Source: Flavobacterium columnare NBRC 100251 = ATCC 23463
Lineage (GTDB): Bacteria > Bacteroidota > Bacteroidia > Flavobacteriales > Flavobacteriaceae
Direction of reading: 5' to 3'
DNA: 64,000 bases
Assembly: GCF_002530675.1 (NCBI RefSeq)
Contig: NZ_PCMX01000018.1
Location: 1 to 64,000, forward strand
The translations under genes were made by a program, and so were the position numbers. The notes below the pieces were generated by a model. The model saw only the letters and a list, made by a program, of their open reading frames with translations. It was not told the origin of the DNA and made no database searches. Of the stretch, positions 1 to 64,000 are shown piece after piece; position 1 is the stretch's first letter; each line of letters begins with the position of its first letter.

Positions 1-866
1 AACACGCGCATCAATGGATTATTTATCCCCAAAATATGGGGACACATCTATCAATTGATGAAGTAGCTTTGTCTCAGGGGAAACTTTACACTATTGTAAC
101 CAACAAAAAATTCAAAGGTAAAAAAAGTTCCTTAGTAGCTATTATTGCTGAAACAAAGGATGATCAAGTCATAGAACTTATCCGTAAAATTGATCCTGAA
201 AAAAGAAATTGTGTCAAAGAAACAACATTAGATATGGCCAATACTATGAAATTGATAGCTAAAAAATGTTTTCCAAAAGCAATACAAGTAACCGATAGAT
301 TCCATATCCAAAAACGAGCCTTAGAAGCCTTACAAGAAATCAGAATCAAATACCGATGAAAAGCTACAGATATGGAAAATCAAGCCATAATAAAAGCAAA
401 ATCAGAAAACAAAACACATATTCCACAAATTTTACCCAATGGTGATTCCCCAAAGCAATTATTAGCTAGACACAGGTATTTACTCTATAAATCTCGCCAA
501 AAATGGACGATAAACCAACAAGAAAGAGCTGAAATTCTATTTGAACTATATCCAGAGATAAAAACAGCATACCATTTATCTCAACAATTAAGAAATATCT
601 ACAACACCAATAACGATAAAAATGTTACAATGTTAAAATTAGCCCATTGGTATAGAACAGTAGAAGAATCAGGATTTAAAAACTTCAACATTGTTCTAAA
701 TACAACAACACTCAATTATCAATCAATACTAAACTACTTTGATAATAGAAGTACTAATGCAGCTGCTGAATCTTTTAATGCTAAAATAAAAGCCTTTAGA
801 AGTCACTTTAGAGGGGTAAGAAAGATAGATTTCTTCTTATTCAGATTATTTAATCTTTTTGCATAA
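1..866 (+). pseudogene. ISAon1/ISL3-like transposase, 5'-truncated by the window and broken by a nonsense codon
   Basis: The reading frame is open from base 3 and runs to the stop ending at 866, but an in-frame TGA at 357-359 splits it after the residues IRIKYR. A tryptophan is usual there in this family (IRIKYRW), so one TGG-to-TGA change explains the break. The first part carries the DDE-type core (SIDEVAL near the edge, then DMANTMKLIAKKCFP and TDRFHIQ). The second part ends in FDNRSTNAAAESFNAKIKAF, the typical C-terminus of ISAon1-type transposases of Bacteroidota. The start lies outside the window. The element is probably immobile unless a helper copy acts in trans. A fragment of the same 3' end recurs at 5739-5841. 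Confidence 0.85.
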
Positions 867-931
867 TCCCCAACTTTTGTTCTTGATTTAAGAAAAACAC
901 ATTTCTTTTTTTGATATTTTGCCATCGAAGT

Positions 932-972
932 AAAAAAAAGCTCGTAAAAATAGGATTTACGAGCTTTTTTTA
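932..972 (-). terminator. Rho-independent terminator after ssrA, probably bidirectional
   Basis: A perfect stem AGCTCGTAAA / TTTACGAGCT with loop AATAGGA is flanked by A-runs on the left and T-runs on the right, so it can work for both strands. It lies just past the 3' end of the tmRNA gene and just past the broken transposase. Confidence 0.85.
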
Positions 973-986
973 AACAGTTCTAATCG

Positions 987-1381
987 TGGAGTCGCCGAGA
1001 ATCGAACTCGGGTCCAAACAAGCAATCAAAGAGCTTTCTACATGCTTAGTTTTCACTTAATTTTTCGACTAAAAGCAAGGTTGAAAACGACCACTTTTAG
1101 CTTAGCTTTATTCGTGTCAAAAAGGATTCAAAGCTTTACCTTTTCTAGGTTTATTTTTACGGTTCTCCTTTTTCAACCGCCACAAACCAAGGCTTTTGAG
1201 GAGAATCTAGCTTTCCTACCTTGTAGGAACTAGGCAAATCGTACTATAATTCGGATTAAGCAGCTAAAGCGTAATTATTTTCGCCGTGTAATATTCGTAT
1301 AGCAGATATTTACGAGCCTACCATACTTGGCTCGACATGCTTACTAATCAATTCCACTCGCTGTCAAAACCAGTCGACCCC
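987..1381 (-). ncRNA. ssrA: transfer-messenger RNA (tmRNA)
   Basis: Read on the minus strand, the gene begins GGGGTCGACTGGTTTTGACAG and ends in a tRNA-like T-arm (GTTCGATTCTC) followed by GGCGACTCCA, so the 3' CCA is encoded. These are the standard tmRNA ends. The internal message is at 1285-1256 and reads GGC GAA AAT AAT TAC GCT TTA GCT GCT TAA, giving the tag GENNYALAA, a form common in Bacteroidota. The product rescues stalled ribosomes with SmpB and marks the stalled peptide for proteolysis. Length is about 395 nt, normal for a one-piece tmRNA. A 63-codon open frame at 1042-1233 on the other strand lies wholly inside this gene and is not real. Confidence 0.97.
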
Positions 1382-1392
1382 AATTAGTATGG

Positions 1393-1421
1393 CAAAGGTA
1401 AGAACTTTTTATAAAATACAA
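1393..1421 (-). promoter_or_regulatory. Flavobacterial-type promoter of ssrA
   Basis: On the minus strand: TTG, 18 bases, TACCTTTG. This matches the Bacteroidota primary-sigma consensus TTG / TAnnTTTG and ends 11 bases before the mature tmRNA 5' end. Confidence 0.7.
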
Positions 1422-1441
1422 AGATGATTCCGTAAAATAAA

Positions 1442-2668
1442 TTATTCTACCAACTCATCCCCTTTTTTGTGTATATGAAAAGGATAATCTCCAAATAGCC
1501 CTGTTGCCAATTTCATATAATAGGCCTTACGTGTATACTTATTGGATAAAGCAATCAGGGTTACTTTTTCTTTCTTTAATGTGATGTAAGCAGAAGTATT
1601 TCCATGCCACCACCCATTGTGATAAAACATTTGTTTACCATCCTTCCATTCTAAGAGTCGAATTCCTAAACCATAGTTTCGAACTCCTCTGGCTTCATAA
1701 CTATACCCTTTATAGACCTCCGCTAGTAGCTTTTTGTTTAAAAAATCGGAGTTGTATGTTGCCATATCAAACTTTAGCAAATCGCGAGGCGTAGAATATA
1801 TATTTTTATCACCATAAATATCATCTAAATGGTTTAAAGGATATTTTATATAATTTCCTTTATAGGAACAACTGGCTGTATCAGCATGCTCATTTAAATC
1901 AAAAACATAGGTGTTTTTCATTCCTAATGGCTCGAAAATCATTTTACTCATAGCTGTTCGATAGTTCATTTTAGATATCTTTTCTATAATTAATGCAAGT
2001 AATGCGTAATTGGTATTACAGTAACTAAATCGAGCATCGGGTTTAAACTCTAAACCTATATTCCCGTTTTTCATAACAGATATTAAGTCACTATTATGCA
2101 ATACTTTACCTCTTTCCCAAACTCCTTTATCTTCTATAAAGTAACTATAATTTCTTAAGCCACTTCTGTGATTTAGCAACATTCGAACCGTTATATCTTC
2201 GTAAGGAAAACCGTCTAAAATAGTTTTTACTTTTTCATCGAGTTTTAACATATTAGAATCTATCAACAATAATATTGCTGTAGCTGTTAAAACTTTACTA
2301 ACAGATGCAATATGAAGAGGCGTATGGGCTGTTACGGGTACATCCTTTTCAAAATTACCCATCCCACTATACTTCTCATATAGAATTTTTCCGTTTTTAG
2401 CTACTAAAATACCCCCTGAAAAGTCATTGCTAAAAAACTCTTTATTGTATAGATAATCCATACTATCTTGGACTTTTTTCAGTTCTTTTGAATCAATGAC
2501 TGGTAATTCTTCTTGATAAGGTTTCATAGTATAAATTTTACCGATTTTATACTCCTCTTTGGCTTTTACTTTAGCTTTTTTATCTGTACAAGCAGACAAA
2601 ACAAACAAAACAACTATACTGTGTACTAATACTCTAACTAACTTCATAATTAAATTCTGAAATAACAT
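1442..2668 (-). CDS. Serine beta-lactamase-like hydrolase, lipoprotein
   Basis: Class C beta-lactamase/esterase fold (PF00144). The serine motif SxxK is seen as SVSK (around residue 122), the YxN-type motif as YCNTNY, and the third motif region as HNGWWHG in place of KTG. The N-terminus has a signal peptide with lipobox LSAC, so the protein is likely an envelope lipoprotein. The better start is the internal ATG at 2647 (MKLVRVLVHS), which gives a normal-length signal; the listed start adds seven residues. Members of this family include esterases, D-aminopeptidases and penicillin-binding-like proteins, so substrate and any beta-lactam activity cannot be told from sequence. It stands alone between ssrA and a divergent gene. 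Confidence 0.85.
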   Translation of the reverse strand: MLFQNLIMKLVRVLVHSIVVLFVLSACTDKKAKVKAKEEYKIGKIYTMKPYQEELPVIDSKELKKVQDSMDYLYNKEFFSNDFSGGILVAKNGKILYEKYSGMGNFEKDVPVTAHTPLHIASVSKVLTATAILLLIDSNMLKLDEKVKTILDGFPYEDITVRMLLNHRSGLRNYSYFIEDKGVWERGKVLHNSDLISVMKNGNIGLEFKPDARFSYCNTNYALLALIIEKISKMNYRTAMSKMIFEPLGMKNTYVFDLNEHADTASCSYKGNYIKYPLNHLDDIYGDKNIYSTPRDLLKFDMATYNSDFLNKKLLAEVYKGYSYEARGVRNYGLGIRLLEWKDGKQMFYHNGWWHGNTSAYITLKKEKVTLIALSNKYTRKAYYMKLATGLFGDYPFHIHKKGDELVE

Positions 2669-2781
2669 TCTTTTTTAAGGATTATTACTTCTTATAAGGT
2701 TCTCCTATTAATCTCACCCAAAATGGGCGACAAATATAACCAAACCTCTATACTTTTCATAAAAACATCTCTTTTTTAAAA

Positions 2782-2811
2782 TTGTATAATGCTTTTTAAA
2801 CGTTATATTTG
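2782..2811 (+). promoter_or_regulatory. Promoter of the saccharopine-dehydrogenase-like gene
   Basis: TTG (2782-2784), 19 bases, then TATATTTG (2804-2811): a full match to the TTG / TAnnTTTG consensus. The ATG follows 54 bases later. Confidence 0.75.
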
Positions 2812-2865
2812 CAACAATATTAAACTCTTTCGTTACAAAACCACCCTTTTAAAACTACTAAACAC

Positions 2866-4071
2866 ATGAAATTTGGCATTATCAAAGAGAGAAAAAACCC
2901 ACCTGATAGGCGTGTTGTTTTTTCTCCACAAGAATTATTAAAGGTCAAAGAATTTTTCCCAGAAGCAAACTTTAAAGTTGAAACTTCTGATATTCGTATC
3001 TTTAAAGATGAGGAATACAGCAATTTAGGCATTTCAATAGATACGGACTTAACAGATTGCGATGTTCTAATAGGTGTAAAAGAAGTACCTGTTGAGGCTT
3101 TGATTCCCAATAAGACTTACTTCTTTTTTTCGCACACTATAAAAAAACAACCTTACAACCGTAAATTATTAATAGCTTGTTTAGAAAAAAACATCCGACT
3201 GATTGATCACGAAACAATAGTGGATGCTAACAACAAGCGTTTGATTGGATTTGGTCGCTATGCTGGAATAGTAGGTGCTTATAATGGCATTAGGGCTTTT
3301 GGTCTAAAATACGATTTATTCAACATTGCAAAAGCAGAAACTCTAAAAGACCAACAAGAGCTAATCGACCGTCTAAAAAGAATTACTCTTCCTCCCATAA
3401 AAGTAGTCCTAAGTGGGCATGGAAAAGTAGGATTAGGAGCAAAAGAAATGCTAGATGGCATGAAAATGAAACAAGTTAGCATTGAAGATTTCTTAAACAA
3501 ATCATACGATCGCGCTGTTTATACTCATATTGATTTAGAGGACTACAATAGCCGAAAAGACGAAAAACCTTTTGATAAAAAAGATTTCTACGCTCATCCT
3601 GAGAAATACCAATCCAACTTTGAACGTTTTACCAAAGTTGCTGATGTTTTTATGGCAGGCCATTTTTACGGCAACAACGCCCCTTATATCCTCACAAGGG
3701 AAATGCTAGCCGCACCTGACAACAAAATAAAAGTGGTTGCTGACATATCTTGTGATGTAAACGGTCCTATAGCTTGCACGCTTAGAGCTTCTACAATTGC
3801 AGAACCTATTTACGGCTATTTACCTAATGAGCATCGCGAAACTCATTTTGAAGATCCACGAGCTATAGCTGTAATGGCTGTTGACAACCTCCCTTGCGAA
3901 CTCCCTAAAGATGCAAGTGAAGGATTTGGGAGAACTTTCTTAGAATCTGTCATCCCTTCATTCTATAACAATGATGCTGACCAAATATTAGAAAGAGCTA
4001 CTGTTTGTCAAAACGGAAAACTAACCCCTAAATTTGAATATCTTCAAAATTATGTAGAGGGGAAAGAATAA
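2866..4071 (+). CDS. Saccharopine dehydrogenase-like / alanine dehydrogenase-PNT family oxidoreductase
   Basis: The N-terminal half matches the AlaDH/PNT N-terminal domain: GIIKERKNPPDRRVVFSP, then a lysine in GVKEVP and a histidine in FFSHTIKKQ. Lysine and histidine in these places are the catalytic pair in lysine-forming saccharopine dehydrogenases. A Rossmann segment follows (VVLSGHGKVGLGAKEML, about residues 180-196). Length (401) fits the Bacteroidota proteins annotated as NAD-dependent saccharopine dehydrogenase. These may act in lysine metabolism, but the exact substrate is not certain. It is monocistronic, with its own promoter and a downstream terminator. Confidence 0.8.
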   Translation: MKFGIIKERKNPPDRRVVFSPQELLKVKEFFPEANFKVETSDIRIFKDEEYSNLGISIDTDLTDCDVLIGVKEVPVEALIPNKTYFFFSHTIKKQPYNRKLLIACLEKNIRLIDHETIVDANNKRLIGFGRYAGIVGAYNGIRAFGLKYDLFNIAKAETLKDQQELIDRLKRITLPPIKVVLSGHGKVGLGAKEMLDGMKMKQVSIEDFLNKSYDRAVYTHIDLEDYNSRKDEKPFDKKDFYAHPEKYQSNFERFTKVADVFMAGHFYGNNAPYILTREMLAAPDNKIKVVADISCDVNGPIACTLRASTIAEPIYGYLPNEHRETHFEDPRAIAVMAVDNLPCELPKDASEGFGRTFLESVIPSFYNNDADQILERATVCQNGKLTPKFEYLQNYVEGKE

Positions 4072-4147
4072 AAAACGAATAACACTAAAATATCCTACAA
4101 GCTAAAAAAGCAGATCAGAAAAGGATAGCTTTCCTATATAATTCCAT

Positions 4148-4185
4148 AAAAAAGAGTGTCCAACATTTTATGGTCACTCTTTTTT
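4148..4185. terminator. Bidirectional terminator between convergent genes
   Basis: Stem AAAAAAGAGTG / CACTCTTTTTT around a 16-base loop region, between the plus-strand dehydrogenase and the minus-strand J-domain gene. Confidence 0.85.
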
Positions 4186-4214
4186 ACTACTACTATTTAC
4201 CGGTCAAACCTTTT

Positions 4215-4661
4215 TTAATCCAAAACAACTTCCCCTGATTTACGATAAAGATATTGTCCATAAATATGTCTTTTAGCAAATCTATTAGGAGATTCTGCAT
4301 TAATCATTTTGATATAAACATTTTTAGGCACCCCAATATATTCATAGGTTATTCCGTTAAGATACGTTACAAACAAAACTTGCTTTTCAAGATAAAAATC
4401 AGCTATAGGAGAATTTAGAATCATTTCTTCATACTCAGGAAGATTTTTATCACGTGTTTCATTAGCAATACTCACTAAAAAATGATACGCATTAATAATA
4501 TCTTTACTCTTTTCTTCTGCTAAGGTACGTCCTACATCATCATTTGCAAATTTATCGGGATGCGATTCTTTCATCGCATTTCGATAAATAGTTTTTAATT
4601 CTTTTAAGGTAACATTTTTATCTACTTCCAACAATTTGCGATACTCTACTACTCTTCTCAT
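4215..4661 (-). CDS. J-domain protein with KTSC domain
   Basis: The N-terminal 70 residues form a DnaJ-like J domain with the HPD signature (SHPDKFAND). The C-terminal half (from about SPIADFYLEKQVLFVTYLNG to YLYRKSGEVVLD) fits the KTSC domain, a small domain often fused to J domains. This pairing is common in Bacteroidota. The role is unknown beyond probable stimulation of a DnaK-type chaperone. Length is 148 residues; the gene is single. Confidence 0.85.
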   Translation of the reverse strand: MRRVVEYRKLLEVDKNVTLKELKTIYRNAMKESHPDKFANDDVGRTLAEEKSKDIINAYHFLVSIANETRDKNLPEYEEMILNSPIADFYLEKQVLFVTYLNGITYEYIGVPKNVYIKMINAESPNRFAKRHIYGQYLYRKSGEVVLD

Positions 4662-4677
4662 ATTTTTATAATAAAAA

Positions 4678-4701
4678 AAGTCATTCGTTCCTAAATGACT
4701 T
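4678..4701 (-). terminator. Terminator of a minus-strand transcript, next to the tRNA-like fragment
   Basis: Stem AAGTCATT / AATGACTT followed, in minus orientation, by seven T residues. The layout (hairpin, then CTTAGTA, then a T-arm) copies that of the intact initiator-tRNA locus at 5930-6034. Confidence 0.7.
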
Positions 4702-4707
4702 ACTTAG

Positions 4708-4748
4708 TAACAAGAACAGGATTCGAACCTGTATCCGCTGAAACGGAT
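4708..4748 (-). pseudogene. tRNA-like 3' fragment (T-arm with a possible variable arm)
   Basis: On the minus strand a perfect T stem-loop ACAGG-TTCGAAT-CCTGT (4732-4716) is preceded by a 5-bp hairpin ATCCG/CGGAT that could be a long variable arm and followed by a candidate acceptor half TCTTGTT. No matching 5' acceptor half (AACAAGA), D arm or anticodon arm is found upstream, so this is not an intact tRNA. It may be a decayed gene or a tRNA 3' end left by an integration event. An 87-codon open frame at 4695-4958 (RTGFEPVS) is a translation of this T-arm and is not a gene. Confidence 0.5.
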
Positions 4749-5188
4749 ATAAACCTAGGTTTTTATAATTCAGACACTAATCCTTTTACCCCCTTTATTC
4801 CTTCATTTCTTCTGATTCAAAATATTTTAAACTTAAAAAACAGATACGTTCTTTTAATCAGAATCTCCACTTCTATTCAAGCCACTTTCCTCTATTTAAT
4901 TTTAAAGCAAAAGACTCTAACACCTCTTCTTCTTTTTCAAAAACAGAATCTTATTTAGCATTAGAAATTTTTAAATCAAAACGAATCGCAAAGATACAGA
5001 AAAACTTCAGCTAGTATTAACACTCCAATAGCTAAACCTTTTTATTCAAACAAAAAAACAAGGAAAAAAACCTATTAAAACCAATTCTACTATAGAGCAA
5101 GATATCCTATCCGTTTTTTTTCTTAGAGTTTGATCCTATTCAATCAATTTAAATTATTTTTATCCCATCAACTTAAAAACATAAATAA
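4749..5188. other. Intergenic stretch without a recognisable gene
   Basis: AT-rich sequence between the tRNA-like fragment and the next gene. It includes the palindrome AAACCTAGGTTT at about 4752 and one weak copy of the TTGATCC word at 5126 that is repeated further right. I see no convincing coding region. Confidence 0.5.
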
Positions 5189-5596
5189 ATGAACCCTTAT
5201 GAACCTGCTAAAGAATTTCACATTTCAAAAAAACTACGTTTTATAGAAAACCTTCACATTGTTTTTTGGTTGATAAAAGATATGTGTTGGTGTTTAGAAT
5301 TTAAAACATTAGGCATAACAATGGCCGTTCCCACTATCTGTATCAGCATTTATTTTATTTTTAAAAACAAAGCTGATATTTCTGAATTATACCACAACAT
5401 GGCCGTGTTCCTCTGGATTATTGCTAACACTTGGTGGATGTCATCCGAGTTTTTTAAGTTTGATGAAAACACACTAATATTAGGTTTAAAAGGACGTTCT
5501 CTTGCTGCTTTTCCTTTTGGATCAGGCATTCTATTATTACTTATTTTTTACATCTCCATCTACCCTAAACAAATACAGACGAATAAAAACCACTAA
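5189..5596 (+). CDS. Conserved small membrane protein, function unknown
   Basis: 135 residues with about three hydrophobic segments (near residues 48-62, 72-86 and 108-127). The N-terminus MNPYEPAKEFHISKKLRFIE and the tryptophan-rich stretch WLIKDMCW / WIIANTWWMSSEFF belong to a conserved Flavobacteriaceae family of unknown function as I remember it. The gene is single. No catalytic motif is visible. Confidence 0.7.
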   Translation: MNPYEPAKEFHISKKLRFIENLHIVFWLIKDMCWCLEFKTLGITMAVPTICISIYFIFKNKADISELYHNMAVFLWIIANTWWMSSEFFKFDENTLILGLKGRSLAAFPFGSGILLLLIFYISIYPKQIQTNKNH

Positions 5597-5610
5597 TTCA
5601 GAGTTAATTC

Positions 5611-5880
5611 CTAATGTATCAAACACTCTTTTTTTTAGACTTGATCCAACTTTCGAACCTGATTCTAGGGTTATTCCTTTTTAGACTAATCAATTTATAT
5701 GTTTAATTTAGCAATCCTACAGGCTTTTGACTTGATCCAAATAAAAGCCTTTAGAAGTCACTTTAGAGGGGTAAGAAAGATAATTTCTTCTTATTCAGAT
5801 TATCCAATCTTTTTGCATAATCCCCAACTTTTGTTCTTGATCCCCTAATTTATCAAATCCACAGGTTTTAGACTTGATCC
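5611..5880 (+). repeat. Three degenerate copies of a ~36-bp unit ending GACTTGATCC
   Basis: Units at 5611-5647, 5704-5738 and 5845-5880 share the pattern TAATnTAnCAA..CA..CTTTTnGACTTGATCC. An IS fragment sits between the second and third. A fourth, weak relative is near 5116-5136. Confidence 0.55.
5739..5841 (+). mobile_element. Solo 3' remnant of the ISAon1-type element
   Basis: Nearly identical to 784-887 (transposase C-terminal codons plus the downstream IS end). It differs by a one-base deletion (GATAATTTC against GATAGATTTC) and a few substitutions. Similarity starts abruptly at AAATAAAAGCC and stops after TTCTTGAT, so 5841/887 probably marks the right end of the element. Confidence 0.8.
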
Positions 5881-5929
5881 TAGATTTTTAAGAAATCCTT
5901 GTAGAATAGATAAGTATAAAGCATAAAAA

Positions 5930-5956
5930 AAGAGAACCAATTATTTTGATTCTCTT
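5930..5956 (-). terminator. Terminator after the initiator tRNA
   Basis: In minus orientation the stem AAGAGAAT / GTTCTCTT (with a short loop) is followed by seven T residues, directly downstream of the tRNA. Confidence 0.8.
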
Positions 5957-5961
5957 CTTAG

Positions 5962-6034
5962 TAGCGGGAACAGGACTCGAACCTGTGACCTTCGGGTTAT
6001 GAGCCCGACGAGCTGCCTACTGCTCTATCCCGCG
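5962..6034 (-). tRNA. Initiator tRNA-fMet (CAT)
   Basis: The full cloverleaf can be folded: acceptor GCGGGA/TCCCGC, D stem GAGC/GCTC, anticodon stem-loop TCGGG-CTCATAA-CCCGA, T arm ACAGG-TTCGAGT-CCTGT. Three initiator marks are present: three consecutive G-C pairs in the anticodon stem, an A11-T24 pair in the D stem, and an unpaired position 1-72 (C opposite T here; C opposite A is usual in E. coli). CCA is not encoded. Confidence 0.95.
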
Positions 6035-6122
6035 CTATTTCGAGTGCAAATATATAACGTTTATTGATATCTACAAGCACTTTTAGCTTTTTTAATTTAT
6101 TTTATTTTCAAAAAACTACAAA

Positions 6123-7241
6123 TCAACACTTTAAACTTAACACATCCGAAATAAACTCGTCTATTTGCTCAAAAGTAACATTGGGCATGCAAATAATATG
6201 AGAATATCCTTTTTCAGTAGCTAGTTGCCATTTTGCACAAACCTCCACGGAGGGGGAAGGAAACACAACCGTAATAGCATTAGGATTACGCCAAGCCTTT
6301 ACACCTATTTCGTTCAATTTTTGCTCAGTATAAGCTGCCACTTGCAAACTATGTTGTGTCCGTAAAGCAAAACCTTCAAGACCTAATTTTTTAATGGCAT
6401 ACCATAAAAACAAAGGACTATGCCCATTCCTAGATCCTGTAATCGTAGCATCTGAAGAACCTATATAGGCAATTTTTTTAGCTATTCTATCACGATTTTC
6501 TTTTTTTACCACTACTACTCCTGAAGGCATAGGCGAACCAATAAATTTATGCCCACTTACGGATATACTATCACATCCATCTACAAAATCAAAAGCAGGA
6601 CGAGGCTCTACGAAAGGAGCAAATCCACCTGCTAGAGCAGCATCAGCGTGAACATAATGTTTTTCAATTGCCATATCTGCAACAATTTGTTTGATCGTTG
6701 GGATATGATCTTTAGCTTCTGTCATAGTTGTCCCAATATTTGCTACTACTACAACAGGACGATGTCTATTATAACGAATGGCTTCTTTTAGATCTTTATA
6801 GTCCATCTCTCCATTTTCTTGTGAACGAACAATGACATACTCCATATTAAGAAGCGTTACATTTTTTTGAATACTATAATGAGTATCCTCAGAGAAATAA
6901 ACCATAGCATTAGGATACAATTCCCTGGCAACATACAAACCGTATAAATTGCCTTCTGACCCTCCATTTGTAACATACCCCCAGACATTCTCAGGATTGG
7001 CTCTAAAAAGTTCTGCAAAAAAACGAACGACTTCTCGCTCCATTTCGCGTGAATCTACTTGATAGGTTGATTTTACAAATGGATCGCCTAAATTGTTCAT
7101 TGGAAATTGCAAAAAAGGGAGTAGTTCAGAATAATCAAAATCTTTAGAGACTGGATATCCTAAAAAATATTTTGTACGGTCTTCTACTTGTGATAATAAT
7201 TGTTGTAATTGCTGAGAGACTTCTAAATCGGGATTACTCAT
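6123..7241 (-). CDS. hdc: Histidine decarboxylase, PLP-dependent
   Basis: Group II PLP decarboxylase of the Gram-negative histidine decarboxylase type. Read motifs: GYVTNGGSEGN (about 88-98), EDTHYS with His121 stacking on PLP, HADAALAGG with Asp200, and SVSGHKFIGSPMPSG with the Schiff-base Lys232. Length (372) equals that of Acinetobacter and Photobacterium enzymes, and I recall close resemblance along the whole chain. The reaction is histidine to histamine plus CO2. In several bacteria this feeds histamine-derived siderophores, but no siderophore genes are visible nearby. It is single, with its own promoter at 7259-7291. Confidence 0.88.
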   Translation of the reverse strand: MSNPDLEVSQQLQQLLSQVEDRTKYFLGYPVSKDFDYSELLPFLQFPMNNLGDPFVKSTYQVDSREMEREVVRFFAELFRANPENVWGYVTNGGSEGNLYGLYVARELYPNAMVYFSEDTHYSIQKNVTLLNMEYVIVRSQENGEMDYKDLKEAIRYNRHRPVVVVANIGTTMTEAKDHIPTIKQIVADMAIEKHYVHADAALAGGFAPFVEPRPAFDFVDGCDSISVSGHKFIGSPMPSGVVVVKKENRDRIAKKIAYIGSSDATITGSRNGHSPLFLWYAIKKLGLEGFALRTQHSLQVAAYTEQKLNEIGVKAWRNPNAITVVFPSPSVEVCAKWQLATEKGYSHIICMPNVTFEQIDEFISDVLSLKC

Positions 7242-7258
7242 TGTGTTTGTTTTTTCAA

Positions 7259-7291
7259 CAAAAATAACATTATCAGAATATTATATTACAA
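7259..7291 (-). promoter_or_regulatory. Promoter of hdc
   Basis: On the minus strand: TTG, 22 bases, TATTTTTG, with the -7 element ending 17 bases before the ATG. Consensus is TTG / TAnnTTTG. Confidence 0.6.
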
Positions 7292-7398
7292 ACAAACCTA
7301 TATTTAGAAATTAAATCTATTTTAACCTTATTAAACAAAAATAAATTCTAAACAACAAACACTTCAACAAACGAAATCTTAATAAATTTCGACTCTCC

Positions 7399-7457
7399 AA
7401 AACAGGAAACCCAAACGAATCTTATTATTTAGATTCATTTGGGCTTTAACCTGTTTT
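7399..7457. terminator. Long hairpin in the hdc / D2HGDH intergenic region
   Basis: Imperfect inverted repeat AACAGGAAACCCAAACGAATC / GATTCATTTGGGCTTTAACCTGTT around a short AT loop. A role as terminator is likely from position but no strong T-run follows. Confidence 0.5.
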
Positions 7458-7493
7458 GTGTTTTATTGAAGTACTATTGCCTTAATTCTTTTT

Positions 7494-7558
7494 GAAGAAA
7501 GAGGCTTGTCCGAAAAGGTTGTAACCTTGTCATTTCACCCTTTTCAGACACCTTCTTC
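7494..7558 (-). terminator. Inverted repeat after the D2HGDH gene (TGTCCGAAAAGG type)
   Basis: GAAGAAAGAGG..TGTCCGAAAAGG pairs with CCCTTTTCAGACACCTTCTTC, 20 bases past the stop codon of the minus-strand gene. The core word recurs at 22894-22970. Confidence 0.6.
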
Positions 7559-7578
7559 GTTTTATAATTACTCTATTT

Positions 7579-10503
7579 TTATTTCAGTGCTTTATATAAA
7601 ATCTCTACTGGATGCTGCGCTTGCCTACCAGTTCCATCTGCAATTTGATGACGACAGCTTGTTCCTGATGCCGAAATAATTGTTTCTTTTGATTCTTGGC
7701 GAATCGTTGGAAACAAAACCAATTCTCCGATATTCATTGAGATTTCGTAATGTTCTTTTTCATATCCAAATGAACCTGCCATACCACAGCAGCCACTTGG
7801 TATATTTAAAACTGTATAATTTTTAGGTAATGACAATATTTGTTTCAAGGGTACTAAGGAAGATAAGGCTTTTTGAAAACAGTGTCCGTGCATACGTACA
7901 CGTTCTTCTTTATCTGTAAAATGATCAGAAGTTATTTTTCCTTTTTCTATTTCTTGTGCTAAAAACTCTTCTATTAAAAAAGTTTTTTTAGCAATTTGTT
8001 TTGCTTTATTTTTTAAATCATTTCGACACAAATCGGGATATTCGTCTCTAAAGGTTAAGATAGCAGATGGTTCTATTCCTACTAAAACAGCCTCTTTAGG
8101 CAGCAAATCATATACTTTTTCTACATTTTTTTCGGCTATTTCACGGGCAATTTTTACCATTCCTTTCGATAAATAGGTTCTACCGCTGATTCCTATTGAT
8201 GGAACGATAACTTTATAACCTAATTTATTTAATAATTTAACAGCTGTTTGCCCAATAGTTACATCAAAATAATTTAAAAATTCATCACTATATAGATAAA
8301 CTTCTCCGTTTTCAAAAGTTCCTTCTTGATTAAATTTAGCTATCCATTTTTCAAAGGTTATTTTATACATTTCAGGAAGGGAGCGTTCTGTAGCAAATCC
8401 TGTTGTTTTCTTTACTAGGGTTCCTAAAAATCCTTTGGTTGACAAATTATACAAAAAGGGTACTTGAGCAAACATTTTGTTTACTCGTGGCGTATGACCT
8501 ATTAATTTAGAACGAAATTTTATTCCATTTTTATCATGATACTGTTGCAGGGCTTCTGCTTTTAACTTAGCCATATCTACATTTGAAGGACATTCTGATT
8601 TACATCCTTTACAACTCAAACATAAGTCTAAAACATCTATTATTTCTTCGTGATCAAATGGATTTATTTTTTTAGAATGTGTGATGGTTTCTCGTAAAAT
8701 ATTAGCTCTTGCTCTTGTGGTATGTTTTTCGTTACGAGTGGCCATATAACTAGGACACATGGTTCCTCCGCTTTTTTCGGTTTTACGACAATCTCCAGAA
8801 CCGTTACACATTTCTGCGGAACGCACAAATCCATTTAACTCTGAAAAGTCAAAATATGTTTCTGGCATTGGTGTTACTTGTCCTACTTGGTAACGCAACG
8901 AAGTATCCATGGGAGGTGTATTAACAATTTTACCTGGATTGAAAACTCCCCAAGGATCCCAGGTATTTTTTACTTGAATAAACATTTGATAAATATCTTC
9001 ACCTAACATGAATGGAATAAATTCGCCTCGTAACCGTCCATCTCCATGCTCTCCACTTAATGAACCTTTGTATTTTTTTACCAAATATGCAATATCTGTT
9101 GCTATCGTTCGGAACATATTTGTTCCTTCTTGTGTCTTCAGATCTATAATAGGACGCAAATGCAATTCGCCCGTAGCGGCATGCGCATAATGTACGCAAA
9201 ATAGATTCCTGCTTTCTAAAATTTTGTTGAATTCTTCAATAAAATCAGGCAAATCTTCTACAGCTACTGCCGTATCTTCTATCACGGCTACGGCTTTAGC
9301 ATCTCCTGGAATATTAGACAAAAGTCCTAAACCTGCTTTACGAAGATTCCATACTTTATTTGTATCTTCTCCATAAACAATTGGAAAATGATAACCTAAG
9401 CCTGCTGCTCGCATCTGCTCTTCCATTTTTTGAGCTGTTTCCTGAATTTCTTCTACTGTATCACGAAGAAATTCTACTACTAAAATAGCTTTAGGATCGC
9501 CTTGAACAAAGAAACGATTTTTACTTTGTTCTATATTTTCTTTGGTACAGTCTAGAATATAATGGTCGATTAACTCTACACTATCTGGATTGTATTCTAA
9601 TGCAATTAAATTAGCCTTTAAAGAAGCATTGATACTATCGCAGTGCACACACACCAAACCCGCTTTAGGTTTTAAGGCATCCACTAAGTTTAACTTGATT
9701 TCTGTAGCAAAAAATAGAGTTCCTTCCGAACCTGCAATGAGTTTACAGAAATTAAATTTTTCTTGAAAGTTTCCAAAAGGTGCTGTATCAGCTAATAAAT
9801 CTAAAGCATATCCTGTATTACGCCTTGGAATTGTTTTTTTGGGATAATTGGCATTAAACAATTCTTGGTTTACGGGGTTAGATAGTATTTCTTTGGCTTG
9901 CAAATAAATTTTTTGTTCTAATTCACTTACAACATTTATACCTTGACACTTAGCTTCAAACTCTTCATTGGTTAATTCTCCAAAAGTAACCTCATTCCCA
10001 TCTGCTAAATATCCTTTGATTTCTAATAAATGTTCACGAGTAGAACCATAGACGACTGAACGAGCACCACAAGCGTTATTCCCTACCATTCCTCCAATCA
10101 TACAACGATTACTGGTGGATGTCTCGGGTCCAAAAAATAAACCGTATTTTTTTAGATCTAAATTAAGTTCATCTCGAATGACTCCTGGTTGTACCCAGGC
10201 TGATTTTTCTTCTTTGTTGACACTTAAAATAGATGTAAATTTTTGGGATATATCTACCACAATACCTTGCCCAACGACTTGACCTGCTAAGGAAGTTCCT
10301 GCAGCGCGTGGTATAACACTTAGTTTATTTGTACGAGCAAAATCTATTATTTTCTTTATATCTTCTTTTGATTCTGGCACCGCAACAGCCATAGGCATTT
10401 CACGGTATGCACTAGCATCTGTGGCATACAGTGTACGCATGGTTGTATCATGGTATAACTTTCCTTGTAATGATTGTTCTAAAACATCTAATTTCATGCT
10501 CAC
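7579..10503 (-). CDS. YdiJ-like FAD/Fe-S dehydrogenase, probable D-2-hydroxyglutarate dehydrogenase
   Basis: A 974-residue fusion of a GlcD-like FAD part and a GlpC-like Fe-S part. The FAD-binding (PCMH) domain is near residues 35-250 (PRAAGTSLAGQVVG, NNACGARSVVYG), followed by the FAD-oxidase C-terminal domain (SGEHGDGRLRGEF). The Fe-S part has CNGSGDCRK...CP near 565, CLSCKGCKSECP near 630, and a CCG motif (SGCCGMAGSFGYE) near 900. The architecture matches the E. coli YdiJ family, now linked to D-2-hydroxyglutarate oxidation; D-lactate or another D-2-hydroxyacid is the alternative. It lies 78 bases after the fused SerB-SerA gene on the same strand, which favours D-2-hydroxyglutarate. Confidence 0.82.
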   Translation of the reverse strand: MSMKLDVLEQSLQGKLYHDTTMRTLYATDASAYREMPMAVAVPESKEDIKKIIDFARTNKLSVIPRAAGTSLAGQVVGQGIVVDISQKFTSILSVNKEEKSAWVQPGVIRDELNLDLKKYGLFFGPETSTSNRCMIGGMVGNNACGARSVVYGSTREHLLEIKGYLADGNEVTFGELTNEEFEAKCQGINVVSELEQKIYLQAKEILSNPVNQELFNANYPKKTIPRRNTGYALDLLADTAPFGNFQEKFNFCKLIAGSEGTLFFATEIKLNLVDALKPKAGLVCVHCDSINASLKANLIALEYNPDSVELIDHYILDCTKENIEQSKNRFFVQGDPKAILVVEFLRDTVEEIQETAQKMEEQMRAAGLGYHFPIVYGEDTNKVWNLRKAGLGLLSNIPGDAKAVAVIEDTAVAVEDLPDFIEEFNKILESRNLFCVHYAHAATGELHLRPIIDLKTQEGTNMFRTIATDIAYLVKKYKGSLSGEHGDGRLRGEFIPFMLGEDIYQMFIQVKNTWDPWGVFNPGKIVNTPPMDTSLRYQVGQVTPMPETYFDFSELNGFVRSAEMCNGSGDCRKTEKSGGTMCPSYMATRNEKHTTRARANILRETITHSKKINPFDHEEIIDVLDLCLSCKGCKSECPSNVDMAKLKAEALQQYHDKNGIKFRSKLIGHTPRVNKMFAQVPFLYNLSTKGFLGTLVKKTTGFATERSLPEMYKITFEKWIAKFNQEGTFENGEVYLYSDEFLNYFDVTIGQTAVKLLNKLGYKVIVPSIGISGRTYLSKGMVKIAREIAEKNVEKVYDLLPKEAVLVGIEPSAILTFRDEYPDLCRNDLKNKAKQIAKKTFLIEEFLAQEIEKGKITSDHFTDKEERVRMHGHCFQKALSSLVPLKQILSLPKNYTVLNIPSGCCGMAGSFGYEKEHYEISMNIGELVLFPTIRQESKETIISASGTSCRHQIADGTGRQAQHPVEILYKALK

Positions 10504-10581
10504 TTTTTAATTCTTTTTAAACAGAAATTTTTAATTTCTTTTGATACGTTATGTTTTTAATGATTAATACAAGATTCTATA

Positions 10582-12456
10582 TCATATTGTATTGGGTATC
10601 ATTTTTAATTGTTTTTCTAAATCTGGATCATAAAAACTATCTACATCTGTAATTACGTACCCTATTTGTTCATTTGTTTTTAAATATTGTCCTAAAATGT
10701 TGCAATTTGCATTGGAAAATATTGTATTAATTTGTGCCAATATCCCTTTGACGTTTTCGTGTATGTGCATTACTCGATGGGCATTATCAAATTCAGGTAA
10801 TTGAATTTCGGGCAAATTAACGCTTCCAAAAGTAGTTCCTGTATTGATATACTGTATTATTTTTCTTGACACATAATTTCCTATATCGTGTTGGGCTTCT
10901 TCTGTACTACCTCCTATATGTGGTGTTAGTATGACATTATCTCTTCCACGCAGGGCGGAGAGGAATACCTCATCATTATTTTTAGGTTCATAAGGAAAAA
11001 CATCTATAGCTGCCCCTCTTATCTTACCACTATCTAAATTAACAATTAGTGCATCCATATCTACTATATGTCCGCGGGACAAATTTAAGAATACTACTCC
11101 ATTTTTCATCGCACTAAATGCGTTTGCATCCATCAGTTGTTCATTATTTTCTCTTCCATCAACATGCAAAGACACCACATCTGCCACTGCCAACAGTTCT
11201 TGTAACGATGCGCATTTTTTAGCATTTCCTAAAGCTAGTTTATCTACCACATCATAAAAGTAGACTTGCATTCCTAGGGCTTCAGCTAAAATAGAAAGTT
11301 GAGATCCAATACTACCATATCCAACAATTCCTAATTTTTTCCCTCTAATTTCTACACTACCATTAGCCGACTTATCCCAAATTCCTTGGTGCATTTTTTG
11401 ACTTTTTTCAAAAGTAGCACGCATTAGCATGATCATTTCTCCTATTGCTAGTTCTACGACTGAACGTGTATTACTATAAGGGGCATTAAAAACAGCTATT
11501 CCTTTTTGACTACAAACTTGTAGGTTTACTTGATTGGTTCCTATACAAAAAGTACCAATTGCATGCAGTTTATGGGCGTTTTCTAAAACACGTGCTGATA
11601 CGGTTGTCTTAGAACGAATTCCGAGTATGGATACCTCCTTAATCTGTTCACACAACTCCTCTTCTGATAGTGATCCTTTTAAACTGGTAACTTGATACCC
11701 TTCGCGTTCGAATTGAGCAACTGCGTCTGGGTGAATGTTTTCTAATAGTAAGACTTGTATTCTATTCTTAGGATAAGAAACGGACGCTTTTACGGACAAA
11801 TCGTATAAGATCTCATCTAAAGAGGGAGCTACTTTTTCTGCTAAATCTAATACTACTTGACGTTTTATATTTTCGGTAAAAGCATAAAATTTAGATACTA
11901 CTCCGTATTGTAGTGTTTCGTAATCGGTATAGCCATCACCTATCATGATTACTTCTCCTTCTAACTTTAAGGATTGAATTTTTAATGCTTTTCCTTTATT
12001 TTCACACAGTTCTTCTTTTTCATCAAATCCTACTATATTTCCTTGATGATCAAAAACGAAGGTATTTGCTAATACATTTTCGGGTTTTATTCCAAACTCT
12101 TGGACAATAGGTACTATTATTTCTTTGAATCCGTTTGATATAACGTACACTTCTTCGCTGTGTAGTTTAAAGAAGTTTTTATTTTGAATAACAGATGTGG
12201 AAATTTTATCTTTTAATTTTTTTATTAATTCTTCTAGATGATCTCGATGTGCTTGTAATAAATGAATTCGTTTTGATAACGATTCTTTTAAGGTAATACG
12301 TCCTTCCATTCCTTGATTGGTTATTTCTTGAATGGTTTTTAGAACTGTTTCGGCTATAGGTGTTTCTCCATGAATAATAGTACACAATTCATCGAGTGCT
12401 TCTACTTGTATAAAAGTACTATCGAAATCGAAAATAAAGATTTTGCGTTGTGCCAT
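10582..12456 (-). CDS. Fused phosphoserine phosphatase - D-3-phosphoglycerate dehydrogenase (SerB-SerA)
   Basis: Residues 1 to about 225 form a HAD phosphatase of SerB type: motif I DFDST (Asp10, Asp12), SNGF as motif II, and MIGDGYTDYETL as motif IV. From about 235 on it is a D-2-hydroxyacid dehydrogenase of SerA type: Rossmann GIVGYGSIGSQL, SRGHIVD, and the C-terminal HIGGSTEEAQ with the catalytic histidine. An ACT-like regulatory domain ends the protein (about 550-624, IHENVKGILAQINTIF). It therefore carries the first and third steps of serine synthesis on one chain; the SerC aminotransferase is not in the window. Such fusions are known from Bacteroidota. SerA enzymes can also reduce 2-oxoglutarate to D-2-hydroxyglutarate, which fits the downstream gene. 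Confidence 0.9.
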   Translation of the reverse strand: MAQRKIFIFDFDSTFIQVEALDELCTIIHGETPIAETVLKTIQEITNQGMEGRITLKESLSKRIHLLQAHRDHLEELIKKLKDKISTSVIQNKNFFKLHSEEVYVISNGFKEIIVPIVQEFGIKPENVLANTFVFDHQGNIVGFDEKEELCENKGKALKIQSLKLEGEVIMIGDGYTDYETLQYGVVSKFYAFTENIKRQVVLDLAEKVAPSLDEILYDLSVKASVSYPKNRIQVLLLENIHPDAVAQFEREGYQVTSLKGSLSEEELCEQIKEVSILGIRSKTTVSARVLENAHKLHAIGTFCIGTNQVNLQVCSQKGIAVFNAPYSNTRSVVELAIGEMIMLMRATFEKSQKMHQGIWDKSANGSVEIRGKKLGIVGYGSIGSQLSILAEALGMQVYFYDVVDKLALGNAKKCASLQELLAVADVVSLHVDGRENNEQLMDANAFSAMKNGVVFLNLSRGHIVDMDALIVNLDSGKIRGAAIDVFPYEPKNNDEVFLSALRGRDNVILTPHIGGSTEEAQHDIGNYVSRKIIQYINTGTTFGSVNLPEIQLPEFDNAHRVMHIHENVKGILAQINTIFSNANCNILGQYLKTNEQIGYVITDVDSFYDPDLEKQLKMIPNTI

Positions 12457-12506
12457 AACAGATTTAGTGTATTTTAATAATTTGAAAACTAAATTAATAA
12501 AAGAAT

Positions 12507-13871
12507 TTACTTGGCTACAGAAACGATCTGAATTAATTCATCTAAATGTTTTAATTCGTACTTTTTCAAGATTTGAGGGTCTATATCTAAGTATTTTAAG
12601 ATTTGTTTATTTGCTGTATCCTTTTTATTGGATAACCGAACGCCTTTATTTTTTCTTTTGTCTTTTATGATGAATTGCTTAAAATCTAATGCAATATAAA
12701 ATTTTTGATTTTCATATACTATTTTTCTAAATACAGACCAATCGGGTCTTAATTCTTGTGCACTTTGTATCGTTTCAAAAATTTCAAAAACATCTTTATT
12801 AACTACATCAAAAGCAATGTAGGCATTGGATTCGTAATGATTTTCTATAATTACTTTTTCATCATATTTTCCATGAATAACATAGGGTTTCAAATCCGTA
12901 TCTAATGGTTTAAAGTAAATGTGTTGTTTACCAGTCTTAAAACTAGGGTCATCATTAAATCCTTTTACTAGATCAAAAGTCCCTATTCCCACAATATCTT
13001 CATGTCTACACAAGAAATATTCAGAACTTTTGTCAATATATTTCACTTCTTCATTTTGTTCTGAATCGGTCAAAACAGGGGAATAGTTCCTATTGATAAA
13101 ATGTCCCAAATGATAATTCTGTTGAAAAGCCTTTGTCGCTAAAAATTGCATTATTACTTCTTTTGGCAGTGTGTCATATACATAATTCACACCGTTTCGA
13201 ACGACTAATCGATCGATTTGCAAAGCTTCTGAAATCCTGAAGAAATCAGGATGTCCATAGGGAGCGGTATCTTCTATTGTGCAATAAGAAGCAATTAAAT
13301 TGCGATCTAAATCAAATAGGATGTATTTAATATAATTTAGTTGATAATTTTTACATTTTAGACTTTCTTGTTTCTGTTCAAAAAAACCAACTTTTTCTCC
13401 GTGAACGAGTAAGTCATTTGCTACGATTTTAAATTCTTTAGTACTTATGTTTTCTTCAATTGGTTTCGTTTCAACGGGTTCTAACTTTAATCTTTCTTCA
13501 TCTATTGTAAAAAGACGTTCTAAATCAAGTCCTTTTTGATTCAATACATGGTACTGACATAGCATCTTGATAAATTCTCTGGAACGACTAAAGGATTCTT
13601 CTAAAACTTTTAATCTTTTTACATCTGAGTAGTTAGGGCTAATCAATTCAAATTGAATTTCATTTATTTCTTTACAACCTCTACAAGGTATCATTTTCGC
13701 ATGAAGCATCAAATTATTATTCAGATCATATAGATCATATTTGAAGCGATTGGATATTACTTTTAGCTGAAGAACTGGAACGCCATCTATAGTTACTTTT
13801 TCGTTTTTTATTTGAATAGTTTGCGCGCCTGCTGTTAGAGAAATGAGCAATAAGAAAATTTTTTTAATCAT
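12507..13871 (-). CDS. Secreted protein of unknown function
   Basis: 454 residues with a short N-terminal signal peptide (MIKKIFLLLISLTAGAQ, cleavage likely after GAQ). The mature part is rich in beta-type and charged segments, with one CxxC (CRGCKE) near residue 62. I recognise no family. It is 50 bases upstream of serBA on the same strand and could be its co-transcribed leader gene. The terminator at 13907-13936 separates it from the DUF1338 gene. Confidence 0.6.
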   Translation of the reverse strand: MIKKIFLLLISLTAGAQTIQIKNEKVTIDGVPVLQLKVISNRFKYDLYDLNNNLMLHAKMIPCRGCKEINEIQFELISPNYSDVKRLKVLEESFSRSREFIKMLCQYHVLNQKGLDLERLFTIDEERLKLEPVETKPIEENISTKEFKIVANDLLVHGEKVGFFEQKQESLKCKNYQLNYIKYILFDLDRNLIASYCTIEDTAPYGHPDFFRISEALQIDRLVVRNGVNYVYDTLPKEVIMQFLATKAFQQNYHLGHFINRNYSPVLTDSEQNEEVKYIDKSSEYFLCRHEDIVGIGTFDLVKGFNDDPSFKTGKQHIYFKPLDTDLKPYVIHGKYDEKVIIENHYESNAYIAFDVVNKDVFEIFETIQSAQELRPDWSVFRKIVYENQKFYIALDFKQFIIKDKRKNKGVRLSNKKDTANKQILKYLDIDPQILKKYELKHLDELIQIVSVAK

Positions 13872-13906
13872 GCTAGTTTCTTTTAATTTTTTGTTTTAAA
13901 ACAAAA

Positions 13907-13936
13907 AGAGTTCTCTTATTTTCACAAGAGAACTCT
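13907..13936 (-). terminator. Terminator after the DUF1338 gene
   Basis: Perfect stem AGAGTTCTCTT / AAGAGAACTCT. On the minus strand it is followed by TTTTTGTTTT. It sits 22 bases past the DUF1338 stop codon. Confidence 0.88.
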
Positions 13937-13958
13937 GTATTATTTTTTATATAAAAAC

Positions 13959-14777
13959 TTATTTTGCTTCATTTTGAAGTTTCACGTCTGTACTTTCAAA
14001 AATTTTATCTGCTGAAGCAGCTATAAATCCTGAATAAAGCTCTCCATTAGCCATTGGATAACGCAACGCAAATTCATAATAGCAAGAAGGTATTTCTTTA
14101 GCTCCTTCATCAAAGTTTACTGTATATAAATCAGCTAATGTGCTTGATTGTTCTAATAGTTCAGCAGGAGTTCCCTTAATTTCACCACCAGAAGTATTTA
14201 ATTTCCAACCATTGTCTTTTAAAAATTGGTTTAAAGACTGTAATGTCGGAAATTGGGTTAAGGCATTCACATTAATTGTAAAGTGATTAGCTCGGAAACC
14301 ATAAATATACATCCACGCTGCATACTCTGACTCTTCCAATAAATTGGAATAGATTGCGTTAGAAGAATTATTCCATACAGCGCCACTTAAAATTAAATCT
14401 TCTTTTTGAAATACTGATTGGTCACAAGCATCTAAAGTTTCTTTTACTGTTTTTTGTAATGATTCTGAACATTTAGCTAATTCTAATTGTGAAATAAAAA
14501 CGCGTGGCGCGCTTTTATCTGTAGCGTGTTCATAATGTTTTGCAAATAATTTTTTAGATTCAAAAACATATTCGCCTTTTGGCTCATAACCTGCTTTTAA
14601 AAAAGGTTTTTCTAAAACCGAAATATCGACACGTTTATCATCGTATGTACGAATAGCAATATGGTCATTTCCTATTATTTCTCCTTCAGCAGCTAATAAT
14701 GCGTGAATTTTTTGAGCAGATGGAGTAATAGCGATGTATTGCTCCCATAATTTTGACAATAATTGATCTTTATCCAT
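13959..14777 (-). CDS. DUF1338 protein, 2-oxoadipate dioxygenase/decarboxylase (HglS) family
   Basis: The 272-residue sequence fits DUF1338, a metal-dependent VOC-fold family whose characterised member HglS turns 2-oxoadipate plus O2 into D-2-hydroxyglutarate in lysine catabolism. A candidate metal triad is visible: His39 (GNDHIAIRT), His165 (FRANHFTIN) and Glu235 (CYYEFALRYP). It is shorter than Pseudomonas HglS (about 460 residues), as are other Bacteroidota members. It has its own promoter and terminator and is divergent from an Lrp-type regulator. A D-2-hydroxyglutarate dehydrogenase candidate is encoded 3.5 kb away. The substrate is inferred, not shown. Confidence 0.8.
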   Translation of the reverse strand: MDKDQLLSKLWEQYIAITPSAQKIHALLAAEGEIIGNDHIAIRTYDDKRVDISVLEKPFLKAGYEPKGEYVFESKKLFAKHYEHATDKSAPRVFISQLELAKCSESLQKTVKETLDACDQSVFQKEDLILSGAVWNNSSNAIYSNLLEESEYAAWMYIYGFRANHFTINVNALTQFPTLQSLNQFLKDNGWKLNTSGGEIKGTPAELLEQSSTLADLYTVNFDEGAKEIPSCYYEFALRYPMANGELYSGFIAASADKIFESTDVKLQNEAK

Positions 14778-14802
14778 GGTGTTGTTTTCTTTTAATGTGA
14801 CA

Positions 14803-14834
14803 CAAAATTAGTATATTTATAAGTATATTTACAA
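14803..14834 (-). promoter_or_regulatory. Promoter of the DUF1338 gene, with AT-rich symmetry
   Basis: On the minus strand: TTG, 21 bases, TAATTTTG. The spacer holds an AT-rich near-palindrome (AAATATACTTATAAATATAC), a plausible site for the divergently encoded Lrp/AsnC protein. Confidence 0.65.
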
Positions 14835-14982
14835 CATCTAAGTAAATTTATTAAAATTTGACTTTTATAGACTCTTAATTGTGTTAATTTAACATTTTAA
14901 AAACAATATAAAATAGGCAAAAAGATCAATATTATTTTTTTACTTATTTTCTCATTAATACCAAACTTTAAAAAGAATAAAA

Positions 14983-15453
14983 ATGTCACAGGGGTTAAAT
15001 AAAATAATAGATTATATCAACAAAAAAATAATTGAAAAGCTAAGTTTAGATGGTCGTTTTGCCTATTCTGAATTGGCTAAGGAATTAAACATTTCTAATT
15101 CATTAGTTCACCAACGAATCAAGAAAATGCAAGAAGCAGGTATTATCAAAGGTTTTTCTATTAAGCTTGATGCAAAAGCTATGGGCTACGAAACTATTAC
15201 CTATACAGGAATTGCTACTAAAGAAGCTCGTTATTCTTATTCTATTGCTGAAAGACTAAAAGAGATTCCAGAAGTTGTAGAATGTCATTTTGTGTCTGGC
15301 AAATATGCTTTATTTTTAAAAATTGTAGCTACTAACAATGAAGAGTTTAGGAAAATTTTATACGAAAAAATTCATATTATTGAGGGTGTTGGAAGTACTG
15401 ATTCATTCATTTCTTTTGGCTCTGCATTTGAAAAAGAGATCCCTATACTTTAA
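14983..15453 (+). CDS. Lrp/AsnC family transcriptional regulator
   Basis: 156 residues: an N-terminal winged HTH (DGRFAYSELAKELNISNSLVHQRIKKMQEAGIIKG split as helices near residues 25-55) and a C-terminal RAM/effector domain (GYETITYTGIA, VVECHFVSGKYALFLKI, VGSTDSFISFG). The product probably binds DNA as an oligomer and senses an amino acid. It is divergent from the DUF1338 gene with about 200 bases between them, so that gene is the best candidate target. Confidence 0.9.
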   Translation: MSQGLNKIIDYINKKIIEKLSLDGRFAYSELAKELNISNSLVHQRIKKMQEAGIIKGFSIKLDAKAMGYETITYTGIATKEARYSYSIAERLKEIPEVVECHFVSGKYALFLKIVATNNEEFRKILYEKIHIIEGVGSTDSFISFGSAFEKEIPIL

Positions 15454-16047
15454 GCTTATCCTTTCTATTTTTGTATATCTGTTCATCGAATTTTAAAAAT
15501 TAAATAGGTAAATTCCTTTTATCTATTAGTGTTATTTTACTAGAATCCTAAAATTACTCAAACCTACTTTAATAAGTAGGTTTTACAAATAAAAAAGAAC
15601 ATCATATTCACTATACAACGCGTATAATTATCAAATCCAAATTACGCATTAGAGAATTTTAAAAAAAATATTGATTACCAATACTTTATTTTTTTAAGAA
15701 CTAGAATTGATAAAAATTAAAAATTTTTATTTCAATGAGTTGTAAAAATTAGTTTTTCTAATGCGTAATCTGGGGTAAAAAATACTTACTGACTCAATAA
15801 TGAAATGCTCCATTCAAAATTCAATAAATTTAAAATAAACTTCTTGTTTGAGTAAATAAAGTTTTTATTTCTCCTTATTTTTTCGACGTTTTTGTGATCA
15901 TAATAATTATTTTAGTATTCCCATGAAAAATAGTCTTTCATAAGACTACTGAAAATCTAGTTCTACTAGTCGTTTGGCAATATAACAACCAAAAACACTC
16001 TGTCAAATATTTTTTTGTAAATTTGAATCATCAAACCATTTGGAAAC
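15454..16047. other. Non-coding stretch with a MITE-like repeat and a small hairpin
   Basis: Contains repeat copy A (15634-15777), a perfect hairpin TAGTCTT-TCAT-AAGACTA at 15931-15948, and a TAAATTTG word about 20 bases before the Rpn gene that could be its -7 element. No coding region is seen. Confidence 0.5.
15634..15777. repeat. MITE-like repeat, copy A
   Basis: Ends are AAATCCAAATTACGCATTAG on the left and CTAATGCGTAATCTGGGG on the right, inverted to each other. The interior is AT-rich and diverged. It belongs to a family with copies at 18857, 33729, 51977, 55081 and 55341. Confidence 0.75.
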
Positions 16048-16908
16048 ATGAAGGCTAAATACATCAATCCGTTTACCGACTTTGGATTTAAAAAAATATT
16101 TGGGGAAGAAGCCAGCAAAAATTTGCTCATAGACTTCCTTAATACACTATTGCCTCAACACGACCAAATTAAAGAACTTTCTTTTAAAAACACCGAGCAA
16201 CTCGGAATTACCGACCTCGACAGAAAAGCCATATACGACATCTATTGCCAAAATGAAAAAGGCGAAAAATTTATCGTAGAACTACAAAAAGCAAAACAAA
16301 ATTTCTTTAAAGAACGAACCATTTATTACGCCACTTTTCCTATTAGAGAACAAGCCGAAAAAGGAGAATGGAACTATCACCTCAAATCCGTTTACTGCAT
16401 AGGTATTTTAGATTTTACTTTTGACGATTACGAATCTGAACCCGAAAAAAGCGAAGTCGTACACACCATTAAACTAAAAAACCAAAATGGAAAGGTTTTT
16501 TATGATAAACTGACCTATATTTATTTGGAAATGCCCAACTTTAAAAAACAGGAAACTGACTTAAACTCCCGTTTAGACAAGTGGTTGTATTTTATTAAAA
16601 ACCTAGAAGACTTCCAAAATATACCTACCATTTTCAAAGATGAGGTTTTTACTCAAGCCTTTGAAAAAGCCGAATTGGCTAATTTTGGACAATGGGAATT
16701 AGATAAATACGAAAGTAGTTTAAAAGTGTACAGAGACCTAAAAAGTATTATTGACACGGCTTTTGACGACGGTAAAGAAGAAGGAAAGATTCAAGGAAAA
16801 ATTGAAGAAAAAATTGAAATTGCTAAGCAAGCAAAAACGATGGGGCTTTCAATTCCTGATATAATAAAGCTAACTGGACTATCCGAAAAAGAAATCAACG
16901 AGCTATAA
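16048..16908 (+). CDS. Rpn-family recombination-promoting nuclease (PD-(D/E)XK transposase-like)
   Basis: 286 residues starting MKAKYINPFTDFGFKKIFGE, the hallmark of the Rpn/PD-(D/E)XK transposase-like family. The nuclease core is visible as YDIYCQNEKGEKFIVELQKA: Asp near 69 and ExQ near 81-83. The C-terminus has a charged helix and the repeating KIQGKIEEKIEIAKQ, and ends with a small helix-turn-helix-like tail (GLSIPDIIKLTGLSEKEI). Family members promote RecA-independent recombination. The stop codon is followed at once by an IS3-like end, so the gene sits in accessory DNA. Confidence 0.85.
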   Translation: MKAKYINPFTDFGFKKIFGEEASKNLLIDFLNTLLPQHDQIKELSFKNTEQLGITDLDRKAIYDIYCQNEKGEKFIVELQKAKQNFFKERTIYYATFPIREQAEKGEWNYHLKSVYCIGILDFTFDDYESEPEKSEVVHTIKLKNQNGKVFYDKLTYIYLEMPNFKKQETDLNSRLDKWLYFIKNLEDFQNIPTIFKDEVFTQAFEKAELANFGQWELDKYESSLKVYRDLKSIIDTAFDDGKEEGKIQGKIEEKIEIAKQAKTMGLSIPDIIKLTGLSEKEINEL

Positions 16909-16910
16909 AA

Positions 16911-16948
16911 GTGTACCCAAATGGTATCTAACTTTTTGGGGGCAATGC
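16911..16948 (-). mobile_element. Solo IS3-like terminal repeat, inverted
   Basis: CCCAAATGGTATCTAACTTTTTGGGGGCA is the inverse of the end at 18924-18963 with one or two mismatches. No transposase is attached. Confidence 0.7.
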
Positions 16949-17324
16949 AATCCTCTGGCACACATTTTTATTACAGGAGACATTACTCTTCTTCTTATTA
17001 TAAAATTTAAAATTATTTTATCTGTAAATTTTTCAATGTATAATTGTGGTTAAAACCTTTTATTTTATTTCTCTTATTTTTATTTTTTTTGAGGCCATGC
17101 CAATCATTTTAATATTTTTACAAAATAGCGTTTGATCCCCCCTTCTAAGGTTTTTGTTGACAAACGTCTACTTTATTACATTTCAGCTTAATTGAAATTT
17201 GATTTTGTACTTACAAACTACTATCTTTAATAAGAACAAAAAGCTAACGGGTTCTGCCATCATCACTAAGACGACAGAACATTGATAAAGATTTAACCGT
17301 ATTTTTTCACCTTAAACAAAAAAA
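16949..17324. other. Intergenic stretch upstream of the beta-helix gene
   Basis: AT-rich DNA. The only structure seen is GTTCTG..CAGAAC around 17250-17280, a weak inverted repeat. No gene is apparent. Confidence 0.4.
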
Positions 17325-18698
17325 ATGAAAAGAATATTAATACCATTGTTTGCCCTAATAATAATCGTTTGTATCGTTAATCGTTTGTATCAGGCTAATC
17401 ATTGTACTTCTCCAACTAATTATTATGTATCGCCAAGTGGTAATGATGCCAATCCTGGAACGATAGATTTCCCTTGGAAAACGATTCAACATAGTTTAAA
17501 TAATATGCGCGCTAATAGCACCTTAAATGTTGATAGTGGCGTTTACAATGAAAAAATTCAAATTCCAGTTAATAATATTACGATTAAAAACCAAACTTCT
17601 ACCCTTCCTATTATTGATGCAACGGGTATTGCCAATAAAAATTCTATCATCTCTATTTTAAACAAAAACGCTATTACAATAGATGGTTTAGAATTAAGAA
17701 ATAACATCCAAAATGATGCCCAAGGTATTTTAATAGAAGGCTTGTGTAATGAAATAACTATCAAAAATTGTATAATTCATGATATTCATTTTTCTTCCAA
17801 TCCAAGTGCTCCTGTAAACGCATCAACTAATGCACAAGGAATTATTGTTTATGGTACCAATCCTACTAAAGCAATACGTAATTTAGTAATAGAAAACAAT
17901 CAATTATTCAATTGTAGACTTGGGTATAGCGAGGGAATTGCAATTAATGGTAATGTTGATAATTTTAAGGTTATGAATAATACTATTCACGATTTAACGA
18001 ATATTGGGATTGACGTAATTGGGTATGAAGGCACGTGCCCTTTTCCTAAGAATGATCAAGCAAGAAATGGTTTGGTAAAAAATAATACCATTTATAATTG
18101 CGTTTCGTCTTCTGCTACATCTGGTGGAATTTATATAGATGGCGGCAAAAAAATTACCGTTGAAAATAACGAATCACATCATAATGGATATGGGATTGAA
18201 ATTGGTTGTGAAAATATTGGTAAAACTACTGATGGAATTGTAATTCGTAATAATATATTTCATAATAATCAAGTTTGTGCAATTGCATTAGGAGGTTTTG
18301 ATTATCCAAATGGATCCGGTAAGGTTACTAATTCTATCATTATAAATAACACTTGTTTTTCAAACGATTTTACCAGTTCTGGCAACGGAGAATTGTACTT
18401 ATCTTATAGTGAAAACTCTATCATAAAAAATAACATTTTTCACACAAATTCAAACAGTAATTTAGTTTATGCTGAATTAAATCAACCTAATTTAAATTTT
18501 AATGATAATATTTTTTATTGTCCTGACGGGATTAATAATCTGTATGCTAATTGGAACGGCTCAAGTTATACTGGCTATTTTTCATTTATTATAGGGACTT
18601 CCTCTAATTTAAATTCTAAGTTTGCTAATCCAAGCTTTACTTCAACAGATATTAGTCCTCCGTGCTTTAATTTATTATCGAATTCATTAAGCAATTAA
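17325..18698 (+). CDS. Secreted right-handed parallel beta-helix protein
   Basis: 457 residues. An N-terminal hydrophobic segment (MKRILIPLFALIIIVCIVNR) acts as a signal or membrane anchor. The mature start YYVSPSGNDANPGTIDFPWKTIQ is the usual entry of pectate-lyase-fold proteins. From about 115 on there are repeats of the pattern NNTIxNxxxxGI (ITIKNCIIHD, LVIENNQLFN, FKVMNNTIHD, GLVKNNTIYN, IVIRNNIFHN, SIIINNTCFS, SIIKNNIFHT), i.e. successive beta-helix coils. No type IX secretion C-terminal domain is obvious. Polysaccharide lyase or hydrolase activity is possible but unproven. It lies between inverted IS3-like ends. Confidence 0.8.
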   Translation: MKRILIPLFALIIIVCIVNRLYQANHCTSPTNYYVSPSGNDANPGTIDFPWKTIQHSLNNMRANSTLNVDSGVYNEKIQIPVNNITIKNQTSTLPIIDATGIANKNSIISILNKNAITIDGLELRNNIQNDAQGILIEGLCNEITIKNCIIHDIHFSSNPSAPVNASTNAQGIIVYGTNPTKAIRNLVIENNQLFNCRLGYSEGIAINGNVDNFKVMNNTIHDLTNIGIDVIGYEGTCPFPKNDQARNGLVKNNTIYNCVSSSATSGGIYIDGGKKITVENNESHHNGYGIEIGCENIGKTTDGIVIRNNIFHNNQVCAIALGGFDYPNGSGKVTNSIIINNTCFSNDFTSSGNGELYLSYSENSIIKNNIFHTNSNSNLVYAELNQPNLNFNDNIFYCPDGINNLYANWNGSSYTGYFSFIIGTSSNLNSKFANPSFTSTDISPPCFNLLSNSLSN

Positions 18699-18856
18699 TG
18701 TCAAAATAATTTTGAAAATTTTATAAACAGAAATACTGTTATTCATCATGGTACAGACAAATTTAACACAACTTAGTGGATCAAACTTATAAGACCGTAA
18801 GACATATTAAAATAGGCTCTCACCAGAAAAGTTATAATTTCCTTTCAAAGGGTAAT

Positions 18857-19123
18857 TAAACCCAGATTACACATTAGAAGTTTATTACATATAAAAATGA
18901 CTTTGAATCTGAGGCCGTCCAAAAGTGCACTGCCCCCAAAAAGTTAGATACTATTTGGGGGTATTTTTATGGAAAGAAAAGTCAAGTATGATTATGAGTT
19001 CAACTTTTAGAACACCTTCATCCTCAATATAGCAAGACTATAGCTGTGGGACAAATTTTTAGTACCTTTTTACTTTCTTTGCCCTTTCATTTTTACCACA
19101 AAGACTAACACATAATCTGGGGT
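18857..19123. repeat. MITE-like repeat, copy B, interrupted by an IS3 remnant
   Basis: The left end TAAACCCAGATTACACATTAG and the right end CTAACACATAATCTGGGG are inverted. The right inner part (read in reverse: CTTTGTGGTAAAAATGAAAGGGCAAAGAAAG in segments) matches the inner left part of copy D. An IS3-like left end lies inside. Confidence 0.75.
18924..19010 (+). mobile_element. IS3-like left end with the first codons of orfA
   Basis: The terminal repeat TGCCCCCAAAAAGTTAGATA is followed by ATG at 18969 and MERKVKYDYEFNF then a stop. This resembles the N-terminus of IS3 OrfA proteins. The rest of the element is gone. Confidence 0.65.
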
Positions 19124-19273
19124 ACATTGGGTTGGTGTTCTTATTTAAGACTCTAAACGTTTAACTATTAATAAAAATATTGTTATAACACAGGGTATTG
19201 AATTGTACCTCCATTTATTATCAGGAATAAAATTTAGGGGAGGCTATAAAACATTAACATTTATTTATAAAAC

Positions 19274-19296
19274 AATCGCCTTATATTTAGGCGATT
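19274..19296 (+). terminator. Hairpin upstream of the FemAB/GNAT-like gene
   Basis: Perfect stem AATCGCC / GGCGATT with a 9-base loop, followed by ATTTTTTTA: a terminator-like structure. Because it would fall inside the coding frame if TTG 19203 were used, a later start is more likely. Confidence 0.7.
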
Positions 19297-19307
19297 ATTT
19301 TTTTATT

Positions 19308-20453
19308 TTGGAATCAATTACGTTTACTATACACGAGGCAATCCAAGATCTTCCTGTTACATGGAATACGATTGCGAAGGACAATGTTTTTTTACAAACA
19401 CCTTATCTATCTGTTTTAGAAGAGTCTTCGCCTGTTAATATGCAGTGTTTTTACATAGCTATTTACGAAAAGGATCAACAGATAGGTGTTGCCTTAGCTC
19501 AATATATTCAATCACAACAATTATCTTCATTTGGTGATCGAGATAAGTGTCTTAGAGTTTACACAAGAAATTTTTTGCTTCGCCATTTTGCTTCTAATGT
19601 GCTATTTATTGGTAATAATATGATTACGGGACAAAATGGGTATGCGTTTAGCAAAAAGATGAATTTTTCTACTATTAGTCAAATTTTACAAGAATGTGCA
19701 AATCATTTGATCTTATATTTTAAAAAACAAAATATCAATATACACATCGTTACTTTTAAAGATTTTTATGACGATTGTAGCAATGAGTTAAAAAAATATT
19801 ATTTTAAGAATATTTTTGAATTTAACATTCAGCCTAACATGATTTTTGAGTTAAATCCAGAGTGGAAAACAAAAGAAGATTATATAGCTGTTTTATCAAA
19901 AAAATACCGAGATCAATACAAACGTTCACATAAAAAGTTTGAAGGTATTGTTGCCCACGAATTATCATTAGAAGAAATTAAAATACATGAAGAAAGAATA
20001 TATGCTCTTTATCATCATGTAGCTAAAAACGCTCCTTTTAACACATTTTTCTTGTCAAAACATCACTTTTATACTTTCAAAAAACAATGTGGTGATGGTT
20101 TTAAACTAACGGGGTATTTTTTGAATGATAATTTAATTGGTTTTCACACCTTACTTTTAAATGGTGAGTTACTGGAAACCTATTTTTTGGGATATGATGA
20201 ATCTGTTCAAAAAGAAAATATGTTGTATTTAAATATGCTGTACAACATGACTGAATTTGGTATTAGAAATCAGTTTAAGAAGATTATTTTTGGCAGAACA
20301 GCTTTGGAGATCAAAAGTTCTATAGGAGCAAAACCGGTTGTAATGTCTGGTTTTATTTATCATAGAAATACGATTATCAATCGTTTTATTCATAAAATAT
20401 TTGCTCGTTTAGAACCTCAAATTTCATGGCAACAACGCCATCCTTTTAAGTAG
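19308..20453 (+). CDS. FemAB/GNAT-like acyltransferase, substrate unknown
   Basis: About 381 residues (frame open from 19203). The C-terminal half resembles FemAB-type or peptidogalycan-type GNAT proteins: KYRDQYKRSHKKFEG, then FKLTGYFLNDNLIGFHTLLLNGELLETYFLGYD and LYLNMLYNMTEFGIRNQFKKIIFGRTALEIKSS in successive core strands and helices. The N-terminal part (WNTIAKDNVFLQTPYLSVLE) is also usual for this group. I chose TTG 19308 because a terminator-like hairpin sits at 19274-19296; no in-frame ATG occurs before codon 80 of the open frame. It may transfer an amino-acyl or acyl group to a cell-surface or metabolic acceptor. Confidence 0.65.
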   Translation: MESITFTIHEAIQDLPVTWNTIAKDNVFLQTPYLSVLEESSPVNMQCFYIAIYEKDQQIGVALAQYIQSQQLSSFGDRDKCLRVYTRNFLLRHFASNVLFIGNNMITGQNGYAFSKKMNFSTISQILQECANHLILYFKKQNINIHIVTFKDFYDDCSNELKKYYFKNIFEFNIQPNMIFELNPEWKTKEDYIAVLSKKYRDQYKRSHKKFEGIVAHELSLEEIKIHEERIYALYHHVAKNAPFNTFFLSKHHFYTFKKQCGDGFKLTGYFLNDNLIGFHTLLLNGELLETYFLGYDESVQKENMLYLNMLYNMTEFGIRNQFKKIIFGRTALEIKSSIGAKPVVMSGFIYHRNTIINRFIHKIFARLEPQISWQQRHPFK

Positions 20454-20513
20454 TTAACAGTAAGCAATATTTCCGTTATAAAAACAGTCTATTGCTTACT
20501 GAAAATTAAAGAA

Positions 20514-22424
20514 CTACCCTTCTAGTTCTATTTGTATATTTTCCCAATCTATCATTAGTTTATCTAGTTCTTTTTTCTTGTTTTCATAAGCAGCAAAAAA
20601 AGAAGTGTCTTTCGATAATTTTTCGTAGTTTTCGGCTAATGCAAGATCCTCTTTTTGTATTTTTTTTTCTAATTCTTGAATTTGGCTTTCTATTTTCGAC
20701 AGTTTATTTTGTAACGCTTTTTTTGCTTTTTGCTCTTCGTAGCTCAGATTTTTAGTTTGGGTATTGAAACTTGAATCGGGTTTGATTTCATCTTTTTTCT
20801 CGACTTCACGGAAATTATCTACGTTGCGTTGTTCTAAAAAGAAATTGATATCGCCTAAATACTCTTTAATTTTTTGATCTTTGAACTCATACACGGTATT
20901 GGCCATTCCTTGTAAAAAATCACGATCGTGAGAAACTAACAACAATGTTCCTTCAAACTTTTGTAAAGCTGCTTTTAACACGTTTTTAGACTTAATATCT
21001 AAATGATTGGTGGGTTCGTCCATCACTAACACATTAAAAGGCTGTAGCAATAGCTTACACAATGCTAAGCGATTTCTTTCTCCCCCTGAAAGTATTTTTA
21101 CTTTTTTTTCTACATCATCACCCCGAAATAAAAAAGCACCTAGCATGTCGCGTACCTTGGAACGATTCGAGTCTGTAGCAGCATCAATCATTGTATCTAA
21201 AAGAGTTTTTTCACCGTCTAAGTACTCTGCTTGATTTTGGGCAAAATAGCCTAATTGTACATTATGTCCTAATTTAATGATTCCTTCATAAGGGAATTCA
21301 TTGACAATTGCTTTTATAAAAGTGGATTTTCCTTGTCCATTTTGTCCAACAAAAGCAATCTTACTTCCGCGTTCTATATTTAAAGAAATATCTTTTAGAA
21401 TTGTTTTTTCGCCGTATGCTTTTGTAACCTTATCTGCTTCTACAACTACACGGCCAGGAACTACCGAAATAGGGAATGAAATACTCATAACAGAATTATC
21501 ATCTTCATCTACTTCAATAACCTCCATTTTATCCAACTTTTTGATAAGAGATTGAGCCATGGATGCTTTAGTGGCTTTGGCACGGAATTTTTCAATTAAT
21601 TTTTCTGTTTCTTCTACTTTTTTGAGTTGGTTTTTTTGGGTTTGCAACTGTTTTTCACGAATTTCTTCTCTAAGTTCTAAATACTGTGTATATGGCTTAT
21701 TATAATCGTATATTTTTCCTAGTGAAATTTCTATGGTTCTATTGGTTACATTATCTAAAAACATTTTATCATGCGATACAATAACTACTACTCCTGGAAA
21801 AGTTTTTAGAAAATTTTCTAACCAGATAATGCTTTCTATATCCAAGTGATTAGTAGGTTCGTCTAATAATAAAATATCATTCGTTTGCAATAATAATTTA
21901 GCCAATTCGATACGCATACGCCAACCTCCAGAAAAGGTATCTGTTTGGCTATTAAAATCTTCTCTTTTAAAACCAAGTCCTAATAAAACTCTTTCTGCTT
22001 GGCCTACATAGCTGTATCCTCCTAGTATTTCATAGCGGTGTTGTAAATCGCTTAATTTTTCTATTAGCTCTACATACAATTCACTTTCATAATCAGTACG
22101 AGTAATTAATTCTTGATTAATTCTATCTATTTCAAATTCTGTTCTTTTAATATCTTCAAAAGCCATATAGGCTTCTTCAAGTACCGTTCTTCCTTTCACA
22201 AAATCAATATCTTGGCGCAAGAAACCTATTTGTACGTCTTTTTCTGTTGCTATATCTCCAGAATCAGGTTTAAAATCCCCTGAAAGAATTTTTAACAGAG
22301 TAGACTTTCCTGCTCCATTTTTTCCTACTAATCCAACGCGATCCCCCGCGCCTAGTCTAAAAGTTACTTCTTCAAACAAAAAAGTTCCTCCAAAAGAAAT
22401 TGATAAATTGTGAATATTTAGCAT
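20514..22424 (-). CDS. ABC-F family ATPase (ribosome-associated)
   Basis: Two ABC domains without membrane segments. First: Walker A GLVGKNGAGKST (about 32-43), signature FSGGWRMRIELAK, Walker B ILLLDEPTNHLD. Second: Walker A FVGQNGQGKST (about 360), signature LSGGERNRLAL, Walker B VLVMDEPTNHLD. A charged linker between them and a C-terminal coiled coil (KNKLSKIESQIQELEKKIQK region) are typical of Uup/YdiF-type ABC-F proteins, which act on the ribosome rather than in transport. Some members give antibiotic resistance, but nothing here points to that. Length (636) is normal for Bacteroidota. Confidence 0.92.
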   Translation of the reverse strand: MLNIHNLSISFGGTFLFEEVTFRLGAGDRVGLVGKNGAGKSTLLKILSGDFKPDSGDIATEKDVQIGFLRQDIDFVKGRTVLEEAYMAFEDIKRTEFEIDRINQELITRTDYESELYVELIEKLSDLQHRYEILGGYSYVGQAERVLLGLGFKREDFNSQTDTFSGGWRMRIELAKLLLQTNDILLLDEPTNHLDIESIIWLENFLKTFPGVVVIVSHDKMFLDNVTNRTIEISLGKIYDYNKPYTQYLELREEIREKQLQTQKNQLKKVEETEKLIEKFRAKATKASMAQSLIKKLDKMEVIEVDEDDNSVMSISFPISVVPGRVVVEADKVTKAYGEKTILKDISLNIERGSKIAFVGQNGQGKSTFIKAIVNEFPYEGIIKLGHNVQLGYFAQNQAEYLDGEKTLLDTMIDAATDSNRSKVRDMLGAFLFRGDDVEKKVKILSGGERNRLALCKLLLQPFNVLVMDEPTNHLDIKSKNVLKAALQKFEGTLLLVSHDRDFLQGMANTVYEFKDQKIKEYLGDINFFLEQRNVDNFREVEKKDEIKPDSSFNTQTKNLSYEEQKAKKALQNKLSKIESQIQELEKKIQKEDLALAENYEKLSKDTSFFAAYENKKKELDKLMIDWENIQIELEG

Positions 22425-22466
22425 AAAATGTTAATTAAATTATATATTCAAAAGCGTAAAAAAAAC

Positions 22467-22474
22467 TACCTTTG
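22467..22474 (+). promoter_or_regulatory. -7 element TACCTTTG of the DUF983 gene
   Basis: A perfect TAnnTTTG, 18 bases before the ATG at 22493. It covers the alternative TTG start at 22472, which argues against that start. A good TTG at -33 is not seen. Confidence 0.55.
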
Positions 22475-22492
22475 ATAAAAAAATTTTTGCAA

Positions 22493-22885
22493 ATGTTAAA
22501 AAAAGGATTGAAAATCAATAGCATTTTAACAGGAAGTTGTCCTAAATGTCAACAAGAAAGCATGTATAAATCAAGCAACCTGTTTAACCCAAAGTATACA
22601 ATAAAAATGAATGAACATTGTTCACACTGTGGATTGCAGTACTCAATGGAACCTTCATTTTTTTATGGTTCCATGTATGTTAGTTACGCTCTAGGTGTTG
22701 CATTTGGCGTAGCTGCATTTATCATTTGTTACGTATTTATAAAAACGAGTCTAAAAACAGCTTTTATAGGCATTAGTTTAACTCTTATTCTTTTTATGCC
22801 TATTATTATGAGGCTTTCTAGGAACATCTGGATTAGTTTCTTTGTTTCTTATGATAAAAATTGGCAATTAAATTCCAAAAAGTAA
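22493..22885 (+). CDS. DUF983 family membrane protein
   Basis: About 130 residues. The start has two CxxC pairs (CPKCQQES and CSHCGL) that form a zinc-ribbon-like cytoplasmic part, followed by MEPSFFYGSMYVSYALG and two membrane helices (near 60-80 and 88-108 of this start). This matches DUF983. The function is unknown; some DUF983 genes elsewhere lie near cytochrome oxidase genes. The gene is convergent with the Pel-like operon across a shared inverted repeat. Confidence 0.85.
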   Translation: MLKKGLKINSILTGSCPKCQQESMYKSSNLFNPKYTIKMNEHCSHCGLQYSMEPSFFYGSMYVSYALGVAFGVAAFIICYVFIKTSLKTAFIGISLTLILFMPIIMRLSRNIWISFFVSYDKNWQLNSKK

Positions 22886-22893
22886 TCATTTAT

Positions 22894-22970
22894 GAAGCTG
22901 TCCAAAAAGACCACAATTTAGCATTGAAATGATAAACTAAATATTAGGTGATTCCTTTTCGGACAGCTCC
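22894..22970. terminator. Inverted repeat between convergent genes
   Basis: GAAGCTGTCCAAAAAG pairs with CTTTTCGGACAGCTCC. It lies between the DUF983 gene (plus) and the Pel-like operon (minus), six bases past the latter's stop, and can end both transcripts. It shares its core with 7494-7558. Confidence 0.65.
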
Positions 22971-22975
22971 TTTTC

Positions 22976-25900
22976 TTAAAATATATACTTATATCCCAAT
23001 CCAAAGGTATTAAAATTGTATTTAGACTGAAAATTAATATCAGCCGAAACTTTTAAGTAACTGTTTTTCATTACCTTATAATGAGTATTTACTCTAAAAT
23101 TCATAAAATTATCTTCAAAGGAATCAAAATAATACGCTCCTGAAGTATATAATTTAAATTTAGAATAATCATCTCCAAAGTATCTATTCCTAATTAGGTA
23201 AACAGGAGCTACTCTTACTCTTTCATCAATATTTGCAAACTGACATAACCCTTCTAAGTACGGAACTACTTTCCATTTTTTTTCTTTATTTGAAGCTGTT
23301 TTTATTCTAGAGCTTAAGGTAAAATTAAGATTTGAAGGACTAGGATAATAATCTGTTACGAAGTAGGTATCTAGCTCTAAAAATTCAAAATATCTGTTAT
23401 AGGCTGCATTCCATTGTAATTGATATATATTTTCGCGGTAAGCCTCCCAAAAATTAGCAGGGGCATAGTCTAAATTTGTACTTAAATTGTACTTCTTGGT
23501 TATTATATTAATTCCTCCTTTTGCATTGTAATACAACTTACCACTCCAATCTTTTTCTAAACCTAATCCGTAGGTATAAAAAAACTTATTGATCTGGTCA
23601 GACTGTTTTCTTTTAAACTCGTAGGCAAATTCTAATATGGTAGCTAAATTATTAGTTGTTTGATCTGTACCACTATACAACTCTTTATGTTTAACAAAAA
23701 AATCATGTGAATTTTTTTGCTTATCAAAATGACCGTATTTTATATAGTTTTGAAAATTGGTCTTTTTATTTACAAAATAGCTCAAAGTAGAGTTTGCATC
23801 TAGATAATCTCCATACAAATCTTTTAATTTTATTTGAATTTTTTCTTTGTTGATGGCTGTAAAAATAGTGGGGTATTTACGAATCAATTCTTCCTGTGTT
23901 TCTATATCAAAATAAAGAATTTGTTGATTTAGGTGTTCTTTTATTTCTTCAAATATTTTTTGATCTTTTATTTGTAATAATACACCACATGCTTCATCAT
24001 ACTTCCCTAGTACTTCATATATCTGAAACATTCTTTGTTTCATAGCTTCATCATTTGGATTTTGGCTTATATATTTACGATAATACTGTTCAAGTTCTAC
24101 ATACTGCCTTAGTTCAAACATCCATGACAAACGAGTATCTGGACTTATTAAGGATGTAAACTCTGACCAATTAATAGCATTTTGGTAATCTTCATTTTCA
24201 TTAACGTAACTCCAGCTAATATCTGAGACTAAATTTTCATTAAAATGAGTAGTAGCTGGATCTAGTGTATTCAAATATTTAAAAGCTTCTTCTTTTGCGT
24301 ATACAAGAGCATGATAAACATACGCTTCTTGGTTTTCGCAATTAGGTTCTAACTGAAATATTTTAAATAATACTTTTTTAATTTCATCATAATCCTCTGA
24401 TGCAGAAATAATAGATAAATATTCTTTCAATACAGATAATTTTTCGTTATTCCATTGATACTGATTGCATATCCATTTTGTATGTAATTCTTCAGACGAA
24501 TACCCTAGTATATTTGACAATTCAAAAGAATAATTAATATTGTGTTTAGAGGGGTACTTATCACAATGTTTTTCTAATAGCCCCCAAACTTCGTCACCTT
24601 TACCCTCCCAAGACATATAGGTAGCATATTTATTCCAGATAGCATAATTAATTTTAGGTTGACTCATCATTAAGACCAACAAATGTCTTTTTTCTTCTTC
24701 TAGTTTTTTATAATAATCTTCTACGCCTAATTTACCTGAAAGAAAAAGACCTCTGTTTTTTTCAAACAGTTTATATTCTTCCCATACTTTATCATAAATA
24801 AGATCCTCATCTATTGTTTTTTTCTCAAGCGTAAACGACAATCTATTACTAGATTTGAGAGAAACTAATTTACCTCCCATAAAATCTGTTATACTATATT
24901 TTTTGGATTGGCGAGCTAATTCTTCTTTATTCTTCTGTGTTAATTCATCAAAATAAACCCCCCAAGTATTCCCTTCTTCTGTAAATAAATTTGTTTCTTC
25001 TTGAACTGTATAACTTTCTTCTTTAGCTATATGTTTATAATTAGCCCCTCTCCATTTCATTACTATGGGGGCTGCATTTTTTACTGTATAAAACTCACTT
25101 TGTGGATAAATTTCTTTAAACTCTGTCAAAAAATCATCAAAAGTGCTGTATAATGTTTTTTTTCCTTTTTTCCAATTTAATCCTAAATCGTTTCTTAATT
25201 CATAATGATATTTTTTCTTTTTCTTTTCTTTAGCATTCCCAATCTGAAAAACGTCGTCTGGATGGACGAAATGAGTCCAGACACCAGTGTACAAATAGGT
25301 AGAAAAAATATTATAATACTTTTCATCATTAAAATAAAAACCACTCGATATCCTTGGATAATCAAATAAATCTTTGTGAAAGGGTTCAAAATCAAATTCT
25401 CTGTCTCCTCCTTCTTTTTTATCACCTAAATACAAACTTGCAAAATATTTTAAAGAAGGCATTCCTTTTTTTAACTGAACTATCCCATAAGGATCTATAT
25501 AATTAGAAGGGGGTACATAGCTCACTGGAAAATCTCCAAAATTATTAACTAACCATTTTTTCTTAGTTGCCTTCAAGGAAAAAAATATTTCTTCTGGATT
25601 TTCCCATTCTTCTTTTAATAACGAAACGTGATTATAACCATGAAATCCTAACTCATGATTGTCTTTAAGTAAATCATGGGTTAAAAAGTTAGAGGTTCCC
25701 TTTTGGGTTTTCCCTGTTCCTTGCATTTTTGCAAAATCCCATTGTTTAAAAGAAAAGGGAGCCCTTCTGATATCATCATAATCAAAAGCAAGTAATGCAG
25801 TATATTTAATATTATACTTTTGAGCTATTTTTTTCATATCAGGCCACCATTTTTTATACACAAACTCATTCATTGTTAAATTGTACTCGGTCTTAATAGG

Positions 25901-26764
25901 CTCTAATTTCACATCATATAACGGCGAAGGGAAATCATCTAAAAAGATTGTACTTGTATTAGCCAATGGATAGGGTATTCCAGACAACCCTCTTAATAGA
26001 AACGTAAAAAGTAGTCCTCTATCTCTTTTTTCAAATATTTTAGACGAGTTACAACAAATTACTTTCCCAAATCCTATATTATTTTCTAATAATAAAGGCA
26101 TAGTCATTTGATTATCTGACCAAATATTGATCCTTAGATCTTTTTTGAAATTAGATTTAGCAAAGGCAAAATGTTTGGTATCGCTATACAAATTAATTTC
26201 TCTTTTACCTGATAAAGGAATCGTATTTAGGCACATTCCCTTAGAGGTAATATCATAACTCAAATCCGAATCATAACGCATTCCCCAAAAAAAGATAAAG
26301 CGTTGATCTTCTCCTATATTGGGAAAAATTAGAGTTCCTCCTTTACTAACAAATTTCAACAAAACAGGTATGGTTTGATTATTCAGCCTTTTTGTATCAT
26401 TAATAACTAATATTCTAGCCGAACTTTCGATTTTTAACTGTTCGTTAAATCTATCTATTATTTTAAAGTTAAAAGGAATTTTTGTATAATCACATAACTT
26501 TCGAAAATGTTCGTAATAAGACATAGACAAATCGTCCTTAGAATCTAGTATATATTCTACAACGGGTCTTTTACTCAGACTTGAAGATTCATACGGTGAT
26601 AAGAAATCTTGTTGTTGCTTATTTCTTAAGTAATCATTTTTTAATCTATAAAGAGAATCTATACTATTACAGTTAAACAATGTTAAAGAAAATAAACAAT
26701 ACACCAAAATTTTAAAAGACCATATTGGAAATTTTACTTGAAAACGGTTTATTAATAATTTCAT
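22976..26764 (-). CDS. PelA-deacetylase / PelB-like fusion: DUF2194-type deacetylase, helical scaffold and outer-membrane barrel
   Basis: 1,262 residues. (a) Hydrophobic N-terminus (about 12-32) ending in LFNC, a possible but atypical lipobox. (b) About 65-265: Rossmann-like domain as in PelA/DUF2194 proteins (RILVINDTKRLN, GGTLIFPN). (c) About 270-480: polysaccharide deacetylase, with metal ligands IFLDDFPSP (Asp276/277) and GFHGYNH (His375, His379), then VPPSNYIDP. (d) About 640-1000: alpha-helical TPR-like repeats (NPNDEAMKQRMFQIYEVLGKYDEA in two helices). (e) About 1040-1262: alternating beta strands ending LGYKYIF, a C-terminal aromatic typical of outer-membrane barrels. In Pseudomonas the deacetylase is in PelA and the TPR plus barrel in PelB. 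Here one chain would deacetylate and export the polymer. It overlaps the upstream gene by 53 bases. Confidence 0.75.
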   Translation of the reverse strand: MKLLINRFQVKFPIWSFKILVYCLFSLTLFNCNSIDSLYRLKNDYLRNKQQQDFLSPYESSSLSKRPVVEYILDSKDDLSMSYYEHFRKLCDYTKIPFNFKIIDRFNEQLKIESSARILVINDTKRLNNQTIPVLLKFVSKGGTLIFPNIGEDQRFIFFWGMRYDSDLSYDITSKGMCLNTIPLSGKREINLYSDTKHFAFAKSNFKKDLRINIWSDNQMTMPLLLENNIGFGKVICCNSSKIFEKRDRGLLFTFLLRGLSGIPYPLANTSTIFLDDFPSPLYDVKLEPIKTEYNLTMNEFVYKKWWPDMKKIAQKYNIKYTALLAFDYDDIRRAPFSFKQWDFAKMQGTGKTQKGTSNFLTHDLLKDNHELGFHGYNHVSLLKEEWENPEEIFFSLKATKKKWLVNNFGDFPVSYVPPSNYIDPYGIVQLKKGMPSLKYFASLYLGDKKEGGDREFDFEPFHKDLFDYPRISSGFYFNDEKYYNIFSTYLYTGVWTHFVHPDDVFQIGNAKEKKKKKYHYELRNDLGLNWKKGKKTLYSTFDDFLTEFKEIYPQSEFYTVKNAAPIVMKWRGANYKHIAKEESYTVQEETNLFTEEGNTWGVYFDELTQKNKEELARQSKKYSITDFMGGKLVSLKSSNRLSFTLEKKTIDEDLIYDKVWEEYKLFEKNRGLFLSGKLGVEDYYKKLEEEKRHLLVLMMSQPKINYAIWNKYATYMSWEGKGDEVWGLLEKHCDKYPSKHNINYSFELSNILGYSSEELHTKWICNQYQWNNEKLSVLKEYLSIISASEDYDEIKKVLFKIFQLEPNCENQEAYVYHALVYAKEEAFKYLNTLDPATTHFNENLVSDISWSYVNENEDYQNAINWSEFTSLISPDTRLSWMFELRQYVELEQYYRKYISQNPNDEAMKQRMFQIYEVLGKYDEACGVLLQIKDQKIFEEIKEHLNQQILYFDIETQEELIRKYPTIFTAINKEKIQIKLKDLYGDYLDANSTLSYFVNKKTNFQNYIKYGHFDKQKNSHDFFVKHKELYSGTDQTTNNLATILEFAYEFKRKQSDQINKFFYTYGLGLEKDWSGKLYYNAKGGINIITKKYNLSTNLDYAPANFWEAYRENIYQLQWNAAYNRYFEFLELDTYFVTDYYPSPSNLNFTLSSRIKTASNKEKKWKVVPYLEGLCQFANIDERVRVAPVYLIRNRYFGDDYSKFKLYTSGAYYFDSFEDNFMNFRVNTHYKVMKNSYLKVSADINFQSKYNFNTFGLGYKYIF

Positions 26765-28655
26765 ATACCTCTAATTGATTACTATCAAATATTTTTTTAA
26801 TATTTCTGTTCCTCTTTTTTAAACGTTTAAACCTATCTAATAATTCAGCATTTAATTCTTCATATTCAGAAGTAGTGTATTTAAAAACGAAAATACTTGA
26901 GGGTAAAATAAATTCTGGATGCTTAATTAAAAATTTATTTCTTTTTATATTCTTAGCATAAATAGAATCTACTTTAAGGTAATGGGGGGCAAGAAAATCT
27001 TTATAAGGTATAAAATAACGTCTTCCACTACTTAGATTAAAGTATTCATCTTTATTTACTACCGCATAGGTTCTATCTAAATAACCTCTCAAAATCATTT
27101 CGTTTACTGCTAGAATATTTTGATGTAACTTTTCCGTCTCATTCATGGGTAAAAACAAAACATTCTTTTCTAAGTAAACAAAAATAGAGATAGAAAAAAG
27201 TACAACAAAACCTCCTTTGTATATAGGGTATCTTTTCTTTGAAAACATTTTAAGAAAATCTGACACAATTGCTATATTTATCCCCATCAATATGGGTATA
27301 AAAACAGATAAAACTTTAAATAATACGTCTTTATCTATCCATTCGTTATCTACTTGAGTCAACAAATAAACAGCTGTTACAAATAGAAAAACCAAAACTT
27401 TTTTCCGCCATCCTCTTTTTAAAAAAATAGCTGATAATAAGTTAAGTATAAATCCTATTATAAATATAATCTGATAATAAAACATTAACCTATCTATTTC
27501 AATTCTTATAAAAGGGTTTGAAAAGGACAATTGTACATCAATTAAGGTTCTTCTCAGAATATCATTAAAACTTTCTTGGTGAATAAGCAAGAAAGAGGAA
27601 TAAACGGATACAACGATAATCAAGGAAAGAACATACATTTGGAACACTACCGATGATTTGTTTTTTTTAAAATACACGATTACTAGAAAGATCACCAAAA
27701 AGGGCAATAGGAAAAGAAATGCATATAAGTCTAATAATCCTATTGCTATAAAGGCTAGTAAAAACTTGAAATATTGTTCTTTCCTTGTATAAGGCAACAT
27801 CCTTAGTTTGGTCATATAGATTACTAATGGTAGAATCAATGTAAATGCCAGCAAAAGAGAACAACTTTGATAAAAATTTGTAATATCCGATGGAAGGAAT
27901 GTAAATCCTAAAATATAATATACGGTTACAAATATTGGTATAATAATCATTGATTTAGTTATTTTTTGAATAAACCAAAAAACAACGATTGTCATTGATA
28001 ATAATTGAAAAATAGAGTATACATAAATACTTATTTCTAAGGAAGAGTTTGTTATATGAGAAAGAAAGCTCACAAAAGCATAAACCGCTTCTGGGTTAAC
28101 TTCTTCTGTAAACCATCTATTGTTGTCTTTTGCTTTTATTCTTTCAAGTGTATCAAACCAATTACTTGAAAAAAGATAATGGTCAAACTTTATAAAATAA
28201 AAGGAAATAACACAAATAGAAAATAATAGAAATAGTAGAGAAGAAATAATATACACATTTTTTCTTTCTATCTTTAAGTGGGCATTTGAAAAAATAACTT
28301 TCCAATTAAATTCTTTATTCTCTACTTTTTTTAATACCAAAAGGAGACGTTTTTTAAACTTACTAACAATAATACTTGGCAATTTTATAGGATTTACGAT
28401 CCTTAAATAATCACATAATCCAACGACTACAAGTAAGCCTGTAACAACTAAACCATCATATATTTCTAAATTAATGGTTATAAATAAAATAACAATGAGT
28501 AAACTTAAATACTCAAAATATTTTCGAATAATGCAGTCTAATAAAAAATTAAAATCACGACGCAACAACACGTATTTACGAGTTGTAAACAAAATGATTA
28601 AAACAATAACTAAAATTTTTAGTATTCCTACCCCTATAGCTGTGTAAACATTCAT
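26712..28655 (-). CDS. Large multi-pass membrane protein of the Pel-like operon, unrecognised
   Basis: 647 residues with roughly 12 hydrophobic segments in the first 480, then a soluble C-terminal part of about 150 residues. Between the third and fourth segments lies a polar loop (FDTLERIKAKDNNRWFTEEVNPEAVYAFV) with acidic residues, which recalls GT-C glycosyltransferases. I cannot assign it to PelD or PelE: no GAF or GGDEF-like domain is visible. It takes the place in the operon where inner-membrane Pel components would be expected. It overlaps the next gene and follows the hydrolase gene after one base, so translation is probably coupled. Confidence 0.6.
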   Translation of the reverse strand: MNVYTAIGVGILKILVIVLIILFTTRKYVLLRRDFNFLLDCIIRKYFEYLSLLIVILFITINLEIYDGLVVTGLLVVVGLCDYLRIVNPIKLPSIIVSKFKKRLLLVLKKVENKEFNWKVIFSNAHLKIERKNVYIISSLLFLLFSICVISFYFIKFDHYLFSSNWFDTLERIKAKDNNRWFTEEVNPEAVYAFVSFLSHITNSSLEISIYVYSIFQLLSMTIVVFWFIQKITKSMIIIPIFVTVYYILGFTFLPSDITNFYQSCSLLLAFTLILPLVIYMTKLRMLPYTRKEQYFKFLLAFIAIGLLDLYAFLFLLPFLVIFLVIVYFKKNKSSVVFQMYVLSLIIVVSVYSSFLLIHQESFNDILRRTLIDVQLSFSNPFIRIEIDRLMFYYQIIFIIGFILNLLSAIFLKRGWRKKVLVFLFVTAVYLLTQVDNEWIDKDVLFKVLSVFIPILMGINIAIVSDFLKMFSKKRYPIYKGGFVVLFSISIFVYLEKNVLFLPMNETEKLHQNILAVNEMILRGYLDRTYAVVNKDEYFNLSSGRRYFIPYKDFLAPHYLKVDSIYAKNIKRNKFLIKHPEFILPSSIFVFKYTTSEYEELNAELLDRFKRLKKRNRNIKKIFDSNQLEVYEIINKPFSSKISNMVF

Positions 28656-28656
28656 A

Positions 28657-29439
28657 CTAATCCTTTATTTTTTGCAAAGATATTTCTGATATACTGTAAG
28701 TTATATTTTCTGATTTAATTCTTTTTCTGATTTTTTTGATTTGACTTTCATCAACGGCATATTCCAGCAGTAGTGGTTTAATTTTGTATTTGTTTATTGC
28801 TTTTTTTAAGTTCCCTAAACGTTCTGAAAAACTTTCACTATTTCTTATTAAATATCGTTTTTCTTGAAAATCATAATCGGTGTATACCGATTCTACTAAA
28901 ACATAATCAATTTGATTATGTAATACTTTTACCAAATCTAGTCCTGCATTTTGAACTAAAACTTTATTAGGATATTCTCTTCTAATATCTCCTATAAATG
29001 CTACTAAATTATTCTGTAAATTGTACTGTACGCCATGTTCCGTATAGTTATCTATATTGTCTAAAAAAAGACCATCGTAGCCCATATAAAAAATATTTTG
29101 TATACGGCTTTTTAAAACCTTTTGAATTTTTGATGAACCAATATCTAGATAATAACTATTCCAATCTGTATTTTTTTCACTAACAGCGCTTTTAAGTAAT
29201 TTATAATCCTTAGCTCCTTCATTAATTTCTCCAAGGCTTATATAAGCTATTACCTTTTTATTATTCCTTCTTAAATACGAAACTTCATTGTATGTAAAAT
29301 GGGCTGACTCTACAATTAATAGATCATAACCGGAAACTTTTGTTATATCAAATTTCCCATAACAAACTAAAAATTTAGTTTTTGAATGAGAATTAAAAGA
29401 AAAACAAAGAAATAACATTATAAGTTTAAAATGACGCAT
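28657..29439 (-). CDS. GH114/PelA-type glycoside hydrolase (alpha-1,4-galactosaminidase-like)
   Basis: 260 residues with a signal peptide (MRHFKLIMLFLCFSFNSHS). A TIM-barrel of the GH114/TM1410 type follows: YDLLIVESAHF, KKVIAYISLGEIN, GYDGLFLDNIDNY with the likely catalytic Asp residues, and YVLVESVYTDYDF with a Glu. This family contains polygalactosaminidases and is related to the hydrolase domain of PelA, which cuts Pel polymer in the periplasm. Here the hydrolase is a separate protein while the deacetylase is on the 1,262-residue chain. It overlaps pelG-like by 14 bases. Confidence 0.8.
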   Translation of the reverse strand: MRHFKLIMLFLCFSFNSHSKTKFLVCYGKFDITKVSGYDLLIVESAHFTYNEVSYLRRNNKKVIAYISLGEINEGAKDYKLLKSAVSEKNTDWNSYYLDIGSSKIQKVLKSRIQNIFYMGYDGLFLDNIDNYTEHGVQYNLQNNLVAFIGDIRREYPNKVLVQNAGLDLVKVLHNQIDYVLVESVYTDYDFQEKRYLIRNSESFSERLGNLKKAINKYKIKPLLLEYAVDESQIKKIRKRIKSENITYSISEISLQKIKD

Positions 29440-31018
29440 AATAATAATAATCCATTTTTTTAAAAAATTTATACAAGTGATATGATGTAAATAACATAAA
29501 GAACAAATTCCCTACTAAAAAACCTACAACACTAAGGTCGTAAGAGAAAAATCTACTAAAAAATAATCCAAAGACTAAATTAATCACAAAAGAATACAAA
29601 ATACTCTTAAGAGGGATTTGTGGTTGTCCTAAGGTAAAAAAATGTAAAACATTTAAAACCGAACATGAAAAGAAAAAATATCCCAAGGAACCTATTATAC
29701 AAACCTGTCTATTAATACTATTTAATTTAATTTCAAAACAGGCATCATATCCATACGGTGAATATAATATAAATAATTCTATTATAAAAGCAAAACAACT
29801 TGTAAGTAGCAATAATAAAAAATTCCCTAAATAACTCTCTACAAACCCTTTTCCATAATTTTGTATACTGTCAAGAGTTACCTCTGATTGCAATCTATCT
29901 AGTAATTTTGCAAACCTAACTATTCCGAATTCAAAAACACCAGCAACCAAAAGATACATAAGCAATGCTATATCCATTCCTATTTCATAATCTTTTTCAA
30001 AGAAAATAAAATACAAAAAACGTTCCTTTTCATGTACCGACCAAGCAATGATTCGATCTAAAAAAACATATAAAAAAAATAGCATTCCATAAAAAAAATA
30101 CATATAATTATTATAGATAATAAACTCGTTTTTTACATCTTTTGTTGTATAACTGGGGTCAAAAGCGTTATTTTTTTTAAAAAATCGAATTAAATATACC
30201 CATAAAATTAGAACTACAAAACCTAAACCTATCCAATGAGTAAAATAAATATACAAAGGAGTAAAAACTTTTAGTGCCAAAGAAAAAGCAGAACCTAGTA
30301 TAATAACAACAGGAATTATGATTCGTTCTTTAAAAACATATAAAGGAGCTATCATCAATAACATAGAACCTATAAAAATAGAGTATATCCCACTTAAAAT
30401 TGCCATTTGAAATGCAAAAAATTCTAATAAAAAAGACAATAAAACAAATATAGCATTTACAAAAAACAAGAGTTTAAATCCCGTTTTCATGAGATATACA
30501 GTGGTTTGAAAAACCATTTTATTGTTTTTATGATTCCAATAAAAAGATATTTGCTTACTAATAACAGTTACAACACCTCCTGTAAGAACTAAACTGGTTA
30601 TAACCCCTATTACCACAGAAGTAGATTGTAAAATATTAAAATCTGAATATACCCATAAGGAATAGCCAAAAAAAACAACACAAAATACTTGAAAGAAAAT
30701 AGGTAAAACATAAAATATACCTACCAAATAATCTTTGAAAAAATATTTAAGATCTTCCTTTGTTAGATTTATTGATACACGATCCTTTTTTTCAACTACA
30801 ATCTTATCCTTATATCTTTCTAATATTTTCCCATATACTACTTGTGAAAGGTTCGCTATTGTTGAAAAACCATAATCATTCTGAACGTCTATCTCTCGAA
30901 TCCCGAAGGATTCAATTATTGCTTGTGTTACATTAACACTCATAGGTTTTCCTACTCGTTTTTGAACTAAAAAAACGAGTTGTTCTACTTTATCATTTTC
31001 TAATTCCTCATTCATCAT
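29426..31018 (-). CDS. pelG: PelG-like polysaccharide transporter (MOP superfamily)
   Basis: 530 residues. About 12 membrane helices from residue 95 on, and a C-terminus LYKFFKKMDYYYYASF like that of PelG. The middle has FLYVFLDRIIAWSV followed by FFEKDYEIGMDIALLMYLL, corresponding to the PelG stretch with the conserved Asp/Trp. An N-terminal cytoplasmic extension of about 90 residues (LVFLVQKRVGKPMSVNVTQAI) is longer than in the 456-residue Pseudomonas protein. The likely role is moving Pel-type polymer across the inner membrane with PelF. It overlaps pelF-like by four bases. Confidence 0.75.
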   Translation of the reverse strand: MMNEELENDKVEQLVFLVQKRVGKPMSVNVTQAIIESFGIREIDVQNDYGFSTIANLSQVVYGKILERYKDKIVVEKKDRVSINLTKEDLKYFFKDYLVGIFYVLPIFFQVFCVVFFGYSLWVYSDFNILQSTSVVIGVITSLVLTGGVVTVISKQISFYWNHKNNKMVFQTTVYLMKTGFKLLFFVNAIFVLLSFLLEFFAFQMAILSGIYSIFIGSMLLMIAPLYVFKERIIIPVVIILGSAFSLALKVFTPLYIYFTHWIGLGFVVLILWVYLIRFFKKNNAFDPSYTTKDVKNEFIIYNNYMYFFYGMLFFLYVFLDRIIAWSVHEKERFLYFIFFEKDYEIGMDIALLMYLLVAGVFEFGIVRFAKLLDRLQSEVTLDSIQNYGKGFVESYLGNFLLLLLTSCFAFIIELFILYSPYGYDACFEIKLNSINRQVCIIGSLGYFFFSCSVLNVLHFFTLGQPQIPLKSILYSFVINLVFGLFFSRFFSYDLSVVGFLVGNLFFMLFTSYHLYKFFKKMDYYYYASF

Positions 31019-32499
31019 TTTCTCATTTCTAATAATTCTTCGTATATTTCTTCATACTGATTGATAAACTTATCTATAGTAAAGAATTCCTCTACTCTTT
31101 TTCTACAAGCTATCTTCATACTTTCTCTTAAAGTATGATCTTGCAATAATTTTAGAACAGCTCGTCCAATATCATCTGGATCTTTAGGCTTACATAATAT
31201 TCCACATTCTTCGTTTAAGGCCTCTGCTACCCCCCCTACATCCGTAGAGACAACAGGTATACCACAACTCATAGATTCTATAATTGTATAGGGAAATCCT
31301 TCTGAAATAGAAGTTAAAATAGAAATATCTCCTTCACAAAATACCACTTCAGGTCTGGGGTTAGGCCCTAAAAAGAAAAAATTTTGTTGAAGTCCTAATT
31401 CTTCTATTAACTTTAAACATTTTGAAGTATATTCTGGAACTGCGTCATTTTCACCATGTACTCTATATTGCACGTTTGGCAACACATTAGCTACGACTCT
31501 ACAAGATTTTATCATAGTTAAAATATCCTTTAGCTCAAAAATACGGGCCATAGCCACTACTGTTGGAATCCCTTTAAATTCAGTTGGTTTTTCAAGAGGT
31601 TTAAAACGCAAATGATCAATTCCATTATAAACCACTCTTAATTTGCTTTGTTCAGCACCATACATCAATTCCCATTTAAAATTAAACTTATTAACAGACA
31701 TGATAATATCTGATTGGTGATAAGAAGCTCTTGCTGAACATTCTGACAAACGAATTAAAAAATCTTTTAAGAAGTATGAACTCTCCGATTGGCTAATAGC
31801 TAAAATTCTTTCCCGTATATAAACACCATGCTCTGTTAATAAAATAGGGGTTCCATAAAGATTTTTTTGTATTATGGCAGGTAAAACTATAAAACTAGAA
31901 ATAGTTAAATGAATAATATCTGTTTTTGGAAAATCAATAGAAATAGGTAATAAAAAATGATAAATCCAACGCATTGCATAGGTCAAATCCAAAAGAGAAA
32001 TTTCTTTTATCCCATAATGTTCCGTATAAAAAAGGATTTCTTCTTTAAAAATGTCCCATATTTTTTCATTTTTAAAAACAAGTTTATAATCATTCTCCTG
32101 AAAAAAATACCACATTCCAATAAAAACATCTATCAACTCATCTGCATCAATGTGTTCTGAGTAAATACAGCCCAACAGTCTTTTAAAGAGAGGCATAAAT
32201 TTTGTCTCAAGATCTTCTAAAAAAAGAGTTTCTTTTTTTAAAATAAAGTCATAATATGTATCATCAAATCGAATAACTTCTTTAGGTTCTAAAGCATACC
32301 AAATAGGTACCTGAACAACATCTAAAATTGAGTCATTTAATGAATATTTAGGCTTAGTTTCGTAGAATGCATTTACAGAATAAATCTTAAAATTAAATTT
32401 ATTGATTTTATTACACAGTATATGCGCCCAAGTTGACACACCTCCTCCATGAAAAGGATAAGTCCCCTCCAAAGCCATAAGGATACTTGATTTGGACAT
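31015..32499 (-). CDS. pelF: PelF-like GT4 glycosyltransferase
   Basis: 494 residues, close to the 507 of Pseudomonas PelF. The N-terminus LEGTYPFHGGGVSTW is the PelF/DUF3492 signature. The C-terminal half has the GT4 retaining-transferase motifs VVYNGID, VVAMARIFELKD, LTSISEGFPYTIIESMS (E-x7-E) and GIPVVSTDVGGVAE. Predicted to be cytosolic and to polymerise UDP-HexNAc into the Pel-type chain. It is the first gene of the five-gene operon and starts 24 bases after the stop of the FAD oxidoreductase, so the operon may begin at that upstream gene. Confidence 0.85.
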   Translation of the reverse strand: MSKSSILMALEGTYPFHGGGVSTWAHILCNKINKFNFKIYSVNAFYETKPKYSLNDSILDVVQVPIWYALEPKEVIRFDDTYYDFILKKETLFLEDLETKFMPLFKRLLGCIYSEHIDADELIDVFIGMWYFFQENDYKLVFKNEKIWDIFKEEILFYTEHYGIKEISLLDLTYAMRWIYHFLLPISIDFPKTDIIHLTISSFIVLPAIIQKNLYGTPILLTEHGVYIRERILAISQSESSYFLKDFLIRLSECSARASYHQSDIIMSVNKFNFKWELMYGAEQSKLRVVYNGIDHLRFKPLEKPTEFKGIPTVVAMARIFELKDILTMIKSCRVVANVLPNVQYRVHGENDAVPEYTSKCLKLIEELGLQQNFFFLGPNPRPEVVFCEGDISILTSISEGFPYTIIESMSCGIPVVSTDVGGVAEALNEECGILCKPKDPDDIGRAVLKLLQDHTLRESMKIACRKRVEEFFTIDKFINQYEEIYEELLEMRK

Positions 32500-32523
32500 A
32501 AAAAGTTTAGTTTGTTTTTCAGA

Positions 32524-33579
32524 CTATGAAAGTAATTTTTTTTTATGAAATCTTTCTGTAGAAATATTTCTATCTAATTCTATACCATTTTCAAGAAAAT
32601 TAAATAAATTATACGCTAACCAAGGGCCTAACATAACTCCTCTAGTCCCTAATCCGTTTAAGATATGCAATCTTTTATAAACGGAATGAGTTCCCAACAA
32701 AGGTCTTCTGTCTTTTACGGTCGGTCTGACCCCCGCAAAATGCTCAACAACTTCAAAATCACAATCAATTAATTCTCTTAAGTCATTGATCAATTCCATT
32801 TTTCCTTCTTCAGTAGGAATATCTGTCTTATCCTTCCAATTATAAGTAGCTCCTATCTTAAACAAGGAGTTCCCTATTGGCAAGATAAAAATGCTAGATT
32901 TTAAAACCACATCTAATTTTAGATTGGGGGCTTTAATTATTAATAATTCTCCTTTTGTTCCATCTAAAGGAAGATCATTAAAAAAAGGATTATTTACCAA
33001 TCCATACCCTTCTGCAAAAATTATATTTTTATAAAAATCGCCTTTATAAAGTATAGATTCGTCTAAAAATTCAATAGAATTATATTCAAATCGTTCGTTT
33101 ATAAAACTATTTTCCTCTTTTAAGCGATTAATATACGCATCTATTAAGAGAGCAATTTCAACATAGCCTGTATACAAAACCTCTCCAAAACCATAATCAG
33201 AAGCAATTGATTCATATTTTTTATGAATAATTTTTGGAGAAAGGAAAGGAGATAAATTCGTTTTATCACACGCTTGAAACCAGTTGTTCTGCTCTTCAAT
33301 AGAAGCAAATTTTCTAAAAACAGGTATGGGAAATACAAAATTTGTTTTTAATTTAGCTTGAAGAGTCTCTAAAAAGGGCAAACTAAAATGAATTTGTTCC
33401 TTTGCTTTCCAAACTTCGCTAAATCTTTTTAGTATAACAGGATTATAAAGCCCCCCTGCAATCCTAGAAGAATTGGTAGAAAAATCATCTAAAACTCGTA
33501 CTGACTTTCCATTGTTTTTTGCTATTTCAGCAAAACTAATACCTGCTATACCTGAACCAACAATTAAATAATCGATCAT
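32524..33579 (-). CDS. FAD-dependent oxidoreductase (DAO family)
   Basis: 351 residues. The N-terminal dinucleotide motif GSGIAGISFAEIA, a glycine-rich IAGGLYNP, and the C-terminal FAD motif HILNGLGTRGVMLGPWLA fit the D-amino-acid oxidase/glycine oxidase fold. The substrate is unknown. In Flavobacteriaceae a gene of this kind commonly follows gldN. A TATCTTTG element at 33591-33584 ends only four bases before the ATG, which would leave almost no leader; either the true start is later or the element is fortuitous. Confidence 0.85.
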   Translation of the reverse strand: MIDYLIVGSGIAGISFAEIAKNNGKSVRVLDDFSTNSSRIAGGLYNPVILKRFSEVWKAKEQIHFSLPFLETLQAKLKTNFVFPIPVFRKFASIEEQNNWFQACDKTNLSPFLSPKIIHKKYESIASDYGFGEVLYTGYVEIALLIDAYINRLKEENSFINERFEYNSIEFLDESILYKGDFYKNIIFAEGYGLVNNPFFNDLPLDGTKGELLIIKAPNLKLDVVLKSSIFILPIGNSLFKIGATYNWKDKTDIPTEEGKMELINDLRELIDCDFEVVEHFAGVRPTVKDRRPLLGTHSVYKRLHILNGLGTRGVMLGPWLAYNLFNFLENGIELDRNISTERFHKKKLLS

Positions 33580-33728
33580 AGTACAAAGATAAAAACTCTT
33601 ATTTCAAAAATACGTCTTTCGCATTTATATATTTAAATAATAAGTTCTATTTATTTAATACAACTATTACTTACTACTATTACAAAGTTAATACTAATTT
33701 ATTAATTAATTTAAAAATAAGCTTTTTT

Positions 33729-33876
33729 AAAACCCAGATTACGCATTAACCTTTGTGATGAAAATAAAAAAACAAAGAATATAAAATACCTAGAAATTTT
33801 TTACCGCAAATCTAGTTTTATAAATCTAAAATCATTTTTATCTATAATAAATTTCTACTCTGTAATCTGGATTTAA
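33729..33876. repeat. MITE-like repeat, copy C
   Basis: Left end AAACCCAGATTACGCATTA; right end GTAATCTGGATTTA, inverted. The inner left part (TTTGTGATGAAAATAAAAAA) matches copies D, E and F. It lies between the gldN terminator and the FAD gene promoter. The rest of this 380-base gap shows nothing else. Confidence 0.8.
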
Positions 33877-33902
33877 AACACATCATAGATTCTATAATAC
33901 AT

Positions 33903-33938
33903 AAAAAAACTCCTACCTTAACGGGTAGGAGTTTTTTT
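33903..33938 (-). terminator. Terminator of the gldKLMN operon
   Basis: Stem AAACTCCTACC / GGTAGGAGTTT with a six-base loop, flanked by A and T runs, 22 bases past the gldN stop. Confidence 0.9.
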
Positions 33939-33960
33939 ATGTAATTGGAGAAATTTATCA

Positions 33961-34956
33961 TTAATAAGTCCACATATCTTGTTCAAAGTCACGGATTTTA
34001 TCTCTTACTCTTTGTGCTTCTATTAATTGCATTAAAGAGTTATCCTTCATGTACTTAGATATATCTCGATCGTTATAAATATTTTCTTCTTTATAAATAA
34101 CCGAATTAAATCTTCTCGAATTCAACAAATGATCAAAAGATATAGGCATAGAAGAATTTTTTTCGTTAAAAGCTTTCGCTTCGTGTAACACTCCTCTTGC
34201 ATCTGGATAAAATATCCAAAATAAATCAATATAATCTTTTTCTTCTTCTGATTTACCCATAGTATAAACATCTGGTATTACTGGACAAATTCCTAAAATA
34301 CGATAGCGTAAATCAGATTGTCTCTTATCGAAATACCATAATCCAACTATTTTATAATCAGAAACATCAATAGAAGCTAAATCGGTTTTATTTATATATT
34401 CGGAAGAAATAAACTTTGAAGCGGGAATTACTTTTGTTTCAACACCTACTTTTTTACGTTTTTTTCCAGTACCTTCATATACAGGAACCTCTACAGTTCT
34501 ACTTTTATAAGCATTGATATCTGAATTCATCTCTTCACGACCTGCATCAGTGGTATCAATCTTAGTGAGCGAAGCATTAATATCTTTTAACGTTTTCTTT
34601 TCTCTAAAATAGCTATCACCATATACTTGAGTAATCTTGCCTGATTTTATTCCCTTTACTAATACATCATAAAGTGATCTACGATCAGAACCTATACTAA
34701 TTGTATCAATTGGATAATACAAAGAAAAGTTAATACGCTCATCCAAGTCGATTATTTCCCATACTTTCTTAGACATCAAGATATCTCTATCATCTACATA
34801 ACCATAATCTAAAGGTTTATCATTGTCCTTAGTTTGTTGAGCTGCAGATTTTAAACCTATTTCTTGCGGTTTTTTTGCATTCAACAAATTTGACTGAGCG
34901 AAAGTTGACATACTTCCACTAACAAAAAATGCTAATACTAAATTTCTCCAATTCAT
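33961..34956 (-). CDS. gldN: Gliding motility / type IX secretion protein GldN
   Basis: 331 residues with a signal peptide (LVLAFFVSGSMSTFAQS). The conserved block DRDILMSKKVWEIIDLDERINFSLYYP and the region GICPVIPDVY...FWIFYPDARGVLHEAKAFN identify GldN (PorN). It forms the periplasmic ring of the type IX secretion system with the GldK lipoprotein. Last gene of gldKLMN; the terminator follows directly. The 48-base gap to gldM is typical. Confidence 0.95.
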   Translation of the reverse strand: MNWRNLVLAFFVSGSMSTFAQSNLLNAKKPQEIGLKSAAQQTKDNDKPLDYGYVDDRDILMSKKVWEIIDLDERINFSLYYPIDTISIGSDRRSLYDVLVKGIKSGKITQVYGDSYFREKKTLKDINASLTKIDTTDAGREEMNSDINAYKSRTVEVPVYEGTGKKRKKVGVETKVIPASKFISSEYINKTDLASIDVSDYKIVGLWYFDKRQSDLRYRILGICPVIPDVYTMGKSEEEKDYIDLFWIFYPDARGVLHEAKAFNEKNSSMPISFDHLLNSRRFNSVIYKEENIYNDRDISKYMKDNSLMQLIEAQRVRDKIRDFEQDMWTY

Positions 34957-35004
34957 AATTTTCTATTTGAGGCGTTTAAAAATTAAACGAAATTTATGCA
35001 ATTA

Positions 35005-36534
35005 TTATTGTACTTCATAAGTACAAGATGACACACGTTTAGCAACTTGATCAATACCTGAGAAAGATGCTTTAATCTCAGAAATTACTACCACATCACC
35101 TCTTTGTGCTTTTTGAATAGCACCTTTTGCTCTAGCATCCATCTTGTTACCAGTAACTACTATTGTTGGTTGCCCTGGAACTTTTACATTGAACTGTGTA
35201 ACACGTACATCTACTGGAAAATCAAAATCTTCCATTTCTGCAGTTACGGTACATACTTCTAAATTAGATTTAGATCCTTTTGCAGAAACTTCTCCACGAA
35301 CTTTACCTGTAGGAGCTGGCAACCCTTTGATACGGAATTCTTTTTTATCAGAAACAACCTTTCCATCAGGTAACTTAGCGCTTACATTAATCATTAATGA
35401 CGTTCCTGGTCCTGGCTTTAATATGTATTTACCATTTCCTGTTTTAGTCATACCTGGAGCTGAAGCATTCACATTATTATCTGCCACACCAGCAAAAGAT
35501 ATTGAAATTGGGTTTGGTACACCACGGTACACTACATTCATTTTATCTGCTGAAATTGTAGCCGAGTTTGGACGCGGAACAACCACGTATGTACCAGCAA
35601 ATTTCAATGGAATTGTTTTACCATCCTCTAAGAATGTAAATTGACCATTAATATTTTGTTCACCTACTCCACCTGCTGTGGTTGAAATAACTGCTTGACC
35701 ATTTTCTAAACGTCCAGGTCCTTGAAAAGATGTTGGTTTTGTATTTTCGTCATAACGACCTAAAACAACTTTACCTTTTACTTGTTCCCCTTGGAAGTAT
35801 GCGTTTTTTTCCAACACTACGATTGCCTGATAATTACTATAAGAAGCAGCTTGTACTGCAGCTTTTCCTAAAGCAGCACTAATTACATCTGATTCCGCTT
35901 TTTTAGCGTCATTTTGCCAAGCTGACAACTTAGCTAAAGAAGCAATCGAAGGGAATCCCTTGAAATGATAATTCAAAAACTTATCTTTTGAACCATCTGT
36001 TTTCATTACATCTTTAGTATCAAATTTATTTAGAACTTCATTTAAAATATGAGCATATTTTTTCTCAGATCCTAATGCGCTTTTTAAATCCAATTTATAT
36101 GTTTCAATAGCATCAACAACTGCTTTTCCTTTTGCAGTATAGTTTTCTCCTTGAAACCATGTTTCATCTAATTTATCACCTTTATCCATAGATTCATAAG
36201 GCAATTTTCCTTTTTCTAAAGTGATATCTTTTGTAATATCTGCCTTTATACCATCTATAAACGAATAAAATTTATTTGAAGCAGCTTCTACCTTATGTGC
36301 GGTTACTGCTGCCATTGCAAATTCTCCTTTAGCTTCAGCTGCTTTCTGATCAAGAGAAGCTAACATTTGCTGATTTGTAGATTTTGCTGACTGATTAGAC
36401 CCTTCAAATCGTTCATTCATTAAACCAAATGCTGAAAGGACCTCTTTTGACATATTCATTGCCAACATAGCGACGAAAACCAAATACATAAGGTTCACCA
36501 TCTTCTGTCTAGGACTTAAATTACCTCCTGCCAT
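35005..36534 (-). CDS. gldM: Type IX secretion motor protein GldM
   Basis: 509 residues. One N-terminal membrane helix (KMVNLMYLVFVAMLAMN, about 11-27) anchors it in the inner membrane, where it threads through the GldL ring. A large periplasmic part follows (helical domain, then immunoglobulin-like domains such as SATISADKMNVVYRGVPNPISISF), ending in SSCTYEVQ. GldL and GldM form the proton-driven rotary motor that powers secretion and gliding. Length is as in Flavobacterium johnsoniae. Confidence 0.96.
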   Translation of the reverse strand: MAGGNLSPRQKMVNLMYLVFVAMLAMNMSKEVLSAFGLMNERFEGSNQSAKSTNQQMLASLDQKAAEAKGEFAMAAVTAHKVEAASNKFYSFIDGIKADITKDITLEKGKLPYESMDKGDKLDETWFQGENYTAKGKAVVDAIETYKLDLKSALGSEKKYAHILNEVLNKFDTKDVMKTDGSKDKFLNYHFKGFPSIASLAKLSAWQNDAKKAESDVISAALGKAAVQAASYSNYQAIVVLEKNAYFQGEQVKGKVVLGRYDENTKPTSFQGPGRLENGQAVISTTAGGVGEQNINGQFTFLEDGKTIPLKFAGTYVVVPRPNSATISADKMNVVYRGVPNPISISFAGVADNNVNASAPGMTKTGNGKYILKPGPGTSLMINVSAKLPDGKVVSDKKEFRIKGLPAPTGKVRGEVSAKGSKSNLEVCTVTAEMEDFDFPVDVRVTQFNVKVPGQPTIVVTGNKMDARAKGAIQKAQRGDVVVISEIKASFSGIDQVAKRVSSCTYEVQ

Positions 36535-36585
36535 TCTTTTAGAATTTTTTAGTTATTAAATAATTATTTAGAAAAGACAAGAAGA

Positions 36586-37221
36586 TTATCCTCTATTACT
36601 CATAGCTGACAACATACCTCCATACACGCTATTTAATGTAGCAATATTTGTTGTCATAGATTGCATTTGTTCTTTTAATTTAGCTGCATTTTCTGCAATT
36701 TCTTGATTTGCTTCAGCATTACGTGAAGCACTTTCTAATTGAGACTTGTATAAATTATTTAAAGATGCCATATTATTAGCAGCTGCTAACATTTCGTCTG
36801 CATATTTCTTTTGTCCAGCAATAGCATCTACAGTAGGTGCCATATTCTTAGCTGCTCCTTCGAAATTTTTGATACTGTTTCCTAAACTAGCCATTAATTC
36901 ACCATCAATTTTTGCTTCTTTTAGCATAGCATCCAATTTTTGAGATAATAATCCTTGTGTTTCAACTGGTTCCTCTTTTTTAGCCTTTTTAGCAGTTGGT
37001 TGTCCCCCTGCTAATTCAGGATAAACCAAAGTCCAATCTAACTCTTGTGCTGGAGTTTCAAATGCAGACAAACCGAATATTAAAGCTTCTGTACCTAAAC
37101 CAGCAATAAGCATAGCGCTTGCTCCTGGCCAGTGCATTAATTTAAATAAAGCTCCAACGATTACTACTGCCGCACCAAACCCGTATGCGAAGTTCATTAC
37201 TCTAGGTGATAAAATTGCCAT
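36586..37221 (-). CDS. gldL: Type IX secretion motor protein GldL
   Basis: 211 residues. Two membrane helices (about 7-25 and 33-55; the loop has LFKLMHWPGASAML) with the acidic residue in the second helix region (GLGTEALIFG) that is needed for proton use. A cytoplasmic coiled-coil tail follows (about 85-211). Start MAILSPRVMNFAYGFG is conserved. Confidence 0.96.
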   Translation of the reverse strand: MAILSPRVMNFAYGFGAAVVIVGALFKLMHWPGASAMLIAGLGTEALIFGLSAFETPAQELDWTLVYPELAGGQPTAKKAKKEEPVETQGLLSQKLDAMLKEAKIDGELMASLGNSIKNFEGAAKNMAPTVDAIAGQKKYADEMLAAANNMASLNNLYKSQLESASRNAEANQEIAENAAKLKEQMQSMTTNIATLNSVYGGMLSAMSNRG

Positions 37222-37283
37222 AATAATAAATTTTAGTTAAGTTAATATAATTATGATAGATTTAAAAAATATTTAAAAAAATC

Positions 37284-38696
37284 CTATTTTGATGAGTTGC
37301 CTGTTGCTTCTGTTCCCATATAATCTTGAATAGTACGGAACCCGATATAACTTCTAGCTGAATCTGCGTATTCAAAATCACGTGTACTAACTTGTAGGAA
37401 GTAAGCTACATCTTTCCAAGAACCACCACGCGTTACTTTACGCATATTTTTTTGATCTGAAACATTTGGATTCATCGTAGATAAGAACTCGTAAGCTGTT
37501 GGATCATAAGAAGAATCCGTCCATTCCGCTACATTACCTGCCATATTATACAAACCGTAATCATTTGGTTCATACGCATCTACTTCTACGGTATACAAAG
37601 CTTGATCCGCTGCATAATCTCCGCGAGAAGGTTTAAAGTTAGCCAAATAGCACCCTCTATCATTTTTTGCATAAGGTCCTCCCCAAGGGTAAGTCCCTGA
37701 TTCTAACCCGCCACGCGCCGCATATTCCCATTCGGCTTCTGTTGGCAAACGATAAGCATTTACATTATCTTTATGAGATCTTTTTCTTGCGCCGTTATGG
37801 TATAAAGTTCTCCAAGCACAAAAAGCTTTTGCTTGTTTCCAAGAAACCCCTACTACAGGATAATCGCCATAGGCTTGATGCCAAAAATAATCATTGTGCA
37901 TTGGCTCATTATAAGAATAAGAAAAGTCTTTAATCCATACCGTTGTATCTGGATAAATAGTTACTTCTTCTTGCTTAATGAACTCCTTACGTTTACCTAC
38001 TTTCGCTTTAGCTGCCGCTTGGATATCCATCCAAGTATACTTAAATTTTAAATTTTCAGAGCGTAAAGTTCTTAACCCGTTATAAGCTTCTGCTGCAGGA
38101 ATGTACATAGAATCCATAACTTCTGTGTAATACGAATCTGGATACTCACTTGTTTTCCATTTAATTGGGATTTTTTTATTCAATTTTCTTCCTGAATAAG
38201 GATCATCTCCTGTTCCAATACTATAATAGTTGTCATACATATACTTGTCATAAACTGACATTTTAGTTGTATCGGCATCTAAAAAAGCATAATCTGCAAT
38301 GCTACCTCCTTTTGAGGATTTTTTTCCATCATTTTTTTGACCTAACTCATCAGCTGCTATTGCCAATTTAGTTCTAACAATAGAATCTCTCACCCAATGT
38401 ACGAACTGACGATACTCACTGTTTGATATTTCAGTCTCATCCATATAAAATGAACGTACAGTCACTGTTTTTGTTGGAGCATCTTGAACATTAGCTAAAT
38501 CGTCATCTGATTTACCCATAATAAAAGAACCACCTGGAACCAATGTCATCCCATAAGGTTTTTCAGGATGCCAAGCTTTTCCCTTAACACCAACAAGCTG
38601 GCCATTGTCTTTTGAACCGCAGCTGTATAAAAACATAACAAGTACTGCTGATAAAATGAACTTCTTCATATAAATTTGGGTTATGTATGTATTCAC
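37284..38696 (-). CDS. gldK: Type IX secretion lipoprotein GldK
   Basis: 470 residues with the FGE-sulfatase fold: PGGSFIMGKSDDD, YMDETEISNSEYRQFV, VGVSWKQAKAFCAWR, YRLPTEAEWEYAARG, YNMAGNVAEWT, RGGSWKD. It is a lipoprotein (lipobox YSCG). The internal ATG at 38669 (MKKFILSAVLVMF) gives a standard signal peptide and is the better start; the listed one leaves only 16 bases after the likely -7 element. GldK/PorK forms the outer-membrane-attached ring with GldN. First gene of gldKLMN. Confidence 0.95.
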   Translation of the reverse strand: MNTYITQIYMKKFILSAVLVMFLYSCGSKDNGQLVGVKGKAWHPEKPYGMTLVPGGSFIMGKSDDDLANVQDAPTKTVTVRSFYMDETEISNSEYRQFVHWVRDSIVRTKLAIAADELGQKNDGKKSSKGGSIADYAFLDADTTKMSVYDKYMYDNYYSIGTGDDPYSGRKLNKKIPIKWKTSEYPDSYYTEVMDSMYIPAAEAYNGLRTLRSENLKFKYTWMDIQAAAKAKVGKRKEFIKQEEVTIYPDTTVWIKDFSYSYNEPMHNDYFWHQAYGDYPVVGVSWKQAKAFCAWRTLYHNGARKRSHKDNVNAYRLPTEAEWEYAARGGLESGTYPWGGPYAKNDRGCYLANFKPSRGDYAADQALYTVEVDAYEPNDYGLYNMAGNVAEWTDSSYDPTAYEFLSTMNPNVSDQKNMRKVTRGGSWKDVAYFLQVSTRDFEYADSARSYIGFRTIQDYMGTEATGNSSK

Positions 38697-38712
38697 CTTT
38701 ACTTTAAGATTG

Positions 38713-38743
38713 TAAACCTATTTATTTATTTCCTAATTACCAA
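38713..38743 (-). promoter_or_regulatory. Candidate promoter of gldKLMN
   Basis: On the minus strand: TTG, 20 bases, TAGGTTTA (consensus TAnnTTTG, last base off). It fits a transcript starting ahead of the ATG at 38669. Confidence 0.4.
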
Positions 38744-38775
38744 AAAAAAACGTTAAAAAAACTTACAAAAAAATT

Positions 38776-39921
38776 CTACAATAAATTTTTACGCTGTGCT
38801 TTCCACCATCTTTCGGGCACTATACCTTCACAAGCATCTAAATAATCATCATAGGTACAAGGAAGTAACGTATTTTTTTTTAGTTTATTATAAGAATTTG
38901 ACAAAAAAGGGATTTCTATCCACCAACGTCCCGTTTTATCACTCTTATAAAAAACAAGTTCTTCATCCAAAGGTACAATATATTTAATAAAATTACTCTT
39001 TGTTCCAAAAGGATATTCATTGGAACGATAATGATATCCTTCTATAAAATACCATATCACCTGTGCAATTAAAACTGCTTCTGAATTAGTATATCCATGA
39101 TTAAAGACTCCAAAGGTAGTTACTTTATCACTAATTCCTGCGTATCTTGAAAAAGCACAAATTTCTTTTCCCGAGAAGCCATTAGGCATAAAATCTATAA
39201 AATTTCCTGAATTAGAAGACATAACGGATCTCATATCTATAGAAACTAAATCTGCGTCTCTTAGAACGGGTTCTGTAATAGTCGGATCATGTGCTACTTC
39301 TCCTAAACGATAGGCATCAAAATATAATTTCTCTATTAAATCTATTTCTTCTTGTGAATTGAAATAGGTTTGATAGCCAATATTACTATAATTAAACAAA
39401 TTATTAGGCTCATCAACAATCATTTTGGTTAGATAGGAATCAGCTAAAGATCCATTATCTCTAGCAAAGTCAAACTGACTATCAATTGTGACAACATTCA
39501 CCATTTGCTCTAAACGATCGTAACCGCGGTACATAGCATACGTTAAATCTTGAGAACCTCCTATAACTATTGGAATGATGTTATTTTTAACCAATTGTTC
39601 TATCACTCCTTTTAGCACAAAATAAGTATCTTCTACGGTTGCTCCTCCTACGATATCTCCTAAATCAACAATATTAGCATTCCAATTACCTGAATATAGA
39701 GAATAGAATGCTTTTCTTATGGACAACAAATCAAGATTTGCATTTCCTTTTTGATTGCCCCTTTCTTCCAACACTCCTACAATAGCAATTGACACCTCTC
39801 TTAAATCAGGAAATTCCTCTTGAGTATTAAAGCGAACTTTCCTTCCTAAGGTTGCTTCTGAAAAACTATGAACATCTATTAAGAAATCAACCTCTAAGGG
39901 TTTTAAAAAATCAAACACCAT
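38776..39921 (-). CDS. Arginase/formimidoylglutamase-fold protein without metal ligands
   Basis: 381 residues. The arginase fold is recognisable, but the manganese motifs are changed: GGDHS is GGSQD, DAHxD is DSQFD, and SxDVDxxDP is SIDMRSVMSS. Both metal-binding histidines and at least one aspartate are gone, so a hydrolase activity is unlikely. It lies six bases after topA and 79 bases before gldK on the same strand. Genes of this kind sit at this place in other Flavobacteriaceae as I recall, usually annotated as formimidoylglutamase. A structural or regulatory role is possible. Confidence 0.75.
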   Translation of the reverse strand: MVFDFLKPLEVDFLIDVHSFSEATLGRKVRFNTQEEFPDLREVSIAIVGVLEERGNQKGNANLDLLSIRKAFYSLYSGNWNANIVDLGDIVGGATVEDTYFVLKGVIEQLVKNNIIPIVIGGSQDLTYAMYRGYDRLEQMVNVVTIDSQFDFARDNGSLADSYLTKMIVDEPNNLFNYSNIGYQTYFNSQEEIDLIEKLYFDAYRLGEVAHDPTITEPVLRDADLVSIDMRSVMSSNSGNFIDFMPNGFSGKEICAFSRYAGISDKVTTFGVFNHGYTNSEAVLIAQVIWYFIEGYHYRSNEYPFGTKSNFIKYIVPLDEELVFYKSDKTGRWWIEIPFLSNSYNKLKKNTLLPCTYDDYLDACEGIVPERWWKAQRKNLL

Positions 39922-39927
39922 TATTAT

Positions 39928-42429
39928 TTACTTTTTTTTGATAGTTGTCTTTTTAGGCGTTGTTTTTTTAGCAGGTGTTTTCTTTGCGGGAGCTTTTGCT
40001 TCAATCATTTCTTGTACTTTTTCCAAGGTTAACTGAGCAGCATCAACATCTTTACTCAATTCAATTTTAATCTTTCCTTTTAGGATTACTGAACGTCCCC
40101 ATCTGGCTTTCTCAACTCGAATTCCTTCAACTTCCCAATTATGAATCAGTTTTTCACTTTCTTTTTGCAACTTATCCTCTATTAGCTCTGTTATATCAGA
40201 AGAAGACAATTGATCAAAATTATATTTTTTATTAACATTAATAAACATTCCATTCCATTTAATAAATGGTCCAAAACGCCCTACTCCTTTTTGAACGTCC
40301 ATTCCTTGGTATTGTCCTATAGGGGCATCTGCTTTATTTTTTTCGTCTATTAATTCTTTTGCTCTATCTAACGTTACATCTAGAGGATCCTCTCCTTTAG
40401 GCAAAGATATAAAAATCTTTCCTAATCTCACATAGGGACCAAATCTTCCATTATTTACCTCTACTTCTTCCCCATTATATTCTCCTAGCATTTTAGGCAA
40501 TAAAAACAGATCTAAAGCTTCTTCCAAAGTAACGGTTCCTATATTTTGTTCGGCACGCAAACTTGCAAATTGCTTCGCTTCATCATCTGCATTTCCTATT
40601 TGCACCATAGGTCCAAATTTTCCTAGGCGAACTAAAACCTGCTTACCTGTTTTAGGATCAACTCCAAGAATTCTTTCCCCGCTTTCCCGTTCTGCATTTT
40701 TTTCAACATTTTGAACATTGGGATGAAAATGTTTATAAAAATCATCCATCATGTTTTCCCACTCTTTATTCCCTATAGCAATTTCATCAAAATCCTGCTC
40801 TACTTTTGCTGTAAAATTATAGTCTAAAATGGTTTCAAAATTTTTAACTAAAAAATCATTTACTATAGTTCCAATATCAGTAGGTACTAATTTTCCCTTA
40901 TCTGAGCCTACGTTTTCAGATAATATTTCAGATTTTATTTGATTATTTTTCAAAATCAACTGATTGTACTTACGCTCAGTTCCTTCAAAATTTCCTTTTT
41001 CAACATAGTTCCTATTTATGATCGTAGAAATAGTAGGAGCATACGTAGAGGGACGACCAATTCCTAACTCTTCTAATTTTTTTACCAAAGATGCTTCTGT
41101 ATAACGAGCGGCTGGTCTTGAAAAACGCTCTGTAGCAGTAATATAGTTATTCTTTAAAATTTCGTTTATTTTCAGGGCTGGCAACATTCCTTCTTCTTTT
41201 TCATCTTCATCGTCATTTCCTTCTAAATATACTTTTAAAAAGCCTTCAAATTTAATAACTTCTCCTGTTGCTCCAAAAATTTCTTTATGATTGTTTGCCT
41301 CAATCTTAACATTAGTTCGTTCTAATTGCGCATCACTCATTTGAGAAGCAATGGTACGTTTCCAGATTAAATCATACAAACGAGATTGATCTCTATCTAA
41401 TTGAACGGTATGTCGCGACATATCCGTTGGACGAATTGCCTCATGCGCTTCTTGTGCTCCTTTTGATTTTGTTGCATAACTACGTGGTTGACTAAATTCT
41501 TTTCCGTAGTAATTAGAAATTTCATCTTGAGCTGCACTCATTGCTTCTTGAGAAAGATTAACACTATCCGTTCTCATATAAGTAATTAACCCAGCCTCAT
41601 ATAACCTCTGTGCTACTTGCATGGTTATACCCACTGGCATATATAGCTTACGAGCAGCCTCCTGTTGTAAGGTAGATGTGGTAAAAGGAGCTGCTGGTGA
41701 TTTTTTTGTTGGCTTTGTTTCTAAATCCGATACTTTGTATATAGAACCTATATTTTGTTGCAAAAATTTTTCAGCTTCTTCTTTTGTAGTAAAGTTTTTA
41801 GTTAATTTTGTTTTAAATGTTCTTCCTAATTCATTAGAAAATTCAGCAGAAACACTATAAGTAGCTTCTGATGTAAAGTTTTGAATCTCTCGCTCACGTT
41901 CTACAATTAAACGTACTGAAACAGACTGAACACGACCGGCTGACAAACCACTTTTAACTTTTTTCCAAAGGACAGGCGATAACTCATACCCTACTAAACG
42001 ATCTAACACCCTACGTGCTTGTTGTGCATTTACTAAATCGTAATTAATTCCTCTCGGGTTTTCGATTGCCTTTTGAATGGCTGTTTTAGTAATTTCATGA
42101 AAAACAATGCGTTTTGTTTTGGATCTATCTAATTTTAATTCTTCCGCTAAGTGCCACGCAATAGCCTCACCCTCGCGGTCTTCATCGGATGCTAACCAAA
42201 CCATTTCAGCTGTTTTTGACAAGTCTTTTAGTTTTTTCACTAAAGCTTTTTTATCAGAAGAAACTTCGTATTTAGGCTTGAACCTATTTTCTACATCCAC
42301 CCCCATTTCTTTTGAAGGTAAATCGGCAATATGCCCAAAACTCGACTCTACTTGAAAGTCTTTTCCTAAAAACTTCTCTATAGTTTTCGCCTTGGCAGGC
42401 GACTCTACGATTACTAAATTCTTTGCCAT
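39928..42429 (-). CDS. topA: DNA topoisomerase I
   Basis: 833 residues, type IA. TOPRIM domain at the N-terminus (VIVESPAKAKTIEKFLG; DEDREGEAIAWHL). Catalytic tyrosine in GLITYMRTDSVNL (about residue 285). GRPSTYAPTISTI is the conserved domain-II/IV block. The C-terminus has repeated TopA C-terminal domains (VRLGKFGPMVQIG, NNGRFGPYVRLG, GVGRFGPFIKWNG) instead of zinc fingers, then a Lys/Thr/Pro tail (AKKTPAKKTTPKK). It relaxes negative supercoils. First gene of the run toward gldK. Confidence 0.96.
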   Translation of the reverse strand: MAKNLVIVESPAKAKTIEKFLGKDFQVESSFGHIADLPSKEMGVDVENRFKPKYEVSSDKKALVKKLKDLSKTAEMVWLASDEDREGEAIAWHLAEELKLDRSKTKRIVFHEITKTAIQKAIENPRGINYDLVNAQQARRVLDRLVGYELSPVLWKKVKSGLSAGRVQSVSVRLIVEREREIQNFTSEATYSVSAEFSNELGRTFKTKLTKNFTTKEEAEKFLQQNIGSIYKVSDLETKPTKKSPAAPFTTSTLQQEAARKLYMPVGITMQVAQRLYEAGLITYMRTDSVNLSQEAMSAAQDEISNYYGKEFSQPRSYATKSKGAQEAHEAIRPTDMSRHTVQLDRDQSRLYDLIWKRTIASQMSDAQLERTNVKIEANNHKEIFGATGEVIKFEGFLKVYLEGNDDEDEKEEGMLPALKINEILKNNYITATERFSRPAARYTEASLVKKLEELGIGRPSTYAPTISTIINRNYVEKGNFEGTERKYNQLILKNNQIKSEILSENVGSDKGKLVPTDIGTIVNDFLVKNFETILDYNFTAKVEQDFDEIAIGNKEWENMMDDFYKHFHPNVQNVEKNAERESGERILGVDPKTGKQVLVRLGKFGPMVQIGNADDEAKQFASLRAEQNIGTVTLEEALDLFLLPKMLGEYNGEEVEVNNGRFGPYVRLGKIFISLPKGEDPLDVTLDRAKELIDEKNKADAPIGQYQGMDVQKGVGRFGPFIKWNGMFINVNKKYNFDQLSSSDITELIEDKLQKESEKLIHNWEVEGIRVEKARWGRSVILKGKIKIELSKDVDAAQLTLEKVQEMIEAKAPAKKTPAKKTTPKKTTIKKK

Positions 42430-42607
42430 TTGTAACGTTTATTTCTTCGGCAAAAGTAGAAGTTTTTTTTTAAATGCAATTTTTATGCAATTATATATTG
42501 CACAAACATTTTTCTTCATCACTACCTCCTCCTCCTTTTTCTAGGGTTTTTAAGCGATAAAATAAACTTTTTTCAACAGTCTTCTAGAAACTTTTAACCA
42601 AACAAAT

Positions 42608-42647
42608 ATGACATCCTGTCATAATAAAAAATTTAGTATTATCTTTG
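42608..42647 (+). promoter_or_regulatory. miaB operon promoter with palindrome
   Basis: A perfect palindrome ATGACA-TCC-TGTCAT (42608-42622) is followed by TATCTTTG (42640-42647), a good -7 element. CTG inside the palindrome lies where the -33 TTG would be (21-base spacer), so a protein bound there would cover the promoter. Confidence 0.5.
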
Positions 42648-42675
42648 TTGTCTCAAAAATACGAATGGCATTTTT

Positions 42676-44127
42676 ATGGAAAAGGTAATTGACGAAAATA
42701 GACAAGGAACAAGCTTGATTTTAGAACAGAATCAGAAGAATACAAAAAAGATGTTCATAGAAAGTTATGGATGTCAGATGAACTTTTCAGATAGTGAGAT
42801 TGTAGCTTCTATCTTAACAGAACAAGGTTACAACACGACACAAAATCTTGAAGAAGCTGATTTAGTTTTAGTAAATACTTGCTCGATTAGAGACAAAGCT
42901 GAGCAAACCGTTCGTAAACGTTTAGAACAATACAATGCAATAAAAAAAGTAAACCCTACTATGAAAGTAGGTGTTCTAGGTTGTATGGCAGAACGTCTAA
43001 AAGAAAAATTTCTAGAAGAAGAAAAGATTGTAGATCTTGTTGTAGGACCTGATGCTTATAAAGACATTCCTAATTTATTAAGTGAAGTGGAAGAAGGTCG
43101 TGATGCTATTAATGTTATTCTTTCTAAAGAAGAAACGTATGGAGACATTCAACCTGTTCGTTTAAATAGTAATGGTGTGAATGCGTTTGTATCTATTACA
43201 AGAGGGTGTGACAATATGTGTACCTTTTGTGTAGTCCCTTTCACCCGTGGTCGTGAACGTAGCCGTGAACCACAAAGTATCATAGAGGAAATTCAAGATT
43301 TATGGAATAAAGGATATAAAGAAGTCACCTTATTAGGTCAAAATGTTGACAGCTATCTTTGGTACGGTGGAGGGCTTAAAAAAGACTTCATAAAAGCAAG
43401 TGAAATGCAAAAAGCAACTGCTGTAGATTTTTCTCAATTATTGGATCTATGCGCAACTAAGTTCCCTAAAATGCGTTTTCGCTTTTCTACTTCTAATCCG
43501 CAAGATATGCACCTCGAAGTAATTGAAACGATGGCCAAACACCACAATATATGTAAGTACATTCACTTACCTGTACAATCAGGAAGTACACGTATATTAA
43601 AGGAGATGAATCGTCAACATACGCGTGAAGAATACCTAGAACTTGTAGACAAAATTTATCAAATCATCCCTGACATTTCATTATCACAAGATATGATAGC
43701 AGGTTTTCCAACTGAAACAGAGGAAGACCACAAAGACACACTAAGTTTAATGGCACATTGCAAGTACGACTTTGGCTTTATGTTTGCCTATTCTGAAAGA
43801 CCTGGAACTTTAGCTGCTCGAAAAATGGAAGATGATATTCCTGAGGAAGTTAAAAAACGTCGTTTAAATGAAATCATTGATTTACAACAAAAATTAGGAT
43901 TACAACGTACCCAGCGTTTCATAGGTCAAACTGTAGAAGTTTTAGTCGAAAAAGATTCTAAACGTTCTGATCAACATTGGAGTGGAAGAAATTCACAAAA
44001 CACCGTAGTTGTATTCCCTAAAGAGAACTACAAACCAGGTGATTTTGTATTGGTAAAAGTCACGGATTGCACTGCCGCTACATTAATAGGTGAAGCGGTA
44101 GGCTATTCAGATATTATGCAGAATTAA
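42676..44127 (+). CDS. miaB: tRNA-2-methylthio-N6-dimethylallyladenosine synthase
   Basis: 483 residues. N-terminal MTTase domain with three cysteines (YGCQMNFSDSE, NTCSIRDKAEQ, GVLGCMAERL). Radical-SAM cluster CDNMCTFCVVP. C-terminal TRAM domain (IGQTVEVLVE ... LIGEAVGYSD). It adds the methylthio group to i6A37 of tRNAs. First gene of the run that leads to secG. Confidence 0.96.
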   Translation: MEKVIDENRQGTSLILEQNQKNTKKMFIESYGCQMNFSDSEIVASILTEQGYNTTQNLEEADLVLVNTCSIRDKAEQTVRKRLEQYNAIKKVNPTMKVGVLGCMAERLKEKFLEEEKIVDLVVGPDAYKDIPNLLSEVEEGRDAINVILSKEETYGDIQPVRLNSNGVNAFVSITRGCDNMCTFCVVPFTRGRERSREPQSIIEEIQDLWNKGYKEVTLLGQNVDSYLWYGGGLKKDFIKASEMQKATAVDFSQLLDLCATKFPKMRFRFSTSNPQDMHLEVIETMAKHHNICKYIHLPVQSGSTRILKEMNRQHTREEYLELVDKIYQIIPDISLSQDMIAGFPTETEEDHKDTLSLMAHCKYDFGFMFAYSERPGTLAARKMEDDIPEEVKKRRLNEIIDLQQKLGLQRTQRFIGQTVEVLVEKDSKRSDQHWSGRNSQNTVVVFPKENYKPGDFVLVKVTDCTAATLIGEAVGYSDIMQN

Positions 44128-44138
44128 AAATATTTTTT

Positions 44139-44510
44139 ATGTTTCGATCATTTTTTGTAATTCTTTTTTTCTTGTTTAGCGTAAATTTATTGAGCCAAGA
44201 AAAATTAATTTTTAATACAAAAGAAGACACTTCTGATATATTCTTTGGTATGTTAGTTAAGAAAAACAAACAATTTTTTTTCAAAAAGTGTTCTATTACC
44301 GATGAAGAAATATTAATTGTTAATAAAAAAGGCGTTCAAAGCACAGATATACAATCAACTCTTGAGGAAATAAGAAAAAAAGGATCAAAAATACAATTAG
44401 AAACTATAGCAATTATCAAACAAAACAAGGGCAAATATTTAATTCACATAGTTGAAATTAAAAATATTATTGTCAACAAAAGCTGTTTACTATTAGACTC
44501 TTTGGATTAA
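44139..44510 (+). CDS. Small secreted protein of unknown function
   Basis: 123 residues with a signal peptide (MFRSFFVILFFLFSVNLLSQ). The mature part is Lys/Ile-rich. No family is recognised. It starts 11 bases after miaB and ends three bases before the sigma-54 activator gene, so it is within the operon. In the synteny I know, miaB is followed directly by the activator, so this small gene may be a lineage-specific insertion. Confidence 0.55.
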   Translation: MFRSFFVILFFLFSVNLLSQEKLIFNTKEDTSDIFFGMLVKKNKQFFFKKCSITDEEILIVNKKGVQSTDIQSTLEEIRKKGSKIQLETIAIIKQNKGKYLIHIVEIKNIIVNKSCLLLDSLD

Positions 44511-44513
44511 TCT

Positions 44514-45773
44514 ATGGAAAATGTACAAAGCATAAAACAACGATTTGAAATCATTGGAAACGATCCAAAGTTAAATCGAGCTCTTGAAAAATCTATCCAA
44601 GTAGCTCCTACCGATATTTCTGTATTAGTTACAGGAGAAAGTGGTGTAGGTAAAGAAAGTATTCCTAAAATCATCCATGCTTTATCCCATCGAAAACACG
44701 GAAAATATATTGCCGTAAATTGTGGAGCGATACCAGAAGGAACTATAGATTCAGAATTATTTGGTCATGAAAAAGGAGCCTTTACAGGTGCTACCAATAC
44801 CCGCGAGGGTTATTTTGAAGTAGCTGACGGAGGCACCATTTTTTTAGATGAAGTGGGAGAACTTCCTCTTACAACACAAGTTCGTTTGTTACGTGTTTTA
44901 GAAAATGGCGAGTTTATAAAAGTAGGATCTTCTCAGGTTCAGAAAACAAATGTCCGTATTGTAGCTGCTACTAATGTTAAGATGCAAGAAGCTATTTCTA
45001 AAGGCAAATTTAGAGAAGACCTGTATTATAGATTAAGTACAGTTGAAATAGGACTTCCTGCTTTGCGAGAGCGAAAAGAAGACATTCATTTGTTATTCAG
45101 AAAATTTGCTTCCGATTTTGCTCAAAAATATAAAATGCCTCCTATAAAACTAGAAGACAATGCTGTACAGTATTTATTAAAATACAGATGGGGAGGTAAT
45201 ATTCGTCAATTACGTAACGTAGCCGAGCAAATATCCGTTTTAGAAACGAATCGTGATATTACGGCTAGCACTCTTATCTCGTATATACCTAATGAAGGGA
45301 ATCATTTACCTCAAATTGTAAGTCCAAAAGCGGAAAGTGATTTTTCATCAGAAAGAGAAATTTTGTATAAAATACTTTTTGACATGAAGGCTGATCTAAA
45401 CGATCTTAAAAAGCTAACTTTAGAGCTCATGCAAAATGGGAGTTCTAAAGTACAAGAAGCGAACAAAGGACTCATACAACGCATTTATGGTCAAAAAGAA
45501 GAGAACAACCCCTACTTTGAAGAGGAAACAAGACTTCAAACCATCACAAATACCCCTCACATTCAAGAAGAATTTGATGAAGATGATGATTCCAATTATA
45601 TCTTTGCCGATACAATTGAAGAAGAAGAGGATTCTTTGCGTTTAGATCAAAAAGAAATTGAGTTAATAAAAAAAGCTTTAGAACGAAACAAAGGCAAACG
45701 AAAAGCTGCAGCCGACGAGTTAGGCATATCAGAAAGAACATTATACAGAAAAATTAAACAATTTGATTTATAA
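44514..45773 (+). CDS. Sigma-54-dependent transcriptional activator without receiver domain
   Basis: 419 residues. AAA+ domain from the N-terminus on: Walker A GESGVGKES (about 45), the sigma-54-contact loop GAFTGA, Walker B GGTIFLDEVGEL, and R-finger region FREDLYYRLSTVEI. A linker of about 100 acidic residues follows, then a Fis-type HTH (NKGKRKAAADELGISERTLYRKI). There is no receiver or GAF domain, so activity is not controlled by phosphorelay on the same chain. The Walker A final residue is S rather than T, which is tolerated. Targets are unknown. Confidence 0.92.
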   Translation: MENVQSIKQRFEIIGNDPKLNRALEKSIQVAPTDISVLVTGESGVGKESIPKIIHALSHRKHGKYIAVNCGAIPEGTIDSELFGHEKGAFTGATNTREGYFEVADGGTIFLDEVGELPLTTQVRLLRVLENGEFIKVGSSQVQKTNVRIVAATNVKMQEAISKGKFREDLYYRLSTVEIGLPALRERKEDIHLLFRKFASDFAQKYKMPPIKLEDNAVQYLLKYRWGGNIRQLRNVAEQISVLETNRDITASTLISYIPNEGNHLPQIVSPKAESDFSSEREILYKILFDMKADLNDLKKLTLELMQNGSSKVQEANKGLIQRIYGQKEENNPYFEEETRLQTITNTPHIQEEFDEDDDSNYIFADTIEEEEDSLRLDQKEIELIKKALERNKGKRKAAADELGISERTLYRKIKQFDL

Positions 45774-45841
45774 TTTTTATTTTTATCAAATCCGTTTATA
45801 CAAAACCTCTTTTTTAAAAATAGCTATTCATTATCAAAATT

Positions 45842-46345
45842 ATGACACAATTAAAATATACAATTTCTCTCTTTGCCTTATCCATTATATCTTCCTGTGG
45901 TATCTATAATTTTACAGGAACTAGCAAAATAGACGCTAAAACATTCCAAGTAAATACATTTCAAAATGTTTCAGAACTTATTGAACCTGGAATCGAGAGA
46001 AAATTCACCTTACGCTTACAAGATTTAATTCAAAATCAAACCAATTTAAATCTAACAAATACAAATGGCGACCTGGTATATGAAGGTGAAATAGTAGACT
46101 ACCGTATTAGTCCTATGACCGCAACTGCTAATCTAACAGCTGCTCAAAATAGACTTTCAATTACTGCTAACCTTCGTTTTTCAAACAGAAATAAATCAGA
46201 AGAAAATTTTGAAAAGAAATTTTCTTTCTACTATGACTATCCTGCAGCAGAACAATTAACGGGAAGCAAATTACAAACAGCTTTAGACGAAATATTTGAA
46301 CGAATTACACAAGATATGTTTAACGAAACCTTAGCTAAATGGTAG
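45842..46345 (+). CDS. lptE: LPS-assembly lipoprotein LptE
   Basis: 167 residues with lipoprotein signal (SIISSCGIYNF, lipobox SSC). The stretch YNFTGTSKIDAKTFQVNTFQN and the beta-alpha fold with LDEIFERITQDMFNETLAKW at the end match Bacteroidota LptE. It plugs LptD at the outer membrane during LPS insertion. It follows the activator gene after 68 bases. Confidence 0.88.
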   Translation: MTQLKYTISLFALSIISSCGIYNFTGTSKIDAKTFQVNTFQNVSELIEPGIERKFTLRLQDLIQNQTNLNLTNTNGDLVYEGEIVDYRISPMTATANLTAAQNRLSITANLRFSNRNKSEENFEKKFSFYYDYPAAEQLTGSKLQTALDEIFERITQDMFNETLAKW

Positions 46346-46348
46346 TTT

Positions 46349-47518
46349 ATGAACACGGCAGAACTTATCTCTTTACTAAAAAACCCTAATACAATCACTC
46401 ATTCACAATGCAGTGAATTGGAATCTGTACTTAAAGAATATCCATATTTTCAAAGTGCACGAAGCTTATATCTAAAAGGGTTACATATACAAGACAGTTT
46501 TAAATACACTACTGCTCTTAAACTTACAGCTGCTCATACCACTGATAGAACCGTTCTTTTCGACTTTATTACCAATAAAAATTTCGCACAAGAACTCTAT
46601 TTTACAGAAAACACATCAGCATACGAAACAAAAACTATATCACCAGAAAAAATTACAAAACCTATAAGCAACATAATTGAAGAAACAAGAAATACAACCA
46701 TTTCTCTAGAGTTAGAATCTGAAGCACAAAGTAGCGCCACAGATGAAGAAAAACTAGAACAATCAGTACTCAATTCAATTATCATTGCTAATGAAATAGT
46801 AGAAGATGTGAACGATAATACAATTAGAGAAGAATCTATCTCATTAAAAAACCCTTTAGAAAAGTCTATTTTATCTTCTATATCAGAATCCGACCAATCT
46901 GCTAACAACAAAATTGAAGTTGCTACTTCTATTAACCCATCAATTAGAGAAAAAATATCTTGGTTGGAAGACACTGTTGATTTAGAGCAAGAACAAGCAA
47001 TAGACATCAATCTTAGTGAGCCTATTATCCTTGATGATAGCAAAACTCTTTCATTTCAAGAATGGTTGCTTTTATCTAAAACAACCCCTATTGAAAGGCC
47101 TGAAAATAGCGTCACTACAAAAAACAAAGAATCTGAAATAAAAAAAGAAAAAGAAGTTAATATTGAGGAAATCAGTAAAGCGGTTCCCCTTTCTACAAAT
47201 AATGAAAGCTCTAATATAACAGAAAAAAAAGAGATTGATGTAAGTTCAAAAATGGATTTAATCGACAAATTCATCCATACAAATCCAAAAATTTCTCCTC
47301 CAAAAGATAACATTCCTACTCCAAATTATATTGTCAAGAAGAACGATAGTCCCTATTTAATGACCGAAACTCTAGCAAAAATTTATTTGGAACAAAAAAA
47401 ATACACGAAAGCAATACAAGCTTATGAAATTTTAATTTTGAAATATCCAGAAAAAAGTAGTTTATTTGCAGACAGAATTTTGGATATAAAAGATTTACAA
47501 CAGAATAACAACAGATAA
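46349..47518 (+). CDS. TPR-tail protein between lptE and secG
   Basis: 389 residues. A helical N-terminal part (LLKNPNTITHSQCSELESVLKEYPYFQSARSLYLKGL), a long acidic low-complexity middle (about 95-310), and a C-terminal single TPR (MTETLAKIYLEQKKYTKAIQAYEIL). Conserved in this place in Flavobacteriaceae; function unknown. Three bases separate it from lptE and from secG, so all three are probably co-translated. Confidence 0.8.
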   Translation: MNTAELISLLKNPNTITHSQCSELESVLKEYPYFQSARSLYLKGLHIQDSFKYTTALKLTAAHTTDRTVLFDFITNKNFAQELYFTENTSAYETKTISPEKITKPISNIIEETRNTTISLELESEAQSSATDEEKLEQSVLNSIIIANEIVEDVNDNTIREESISLKNPLEKSILSSISESDQSANNKIEVATSINPSIREKISWLEDTVDLEQEQAIDINLSEPIILDDSKTLSFQEWLLLSKTTPIERPENSVTTKNKESEIKKEKEVNIEEISKAVPLSTNNESSNITEKKEIDVSSKMDLIDKFIHTNPKISPPKDNIPTPNYIVKKNDSPYLMTETLAKIYLEQKKYTKAIQAYEILILKYPEKSSLFADRILDIKDLQQNNNR

Positions 47519-47521
47519 ACA

Positions 47522-47884
47522 ATGAGTACATTTACAATTTTCTTAGTATTAATCACTATAGTTTGTTTTTTATTAGTGGTAGTAATTATGGTGCAAAACC
47601 CTAAGGGAGGAGGATTATCTTCAACTTTTGGTAGTTCACAAATGATGGGTGGTGTTCAAAAAACAACAGACTTTCTAGATAAATCAACTTGGTATTTAGC
47701 AGGAACTTTATTAGTATTGATCTTATTATCTAGTTTAAGTTTCAATGGAACAAGTAACGATACAGGATCTAAACTAATTGATGAATCGGCTGCTCCTGCT
47801 GCAATTCCAGCGGCATCAGGGACTAATGGTAAAACAGCAACTCCATCTACTCCTGTTAAAGCCGCTACAGACGAAAAAAAATAA
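47522..47884 (+). CDS. secG: Preprotein translocase subunit SecG
   Basis: 120 residues. Two membrane helices (about 3-22 and 57-75) around the conserved loop VQNPKGGGLSSTFGSSQMMGGVQKTTDFLDKSTW. A Ala/Pro/Thr-rich tail is usual for Bacteroidota SecG. Part of SecYEG. It is the last gene before a strong terminator. Confidence 0.95.
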   Translation: MSTFTIFLVLITIVCFLLVVVIMVQNPKGGGLSSTFGSSQMMGGVQKTTDFLDKSTWYLAGTLLVLILLSSLSFNGTSNDTGSKLIDESAAPAAIPAASGTNGKTATPSTPVKAATDEKK

Positions 47885-47903
47885 TCCAAAACAAAAATAT
47901 TTA

Positions 47904-47940
47904 AAAATGCCAGCTTGTCAGAGCTGGCATTTTTGTTTTT
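47904..47940 (+). terminator. Terminator after secG
   Basis: Perfect nine-base stem ATGCCAGCT / AGCTGGCAT, loop TGTCAG, then TTTTGTTTTT. Confidence 0.95.
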
Positions 47941-47964
47941 GCCAATTTTGACAGCTTTTTCAAC

Positions 47965-47980
47965 TTGGCACAATTTCTGT
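47965..47980 (+). promoter_or_regulatory. Candidate groESL promoter element (TTGGCAC)
   Basis: TTGGCAC-AATTTCTGT resembles a sigma-54 -24/-12 site, but the -12 GC is GT here, so the fit is partial. A TTTTGACAG word lies 19 bases upstream. No TAnnTTTG is seen, which suggests that groESL does not use the common promoter. Confidence 0.3.
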
Positions 47981-48028
47981 CCAAATAGCTACAGAATTTA
48001 ATAACAATTAAAAATCCAAAAAATAATT

Positions 48029-48304
48029 ATGGCATTAAACATTAAACCACTTTCAGACCGCGTTATCGTGGAACCAGCGGCTGCCGAAACACAAACAGCT
48101 TCTGGTATCATCATCCCTGATACAGCTAAAGAAAAACCTCAAAAAGGAATTGTGGTAGCTGTAGGAAACGGGAAAAAAGACCAACCTATGACTGTTCAAG
48201 TTGGCGATACGGTTCTTTACGGAAAATATGCTGGAACTGATTTAAAATTTGAAGGCAAAGATTATTTAATCATGCGCGAGGAAGACATACTTGCAATCAT
48301 CTAA
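48029..48304 (+). CDS. groES: Co-chaperonin GroES
   Basis: 91 residues: [16 protein letters not shown] at the start, the mobile-loop region [18 protein letters not shown], and [32 protein letters not shown]. Forms the heptameric lid for GroEL. First gene of the groESL pair; the 82-base gap to groEL carries direct short repeats (AATCACTAATCACTA). Confidence 0.97.
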
Positions 48305-48362
48305 AATAGTAAAAAGTTAAAAAGTAAATAGTGAAAAGTAAATTTCAAAGACTGTTCACTAA

Positions 48363-50018
<1,656 letters not shown>

Positions 50019-50051
50019 TCGAAAACCTCGATAACTTAATAGCTTAAAATT

Positions 50052-50076
50052 GCCGTTCGAAAGAGCGGCTTTTTTT
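50052..50076 (+). terminator. Terminator after groEL
   Basis: Stem GCCGTTC-GAAA-GAGCGGC (one G-T pair) followed by seven T residues. Confidence 0.9.
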
Positions 50077-50266
50077 GTGATGAGGGGTGATGGATGATAG
50101 AGAATAGATAAAAACTTGAAAAAAAAGAAGTTCCTAGAACACTTATGCAATAAATTATTTCTTTTTAGAAGTAGGATAATACTTTTTCAATTGTTTCAAT
50201 GAAATCAATACTAGAACAAATGTACAAGTAAGGCTATTTATGAATTGTAGAAAATCTTAAAAAAAG

Positions 50267-50636
50267 CTAAAGACAAGCTTCTTTTATTTTATTTAAATAT
50301 TTTTGACAAAGTTTAGAATGTTCAGGATGAACTTTATAATCAACGTACCTTGCAGTAAAACTACAATTCATTAAAAACGAATAATATGCAGCTACCACCG
50401 GTAAGCCTACCTGAACTAATTGACAAGTAGCCTCATGCTTACCTTTACATTTTAACACTCTATAAGCATCCTCTATACTATTACACAAAATCCCATTATA
50501 AGTACTCGGAAGTAATTTACCGTGAACAAAATGAAGAGCTGAATAAAATATTAGCCCAATCCAAAAACTTCCCTTCATTGTAAAGTTGCTCAGATAATTC
50601 TTTATTATGCTCAGCATGTTCTACTCTACTACTCAT
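50267..50636 (-). pseudogene. HEPN-like protein gene, frameshifted
   Basis: Two frames together give one protein. From ATG 50636 the first frame reads MSSRVEHAEHNKELSEQLYNEG then KFLDWAN. The second frame, after about 50550, reads FYSALHFVHGKLLPSTYN, ending in AAYYSFLMNCSFTARYVDYKVHPE and LNKIKEACL. A shift near 50545-50553 (ANI-LF against the expected A-LFYSALH) joins them. The R-x6-H in RYVDYKVH fits the HEPN ribonuclease motif, and the helical pattern fits HEPN. The start overlaps the stop of the upstream gene (ATGAGTAG), so the pair was one unit. Alone, the 116-codon frame from 50617 would begin with unrelated residues. A sequencing error is possible. Confidence 0.65.
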
Positions 50637-51102
50637 TGGATACTTTTAAAAAACCGTCAACTTTCAATTCAGACGCATTTAAATTATCACTCTGAACAAA
50701 GAAATATTGGGCATTTATTCCAAACTCTTCTTTAAATTTATTTTGTAATTCAAATGATATTTTAAAAAAAGTTTCAATAAAATCTTCATTAAAAGTATTC
50801 TGTAAATTAGTAACAACCAAGAATTTGAAAGCAAAAGGATTAACATAAAAATCTTCGGAAGAAAAACCAGCTTCCTCTAATCTTCTTATTAAATCAATCC
50901 CATAAAGAAACATTTGTGTTGAAGCTCTAGTAAATTTATTTTTTAAATCTTCTAATGCTTTTTGACCTCCATTTTCTTCACCCTTCTTAAATGCATCTAT
51001 TACATAATCAACATGAAAATATCCATCTATCAAAACTTCTTTAGATTCTGTTTCAATAGTTTTAAGATAATTCTGTAAATTTTTAGAAATGACACTTGAC
51101 AT
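50629..51102 (-). CDS. Protein of unknown function upstream of the HEPN-like gene
   Basis: 157 residues, soluble, mixed helical at first (SKNLQNYLKTIETESKEVL) and with a strand-like end (AQYFFVQSDNLNASELKVDGFLKV). I recognise no family. It overlaps the HEPN-like start by eight bases. Two-gene units with a HEPN toxin-like partner suggest, but do not show, a toxin-antitoxin or defence role. Confidence 0.55.
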   Translation of the reverse strand: MSSVISKNLQNYLKTIETESKEVLIDGYFHVDYVIDAFKKGEENGGQKALEDLKNKFTRASTQMFLYGIDLIRRLEEAGFSSEDFYVNPFAFKFLVVTNLQNTFNEDFIETFFKISFELQNKFKEEFGINAQYFFVQSDNLNASELKVDGFLKVSNE

Positions 51103-51410
51103 AATATTTAGTGATTAAAAAGTTGTTTTTTAACTTAACCAATATAGTTATTTTTCTTTCACAAAAGTACATTTTTTAATAAAAACAAAAAAAGACTCCC
51201 TACATTCAAGCAGACGGCTCCATCCTTAAGGTCAGAAAACTTATTAAAATACCTCTAAAAACTCTTTTCCCTAAAACCTTAAAACATCCCAACAACACCG
51301 TTCCCACGAACGGTATTTTTTACTTCTTAACAAAAAGCTAAAAAAGCTTGCTGTTATTGAGTGTTTTGCTAAGTTTGATGCTAAAAAAACAGCTAAAAAA
51401 TCAAACAGTT
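51103..51410. other. Intergenic stretch with a terminator-like hairpin
   Basis: Contains ACCGTTC-CCAC-GAACGGT followed by ATTTTTTAC at 51297-51320, a plus-strand terminator-like hairpin without an obvious gene in front of it. No coding region is seen. Confidence 0.5.
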
Positions 51411-51860
51411 ATGTTACTCAAAAAACTAAGCTTAGGGGCATTATGGCTTTTTTCAAACCTAGGCATGGCGCAAACCGCACAGGATACGCTGGCCATCAAA
51501 CAAGTTGCTTTAGATTATATTGAAGCGCAACATAAGGTTAATCCGCAACAAATGGAGCGCGCCCTGCATCCTAGAATGGTGAAACGCACCTTCTGGAAGG
51601 ATAAAGCAACGGGGAAAGACTACCTGCGGGAAACCTCAACCGAGTCGATGGTTTTACTGGCAGAAAGCTATAATAAAAAAGGGGATGCTTTTCCGCCTCA
51701 TCCTAAAAAAGACGTTATTTTGTTAGATGTTTCGTCCCGTACGGCATCGGTCAAATTAATTGCCAACGAATGGATTGATTATATGCACATCGTAAAACTC
51801 AATGGGACTTGGAAATTAGTGAATGTCCTGTGGCAATTTAACGATGTACGACAACATTAA
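51411..51860 (+). CDS. Secreted NTF2-like (putative lumazine-binding) protein
   Basis: About 149 residues from ATG 51411 (the frame is open 21 codons earlier, but those residues are not signal-like). Signal peptide MLLKKLSLGALWLFSNLGMAQ. The mature domain (ALDYIEAQHKVNPQQMERALHPRMVKRTF ... VKLIANEWIDYMHIVKLNGTWKLVNVLW) is a cone-shaped NTF2-like fold. Such small proteins are common and of unknown role. By eye its GC content is higher than that of neighbours (more GCG, CTG and CGC codons), which might reflect transfer. Confidence 0.75.
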   Translation: MLLKKLSLGALWLFSNLGMAQTAQDTLAIKQVALDYIEAQHKVNPQQMERALHPRMVKRTFWKDKATGKDYLRETSTESMVLLAESYNKKGDAFPPHPKKDVILLDVSSRTASVKLIANEWIDYMHIVKLNGTWKLVNVLWQFNDVRQH

Positions 51861-51976
51861 AAATTTACCTATAAAAACACTTATCTGCACAAACATTCTA
51901 GGATTAGGAAGTTGAAAAATAGCCTTTTTAAAAGATCTAGCCCTTGTTTTTATAACTCATACACACATTCTTTCTT

Positions 51977-52102
51977 TAAACCCAGATTATGTCTTAGACT
52001 TTTGATGAAGATAAAAAGGGCAGAAAAGGTAAAATATACGGATTTTTTACCCCATTGTCCATTTCCACCTGCAACGTTTCCCTAATGTGTAATCTGGGCT
52101 AA
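51977..52102. repeat. MITE-like repeat, copy D
   Basis: Left end TAAACCCAGATTATGTCTTAG; right end CTAATGTGTAATCTGGGCT, inverted. The inner left part has GATGAAGATAAAAAGGGCAG, as in copies B, E and F. Confidence 0.8.
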
Positions 52103-52125
52103 AATAGCACAATTAAGTTTAAAAA

Positions 52126-52298
52126 AGACTGTATCAAAAGCTTCAAAATGGTGTTTTTACTCTTGTAAGGACATATTTTGTGGGGTTTTACAATCAAAAA
52201 AACAGTATTTTCTCTAGATAAGCTAAAGTAAAATCTTTGAATGGTTCAAAAACATAATCCCTGCTCTTTTGCTCAACTCCTTTTTAGGATACAGTCTT
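52126..52298. repeat. 173-bp segment with terminal inverted repeats
   Basis: AAGACTGTATC at the left is the perfect inverse of GATACAGTCTT at the right. No coding capacity. It ends 15 bases before the MarR stop codon. Confidence 0.55.
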
Positions 52299-52312
52299 AA
52301 ATATCTTTTATA

Positions 52313-52915
52313 TTATACCTTAATATACTCTGGACAATCAGCCCTTATTTCAGAATCCGTAAGTTTAACATTCATCAATTTACAATACTGTAATCCTTTG
52401 TCAAGAGTATAAAAAGAACAGGTAAAACACATTCTCTGGATCTCTATAATATTTGCTTTCTGTAGGTCATAAATAAGTTTTAATAAGCTACTTAACACTG
52501 TGGTTTTTTGTTCTTCTGATAAGTTTTCAAAAGTTTTTTGTATAAGAGAAGCGAAAAAGGATCCTTTGGAAGCTATTTTTTTCCCTTCTTGTGTTAATGA
52601 AAGTAAAAAACTTCTGGTATCTATGATATTTGTTTCTTTCTTTAATAGTCCTTTACGAATCAAAACCTTAATACTATCACTTATTGTAGCTTTAGTCATA
52701 TTAAATTCCTCTGCTAAGTAGCTTACTTTGCATTTTTCTTCGGAATGAAAACAGATAAAAATTAAAATCTGAATTTGAATAGGACTAAGAGAGTTTTCCT
52801 TACTTTCTTTCCATAATAAAACTCTAAACGCTTCTGAAATACGTTCTAAAGCAACCCCTATTCTGCTTTCAATCTTTTGATTTTGCTCATCCAAATTAAA
52901 CATTGAATGCTTCAT
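52313..52915 (-). CDS. MarR-family regulator with C-terminal cysteine cluster
   Basis: 200 residues. A winged HTH of MarR type (ILIFICFHSEEKCKVSYLAEEF, NMTKATISDSIKVLIRKGLLKKE, wing DTRSFLLSLTQEGK) spans about 45-115. After the dimer helices there is an extra cluster Cys163-x2-Cys166, Cys178, Cys194 (CFTCSFYT, YCKL, DCPEY), fit to bind zinc or an Fe-S centre. It may sense redox state or metals. The two palindromic operators at 54622-54665 and 54964-54976 are candidate targets. Confidence 0.85.
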   Translation of the reverse strand: MKHSMFNLDEQNQKIESRIGVALERISEAFRVLLWKESKENSLSPIQIQILIFICFHSEEKCKVSYLAEEFNMTKATISDSIKVLIRKGLLKKETNIIDTRSFLLSLTQEGKKIASKGSFFASLIQKTFENLSEEQKTTVLSSLLKLIYDLQKANIIEIQRMCFTCSFYTLDKGLQYCKLMNVKLTDSEIRADCPEYIKV

Positions 52916-53001
52916 CTGTTTAGAATATATAAGGATAAAAAAATGAATTATTTCTTTGTTTCATATTTCTTTTGTTTACGCTTTTAAGTAAAAATGTATG
53001 C

Positions 53002-53361
53002 TCATTTAGAAGGGCTTGCTACATATATCCAAGCTTTTTTTCCTGATTCAAAGGTTTCTAATATCCTATGGTATTGATCTACTTCATACCTATCTGTTTC
53101 CTCTAATTCAGCAGATGTTATTTCAAATATAATTCCTTTGATACAATCTGATTTATTTCCTGTTTTTACAGCAATTGGATGGTATTCTTGTTCACTTTTA
53201 GCTAAAACTTTAGGATCTGTTATTAATAATTTTTCAATTTCATACCCTTTCAAAACATCTTTTTGTCCTACTAAAATTCTTCCATAGTTTTCAAGTTGAA
53301 CTTTTTCTAATTGTAAAGTACCATAAGAAAAGAGTAAATGGATAGGATCTTTCATTAGCAA
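53002..53361 (-). CDS. Gamma-glutamylcyclotransferase-like (AIG2/GGACT) protein
   Basis: 119 residues. HLLFSYGTLQLEKVQ is the substrate-loop signature (YGTL), and IIFEITSAELEETDRYEV and YHRILETF carry the conserved glutamate and aromatic part of the fold. Substrate is unknown; GGACT- and AIG2-like members act on gamma-glutamyl amines. It overlaps the DUF2024 gene by seven bases. Confidence 0.85.
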   Translation of the reverse strand: MLMKDPIHLLFSYGTLQLEKVQLENYGRILVGQKDVLKGYEIEKLLITDPKVLAKSEQEYHPIAVKTGNKSDCIKGIIFEITSAELEETDRYEVDQYHRILETFESGKKAWIYVASPSK

Positions 53362-53618
53362 TTTTCCATTTCTATTATAAAATATCCTTTTTTATGTATT
53401 TCTTCTTCCCACTGAGGTTCAAGAGAATCTATATGACAAAATTTACATTCTTCAGAAGTTAATTTTTGTCCTTCTTGACCTTTTGTTTTTAAATATTCTT
53501 TACCATAATTATAAATTATAGCTGGATTTGTTACAATTTCTTGAGGCACAATTATATCAAAGTGCATAACATCTCCTTCTTTTTTTGTTACATAGGTATC
53601 CCAAACTGCTACTTTCAT
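53355..53618 (-). CDS. DUF2024 family protein
   Basis: 87 residues; MKVAVWDTYVTKKEGDVMHFDIIVP and KLTSEECKFCHID are typical of DUF2024. Function unknown. Coupled to the GGCT-like gene. No clear promoter is seen in the 227 bases upstream. Confidence 0.85.
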   Translation of the reverse strand: MKVAVWDTYVTKKEGDVMHFDIIVPQEIVTNPAIIYNYGKEYLKTKGQEGQKLTSEECKFCHIDSLEPQWEEEIHKKGYFIIEMENC

Positions 53619-53845
53619 TTTTTATTTCTATTAAGTTATAGAGGCCATAATTTAACTACACACTATTCTTGAAAAGTTGTAATACGAATTCTAGTATTTA
53701 ATATTTTTTTAGTGCTTTTAAACGGTTAATAAACCAAAACATCTTATTTATATTGCTTTCTAGACATAAGGTAAGCCATGACCTCAACGATATTAATTTA
53801 TTATTAAGATTCTTATTAGATTTCTAAACGTATAAAATAAGTCAA

Positions 53846-54586
53846 CTATTTTACTTTAAAAGGTAAGGATAACTTTCCACTCGCTACAGAATATATTTTA
53901 TAAACACCTAACATTGGTTTGTCACCTCCTCCTTCGTGACCGCCATTGTCATTAGCTTTTACTTGCATATAAACCGTTACGCCATCATACGAAAAATCTT
54001 TTTTATTATTGATTCTATAATCTGGAACAATCACTCTAATCGTATTTCCTTTAGTTACAACCTGAAAACCAGGCGAATCCATATACATAGGCATCCCAGG
54101 ATTCGTTGATGGTAAAACAACTGTTTTGTCTTTAGAATCAAATTCCTTTACGGACAATCCTCCTTGAACGCGCTTGTCCTCTGTTAGAACTACCCAGTGT
54201 GGATGCCAAATTATTCCATCATTTTTAAAATTACGATCTGCATCTTCATCCCATAATGGGGTATCATCAAAGTCTGGATGAGATGTCAAAGCTAATGCTA
54301 CAATTCCTTCTGTTTGACCAAATCCAACATCAGTTGGTTTTAAAGTTGTAGGAAATACATACCCCAAAACAGGAGCTCCATTAAGTTGACCTACTGGTCT
54401 AGGTGTTGTTTTTCCTGCTTGTCCTTTAACTGTTATTTCCCAAATAGTAGCCCCTATTTCGGCTGAATGCTTTACATTTACTTTTTGGATTTTAAAGTTA
54501 TCATTATCATATTTACCACATTTGTCGCAGGCAAAACCATAAAGTGTAAAAAGAGAAAAGCCGAAAGAAATAAATAAATTTTTCAT
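53846..54586 (-). CDS. Secreted protein of unknown function, operator-controlled
   Basis: 246 residues with a signal peptide (MKNLFISFGFSLFTLYGFA) followed by CDKCGKYDND. The mature protein is beta-rich with IIWHPHWVVLTED and a Gly/His tail region (NDNGGHEGGGDKP). No family is recognised. A palindrome TTAGGAnTCCTAA-like pair lies in its promoter (54622-54634, 54651-54665), as in front of the thioredoxin-like gene. Confidence 0.65.
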   Translation of the reverse strand: MKNLFISFGFSLFTLYGFACDKCGKYDNDNFKIQKVNVKHSAEIGATIWEITVKGQAGKTTPRPVGQLNGAPVLGYVFPTTLKPTDVGFGQTEGIVALALTSHPDFDDTPLWDEDADRNFKNDGIIWHPHWVVLTEDKRVQGGLSVKEFDSKDKTVVLPSTNPGMPMYMDSPGFQVVTKGNTIRVIVPDYRINNKKDFSYDGVTVYMQVKANDNGGHEGGGDKPMLGVYKIYSVASGKLSLPFKVK

Positions 54587-54616
54587 TTTTGTACGATTTT
54601 AAATTATTGAAAAAAT

Positions 54617-54665
54617 TAAATATAGGAATCCTATTTTTTACACACAAAATATTAGGATTCCTAAT
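54617..54665 (-). promoter_or_regulatory. Promoter with two palindromic operators
   Basis: Minus strand: TTG (54647-54645), 20 bases, TATATTTA (54624-54617). The palindrome ATAGGAATCCTAT (54622-54634) overlaps the -7 element, and ATTAGGATTCCTAAT (54651-54665) lies just upstream of -33. Their centres are 30 bases apart, about three helical turns. Bound dimers would block transcription. Confidence 0.65.
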
Positions 54666-54681
54666 TATTTAGATTAAAAAA

Positions 54682-54915
54682 TTAACCTTTTACATCCGAT
54701 AAAGTAGCTCCAAAATTTATATGAAGTACATTTCCGTTTGCTGTAAGTAAGGCGGGCACTGATTTTACCCCTGCTTTTTCTGCTTCAGTAATACGATTAC
54801 GGTCTTCACCAAGATGTACAATTTCAACATTAGCCTCACCTATAAGGTTTACAATGTCGTGTTCTGCACTAATACAAACAGGACAGCCTGCATGATAAAA
54901 AATTGATTTTTCCAT
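54682..54915 (-). CDS. Small thioredoxin/glutaredoxin-like protein
   Basis: 77 residues with the redox motif CPVC (YHAGCPVCISAEHDIV) and the cis-proline VKSVPALLTANG, ending in a short helix. It is like glutaredoxin-type thiol proteins of small size; cytosolic. Its own promoter holds a palindromic operator. The gene in front (53846-54586) has the same operator, so both are likely controlled by one factor. Confidence 0.8.
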   Translation of the reverse strand: MEKSIFYHAGCPVCISAEHDIVNLIGEANVEIVHLGEDRNRITEAEKAGVKSVPALLTANGNVLHINFGATLSDVKG

Positions 54916-54954
54916 TTTTATTAATTGATTTTATTTTTAGCATTATTGCTGGTA

Positions 54955-54984
54955 CAAATATAGTTAGGATTCCTAATTAAACAA
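54955..54984 (-). promoter_or_regulatory. Promoter of the thioredoxin-like gene with operator in the spacer
   Basis: Minus strand: TTG (54984-54982), 19 bases, TATATTTG (54962-54955). The palindrome TTAGGATTCCTAA (54964-54976) lies exactly between the two elements, a classical repressor position. Confidence 0.75.
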
Positions 54985-55080
54985 ACTATTTTTATATTTT
55001 TTTTTCGAACTACAAGCTAAATCAAAATATCTCAAACAAAATATTTAATAAAATGCTCATTTTTATTGGATATAATTCAT

Positions 55081-55255
55081 TTAAATGTCAGATTACATTA
55101 AATCTTGTGATGAATATGAAAAGGGTAAAAAAGATTAAAAAGACATTCATTTTTTTAAAAATCTAATTTTTCTACGCTCAAGACAAAAAACGGATTTCTT
55201 TTAGATTCAAAACTGTTTGTATCTGTACTAAATTTCAAATACCTAATTTGTATTA
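55081..55255. repeat. MITE-like repeat, copy F (degenerate)
   Basis: TGTCAGATTACATTAA..CTTGTGATGAATATGAAAAGGG at the left, and TATCTGTACTAAATTTC at the right as in copy E. The terminal repeats are weak. Confidence 0.6.
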
Positions 55256-55340
55256 AAAAGAGGCTTTAGTCATCTTTTATTCATAAAAACACATTTTGAT
55301 TAAACCTTACTATAGTATGTAGTAAGTTTTATAAAAAACA

Positions 55341-55502
55341 TTAAACCCAAATTATACGTTGGCCTTTCGGATCAAGATGAAAAAGACAAAGAAGTTAAGA
55401 ATAAACAGTTTTTTCACCAAAACTGTAGTTTTATCACCTTGAGAACAAAAAATGAAGTCGTATTTATCTGTACTAAATTTCTAATGCGTAATTTGGGTTA
55501 AA
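55341..55502. repeat. MITE-like repeat, copy E
   Basis: TTAAACCCAAATTATACGTTGG at the left (in part) and CTAATGCGTAATTTGGGTTAA at the right form the terminal inverted repeat. Inner GATGAAAAAGACAAAGAAG as in D and F. Confidence 0.8.
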
Positions 55503-55795
55503 TATTCGCCTCAAAAACTCCTGTCTTTTTACTTGATTTATAATACAACTCGTTATCTGTAGATAGGTATAAAAAAAAGGATAGAAACGATCAGAAAAAT
55601 TGTTCTAGCAAATTTTTTGTCCTTCTTAGAACAAAAAATACAGGTTATAGTCGTTTGATTCAGGTATCAGATTTAAATAAAGAGAGAACAACAGGATATG
55701 CGATTAAATGCAGGAACTAGCACCAGACCCCCCAATGTATTTCATAGAGAGGCTTAAGCCTATGAAAAAAAAATTGTTTTTTTTAACAGGTGTTT
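55503..55795. other. Intergenic stretch after the pigment-type operon
   Basis: A further, very weak relative of the MITE family may lie at 55540-55680 (CTTAGAACAAAAAATA, GTCGTTTG). CATAG..GGCTTAAGCC..CTATG at 55741-55765 and AACAGGTGTT / AACACCTG at 55785-55807 are hairpins near the end of the operon. No gene is seen. Confidence 0.4.
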
Positions 55796-56608
55796 TTATA
55801 ACACCTGCTTTCTTATTATTTTATTAAAGAGTCGATACCCTAATACAGAACGTAGGGTACTCATGGCGTTTGCATCAAAACCAACGGTATAACGGGTAAA
55901 TTTTACACGTGGTTCATTGGCTATTTTAAAAAGGGTTTCTACGACTTCTTCTATCAAATTTGTATTTTTTGATTGTTTTTTGATTAATATCCCTGAAATT
56001 TTATCCATCATAAGATCATATACATCTATCCCTGTATTTTTACTTTTTACTACGTTTTTTTGGAAGGCAGTAGGGGCATTTCCAAATTGCACAGTGCTTA
56101 CTCCTATTCCAAAGTTCATCAGTTCATACGACATACATTCTGAAAAACTTTCTACTGCGCATTTAGTAGCATGATAAAAACTTCCTAAAGGTAAATTCAC
56201 TAAACCGGCAATAGATGTAACGTTTATAAAATGCCCAAACCCTTGCTTTCTAAAAACAGGTATAAAAGCACGACAAACTTTTACACATCCTAACCAATTT
56301 GTGGAAACAATATTATCTATACCTTTATCTTCTGAAAATTCAACAAATGAGCGATAGCCAATACCTGCGTTATTTATAATAACATTAATAACAGGATGGT
56401 TTTCAAGTATTTCTTGCTTTGCTTTTTCTATGCTTTCTGTATTTGTAACATCAAGCAAATAGCTACTTATGTTTGGTAGATCCGCTATTTCTTTGCCTTG
56501 TTCTAAACAAATCATGGTAGCAATAACATGCCATCCTTTTGCTGCAAAATATCTTGCTGTAGCGGCTCCTATACCACTAGAAGCTCCTGTTATTAGAATA
56601 GTTTTCAT
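55796..56608 (-). CDS. SDR-family oxidoreductase
   Basis: 270 residues. Classical short-chain dehydrogenase: TGASSGIGAATARYFA (cofactor site), NNAGIGYRS, catalytic Ser in NVTSIAG and YHATK (Tyr-x3-Lys). It is the last gene of the overlapping operon that comes from the right edge. In flexirubin/aryl-polyene clusters SDR enzymes reduce ketoacyl intermediates; here the substrate is inferred from the context only. Confidence 0.88.
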   Translation of the reverse strand: MKTILITGASSGIGAATARYFAAKGWHVIATMICLEQGKEIADLPNISSYLLDVTNTESIEKAKQEILENHPVINVIINNAGIGYRSFVEFSEDKGIDNIVSTNWLGCVKVCRAFIPVFRKQGFGHFINVTSIAGLVNLPLGSFYHATKCAVESFSECMSYELMNFGIGVSTVQFGNAPTAFQKNVVKSKNTGIDVYDLMMDKISGILIKKQSKNTNLIEEVVETLFKIANEPRVKFTRYTVGFDANAMSTLRSVLGYRLFNKIIRKQVL

Positions 56609-56611
56609 TTT

Positions 56612-57898
56612 TTAATTTCGTTTGTCTATTAATGTAATGGGTTTACGGCTCATAGGAGGGAAAATTATTTTTTGTAATTCTTCCATAGCTAAAACTTCAA
56701 CTTTAGGAGAAACTCTTAGTTTCGCTCTAAAATGATCTTTAATTTCGGTTAAAAATCGTTCCGTTGTATCCGTTGATGCAATCTTAATTATAATTTCATC
56801 TGTTCCTAGATCATTTGTTGATATTTCAATCAAATGGCTTTTTATAGATTCAAAACAAGTCATCAGATCGTGCATAGCGGGTGGATATAGAGTTGTTCCT
56901 TTGTACTTAATCATGTGTTGTTTTCTTCCTATCACAGGACCTACTCGTTGTGTATTTCTACCACAAGCACAGGGTTGTGTGTGAAGTTGTACAATATCTC
57001 CTGTTTGAAAACGCAATAAAGGCATTCCTTCTATTCCTAGAGTTGTTATAACTAGTTCTCCTGATCCTTCAGTAACTGGGTTATTACATTCATCTAATAC
57101 TTCTGTAATAATTAATTCTGGATGATGATGTCCTCCTTGAAATTCTTTACATTCTGTAAATGCTGTACTCATTTCGGTAGAAGCGTACGTAGAGTACAAT
57201 GGAACATTCCACTTTTTAGTAATTTTTTGAGTTAAAAGAGAAGGTGAAAAATCTTGATTACGCAATGATTCTCCTATACAAATAACCCCTTTTACGCTTG
57301 ATTTTTGATAATCGATTCCTTGCTTTTCTGCGTATTCAATCATTTTTAATACAAAGGAAGGTACTCCAATTAAATATTTGGGATGGTATTTGAGGATGGA
57401 ATCCCATTGGAGTTCAGGAATCCCTGCTCCTACTCGAATAATACCTGCTTTTAATTTCCGCAAGCCCATAAAGTAAGCCAATCCTGCCATAAAACGACGA
57501 TCCATCGTGGTCATTAATTGCACCACATCGCCTTCTTGTATGCCTGCACAGGCAAAAGACAGGGCTTCATTATAAGCCAAACGATCCAAATCTGAATCTG
57601 TTAGACCAAAAGTAACTGGGTTTCCTAGTGTTCCTGAAGTGGTGCTATAATCAATAATTTTATGTCTAGGTACGCACAAAAAATCATCGTTGTGTTGTTG
57701 TAAATCATTTTTTGAGGTCAACGGTAATTTTTGTAGGTCTTCTAGTGTTTGTATTTGTTTTATATCTACCTGATAATGATCAAACATATTTTTATAATAT
57801 GTTGAATGTGTGTTTAAATATACCAGTAATTCTTTTAATTTTTGCTCTTGAAATTCTTTAATTGCAAGAGATGATAGTGTTTCTATTTCTGGTATCAT
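56612..57898 (-). CDS. Phenylacetate-CoA-ligase-like adenylating enzyme
   Basis: 428 residues. PaaK-like AMP-forming ligase: STTSGTLGNPVTFG (P-loop-like), YSTYASTEMSTAF (A5-type motif), ELVITTLGIEGMPLLRFQTGDIV, then CACGRNTQRVGPVIGRKQHMIKYKG with a cysteine-pair CxC. It probably activates an aromatic or fatty acid as AMP ester. It overlaps the C45 gene by four bases and lies three bases before the SDR gene. Confidence 0.85.
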   Translation of the reverse strand: MIPEIETLSSLAIKEFQEQKLKELLVYLNTHSTYYKNMFDHYQVDIKQIQTLEDLQKLPLTSKNDLQQHNDDFLCVPRHKIIDYSTTSGTLGNPVTFGLTDSDLDRLAYNEALSFACAGIQEGDVVQLMTTMDRRFMAGLAYFMGLRKLKAGIIRVGAGIPELQWDSILKYHPKYLIGVPSFVLKMIEYAEKQGIDYQKSSVKGVICIGESLRNQDFSPSLLTQKITKKWNVPLYSTYASTEMSTAFTECKEFQGGHHHPELIITEVLDECNNPVTEGSGELVITTLGIEGMPLLRFQTGDIVQLHTQPCACGRNTQRVGPVIGRKQHMIKYKGTTLYPPAMHDLMTCFESIKSHLIEISTNDLGTDEIIIKIASTDTTERFLTEIKDHFRAKLRVSPKVEVLAMEELQKIIFPPMSRKPITLIDKRN

Positions 57899-59553
57899 GA
57901 TAATTTCTTTTTTGTCTTTTTTAAATAGTCTTGAACCTTATTTCGATCCAATAGGGTTGTAATTTCTAATGTAAGTGCTTTTTCAAAATTATGTAATGCC
58001 TCTGTATACAGTTTATGAGAGTATTGATAAACGCCTAATTTATAATAAACAGACCATAGTTTAGGATTTAATTCTTGGTATTTTCTAATAAAATCAGGTG
58101 TTAGAGTTTCTTTTTCATTAATTGTTTTATCTAGTAGTTTGTCATATTTCCTGTAGAGTTGATAATCAGCATACGCTTTAGTGTCTAGAAAAGAATCTTT
58201 AGCAATGGTTAGCTCAGGTAAATGAGTGACTTTTGTTTTTTGTTGATCAAAAACTTTATTTAAATCATAGGCTACAAAGGCTCCTAATTGATAGGGACTA
58301 GAAGAAACCCACATGATACGACTTTCTGGTTTAAAAATTACGGCATGATGTGCTAGAAGTTGATTAATAGCTTTTTCATTTCCGTAACCAATAGTCCCTT
58401 CTTTTAACCCTTCTTTATTTCTGAGAATTTGAGCTATTTTCTCGGGGGTCATTTTTTCTTCATTTGCTAATAATTCTTGTATTCTTTCCATACGATACAA
58501 AGAATGGCTTTCTTTTATATGTTTTATATTCCTTTTGTCATTTTGATAAGATGAACTCTGAAAATGATTCGAACAAACTAATTGATTGGTGTTTTGTACT
58601 TCGTATACGCCAAAATTATTAGGAGATACTTCTATAATTACTGCTTTTTTATCTTTTGCACTGCTTACTAAGATAGACTCTGACACAAAAACGGGTCTTT
58701 GTTTTGCTATTTTTATTGCTTCATCTATAGTTGTGGCGTATTGTAATATTTCTCTCGTAAGAAGAGAAATGGGTGTTTTAGCTACTAATGGCATTTTAGA
58801 TTTTCCGGCATTTATGGTAACGGTTAGTCCTTCTTTATTCATTCCTGAAAGTACACCTATCATACCCGCCCAACTAACACTAGCAAAAGGGATTCCTTTT
58901 TCTGGATTAACAAAACTGATTACCTTGTCTTCAGCAAAATCATCTCCAGCATAAAAATCTAAATTTCTACCGATTAGCAATTCTCCATCCATTGTTTTAT
59001 TTCCCCAAACAGCTAATGAAGTACATCCTATTAATGCTAAATCCTGTACAGCGTGTCCTATATCATGGGCTCCGTGTAAATATAAACTTCTTAGATAAGG
59101 TGATGCCATATAATTAAAAGAAGTATCGGTATATTGGGATACCCCATATATTTCCGTTTTGTATTCCTCTTTTATATTCAAATAGAGTTTTCTGTTGTAC
59201 CATTTTAAAAAAGTACGTAATAGTTTTTGTTTAAATTTAGAAGGAACAATTTTTCCTAGGTGATTAAAAAAAATTCGTTCTTGTTTTTTTACTAAATTTT
59301 CGGCTAAGGCTCCTGAAAGCAATCCTAATTGAGAAGGATTGCCTTGAATATGTAATTCCCAAATTTTATGAGCATTTCTTACTAAATATCCTTGTTGATG
59401 GGTTACGAGCGTATCGGACAAACGAATTACCGCAGGTTTATCACTTTCTTTAGGAAGATTTAATGGCAGATGATGAACTGATTTATGAATTCCACACGAA
59501 TAAAAAATCAAAATAACGAAAAAAGTGCCTATATGCTTTTTTGAGTTATTCAT
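57895..59553 (-). CDS. C45-type acyltransferase/hydrolase lipoprotein with TPR tail
   Basis: 552 residues. A lipoprotein signal (FVILIFYSCGIH, lipobox YSC) is followed by an Ntn-hydrolase domain of the acyl-CoA:6-APA acyltransferase (C45) family. The autoprocessing nucleophile is Cys177 in LIGCTSLAVWG, with GRNLDFYAGDD and ASVSWAGMIGVLSGMN downstream. The last 100 residues form a TPR-like part (LNPKLWSVYYKLGVYQYSHKLYTEAL). In flexirubin clusters such proteins are thought to take part in acyl transfer at the envelope. It overlaps the oxidoreductase gene by four bases. Confidence 0.82.
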   Translation of the reverse strand: MNNSKKHIGTFFVILIFYSCGIHKSVHHLPLNLPKESDKPAVIRLSDTLVTHQQGYLVRNAHKIWELHIQGNPSQLGLLSGALAENLVKKQERIFFNHLGKIVPSKFKQKLLRTFLKWYNRKLYLNIKEEYKTEIYGVSQYTDTSFNYMASPYLRSLYLHGAHDIGHAVQDLALIGCTSLAVWGNKTMDGELLIGRNLDFYAGDDFAEDKVISFVNPEKGIPFASVSWAGMIGVLSGMNKEGLTVTINAGKSKMPLVAKTPISLLTREILQYATTIDEAIKIAKQRPVFVSESILVSSAKDKKAVIIEVSPNNFGVYEVQNTNQLVCSNHFQSSSYQNDKRNIKHIKESHSLYRMERIQELLANEEKMTPEKIAQILRNKEGLKEGTIGYGNEKAINQLLAHHAVIFKPESRIMWVSSSPYQLGAFVAYDLNKVFDQQKTKVTHLPELTIAKDSFLDTKAYADYQLYRKYDKLLDKTINEKETLTPDFIRKYQELNPKLWSVYYKLGVYQYSHKLYTEALHNFEKALTLEITTLLDRNKVQDYLKKTKKKLS

Positions 59554-61070
59554 TTTGAAATTTCTTCATTTATTTTATTAATTAAATATTTATCGCCAAC
59601 AATCTCGGAACAAGTAGCTACAGCTCCTATCGTTACGCCTAACACTCCGTGCATTTTAATACTCTGTCCTGTAAGGAAAAGATTTTCTATTTTTGTTTTA
59701 GACGAAATAAAGGTTAACATAGGATTATTAGAATCTTTTACGTATCCGTACAAATTACCGTTTTGTCCTCCTATATAATCTCTATAAGACAAAGGAGTAG
59801 ACGCATACACTGATTTTATACAAGAGCGTATGTTGGGGATTTTTTTTTCAATTTCATTTAAAAAAATTTCAATTTTTTGTTTTTTAAAATTTTCATAATC
59901 TTCACCTCTTTCTTTTGATTCTGAAACGGTATTATGAGTGGTACTCCATTTTTCTACTTCTTCAAAACGCATATAGGTTAAGGCTGTAAGACTTTCAGCC
60001 CATTGTTGATTATCCGAAGCGATATTCATTGATAACATATAACTTTCTGGCCATGATTGTTCTGTATACTCACTGGCTTGCCAAATGCGTTTGTGATCTT
60101 TAAAATGGTAGCAATTATGATTTAAATAAGGAAATGTTTGGGGTTTAAAAACTATATAAATGCTAAATGGGGCAATTTGAGCTTCAAGATTTTGAATTCG
60201 TGTAAAATAGGCTTTTCTAAAATATTCTTCTCCCACTAATTTTAAGGTGGTTTTGGGCTCTATATTGGAAATAAATGTTTCTGCAAAATACTCTTCTCCA
60301 TTTTTAGTTGAAACGGAAACGATTTTTTGATCCTTTACTTGAAATTTATTTACTTCTTGATGTTTAAAAACTTCACCGTTATATTTACGGATTATTTTTA
60401 TAAGTTGTTTGGTTATCTGACTCCCTCCGTTTATACAACGCCACGCACTTTGGATATAGGAGTTAACAGATAAGGCGTGTACATAAAAAGGGGTTTTATC
60501 AGGTACGCCTGCATAAAGGAAATTAGAGCCTACTAATACTGCTTTTAACTTTTCATTAGATGTGAGTTCTTCAAAATATTGTTTTGCGTTTATAGACAGG
60601 ATTTCTTGTTGATAACCTCCCTCTGTTTTCAAGTTATACAAGGGGAAGGAATTACAGACGTACTGCATTTTTTGACAATATTCCTTTAAGTTTTCTTCCT
60701 CTTCTGGAAAAAAGGAAACCAGTTGCTTAATAAAATTTTCATATCCTTGGGCATGAGGGTATTTATTAGGATCGTTATCAAAAGTAATATAGTCATAAGC
60801 ATCCTCCTCCATTTTTTTTAGTTTTAGCTCATCTATTATTTCTATATACTTAAAATAACTATGTAAATTTTGACCTTCACACAGGCCTCCTATGTAGTGG
60901 ACTCCTGTATCAAAAATAGTTTTATCTCGCACAAAGGTTTGTAAATTGCCTCCATATTGATTATTTTTTTCTAAAACACAAACCTTTTTTCCTTCTTTTG
61001 CTAAGATAATAGCGGAAACCAATCCTCCTAATCCACTTCCTACAATAACAACATCGTACTTTTTTTTCAC
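59550..61070 (-). CDS. CrtI-like FAD-dependent oxidoreductase
   Basis: 506 residues. N-terminal FAD motif VVIVGSGLGGLVSAIILAKEGKKVCVLEKN, then GGNLQTF and FDTGVHYIGG. C-terminal FAD-contact NLFLTGQSIKMHGVLGVTIGAVAT. The arrangement fits the phytoene-desaturase/retinol-saturase group. A role as desaturase or saturase on the polyene chain of a flexirubin-type pigment is likely from context. It shares one base with the MMPL gene. Confidence 0.85.
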   Translation of the reverse strand: MKKKYDVVIVGSGLGGLVSAIILAKEGKKVCVLEKNNQYGGNLQTFVRDKTIFDTGVHYIGGLCEGQNLHSYFKYIEIIDELKLKKMEEDAYDYITFDNDPNKYPHAQGYENFIKQLVSFFPEEEENLKEYCQKMQYVCNSFPLYNLKTEGGYQQEILSINAKQYFEELTSNEKLKAVLVGSNFLYAGVPDKTPFYVHALSVNSYIQSAWRCINGGSQITKQLIKIIRKYNGEVFKHQEVNKFQVKDQKIVSVSTKNGEEYFAETFISNIEPKTTLKLVGEEYFRKAYFTRIQNLEAQIAPFSIYIVFKPQTFPYLNHNCYHFKDHKRIWQASEYTEQSWPESYMLSMNIASDNQQWAESLTALTYMRFEEVEKWSTTHNTVSESKERGEDYENFKKQKIEIFLNEIEKKIPNIRSCIKSVYASTPLSYRDYIGGQNGNLYGYVKDSNNPMLTFISSKTKIENLFLTGQSIKMHGVLGVTIGAVATCSEIVGDKYLINKINEEISK

Positions 61071-64000
61071 TAGACTCCTTTATTAAAAAATTTAAGTTCA
61101 CCTATTTCATTCGAAAGTTCAAATCCGTTGTTTAAAAGAAAATCAACATACAGATCAGCCCCAAACAATACTACTTTATTGAGTTTTTCTAGGTGGGGAA
61201 ACAATTTACTTTCATCAAAATATCGGGTTGAAATCAATAAAGAATCATACGGTTTCAGAATATCTTGAGAATTTAAATAGTGTATATTTCTTATTTTGTT
61301 TAAATAATTAGTAGATGCTATTTCAAAATTTTCTAATGAGTAAACAAAAGTTTGAATTTTACGTTTAGGATACTGCAAAGTAAGAATTGCATTTAACTGA
61401 CCATAATCATTGGCAAAATGCAAAATTTTAGCATCTTCTGCTATAGTGGTAAACAATGTATGGTAATGATGCTTATTTGAATCAAAGTCTTTTAAAATTT
61501 TTTTATAAATATCTTCTTCTTTATACAGATATCCGTCTATGAGTTTTCTGCGGAAAAAATCTTCGTTTTCTAATTCGTGTCGTATTTTATCAAATGCTAC
61601 TCTAAACAATTTATTTATTTTTTTTGTTCTAGTAATATAATCTTCTCCAAAGCTTCTGTCTTGGTATGAAATATAATTACCAACAACTACTGTGATACTT
61701 TCATTATGGATCATAAAATCACCTTTAGGCGATGTTTCTGCATTTCCATGCAAGTATACAGGCAAAATATCTAATTTGAATTCTTCGGCTAAGTAAAAAG
61801 CTCCTTTATGGAAACGTTTTACTACATTATCTTCGGAACGAGTTCCTTCTGGAAAAATCATCAAGGAATAGCCCTCTTTAATCTTATCTCGCAAATGATC
61901 TAATCCTCCTTCTATCCCTTTAGAAACAGGATAATATCCCATAGCTTTTACTGCTTTGCCAAAAATAGGCGATTTATAAACCCAATCATTTACAAGATAC
62001 ACCATTTTGTGGGTTAGCATACCAAAAGCTAAGGTATCTAAAACGGATACATGATTAGCTATGACAATAGCTTGTTTGCTAAAATTAATTTTATTAGGAT
62101 TTATAACTTTCTTTTTTACAATAGGATTTATATGCAATACGGATTTAAAAAAAAGAACCATCATTTTTCTAAAACACATCATTTTTGTTTCTTTTTTTAA
62201 GGGCAAAATACCCATTAAAAAACGACCTATGGTAGATAATAAAATTCCTCCAAGAGCATAATAGGTTAGCGCAATTATAGAAACTATAAGGGTAAAAAAA
62301 CGAATAGGAATTTTTCCTTTTTTAGGACGATTAAAAAACAACCATTTGAAAACAATTGGGTAAAAAACAAATGTTATTAATAATGCACTGAGGACCCCTA
62401 GCAAGGATACTGAGGAAATAGAAACTAAGGCTGGATGTTTGGCAAAAACTAAGGCTCCAATGGCTAAAATAGTGGTTAACGCTGCTAAAATAATTGAAAT
62501 ACGATAAGCAGGCATTTCATCCTTTCCTGTGGTATATTCTTTTTGTAAAGCACTTGTCATAAAAATAGTAAAATCTACTCCATGCCCAAATATTAAGGTA
62601 CAAACGATGGTACTAAATATATTTAATGGAATATTAAAAATTCCCATTAAACCCGCGGTAACGAATCCTGTGGCTATAATAGGCAATAAACTGACTAAGA
62701 CTAATTCAATACGTTTAAAGAAAACAAATAAAATAATAACTACTGCTATAAAAGAATAGTTAATCAGATTGTTAAAATCATCACGCAGTTTTCCTAGAAA
62801 AGTTTCATTTAATTGTTGACGATCTATGACTACAACGTTTGCTAAATGTTCAACGGTTTTAATTAATTTTTCTTTCTTTTTTTCATTTATTTTTACAACT
62901 GTAGCTATCGTGTACCAATTGGTTGAGTTAGATACATATTCATCCGTCAAATCAGGTAGTAATTGTTTTAAATCACCTAATTGAAGTGGTTTAATATCCG
63001 AACGGATTATATCATAAAAAGCCTGATGGGTTGTTGGTTTAAACCCAAAAGTTTTACCGTTTTGTACTAATTCGTTTTGCACTTTTTGACAAACAGAATT
63101 TGACCAAAAAGATTTCCATTTTTTAATCTTATTCGTTTGTTCTACTTCTGAAGGTAATAAAGCAGCTAACGAACTGTAATTATAAATATTTTTTGTTTGT
63201 TTTTGCTGAGTTAAAATAGCATTTAATTTTGTGTTGCCATCAATGGTTTCTTTTTCATTTTTACCATATACAACGATATAAATGGCTTTAGAGGTTAAAC
63301 GTGTAGATTCTTCTAACTTTTTTTCGGCTTCTTTTACTTCTTTTGGAATAAAATTTAGGTCGCTTAAATTATTATTAAAGCTTACTCTACTAAAGGTAAA
63401 ACAACTTATAAAAAGCAATAAAAATGTTCCTATAATCAAAAATTTGTTTTTCTCGAAAGGTATTTTTGACAAACGATCTAACATTCCTGCATGGGATAAG
63501 CCATTGTTTTTAGGTTTATACAAATGAGGAATGATTAACAATGAAAACAAAGCAGATATCATAACACTTATAGAGGCAAATATCCCCAAGTCTTTAAGTG
63601 CATCTGATTTTACAAATAACAAACACAAAAAAGCGACTGCCGTTGTTGAGCTACTCATTATTAAAGGCTTAGCAGTATCTTTATACAACTGTTTTATATC
63701 GGCATTATATCTATAATGTGTCATGATATGAAGCGAGTAATCTATAGTTACGCCTAACAAAACAGCTCCTACACTTAATGAAATAGCGGAAATCGTTTGT
63801 CGTAAGAAATAAAGGCTGGCAATAGCAAATAAAACACCAAAAATAGTAGGTATAAAGATGATTATAGGAATTGTTATTTTTCTAAAAAATAAGATAAGAA
63901 TCAACATAAGTGTTCCCATAGATAAAAGGACTGTAGTAATGATATCTGCCTTTATTTGGTTAGCATTAGCCACCGCAATAATAGGAGAGCCAAAATACGA
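61070..64000 (-). CDS. MMPL exporter fused to an acyltransferase, 5' end outside the window
   Basis: At least 976 codons in the window; the frame is open to the right edge (GSPIIAVANANQIKADI), so the start is missing. Residues counted from the ATG at 63973: membrane helices at about 10-150 and 405-590 with the RND motif GVTIDYSLHIMTHYR and GHGVDFTIFMTSAL (MMPL exporter). A lysophospholipid-acyltransferase domain follows at 630-800, with NHVSVLD (His641, Asp646) and FPEGTRS (707-713). The last 120 residues look like a methyltransferase-type Rossmann remnant (ILHFANDYGQLNAILTLQYP). Such exporter-acyltransferase fusions occur in aryl-polyene/flexirubin clusters, where the pigment is acylated and placed in the outer membrane. 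Confidence 0.85.
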   Translation of the reverse strand, partial: SYFGSPIIAVANANQIKADIITTVLLSMGTLMLILILFFRKITIPIIIFIPTIFGVLFAIASLYFLRQTISAISLSVGAVLLGVTIDYSLHIMTHYRYNADIKQLYKDTAKPLIMSSSTTAVAFLCLLFVKSDALKDLGIFASISVMISALFSLLIIPHLYKPKNNGLSHAGMLDRLSKIPFEKNKFLIIGTFLLLFISCFTFSRVSFNNNLSDLNFIPKEVKEAEKKLEESTRLTSKAIYIVVYGKNEKETIDGNTKLNAILTQQKQTKNIYNYSSLAALLPSEVEQTNKIKKWKSFWSNSVCQKVQNELVQNGKTFGFKPTTHQAFYDIIRSDIKPLQLGDLKQLLPDLTDEYVSNSTNWYTIATVVKINEKKKEKLIKTVEHLANVVVIDRQQLNETFLGKLRDDFNNLINYSFIAVVIILFVFFKRIELVLVSLLPIIATGFVTAGLMGIFNIPLNIFSTIVCTLIFGHGVDFTIFMTSALQKEYTTGKDEMPAYRISIILAALTTILAIGALVFAKHPALVSISSVSLLGVLSALLITFVFYPIVFKWLFFNRPKKGKIPIRFFTLIVSIIALTYYALGGILLSTIGRFLMGILPLKKETKMMCFRKMMVLFFKSVLHINPIVKKKVINPNKINFSKQAIVIANHVSVLDTLAFGMLTHKMVYLVNDWVYKSPIFGKAVKAMGYYPVSKGIEGGLDHLRDKIKEGYSLMIFPEGTRSEDNVVKRFHKGAFYLAEEFKLDILPVYLHGNAETSPKGDFMIHNESITVVVGNYISYQDRSFGEDYITRTKKINKLFRVAFDKIRHELENEDFFRRKLIDGYLYKEEDIYKKILKDFDSNKHHYHTLFTTIAEDAKILHFANDYGQLNAILTLQYPKRKIQTFVYSLENFEIASTNYLNKIRNIHYLNSQDILKPYDSLLISTRYFDESKLFPHLEKLNKVVLFGADLYVDFLLNNGFELSNEIGELKFFNKGV

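Follow-up and report, generated by a model that had tools for sequence, protein, structure and literature searches.

Pel exopolysaccharide is known from operons of different kinds. In Pseudomonas aeruginosa (pelABCDEFG) a CE21 deacetylase and a hydrolase are both carried on PelA and the exporter PelB is a separate protein, so that enzyme and pore have to come together as two molecules. In Bacillus cereus (pelDEADAFG) a PelADA-type deacetylase and a PelAH-type hydrolase are encoded separately. For Pel, as for PNAG, cellulose and alginate, the way in which modifying the matrix sugar and exporting it are linked has yet to be settled. In the present study a stretch of 64,000 nucleotides from Flavobacterium columnare NBRC 100251 (contig NZ_PCMX01000018.1, here called the window) was found to contain a five-gene locus in which deacetylase and exporter are on one chain. 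The locus is read here as a synthase-dependent operon for a Pel-like exopolysaccharide, a type of its own within the Bacteroidota, and the probability of this reading, including the steps proposed below as a whole, is put at about 0.8.

Operon structure and distribution

As described in an earlier note on this DNA, five minus-strand ORFs occupy positions 22,976-32,499 of the window; their coordinates reproduce its overlaps of 4, 14 and 53 bases and its gap of one base, and the motifs it quoted (LEGTYPFHGGGVSTW, DD, GFHGYNH and a terminal F) are all present in the translations. The predicted products are PelF, a GT4 glycosyltransferase (31015..32499, 494 aa), a divergent PelG-like inner-membrane transporter with an N-terminal soluble extension (29426..31018, 530 aa), a stand-alone PelA-type, GH114/GH166-like hydrolase (28657..29439, 260 aa), a GT-C-fold membrane protein (26712..28655, 647 aa), and a fusion of a PelADA-type deacetylase, a helical scaffold and an outer-membrane barrel (22976..26764, 1262 aa). 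The genes at the borders, for an FAD oxidoreductase (32524..33579, minus strand) and a DUF983 protein (22472..22885, plus strand), lie outside the system. These two adjoin each other in 29/29 genus relatives examined, and in the clade of the window the operon is a block inserted between them.

The same gene order recurred in 38/40 loci of a first set of relatives and in 66/80 of a second, the loci of both counts having been chosen for holding the fusion. The other 14 loci of the second set comprised two with the same order and broken frames, 11 cut by a contig end and one (L172) without the upstream genes. The five genes are real and conserved, and their recurrent order is not due to chance. 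Flavobacterium suncheonense DSM 17707 and F. filum DSM 17961 are among the carriers. PelF scored above the cut-off in 23 of 296 sampled Bacteroidota genomes, all 23 of which have a fusion-length DUF2194 ORF; the arrangement is spread over the Bacteroidota and is not the oddity of one strain. In 103 operons with all five genes at full length, identity correlations between genes were 0.88-0.97, and 200 shuffles of each gene pair never exceeded 0.15, common species history contributing to the observed correlations.

Searches of plasmids by tblastn gave three records for the fusion and 10 for PelF at E<=1e-40 (Deinococcus, Streptomyces and Thermus), too few in each case to place the operon. Predicted promoters were at chance level (62, with a shuffle mean of 65.7) and predicted terminators slightly above it (6, with 3.4 in shuffles); neither enters the reading given here.

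PelF, hydrolase and PelG-like transporter

The PelF protein matched the NCBIfam equivalog NF038011 with 171.7 bits (cut-off 100), together with Pfam DUF3492 and Glycos_transf_1. The earlier note had made its Pel reading depend on this gene, and the identification is secure at the level of sequence profiles.

The separate GH114-type hydrolase was likewise confirmed as PelA-like, with matches to Pfam Glyco_hydro_114 (1.4e-22) and to the PelA structure 5tcb (5e-16). The PelA catalytic pair corresponds in the alignment to its residues D127 and E183, which were kept in 110/110 sequences of 240-300 aa. Gram-positive Pel loci often encode the hydrolase in a gene of its own (PMC7112168), and the protein therefore need not be a re-cut Pseudomonas PelA.

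The transporter proposed in the same note was recovered in part: the Pfam PelG match covered nearly the whole profile, but its score lay below the cut-off (E 1.1e-4; 21.7 bits against 29). At E<=0.5 PelG was matched by 17/28 family members, the window counted (best 3.1e-13), and not by the other 11/28, and the PelG-like proteins of three relatives had no profile match at E<=0.01. Comparison of the family profile with a single Cetobacterium PelG sequence (hhalign) gave E 0.074 and a probability of 0.8%, and a profile search of the PDB matched no chain. The NCBIfam search gave no match for this protein, the 647-residue protein or the fusion. The PelG assignment is regarded as weak and the protein as a putative, divergent member.

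The deacetylase half of the fusion protein

The fusion begins with a signal region (26669..26764, minus strand) that ends in a cysteine at the lipobox position, C32, which is a cysteine in 104/114 aligned fusions; the protein may be lipid-anchored there. The CBM114/CE26 (PelADA) half that follows (24998..26563, minus strand) matched Pfam DUF2194 at 5.9e-70. A profile of 20 fusions searched against the PDB matched chain 9zau at 1e-77 over residues 29-532 of 593, and 9zau is B. cereus PelADA, a CE26/CBM114 protein (PMC13254593). The homology spans both the CBM and the CE domain, and all seven reference catalytic residues of PelADA (D262, D263, H350, H354, R458, H488 and D491; PMC13254593) have equivalents in the fusion. 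These predicted catalytic residues (D276, D277, H375, H379, R471, H501 and D504) were kept in 113-114/114 fusions. The N-terminal half is, by profile comparison, homologous to B. cereus PelADA (CE26), and deacetylase activity is predicted for it.

The earlier note had proposed that a Pseudomonas-type PelA deacetylase (CE21) was moved onto PelB. The overall roles are alike, and binding between PelA and PelB of Pseudomonas is established (PMC12022489). However, the closest PDB relative of the deacetylase half is B. cereus PelADA, with no PelA chain among the best 60 of 61 matches to its profile. Moreover, motif 1 of the fusion is an adjacent DD and R471 is invariant (114/114), unlike PelA, for which PMC12022489 gives H526, D528 and D530 in motif 1 and no MT3/CM3 arginine. 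On these two grounds PelA/CE21 parentage of the enzyme was rejected, and transfer of the Pseudomonas domain onto PelB appears very improbable. What stands of the proposal is a deacetylase joined to an exporter; the deacetylase is of the PelADA/CE26 type and not of the PelA/CE21 type.

Two fusion copies, L078 and L172, have no adjoining PelF and PelG; in the 23.7 kb of L172 no PelF, PelG or hydrolase gene was found, and the GT-C gene is present as a remnant only. The idea that the deacetylase active site is always lost along with the operon was dropped, L078 having lost the site and L172 keeping it.

The exporter half of the fusion protein

In the AlphaFold2 model residues 653-984 (23813..24808, minus strand) form a helical, TPR-like scaffold of 19 helices, and residues 987-1261 (22982..23806, minus strand) a C-terminal beta-barrel of 15 strands. 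Profile matches of the scaffold to TPR proteins in the PDB reached 2e-6. The barrel, on which the earlier note had also let its reading depend, was modelled as an outer-membrane barrel, beginning near residue 987, slightly ahead of the residue 1040 given there. When the exporter half was structurally re-aligned with VIA, the five best matches were the exopolysaccharide exporters PgaA (Z 21.0), PelB (20.6) and BcsC (20.5, 19.8 and 19.5), and the best other porin reached 15.4. In Foldseek's own ranking BcsC was first and PgaA 38th, PelB was not among the best 50 listed, and most of the other matches in those 50 were general porins and TPR proteins. The predicted structure is that of an exopolysaccharide export fold, a barrel preceded by a TPR-like scaffold. 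Taken together, profile matches, AlphaFold2 and VIA agree with the earlier claim of a deacetylase, a PelB-like scaffold and a barrel on one chain, and the 1,262-residue protein is, on this evidence, a true fusion.

The barrels of PelB, BcsC and PgaA have 16 strands (PMC12141448), one more than the window model, and the window's barrel is shorter by a small in-frame stretch that is present in the relatives compared. The window's own copy of the fusion may be impaired, given the missing stretch and the 15 strands. An operon that has decayed in this lineage and makes no product would account for that gap and for the records of F. davisii and F. covae, where several of the genes have interrupted frames. 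All five frames of the window are open, though, and none of its seven predicted deacetylase residues is changed; the record of F. covae also has an altered frame in the adjoining ABC-F gene, suggesting sequencing errors there and not decay. Decay of the operon is considered unlikely.

The GT-C-fold protein

The 647-residue gene was not singled out in the earlier note. The AlphaFold2 model of its product (pLDDT 87.0, pTM 0.88) has extra N-terminal helices, a GT-C core from about residue 125 and a C-terminal domain. With VIA, ranks 1-47 were all GT-C proteins (best Z 18.8, rmsd 8.9 A over 427 residues), the first protein of another kind having Z 8.1, and the top 12 Foldseek matches were all GT-C (best E 1.8e-4). 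A GT-C glycosyltransferase fold is accordingly a prediction of the model; by sequence the family had no consistent Pfam match (the best one in 2/62 members) and no convincing relative in the PDB (one match, E 0.44). We know of no GT-C-fold protein from any Pel operon. Here the gene was found in every operon seen complete.

Residue D158, just after the first GT-C helix, was kept in 90/112 copies and replaced by N, H or S in 22/112. Its position is presumably that of the GT-C catalytic acid, which usually lies in the first extracytoplasmic loop, to judge from the motif and not from a residue-level structural alignment. D441, in a later loop, was kept in 111/112 copies, and the C-terminal residues Y559, D563 and N635 in 111-112/112, above D158. 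The operons without D158 were exactly the 22 that yielded an HD-domain gene, and D158 was kept in all 90 copies where no HD gene was found, although a few of these loci end before the expected HD position.

The protein could work in the periplasm and decorate the chain there as an active transferase of polyprenyl-phosphate sugars; the product of the Pel-derived machinery would then be a branched or substituted relative of Pel. The predicted fold, the presence of the gene in every complete operon and the retention of D441 and, in most copies, of D158 all point this way. Against it, D158 is lost in just the operons with the HD-domain gene, so that the conserved role cannot depend on this residue in all copies, and the five-gene operon has no further gene able to make a polyprenyl-phosphate sugar. 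An active transferase is a possibility that we hold only tentatively.

Alternatively, the protein might act as a non-catalytic coupling part that replaces PelD and PelE, neither of which is in the operon. Inactive GT-C-fold subunits exist, for example PIG-U of GPI transamidase, and the GPI-transamidase chains 7wld_U, 8imx_U and 7w72_U, which we take to be PIG-U, were among the VIA matches. Retention of the gene where D158 is lost, and the better conservation of Y559, D563 and N635, also agree with a coupling role, but the near-invariant D441 and the D158 kept in every HD-less copy resemble a retained active site. The chance that the protein is a coupling part is judged to be near, though below, even.

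Regulation

The operon has no PelD gene, and none of its five genes resembles PelC, PelD or PelE. A search for GGDEF domains gave no match in the window's genome, with a positive control that matched in 8/14, and GGDEF was not found in 37/40 carrier genomes. A search of the window's genome for PF16963 also gave no match, but its control likewise gave none, so this result is no evidence of absence. A PelD with a c-di-GMP-binding GGDEF domain is not universal, streptococcal PelD being described without GGDEF (PMC7112168, PMC12345266). With GGDEF domains so rare among the carriers, a Pel-like system can apparently work without a regulator thought to be central.

Proposed mechanism

In the proposed pathway, PelF, working in the cytoplasm, would build the chain from UDP-GalNAc, and the PelG-like protein would move it through the inner membrane. 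From there it would pass into the fusion protein, whose CBM114/CE26 half would take off part of the acetyl groups and whose helical scaffold would hand the polymer, by then positively charged, on to the outer-membrane barrel of the same protein. The stand-alone hydrolase would trim or release the polymer. The GT-C-fold protein, in place of PelD/PelE, would provide inner-membrane coupling, or decorate the polymer as a periplasmic sugar transferase, or both. In this scheme we infer the substrate (GalNAc), the direction of flow, the lipid anchor and the GT-C role. The fusion would couple deacetylation to export, in keeping with the interaction measured between Pseudomonas PelA and PelB (PMC12022489).

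A single-chain fusion is natural evidence that the partnership of deacetylase and exporter is the working unit, and for structural studies it is a less complicated subject. The GT-C protein adds a fifth, still unexplained component to the operon. If the product is Pel-like, many flavobacteria of the sea and of fresh water are predicted to form a matrix polymer. Among the matches listed in searches of open-access papers, none described this arrangement.

Comparison with known systems

With P. aeruginosa the locus shares a cooperating deacetylase and TPR/barrel exporter, a hydrolase domain, PelF and, as a weak match, PelG. In P. aeruginosa, however, PelB is longer and works with a PelC ring, and PelD and c-di-GMP regulation are present. 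The PgaA/PgaB (PNAG) and BcsC/BcsZ (cellulose) systems likewise place a helical scaffold and a barrel, of 16 strands against 15 in the window model, beside a polymer-modifying enzyme, but their polymers and synthases are different and they have no PelADA domain. A fusion of enzyme and pore is on record for cellulose, namely BcsZC in Zymomonas (PMC7112194).

The fusobacterium Cetobacterium somerae (NZ_CP092520.1) has GH114, DUF2194, PelF and PelG in one cluster, and its DUF2194 protein matched the deacetylase profile (3.6e-43). That protein (609 aa) stands alone, with neither scaffold nor barrel; the cluster also has a GAF protein, and the annotation of the 19 kb examined shows no GT-C gene. 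Of two hypothetical proteins beside the pel genes, one, the small protein next to DUF2194, was compared with the 647-residue GT-C family and gave no match.

The set shared with B. cereus consists of a PelADA-type deacetylase with the same catalytic residues, PelF, a PelG-like transporter and a separate PelAH-type hydrolase. Here, in contrast, PelADA continues into a scaffold and an outer-membrane barrel, the envelope is Gram-negative, and a GT-C-fold protein is present with neither PelD nor PelE. As judged from profiles and models, the parentage is that of a Gram-positive-type Pel set with an added outer-membrane exporter. A more specific suggestion, on which the odds are somewhat unfavourable, is that the Bacteroidota have a third Pel architecture, with c-di-GMP-independent control, in which a Gram-positive-type PelADA is joined to an exporter and the c-di-GMP-sensing PelD/PelE core is swapped for a GT-C protein, an active, periplasmic decorating transferase in one branch and a dead, HD-controlled enzyme in the other.

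Gene content of the operon

An ORF listing of the window confirmed the positions of the five minus-strand genes between 22976 and 32499, which constitute a genuine and conserved Pel system in a new variant form. The 494-aa product (31015-32499) is PelF, with a score exceeding the curated NCBIfam equivalog cut-off, and the 530-aa product (29426-31018) was assigned to PelG by a weak Pfam match spanning almost the full profile. The 260-aa product (28657-29439) belongs to GH114 (Pfam), and its closest PDB relative is the PelA hydrolase. DUF2194 (Pfam) covers residues 73-586 of the 1262-aa product (22976-26764; the fusion), which shares 86% identity (best segment) with the fusions of Flavobacterium davisii and F. 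covae, so that the window probably derives from the fish-associated F. columnare group. The 647-aa product (26712-28655) was assigned to no family by Pfam, NCBIfam or PDB searches. This gene, not singled out in the earlier note, is the most surprising part of the operon. The central claim of that note, a deacetylase and an exporter on one chain, holds on the basis of homology, predicted fold and conservation.

Deacetylase half of the fusion

A profile built from 20 fusions (A1) matched PDB entry 9zau at 1e-77. According to PMC13254593, this is Bacillus cereus PelADA, founding member of CE26 and CBM114, which deacetylates alpha-1,4-GalNAc oligomers and is required for Pel-dependent biofilm. Its catalytic residues as named there (D262, D263, H350, H354, R458, H488 and D491) align with D276, D277, H375, H379, R471, H501 and D504 of the window. 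D276, D277 and R471 were conserved in all 114 aligned fusions and the other four in 113, the sole exception being L078 (L numbers denote loci of relatives fetched for holding the fusion). The DUF2194 protein of Cetobacterium somerae is free-standing in a Pel cluster, whereas that of the window is fused to an exporter. The 9zau match, the retained catalytic residues and the C. somerae cluster thus indicate that DUF2194 behaves as the PelADA family. Descent from Pseudomonas PelA, as previously proposed, was not upheld: the best match is B. cereus PelADA, motif 1 differs and the arginine is kept, unlike in Pseudomonas PelA (CE21), where motif 1 is different and the arginine absent as described in PMC12022489.

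The lone L078 copy (4129-8076) has lost 4 of the 7 predicted catalytic residues, and the fetched 20 kb held no other operon gene. In L172 (Aureibaculum luteum) the fusion keeps its active-site residues and the gene for the 647-aa product persists only as a remnant; PelF, PelG and hydrolase genes were not found in this 23.7-kb locus.

Exporter half of the fusion

An AlphaFold2 model of residues 590-1262 (62 sequences; mean pLDDT 85.9, pTM 0.61) contained 19 helices in residues 653-984, followed by 15 strands in 987-1261. When candidates supplied by Foldseek were re-aligned with VIA-align, PgaA (Z 21.0, 253 residues, 3.0 Å), PelB of the PelBC complex (Z 20.6, 306 residues, 4.8 Å) and three BcsC entries (Z 20.5, 19.8 and 19.5) outranked all other barrels among the candidates (best Z 15.4), the top three of these five matches being tied. 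Foldseek's own ranking was less telling, with BcsC at rank 1 (E 2.5e-7), PgaA at rank 38, PelB absent among the best 50 matches listed, and OmpG, other porins and TPR proteins falling in between. Together, the two rankings indicate that the exporter half, as modelled, has the fold of synthase-dependent exopolysaccharide exporters. The modelled barrel has 15 strands, in contrast to the 16 given for PelB, BcsC and PgaA (PMC12141448). The missing strand falls in a low-confidence stretch (model residues 593-611), where the window protein is short of nine in-frame residues, all within a single strand and all retained by the compared relatives; this gap may be a real change or an assembly error.

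Stand-alone hydrolase

E183 aligns with the only glutamate that differs between PelA chains 5tcb and 5tsy, the latter of which we take to be the E218A form. D127 aligns with an aspartate 58 residues ahead of that glutamate, the same spacing as between D160 and E218 of PaPelA, which were mutated to abolish hydrolysis (PMC12022489). Both positions were conserved in 110/110 sequences of 240-300 aa, split frames being left out. In many marine Flavobacteriaceae (L150-L152, L160-L162, L165, L174, L175, L178 and others) a second, longer GH114 gene lies immediately upstream of PelF, preceded in L175 by a short additional PelG-like ORF. The window's genome also has a second GH114-type match elsewhere (G000:C16:12126-12461).

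The predicted GT-C-fold protein

For the predicted model of the 647-residue protein (pLDDT 87.0, pTM 0.88), GT-C proteins occupied every one of the top 12 Foldseek rows (lowest E 1.8e-4, query TM-score 0.38) and the first 47 VIA-align rows, including oligosaccharyltransferase, ArnT, DPY19 and Aft enzymes; entry titles supplied this label, and the chains of complexes are presumably GT-C proteins too. The best row reached Z 18.8 (8.9 Å, 427 residues) and Pmt4 Z 15.8 (4.3 Å, 344 residues), against Z 8.1 for the first non-GT-C row. To our knowledge, no described Pel operon contains such a gene.

Among 112 copies, Y559 and D563 were invariant, and D441, N635 and W166 were each kept in 111. D158 was kept in 90 and replaced in 22, and exactly these 22 operons (L081-L083, L085-L103) carry an HD-domain gene (phmmer, E<=1e-10), which was not found in the remaining loci of the 40- and 80-locus sets, some of which end early. 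They also have a second PelF-like match. Pfam confirmed HD_5 in the three HD genes checked, that of L081 carrying a GAF domain too. The GYP motif, which belongs to HD-GYP enzymes, was complete in one of the 22 products, and its pattern was not found in three. The GT-C protein could quite conceivably be a coupling part, or possibly an enzyme decorating the polymer; the two roles are about equally likely and not mutually exclusive.

Distribution and probable acquisition

In 38 of 40 loci chosen for holding the fusion, the order was PelF-PelG-(HD gene)-hydrolase-GT-C-fusion, with the hydrolase frame of L097 in two pieces; in the exceptions, parts were reordered (L081) or the fusion stood alone (L078). 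In a further 80 of 173 relatives, 66 showed this order (the fusion of L156 being split over two frames and that of L167 truncated by a contig end), two had it with broken frames, 11 were cut by contig ends, and L172 lacked the upstream genes.

DUF2194 matched in 46 of 395 Bacteroidota genomes at E<=0.001 and in 28 over the cut-off, 27 of these in a 1,264-1,349-aa frame and one (G338) short and partial. PelF exceeded its cut-off in 23 of 296 Bacteroidota genomes, and since all 23 are among those 27 (the remaining four not being part of the 296), PelF and the fusion co-occur in that sample. The window's fusion matched in 23/199 genus genomes and 5/149 of a family draw, own genome counted. The distribution of the operon is patchy and its composition fixed. 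Identity matrices between genes of 103 complete operons correlated at 0.88-0.97 (shuffled maximum 0.15), part of which shared species history by itself would account for.

Frames of several operon genes were broken in L108 (F. davisii) and L110 (F. covae); the adjacent ABC-F frame of L110 is altered too, which suggests sequencing errors there. L091 has a fragmentary second set of pel-gene matches (15273-19088) beside its complete operon. The operon contigs of L109, L124 and L167, filed as Limnohabitans, Sphingobacterium thalpophilum and Bifidobacterium breve MAGs, are probably flavobacterial and misbinned.

The operon is flanked by an FAD oxidoreductase gene (32524-33579, minus strand) and a DUF983 gene (22472-22885, plus strand). 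These were adjacent, with no space for the operon, in 29/29 genus loci, the best-scoring among 59 genomes with a match (61 searched, own genome excluded); one of them, G544, has the operon on a different contig. The intact border pair in relatives and the lower G+C of the operon (0.279, against 0.321 elsewhere in the window) point to its gain as a block in the window's clade.

A separate tight cluster (55796-63973, minus strand) could represent a pathway for a pigment or a lipid: its products are a transporter of MMPL type that has a C-terminal acyltransferase match, an oxidoreductase resembling carotenoid isomerases/desaturases, a C45-type acyltransferase and an SDR.

Proposed mechanism and comparison with known Pel systems

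Most likely, PelF would synthesise the chain and the PelG-like protein carry it over the inner membrane, after which the fusion would remove acetyl groups and conduct the chain outward, with the stand-alone hydrolase trimming the polymer. Homology, predicted fold and conservation are what the analysis shows, and substrate, flow and lipid anchoring are presumed.

In Pseudomonas and Bacillus, c-di-GMP binding to PelD switches Pel, and loss of the GGDEF part is already known from streptococci, according to PMC7112168 and PMC12345266. A domain search found no GGDEF domain in the window's genome (control positive in 8/14). Of 40 carriers, 37 likewise gave none; G075, counted among the 40, holds only the lone L078 fusion.

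Full-length Pseudomonas PelA binds the PelB TPRs, by model via the deacetylase domain, and this binding increases deacetylation, as reported in PMC12022489. The contact that joins two proteins in Pseudomonas would be made permanent by fusion in the operon of the window.
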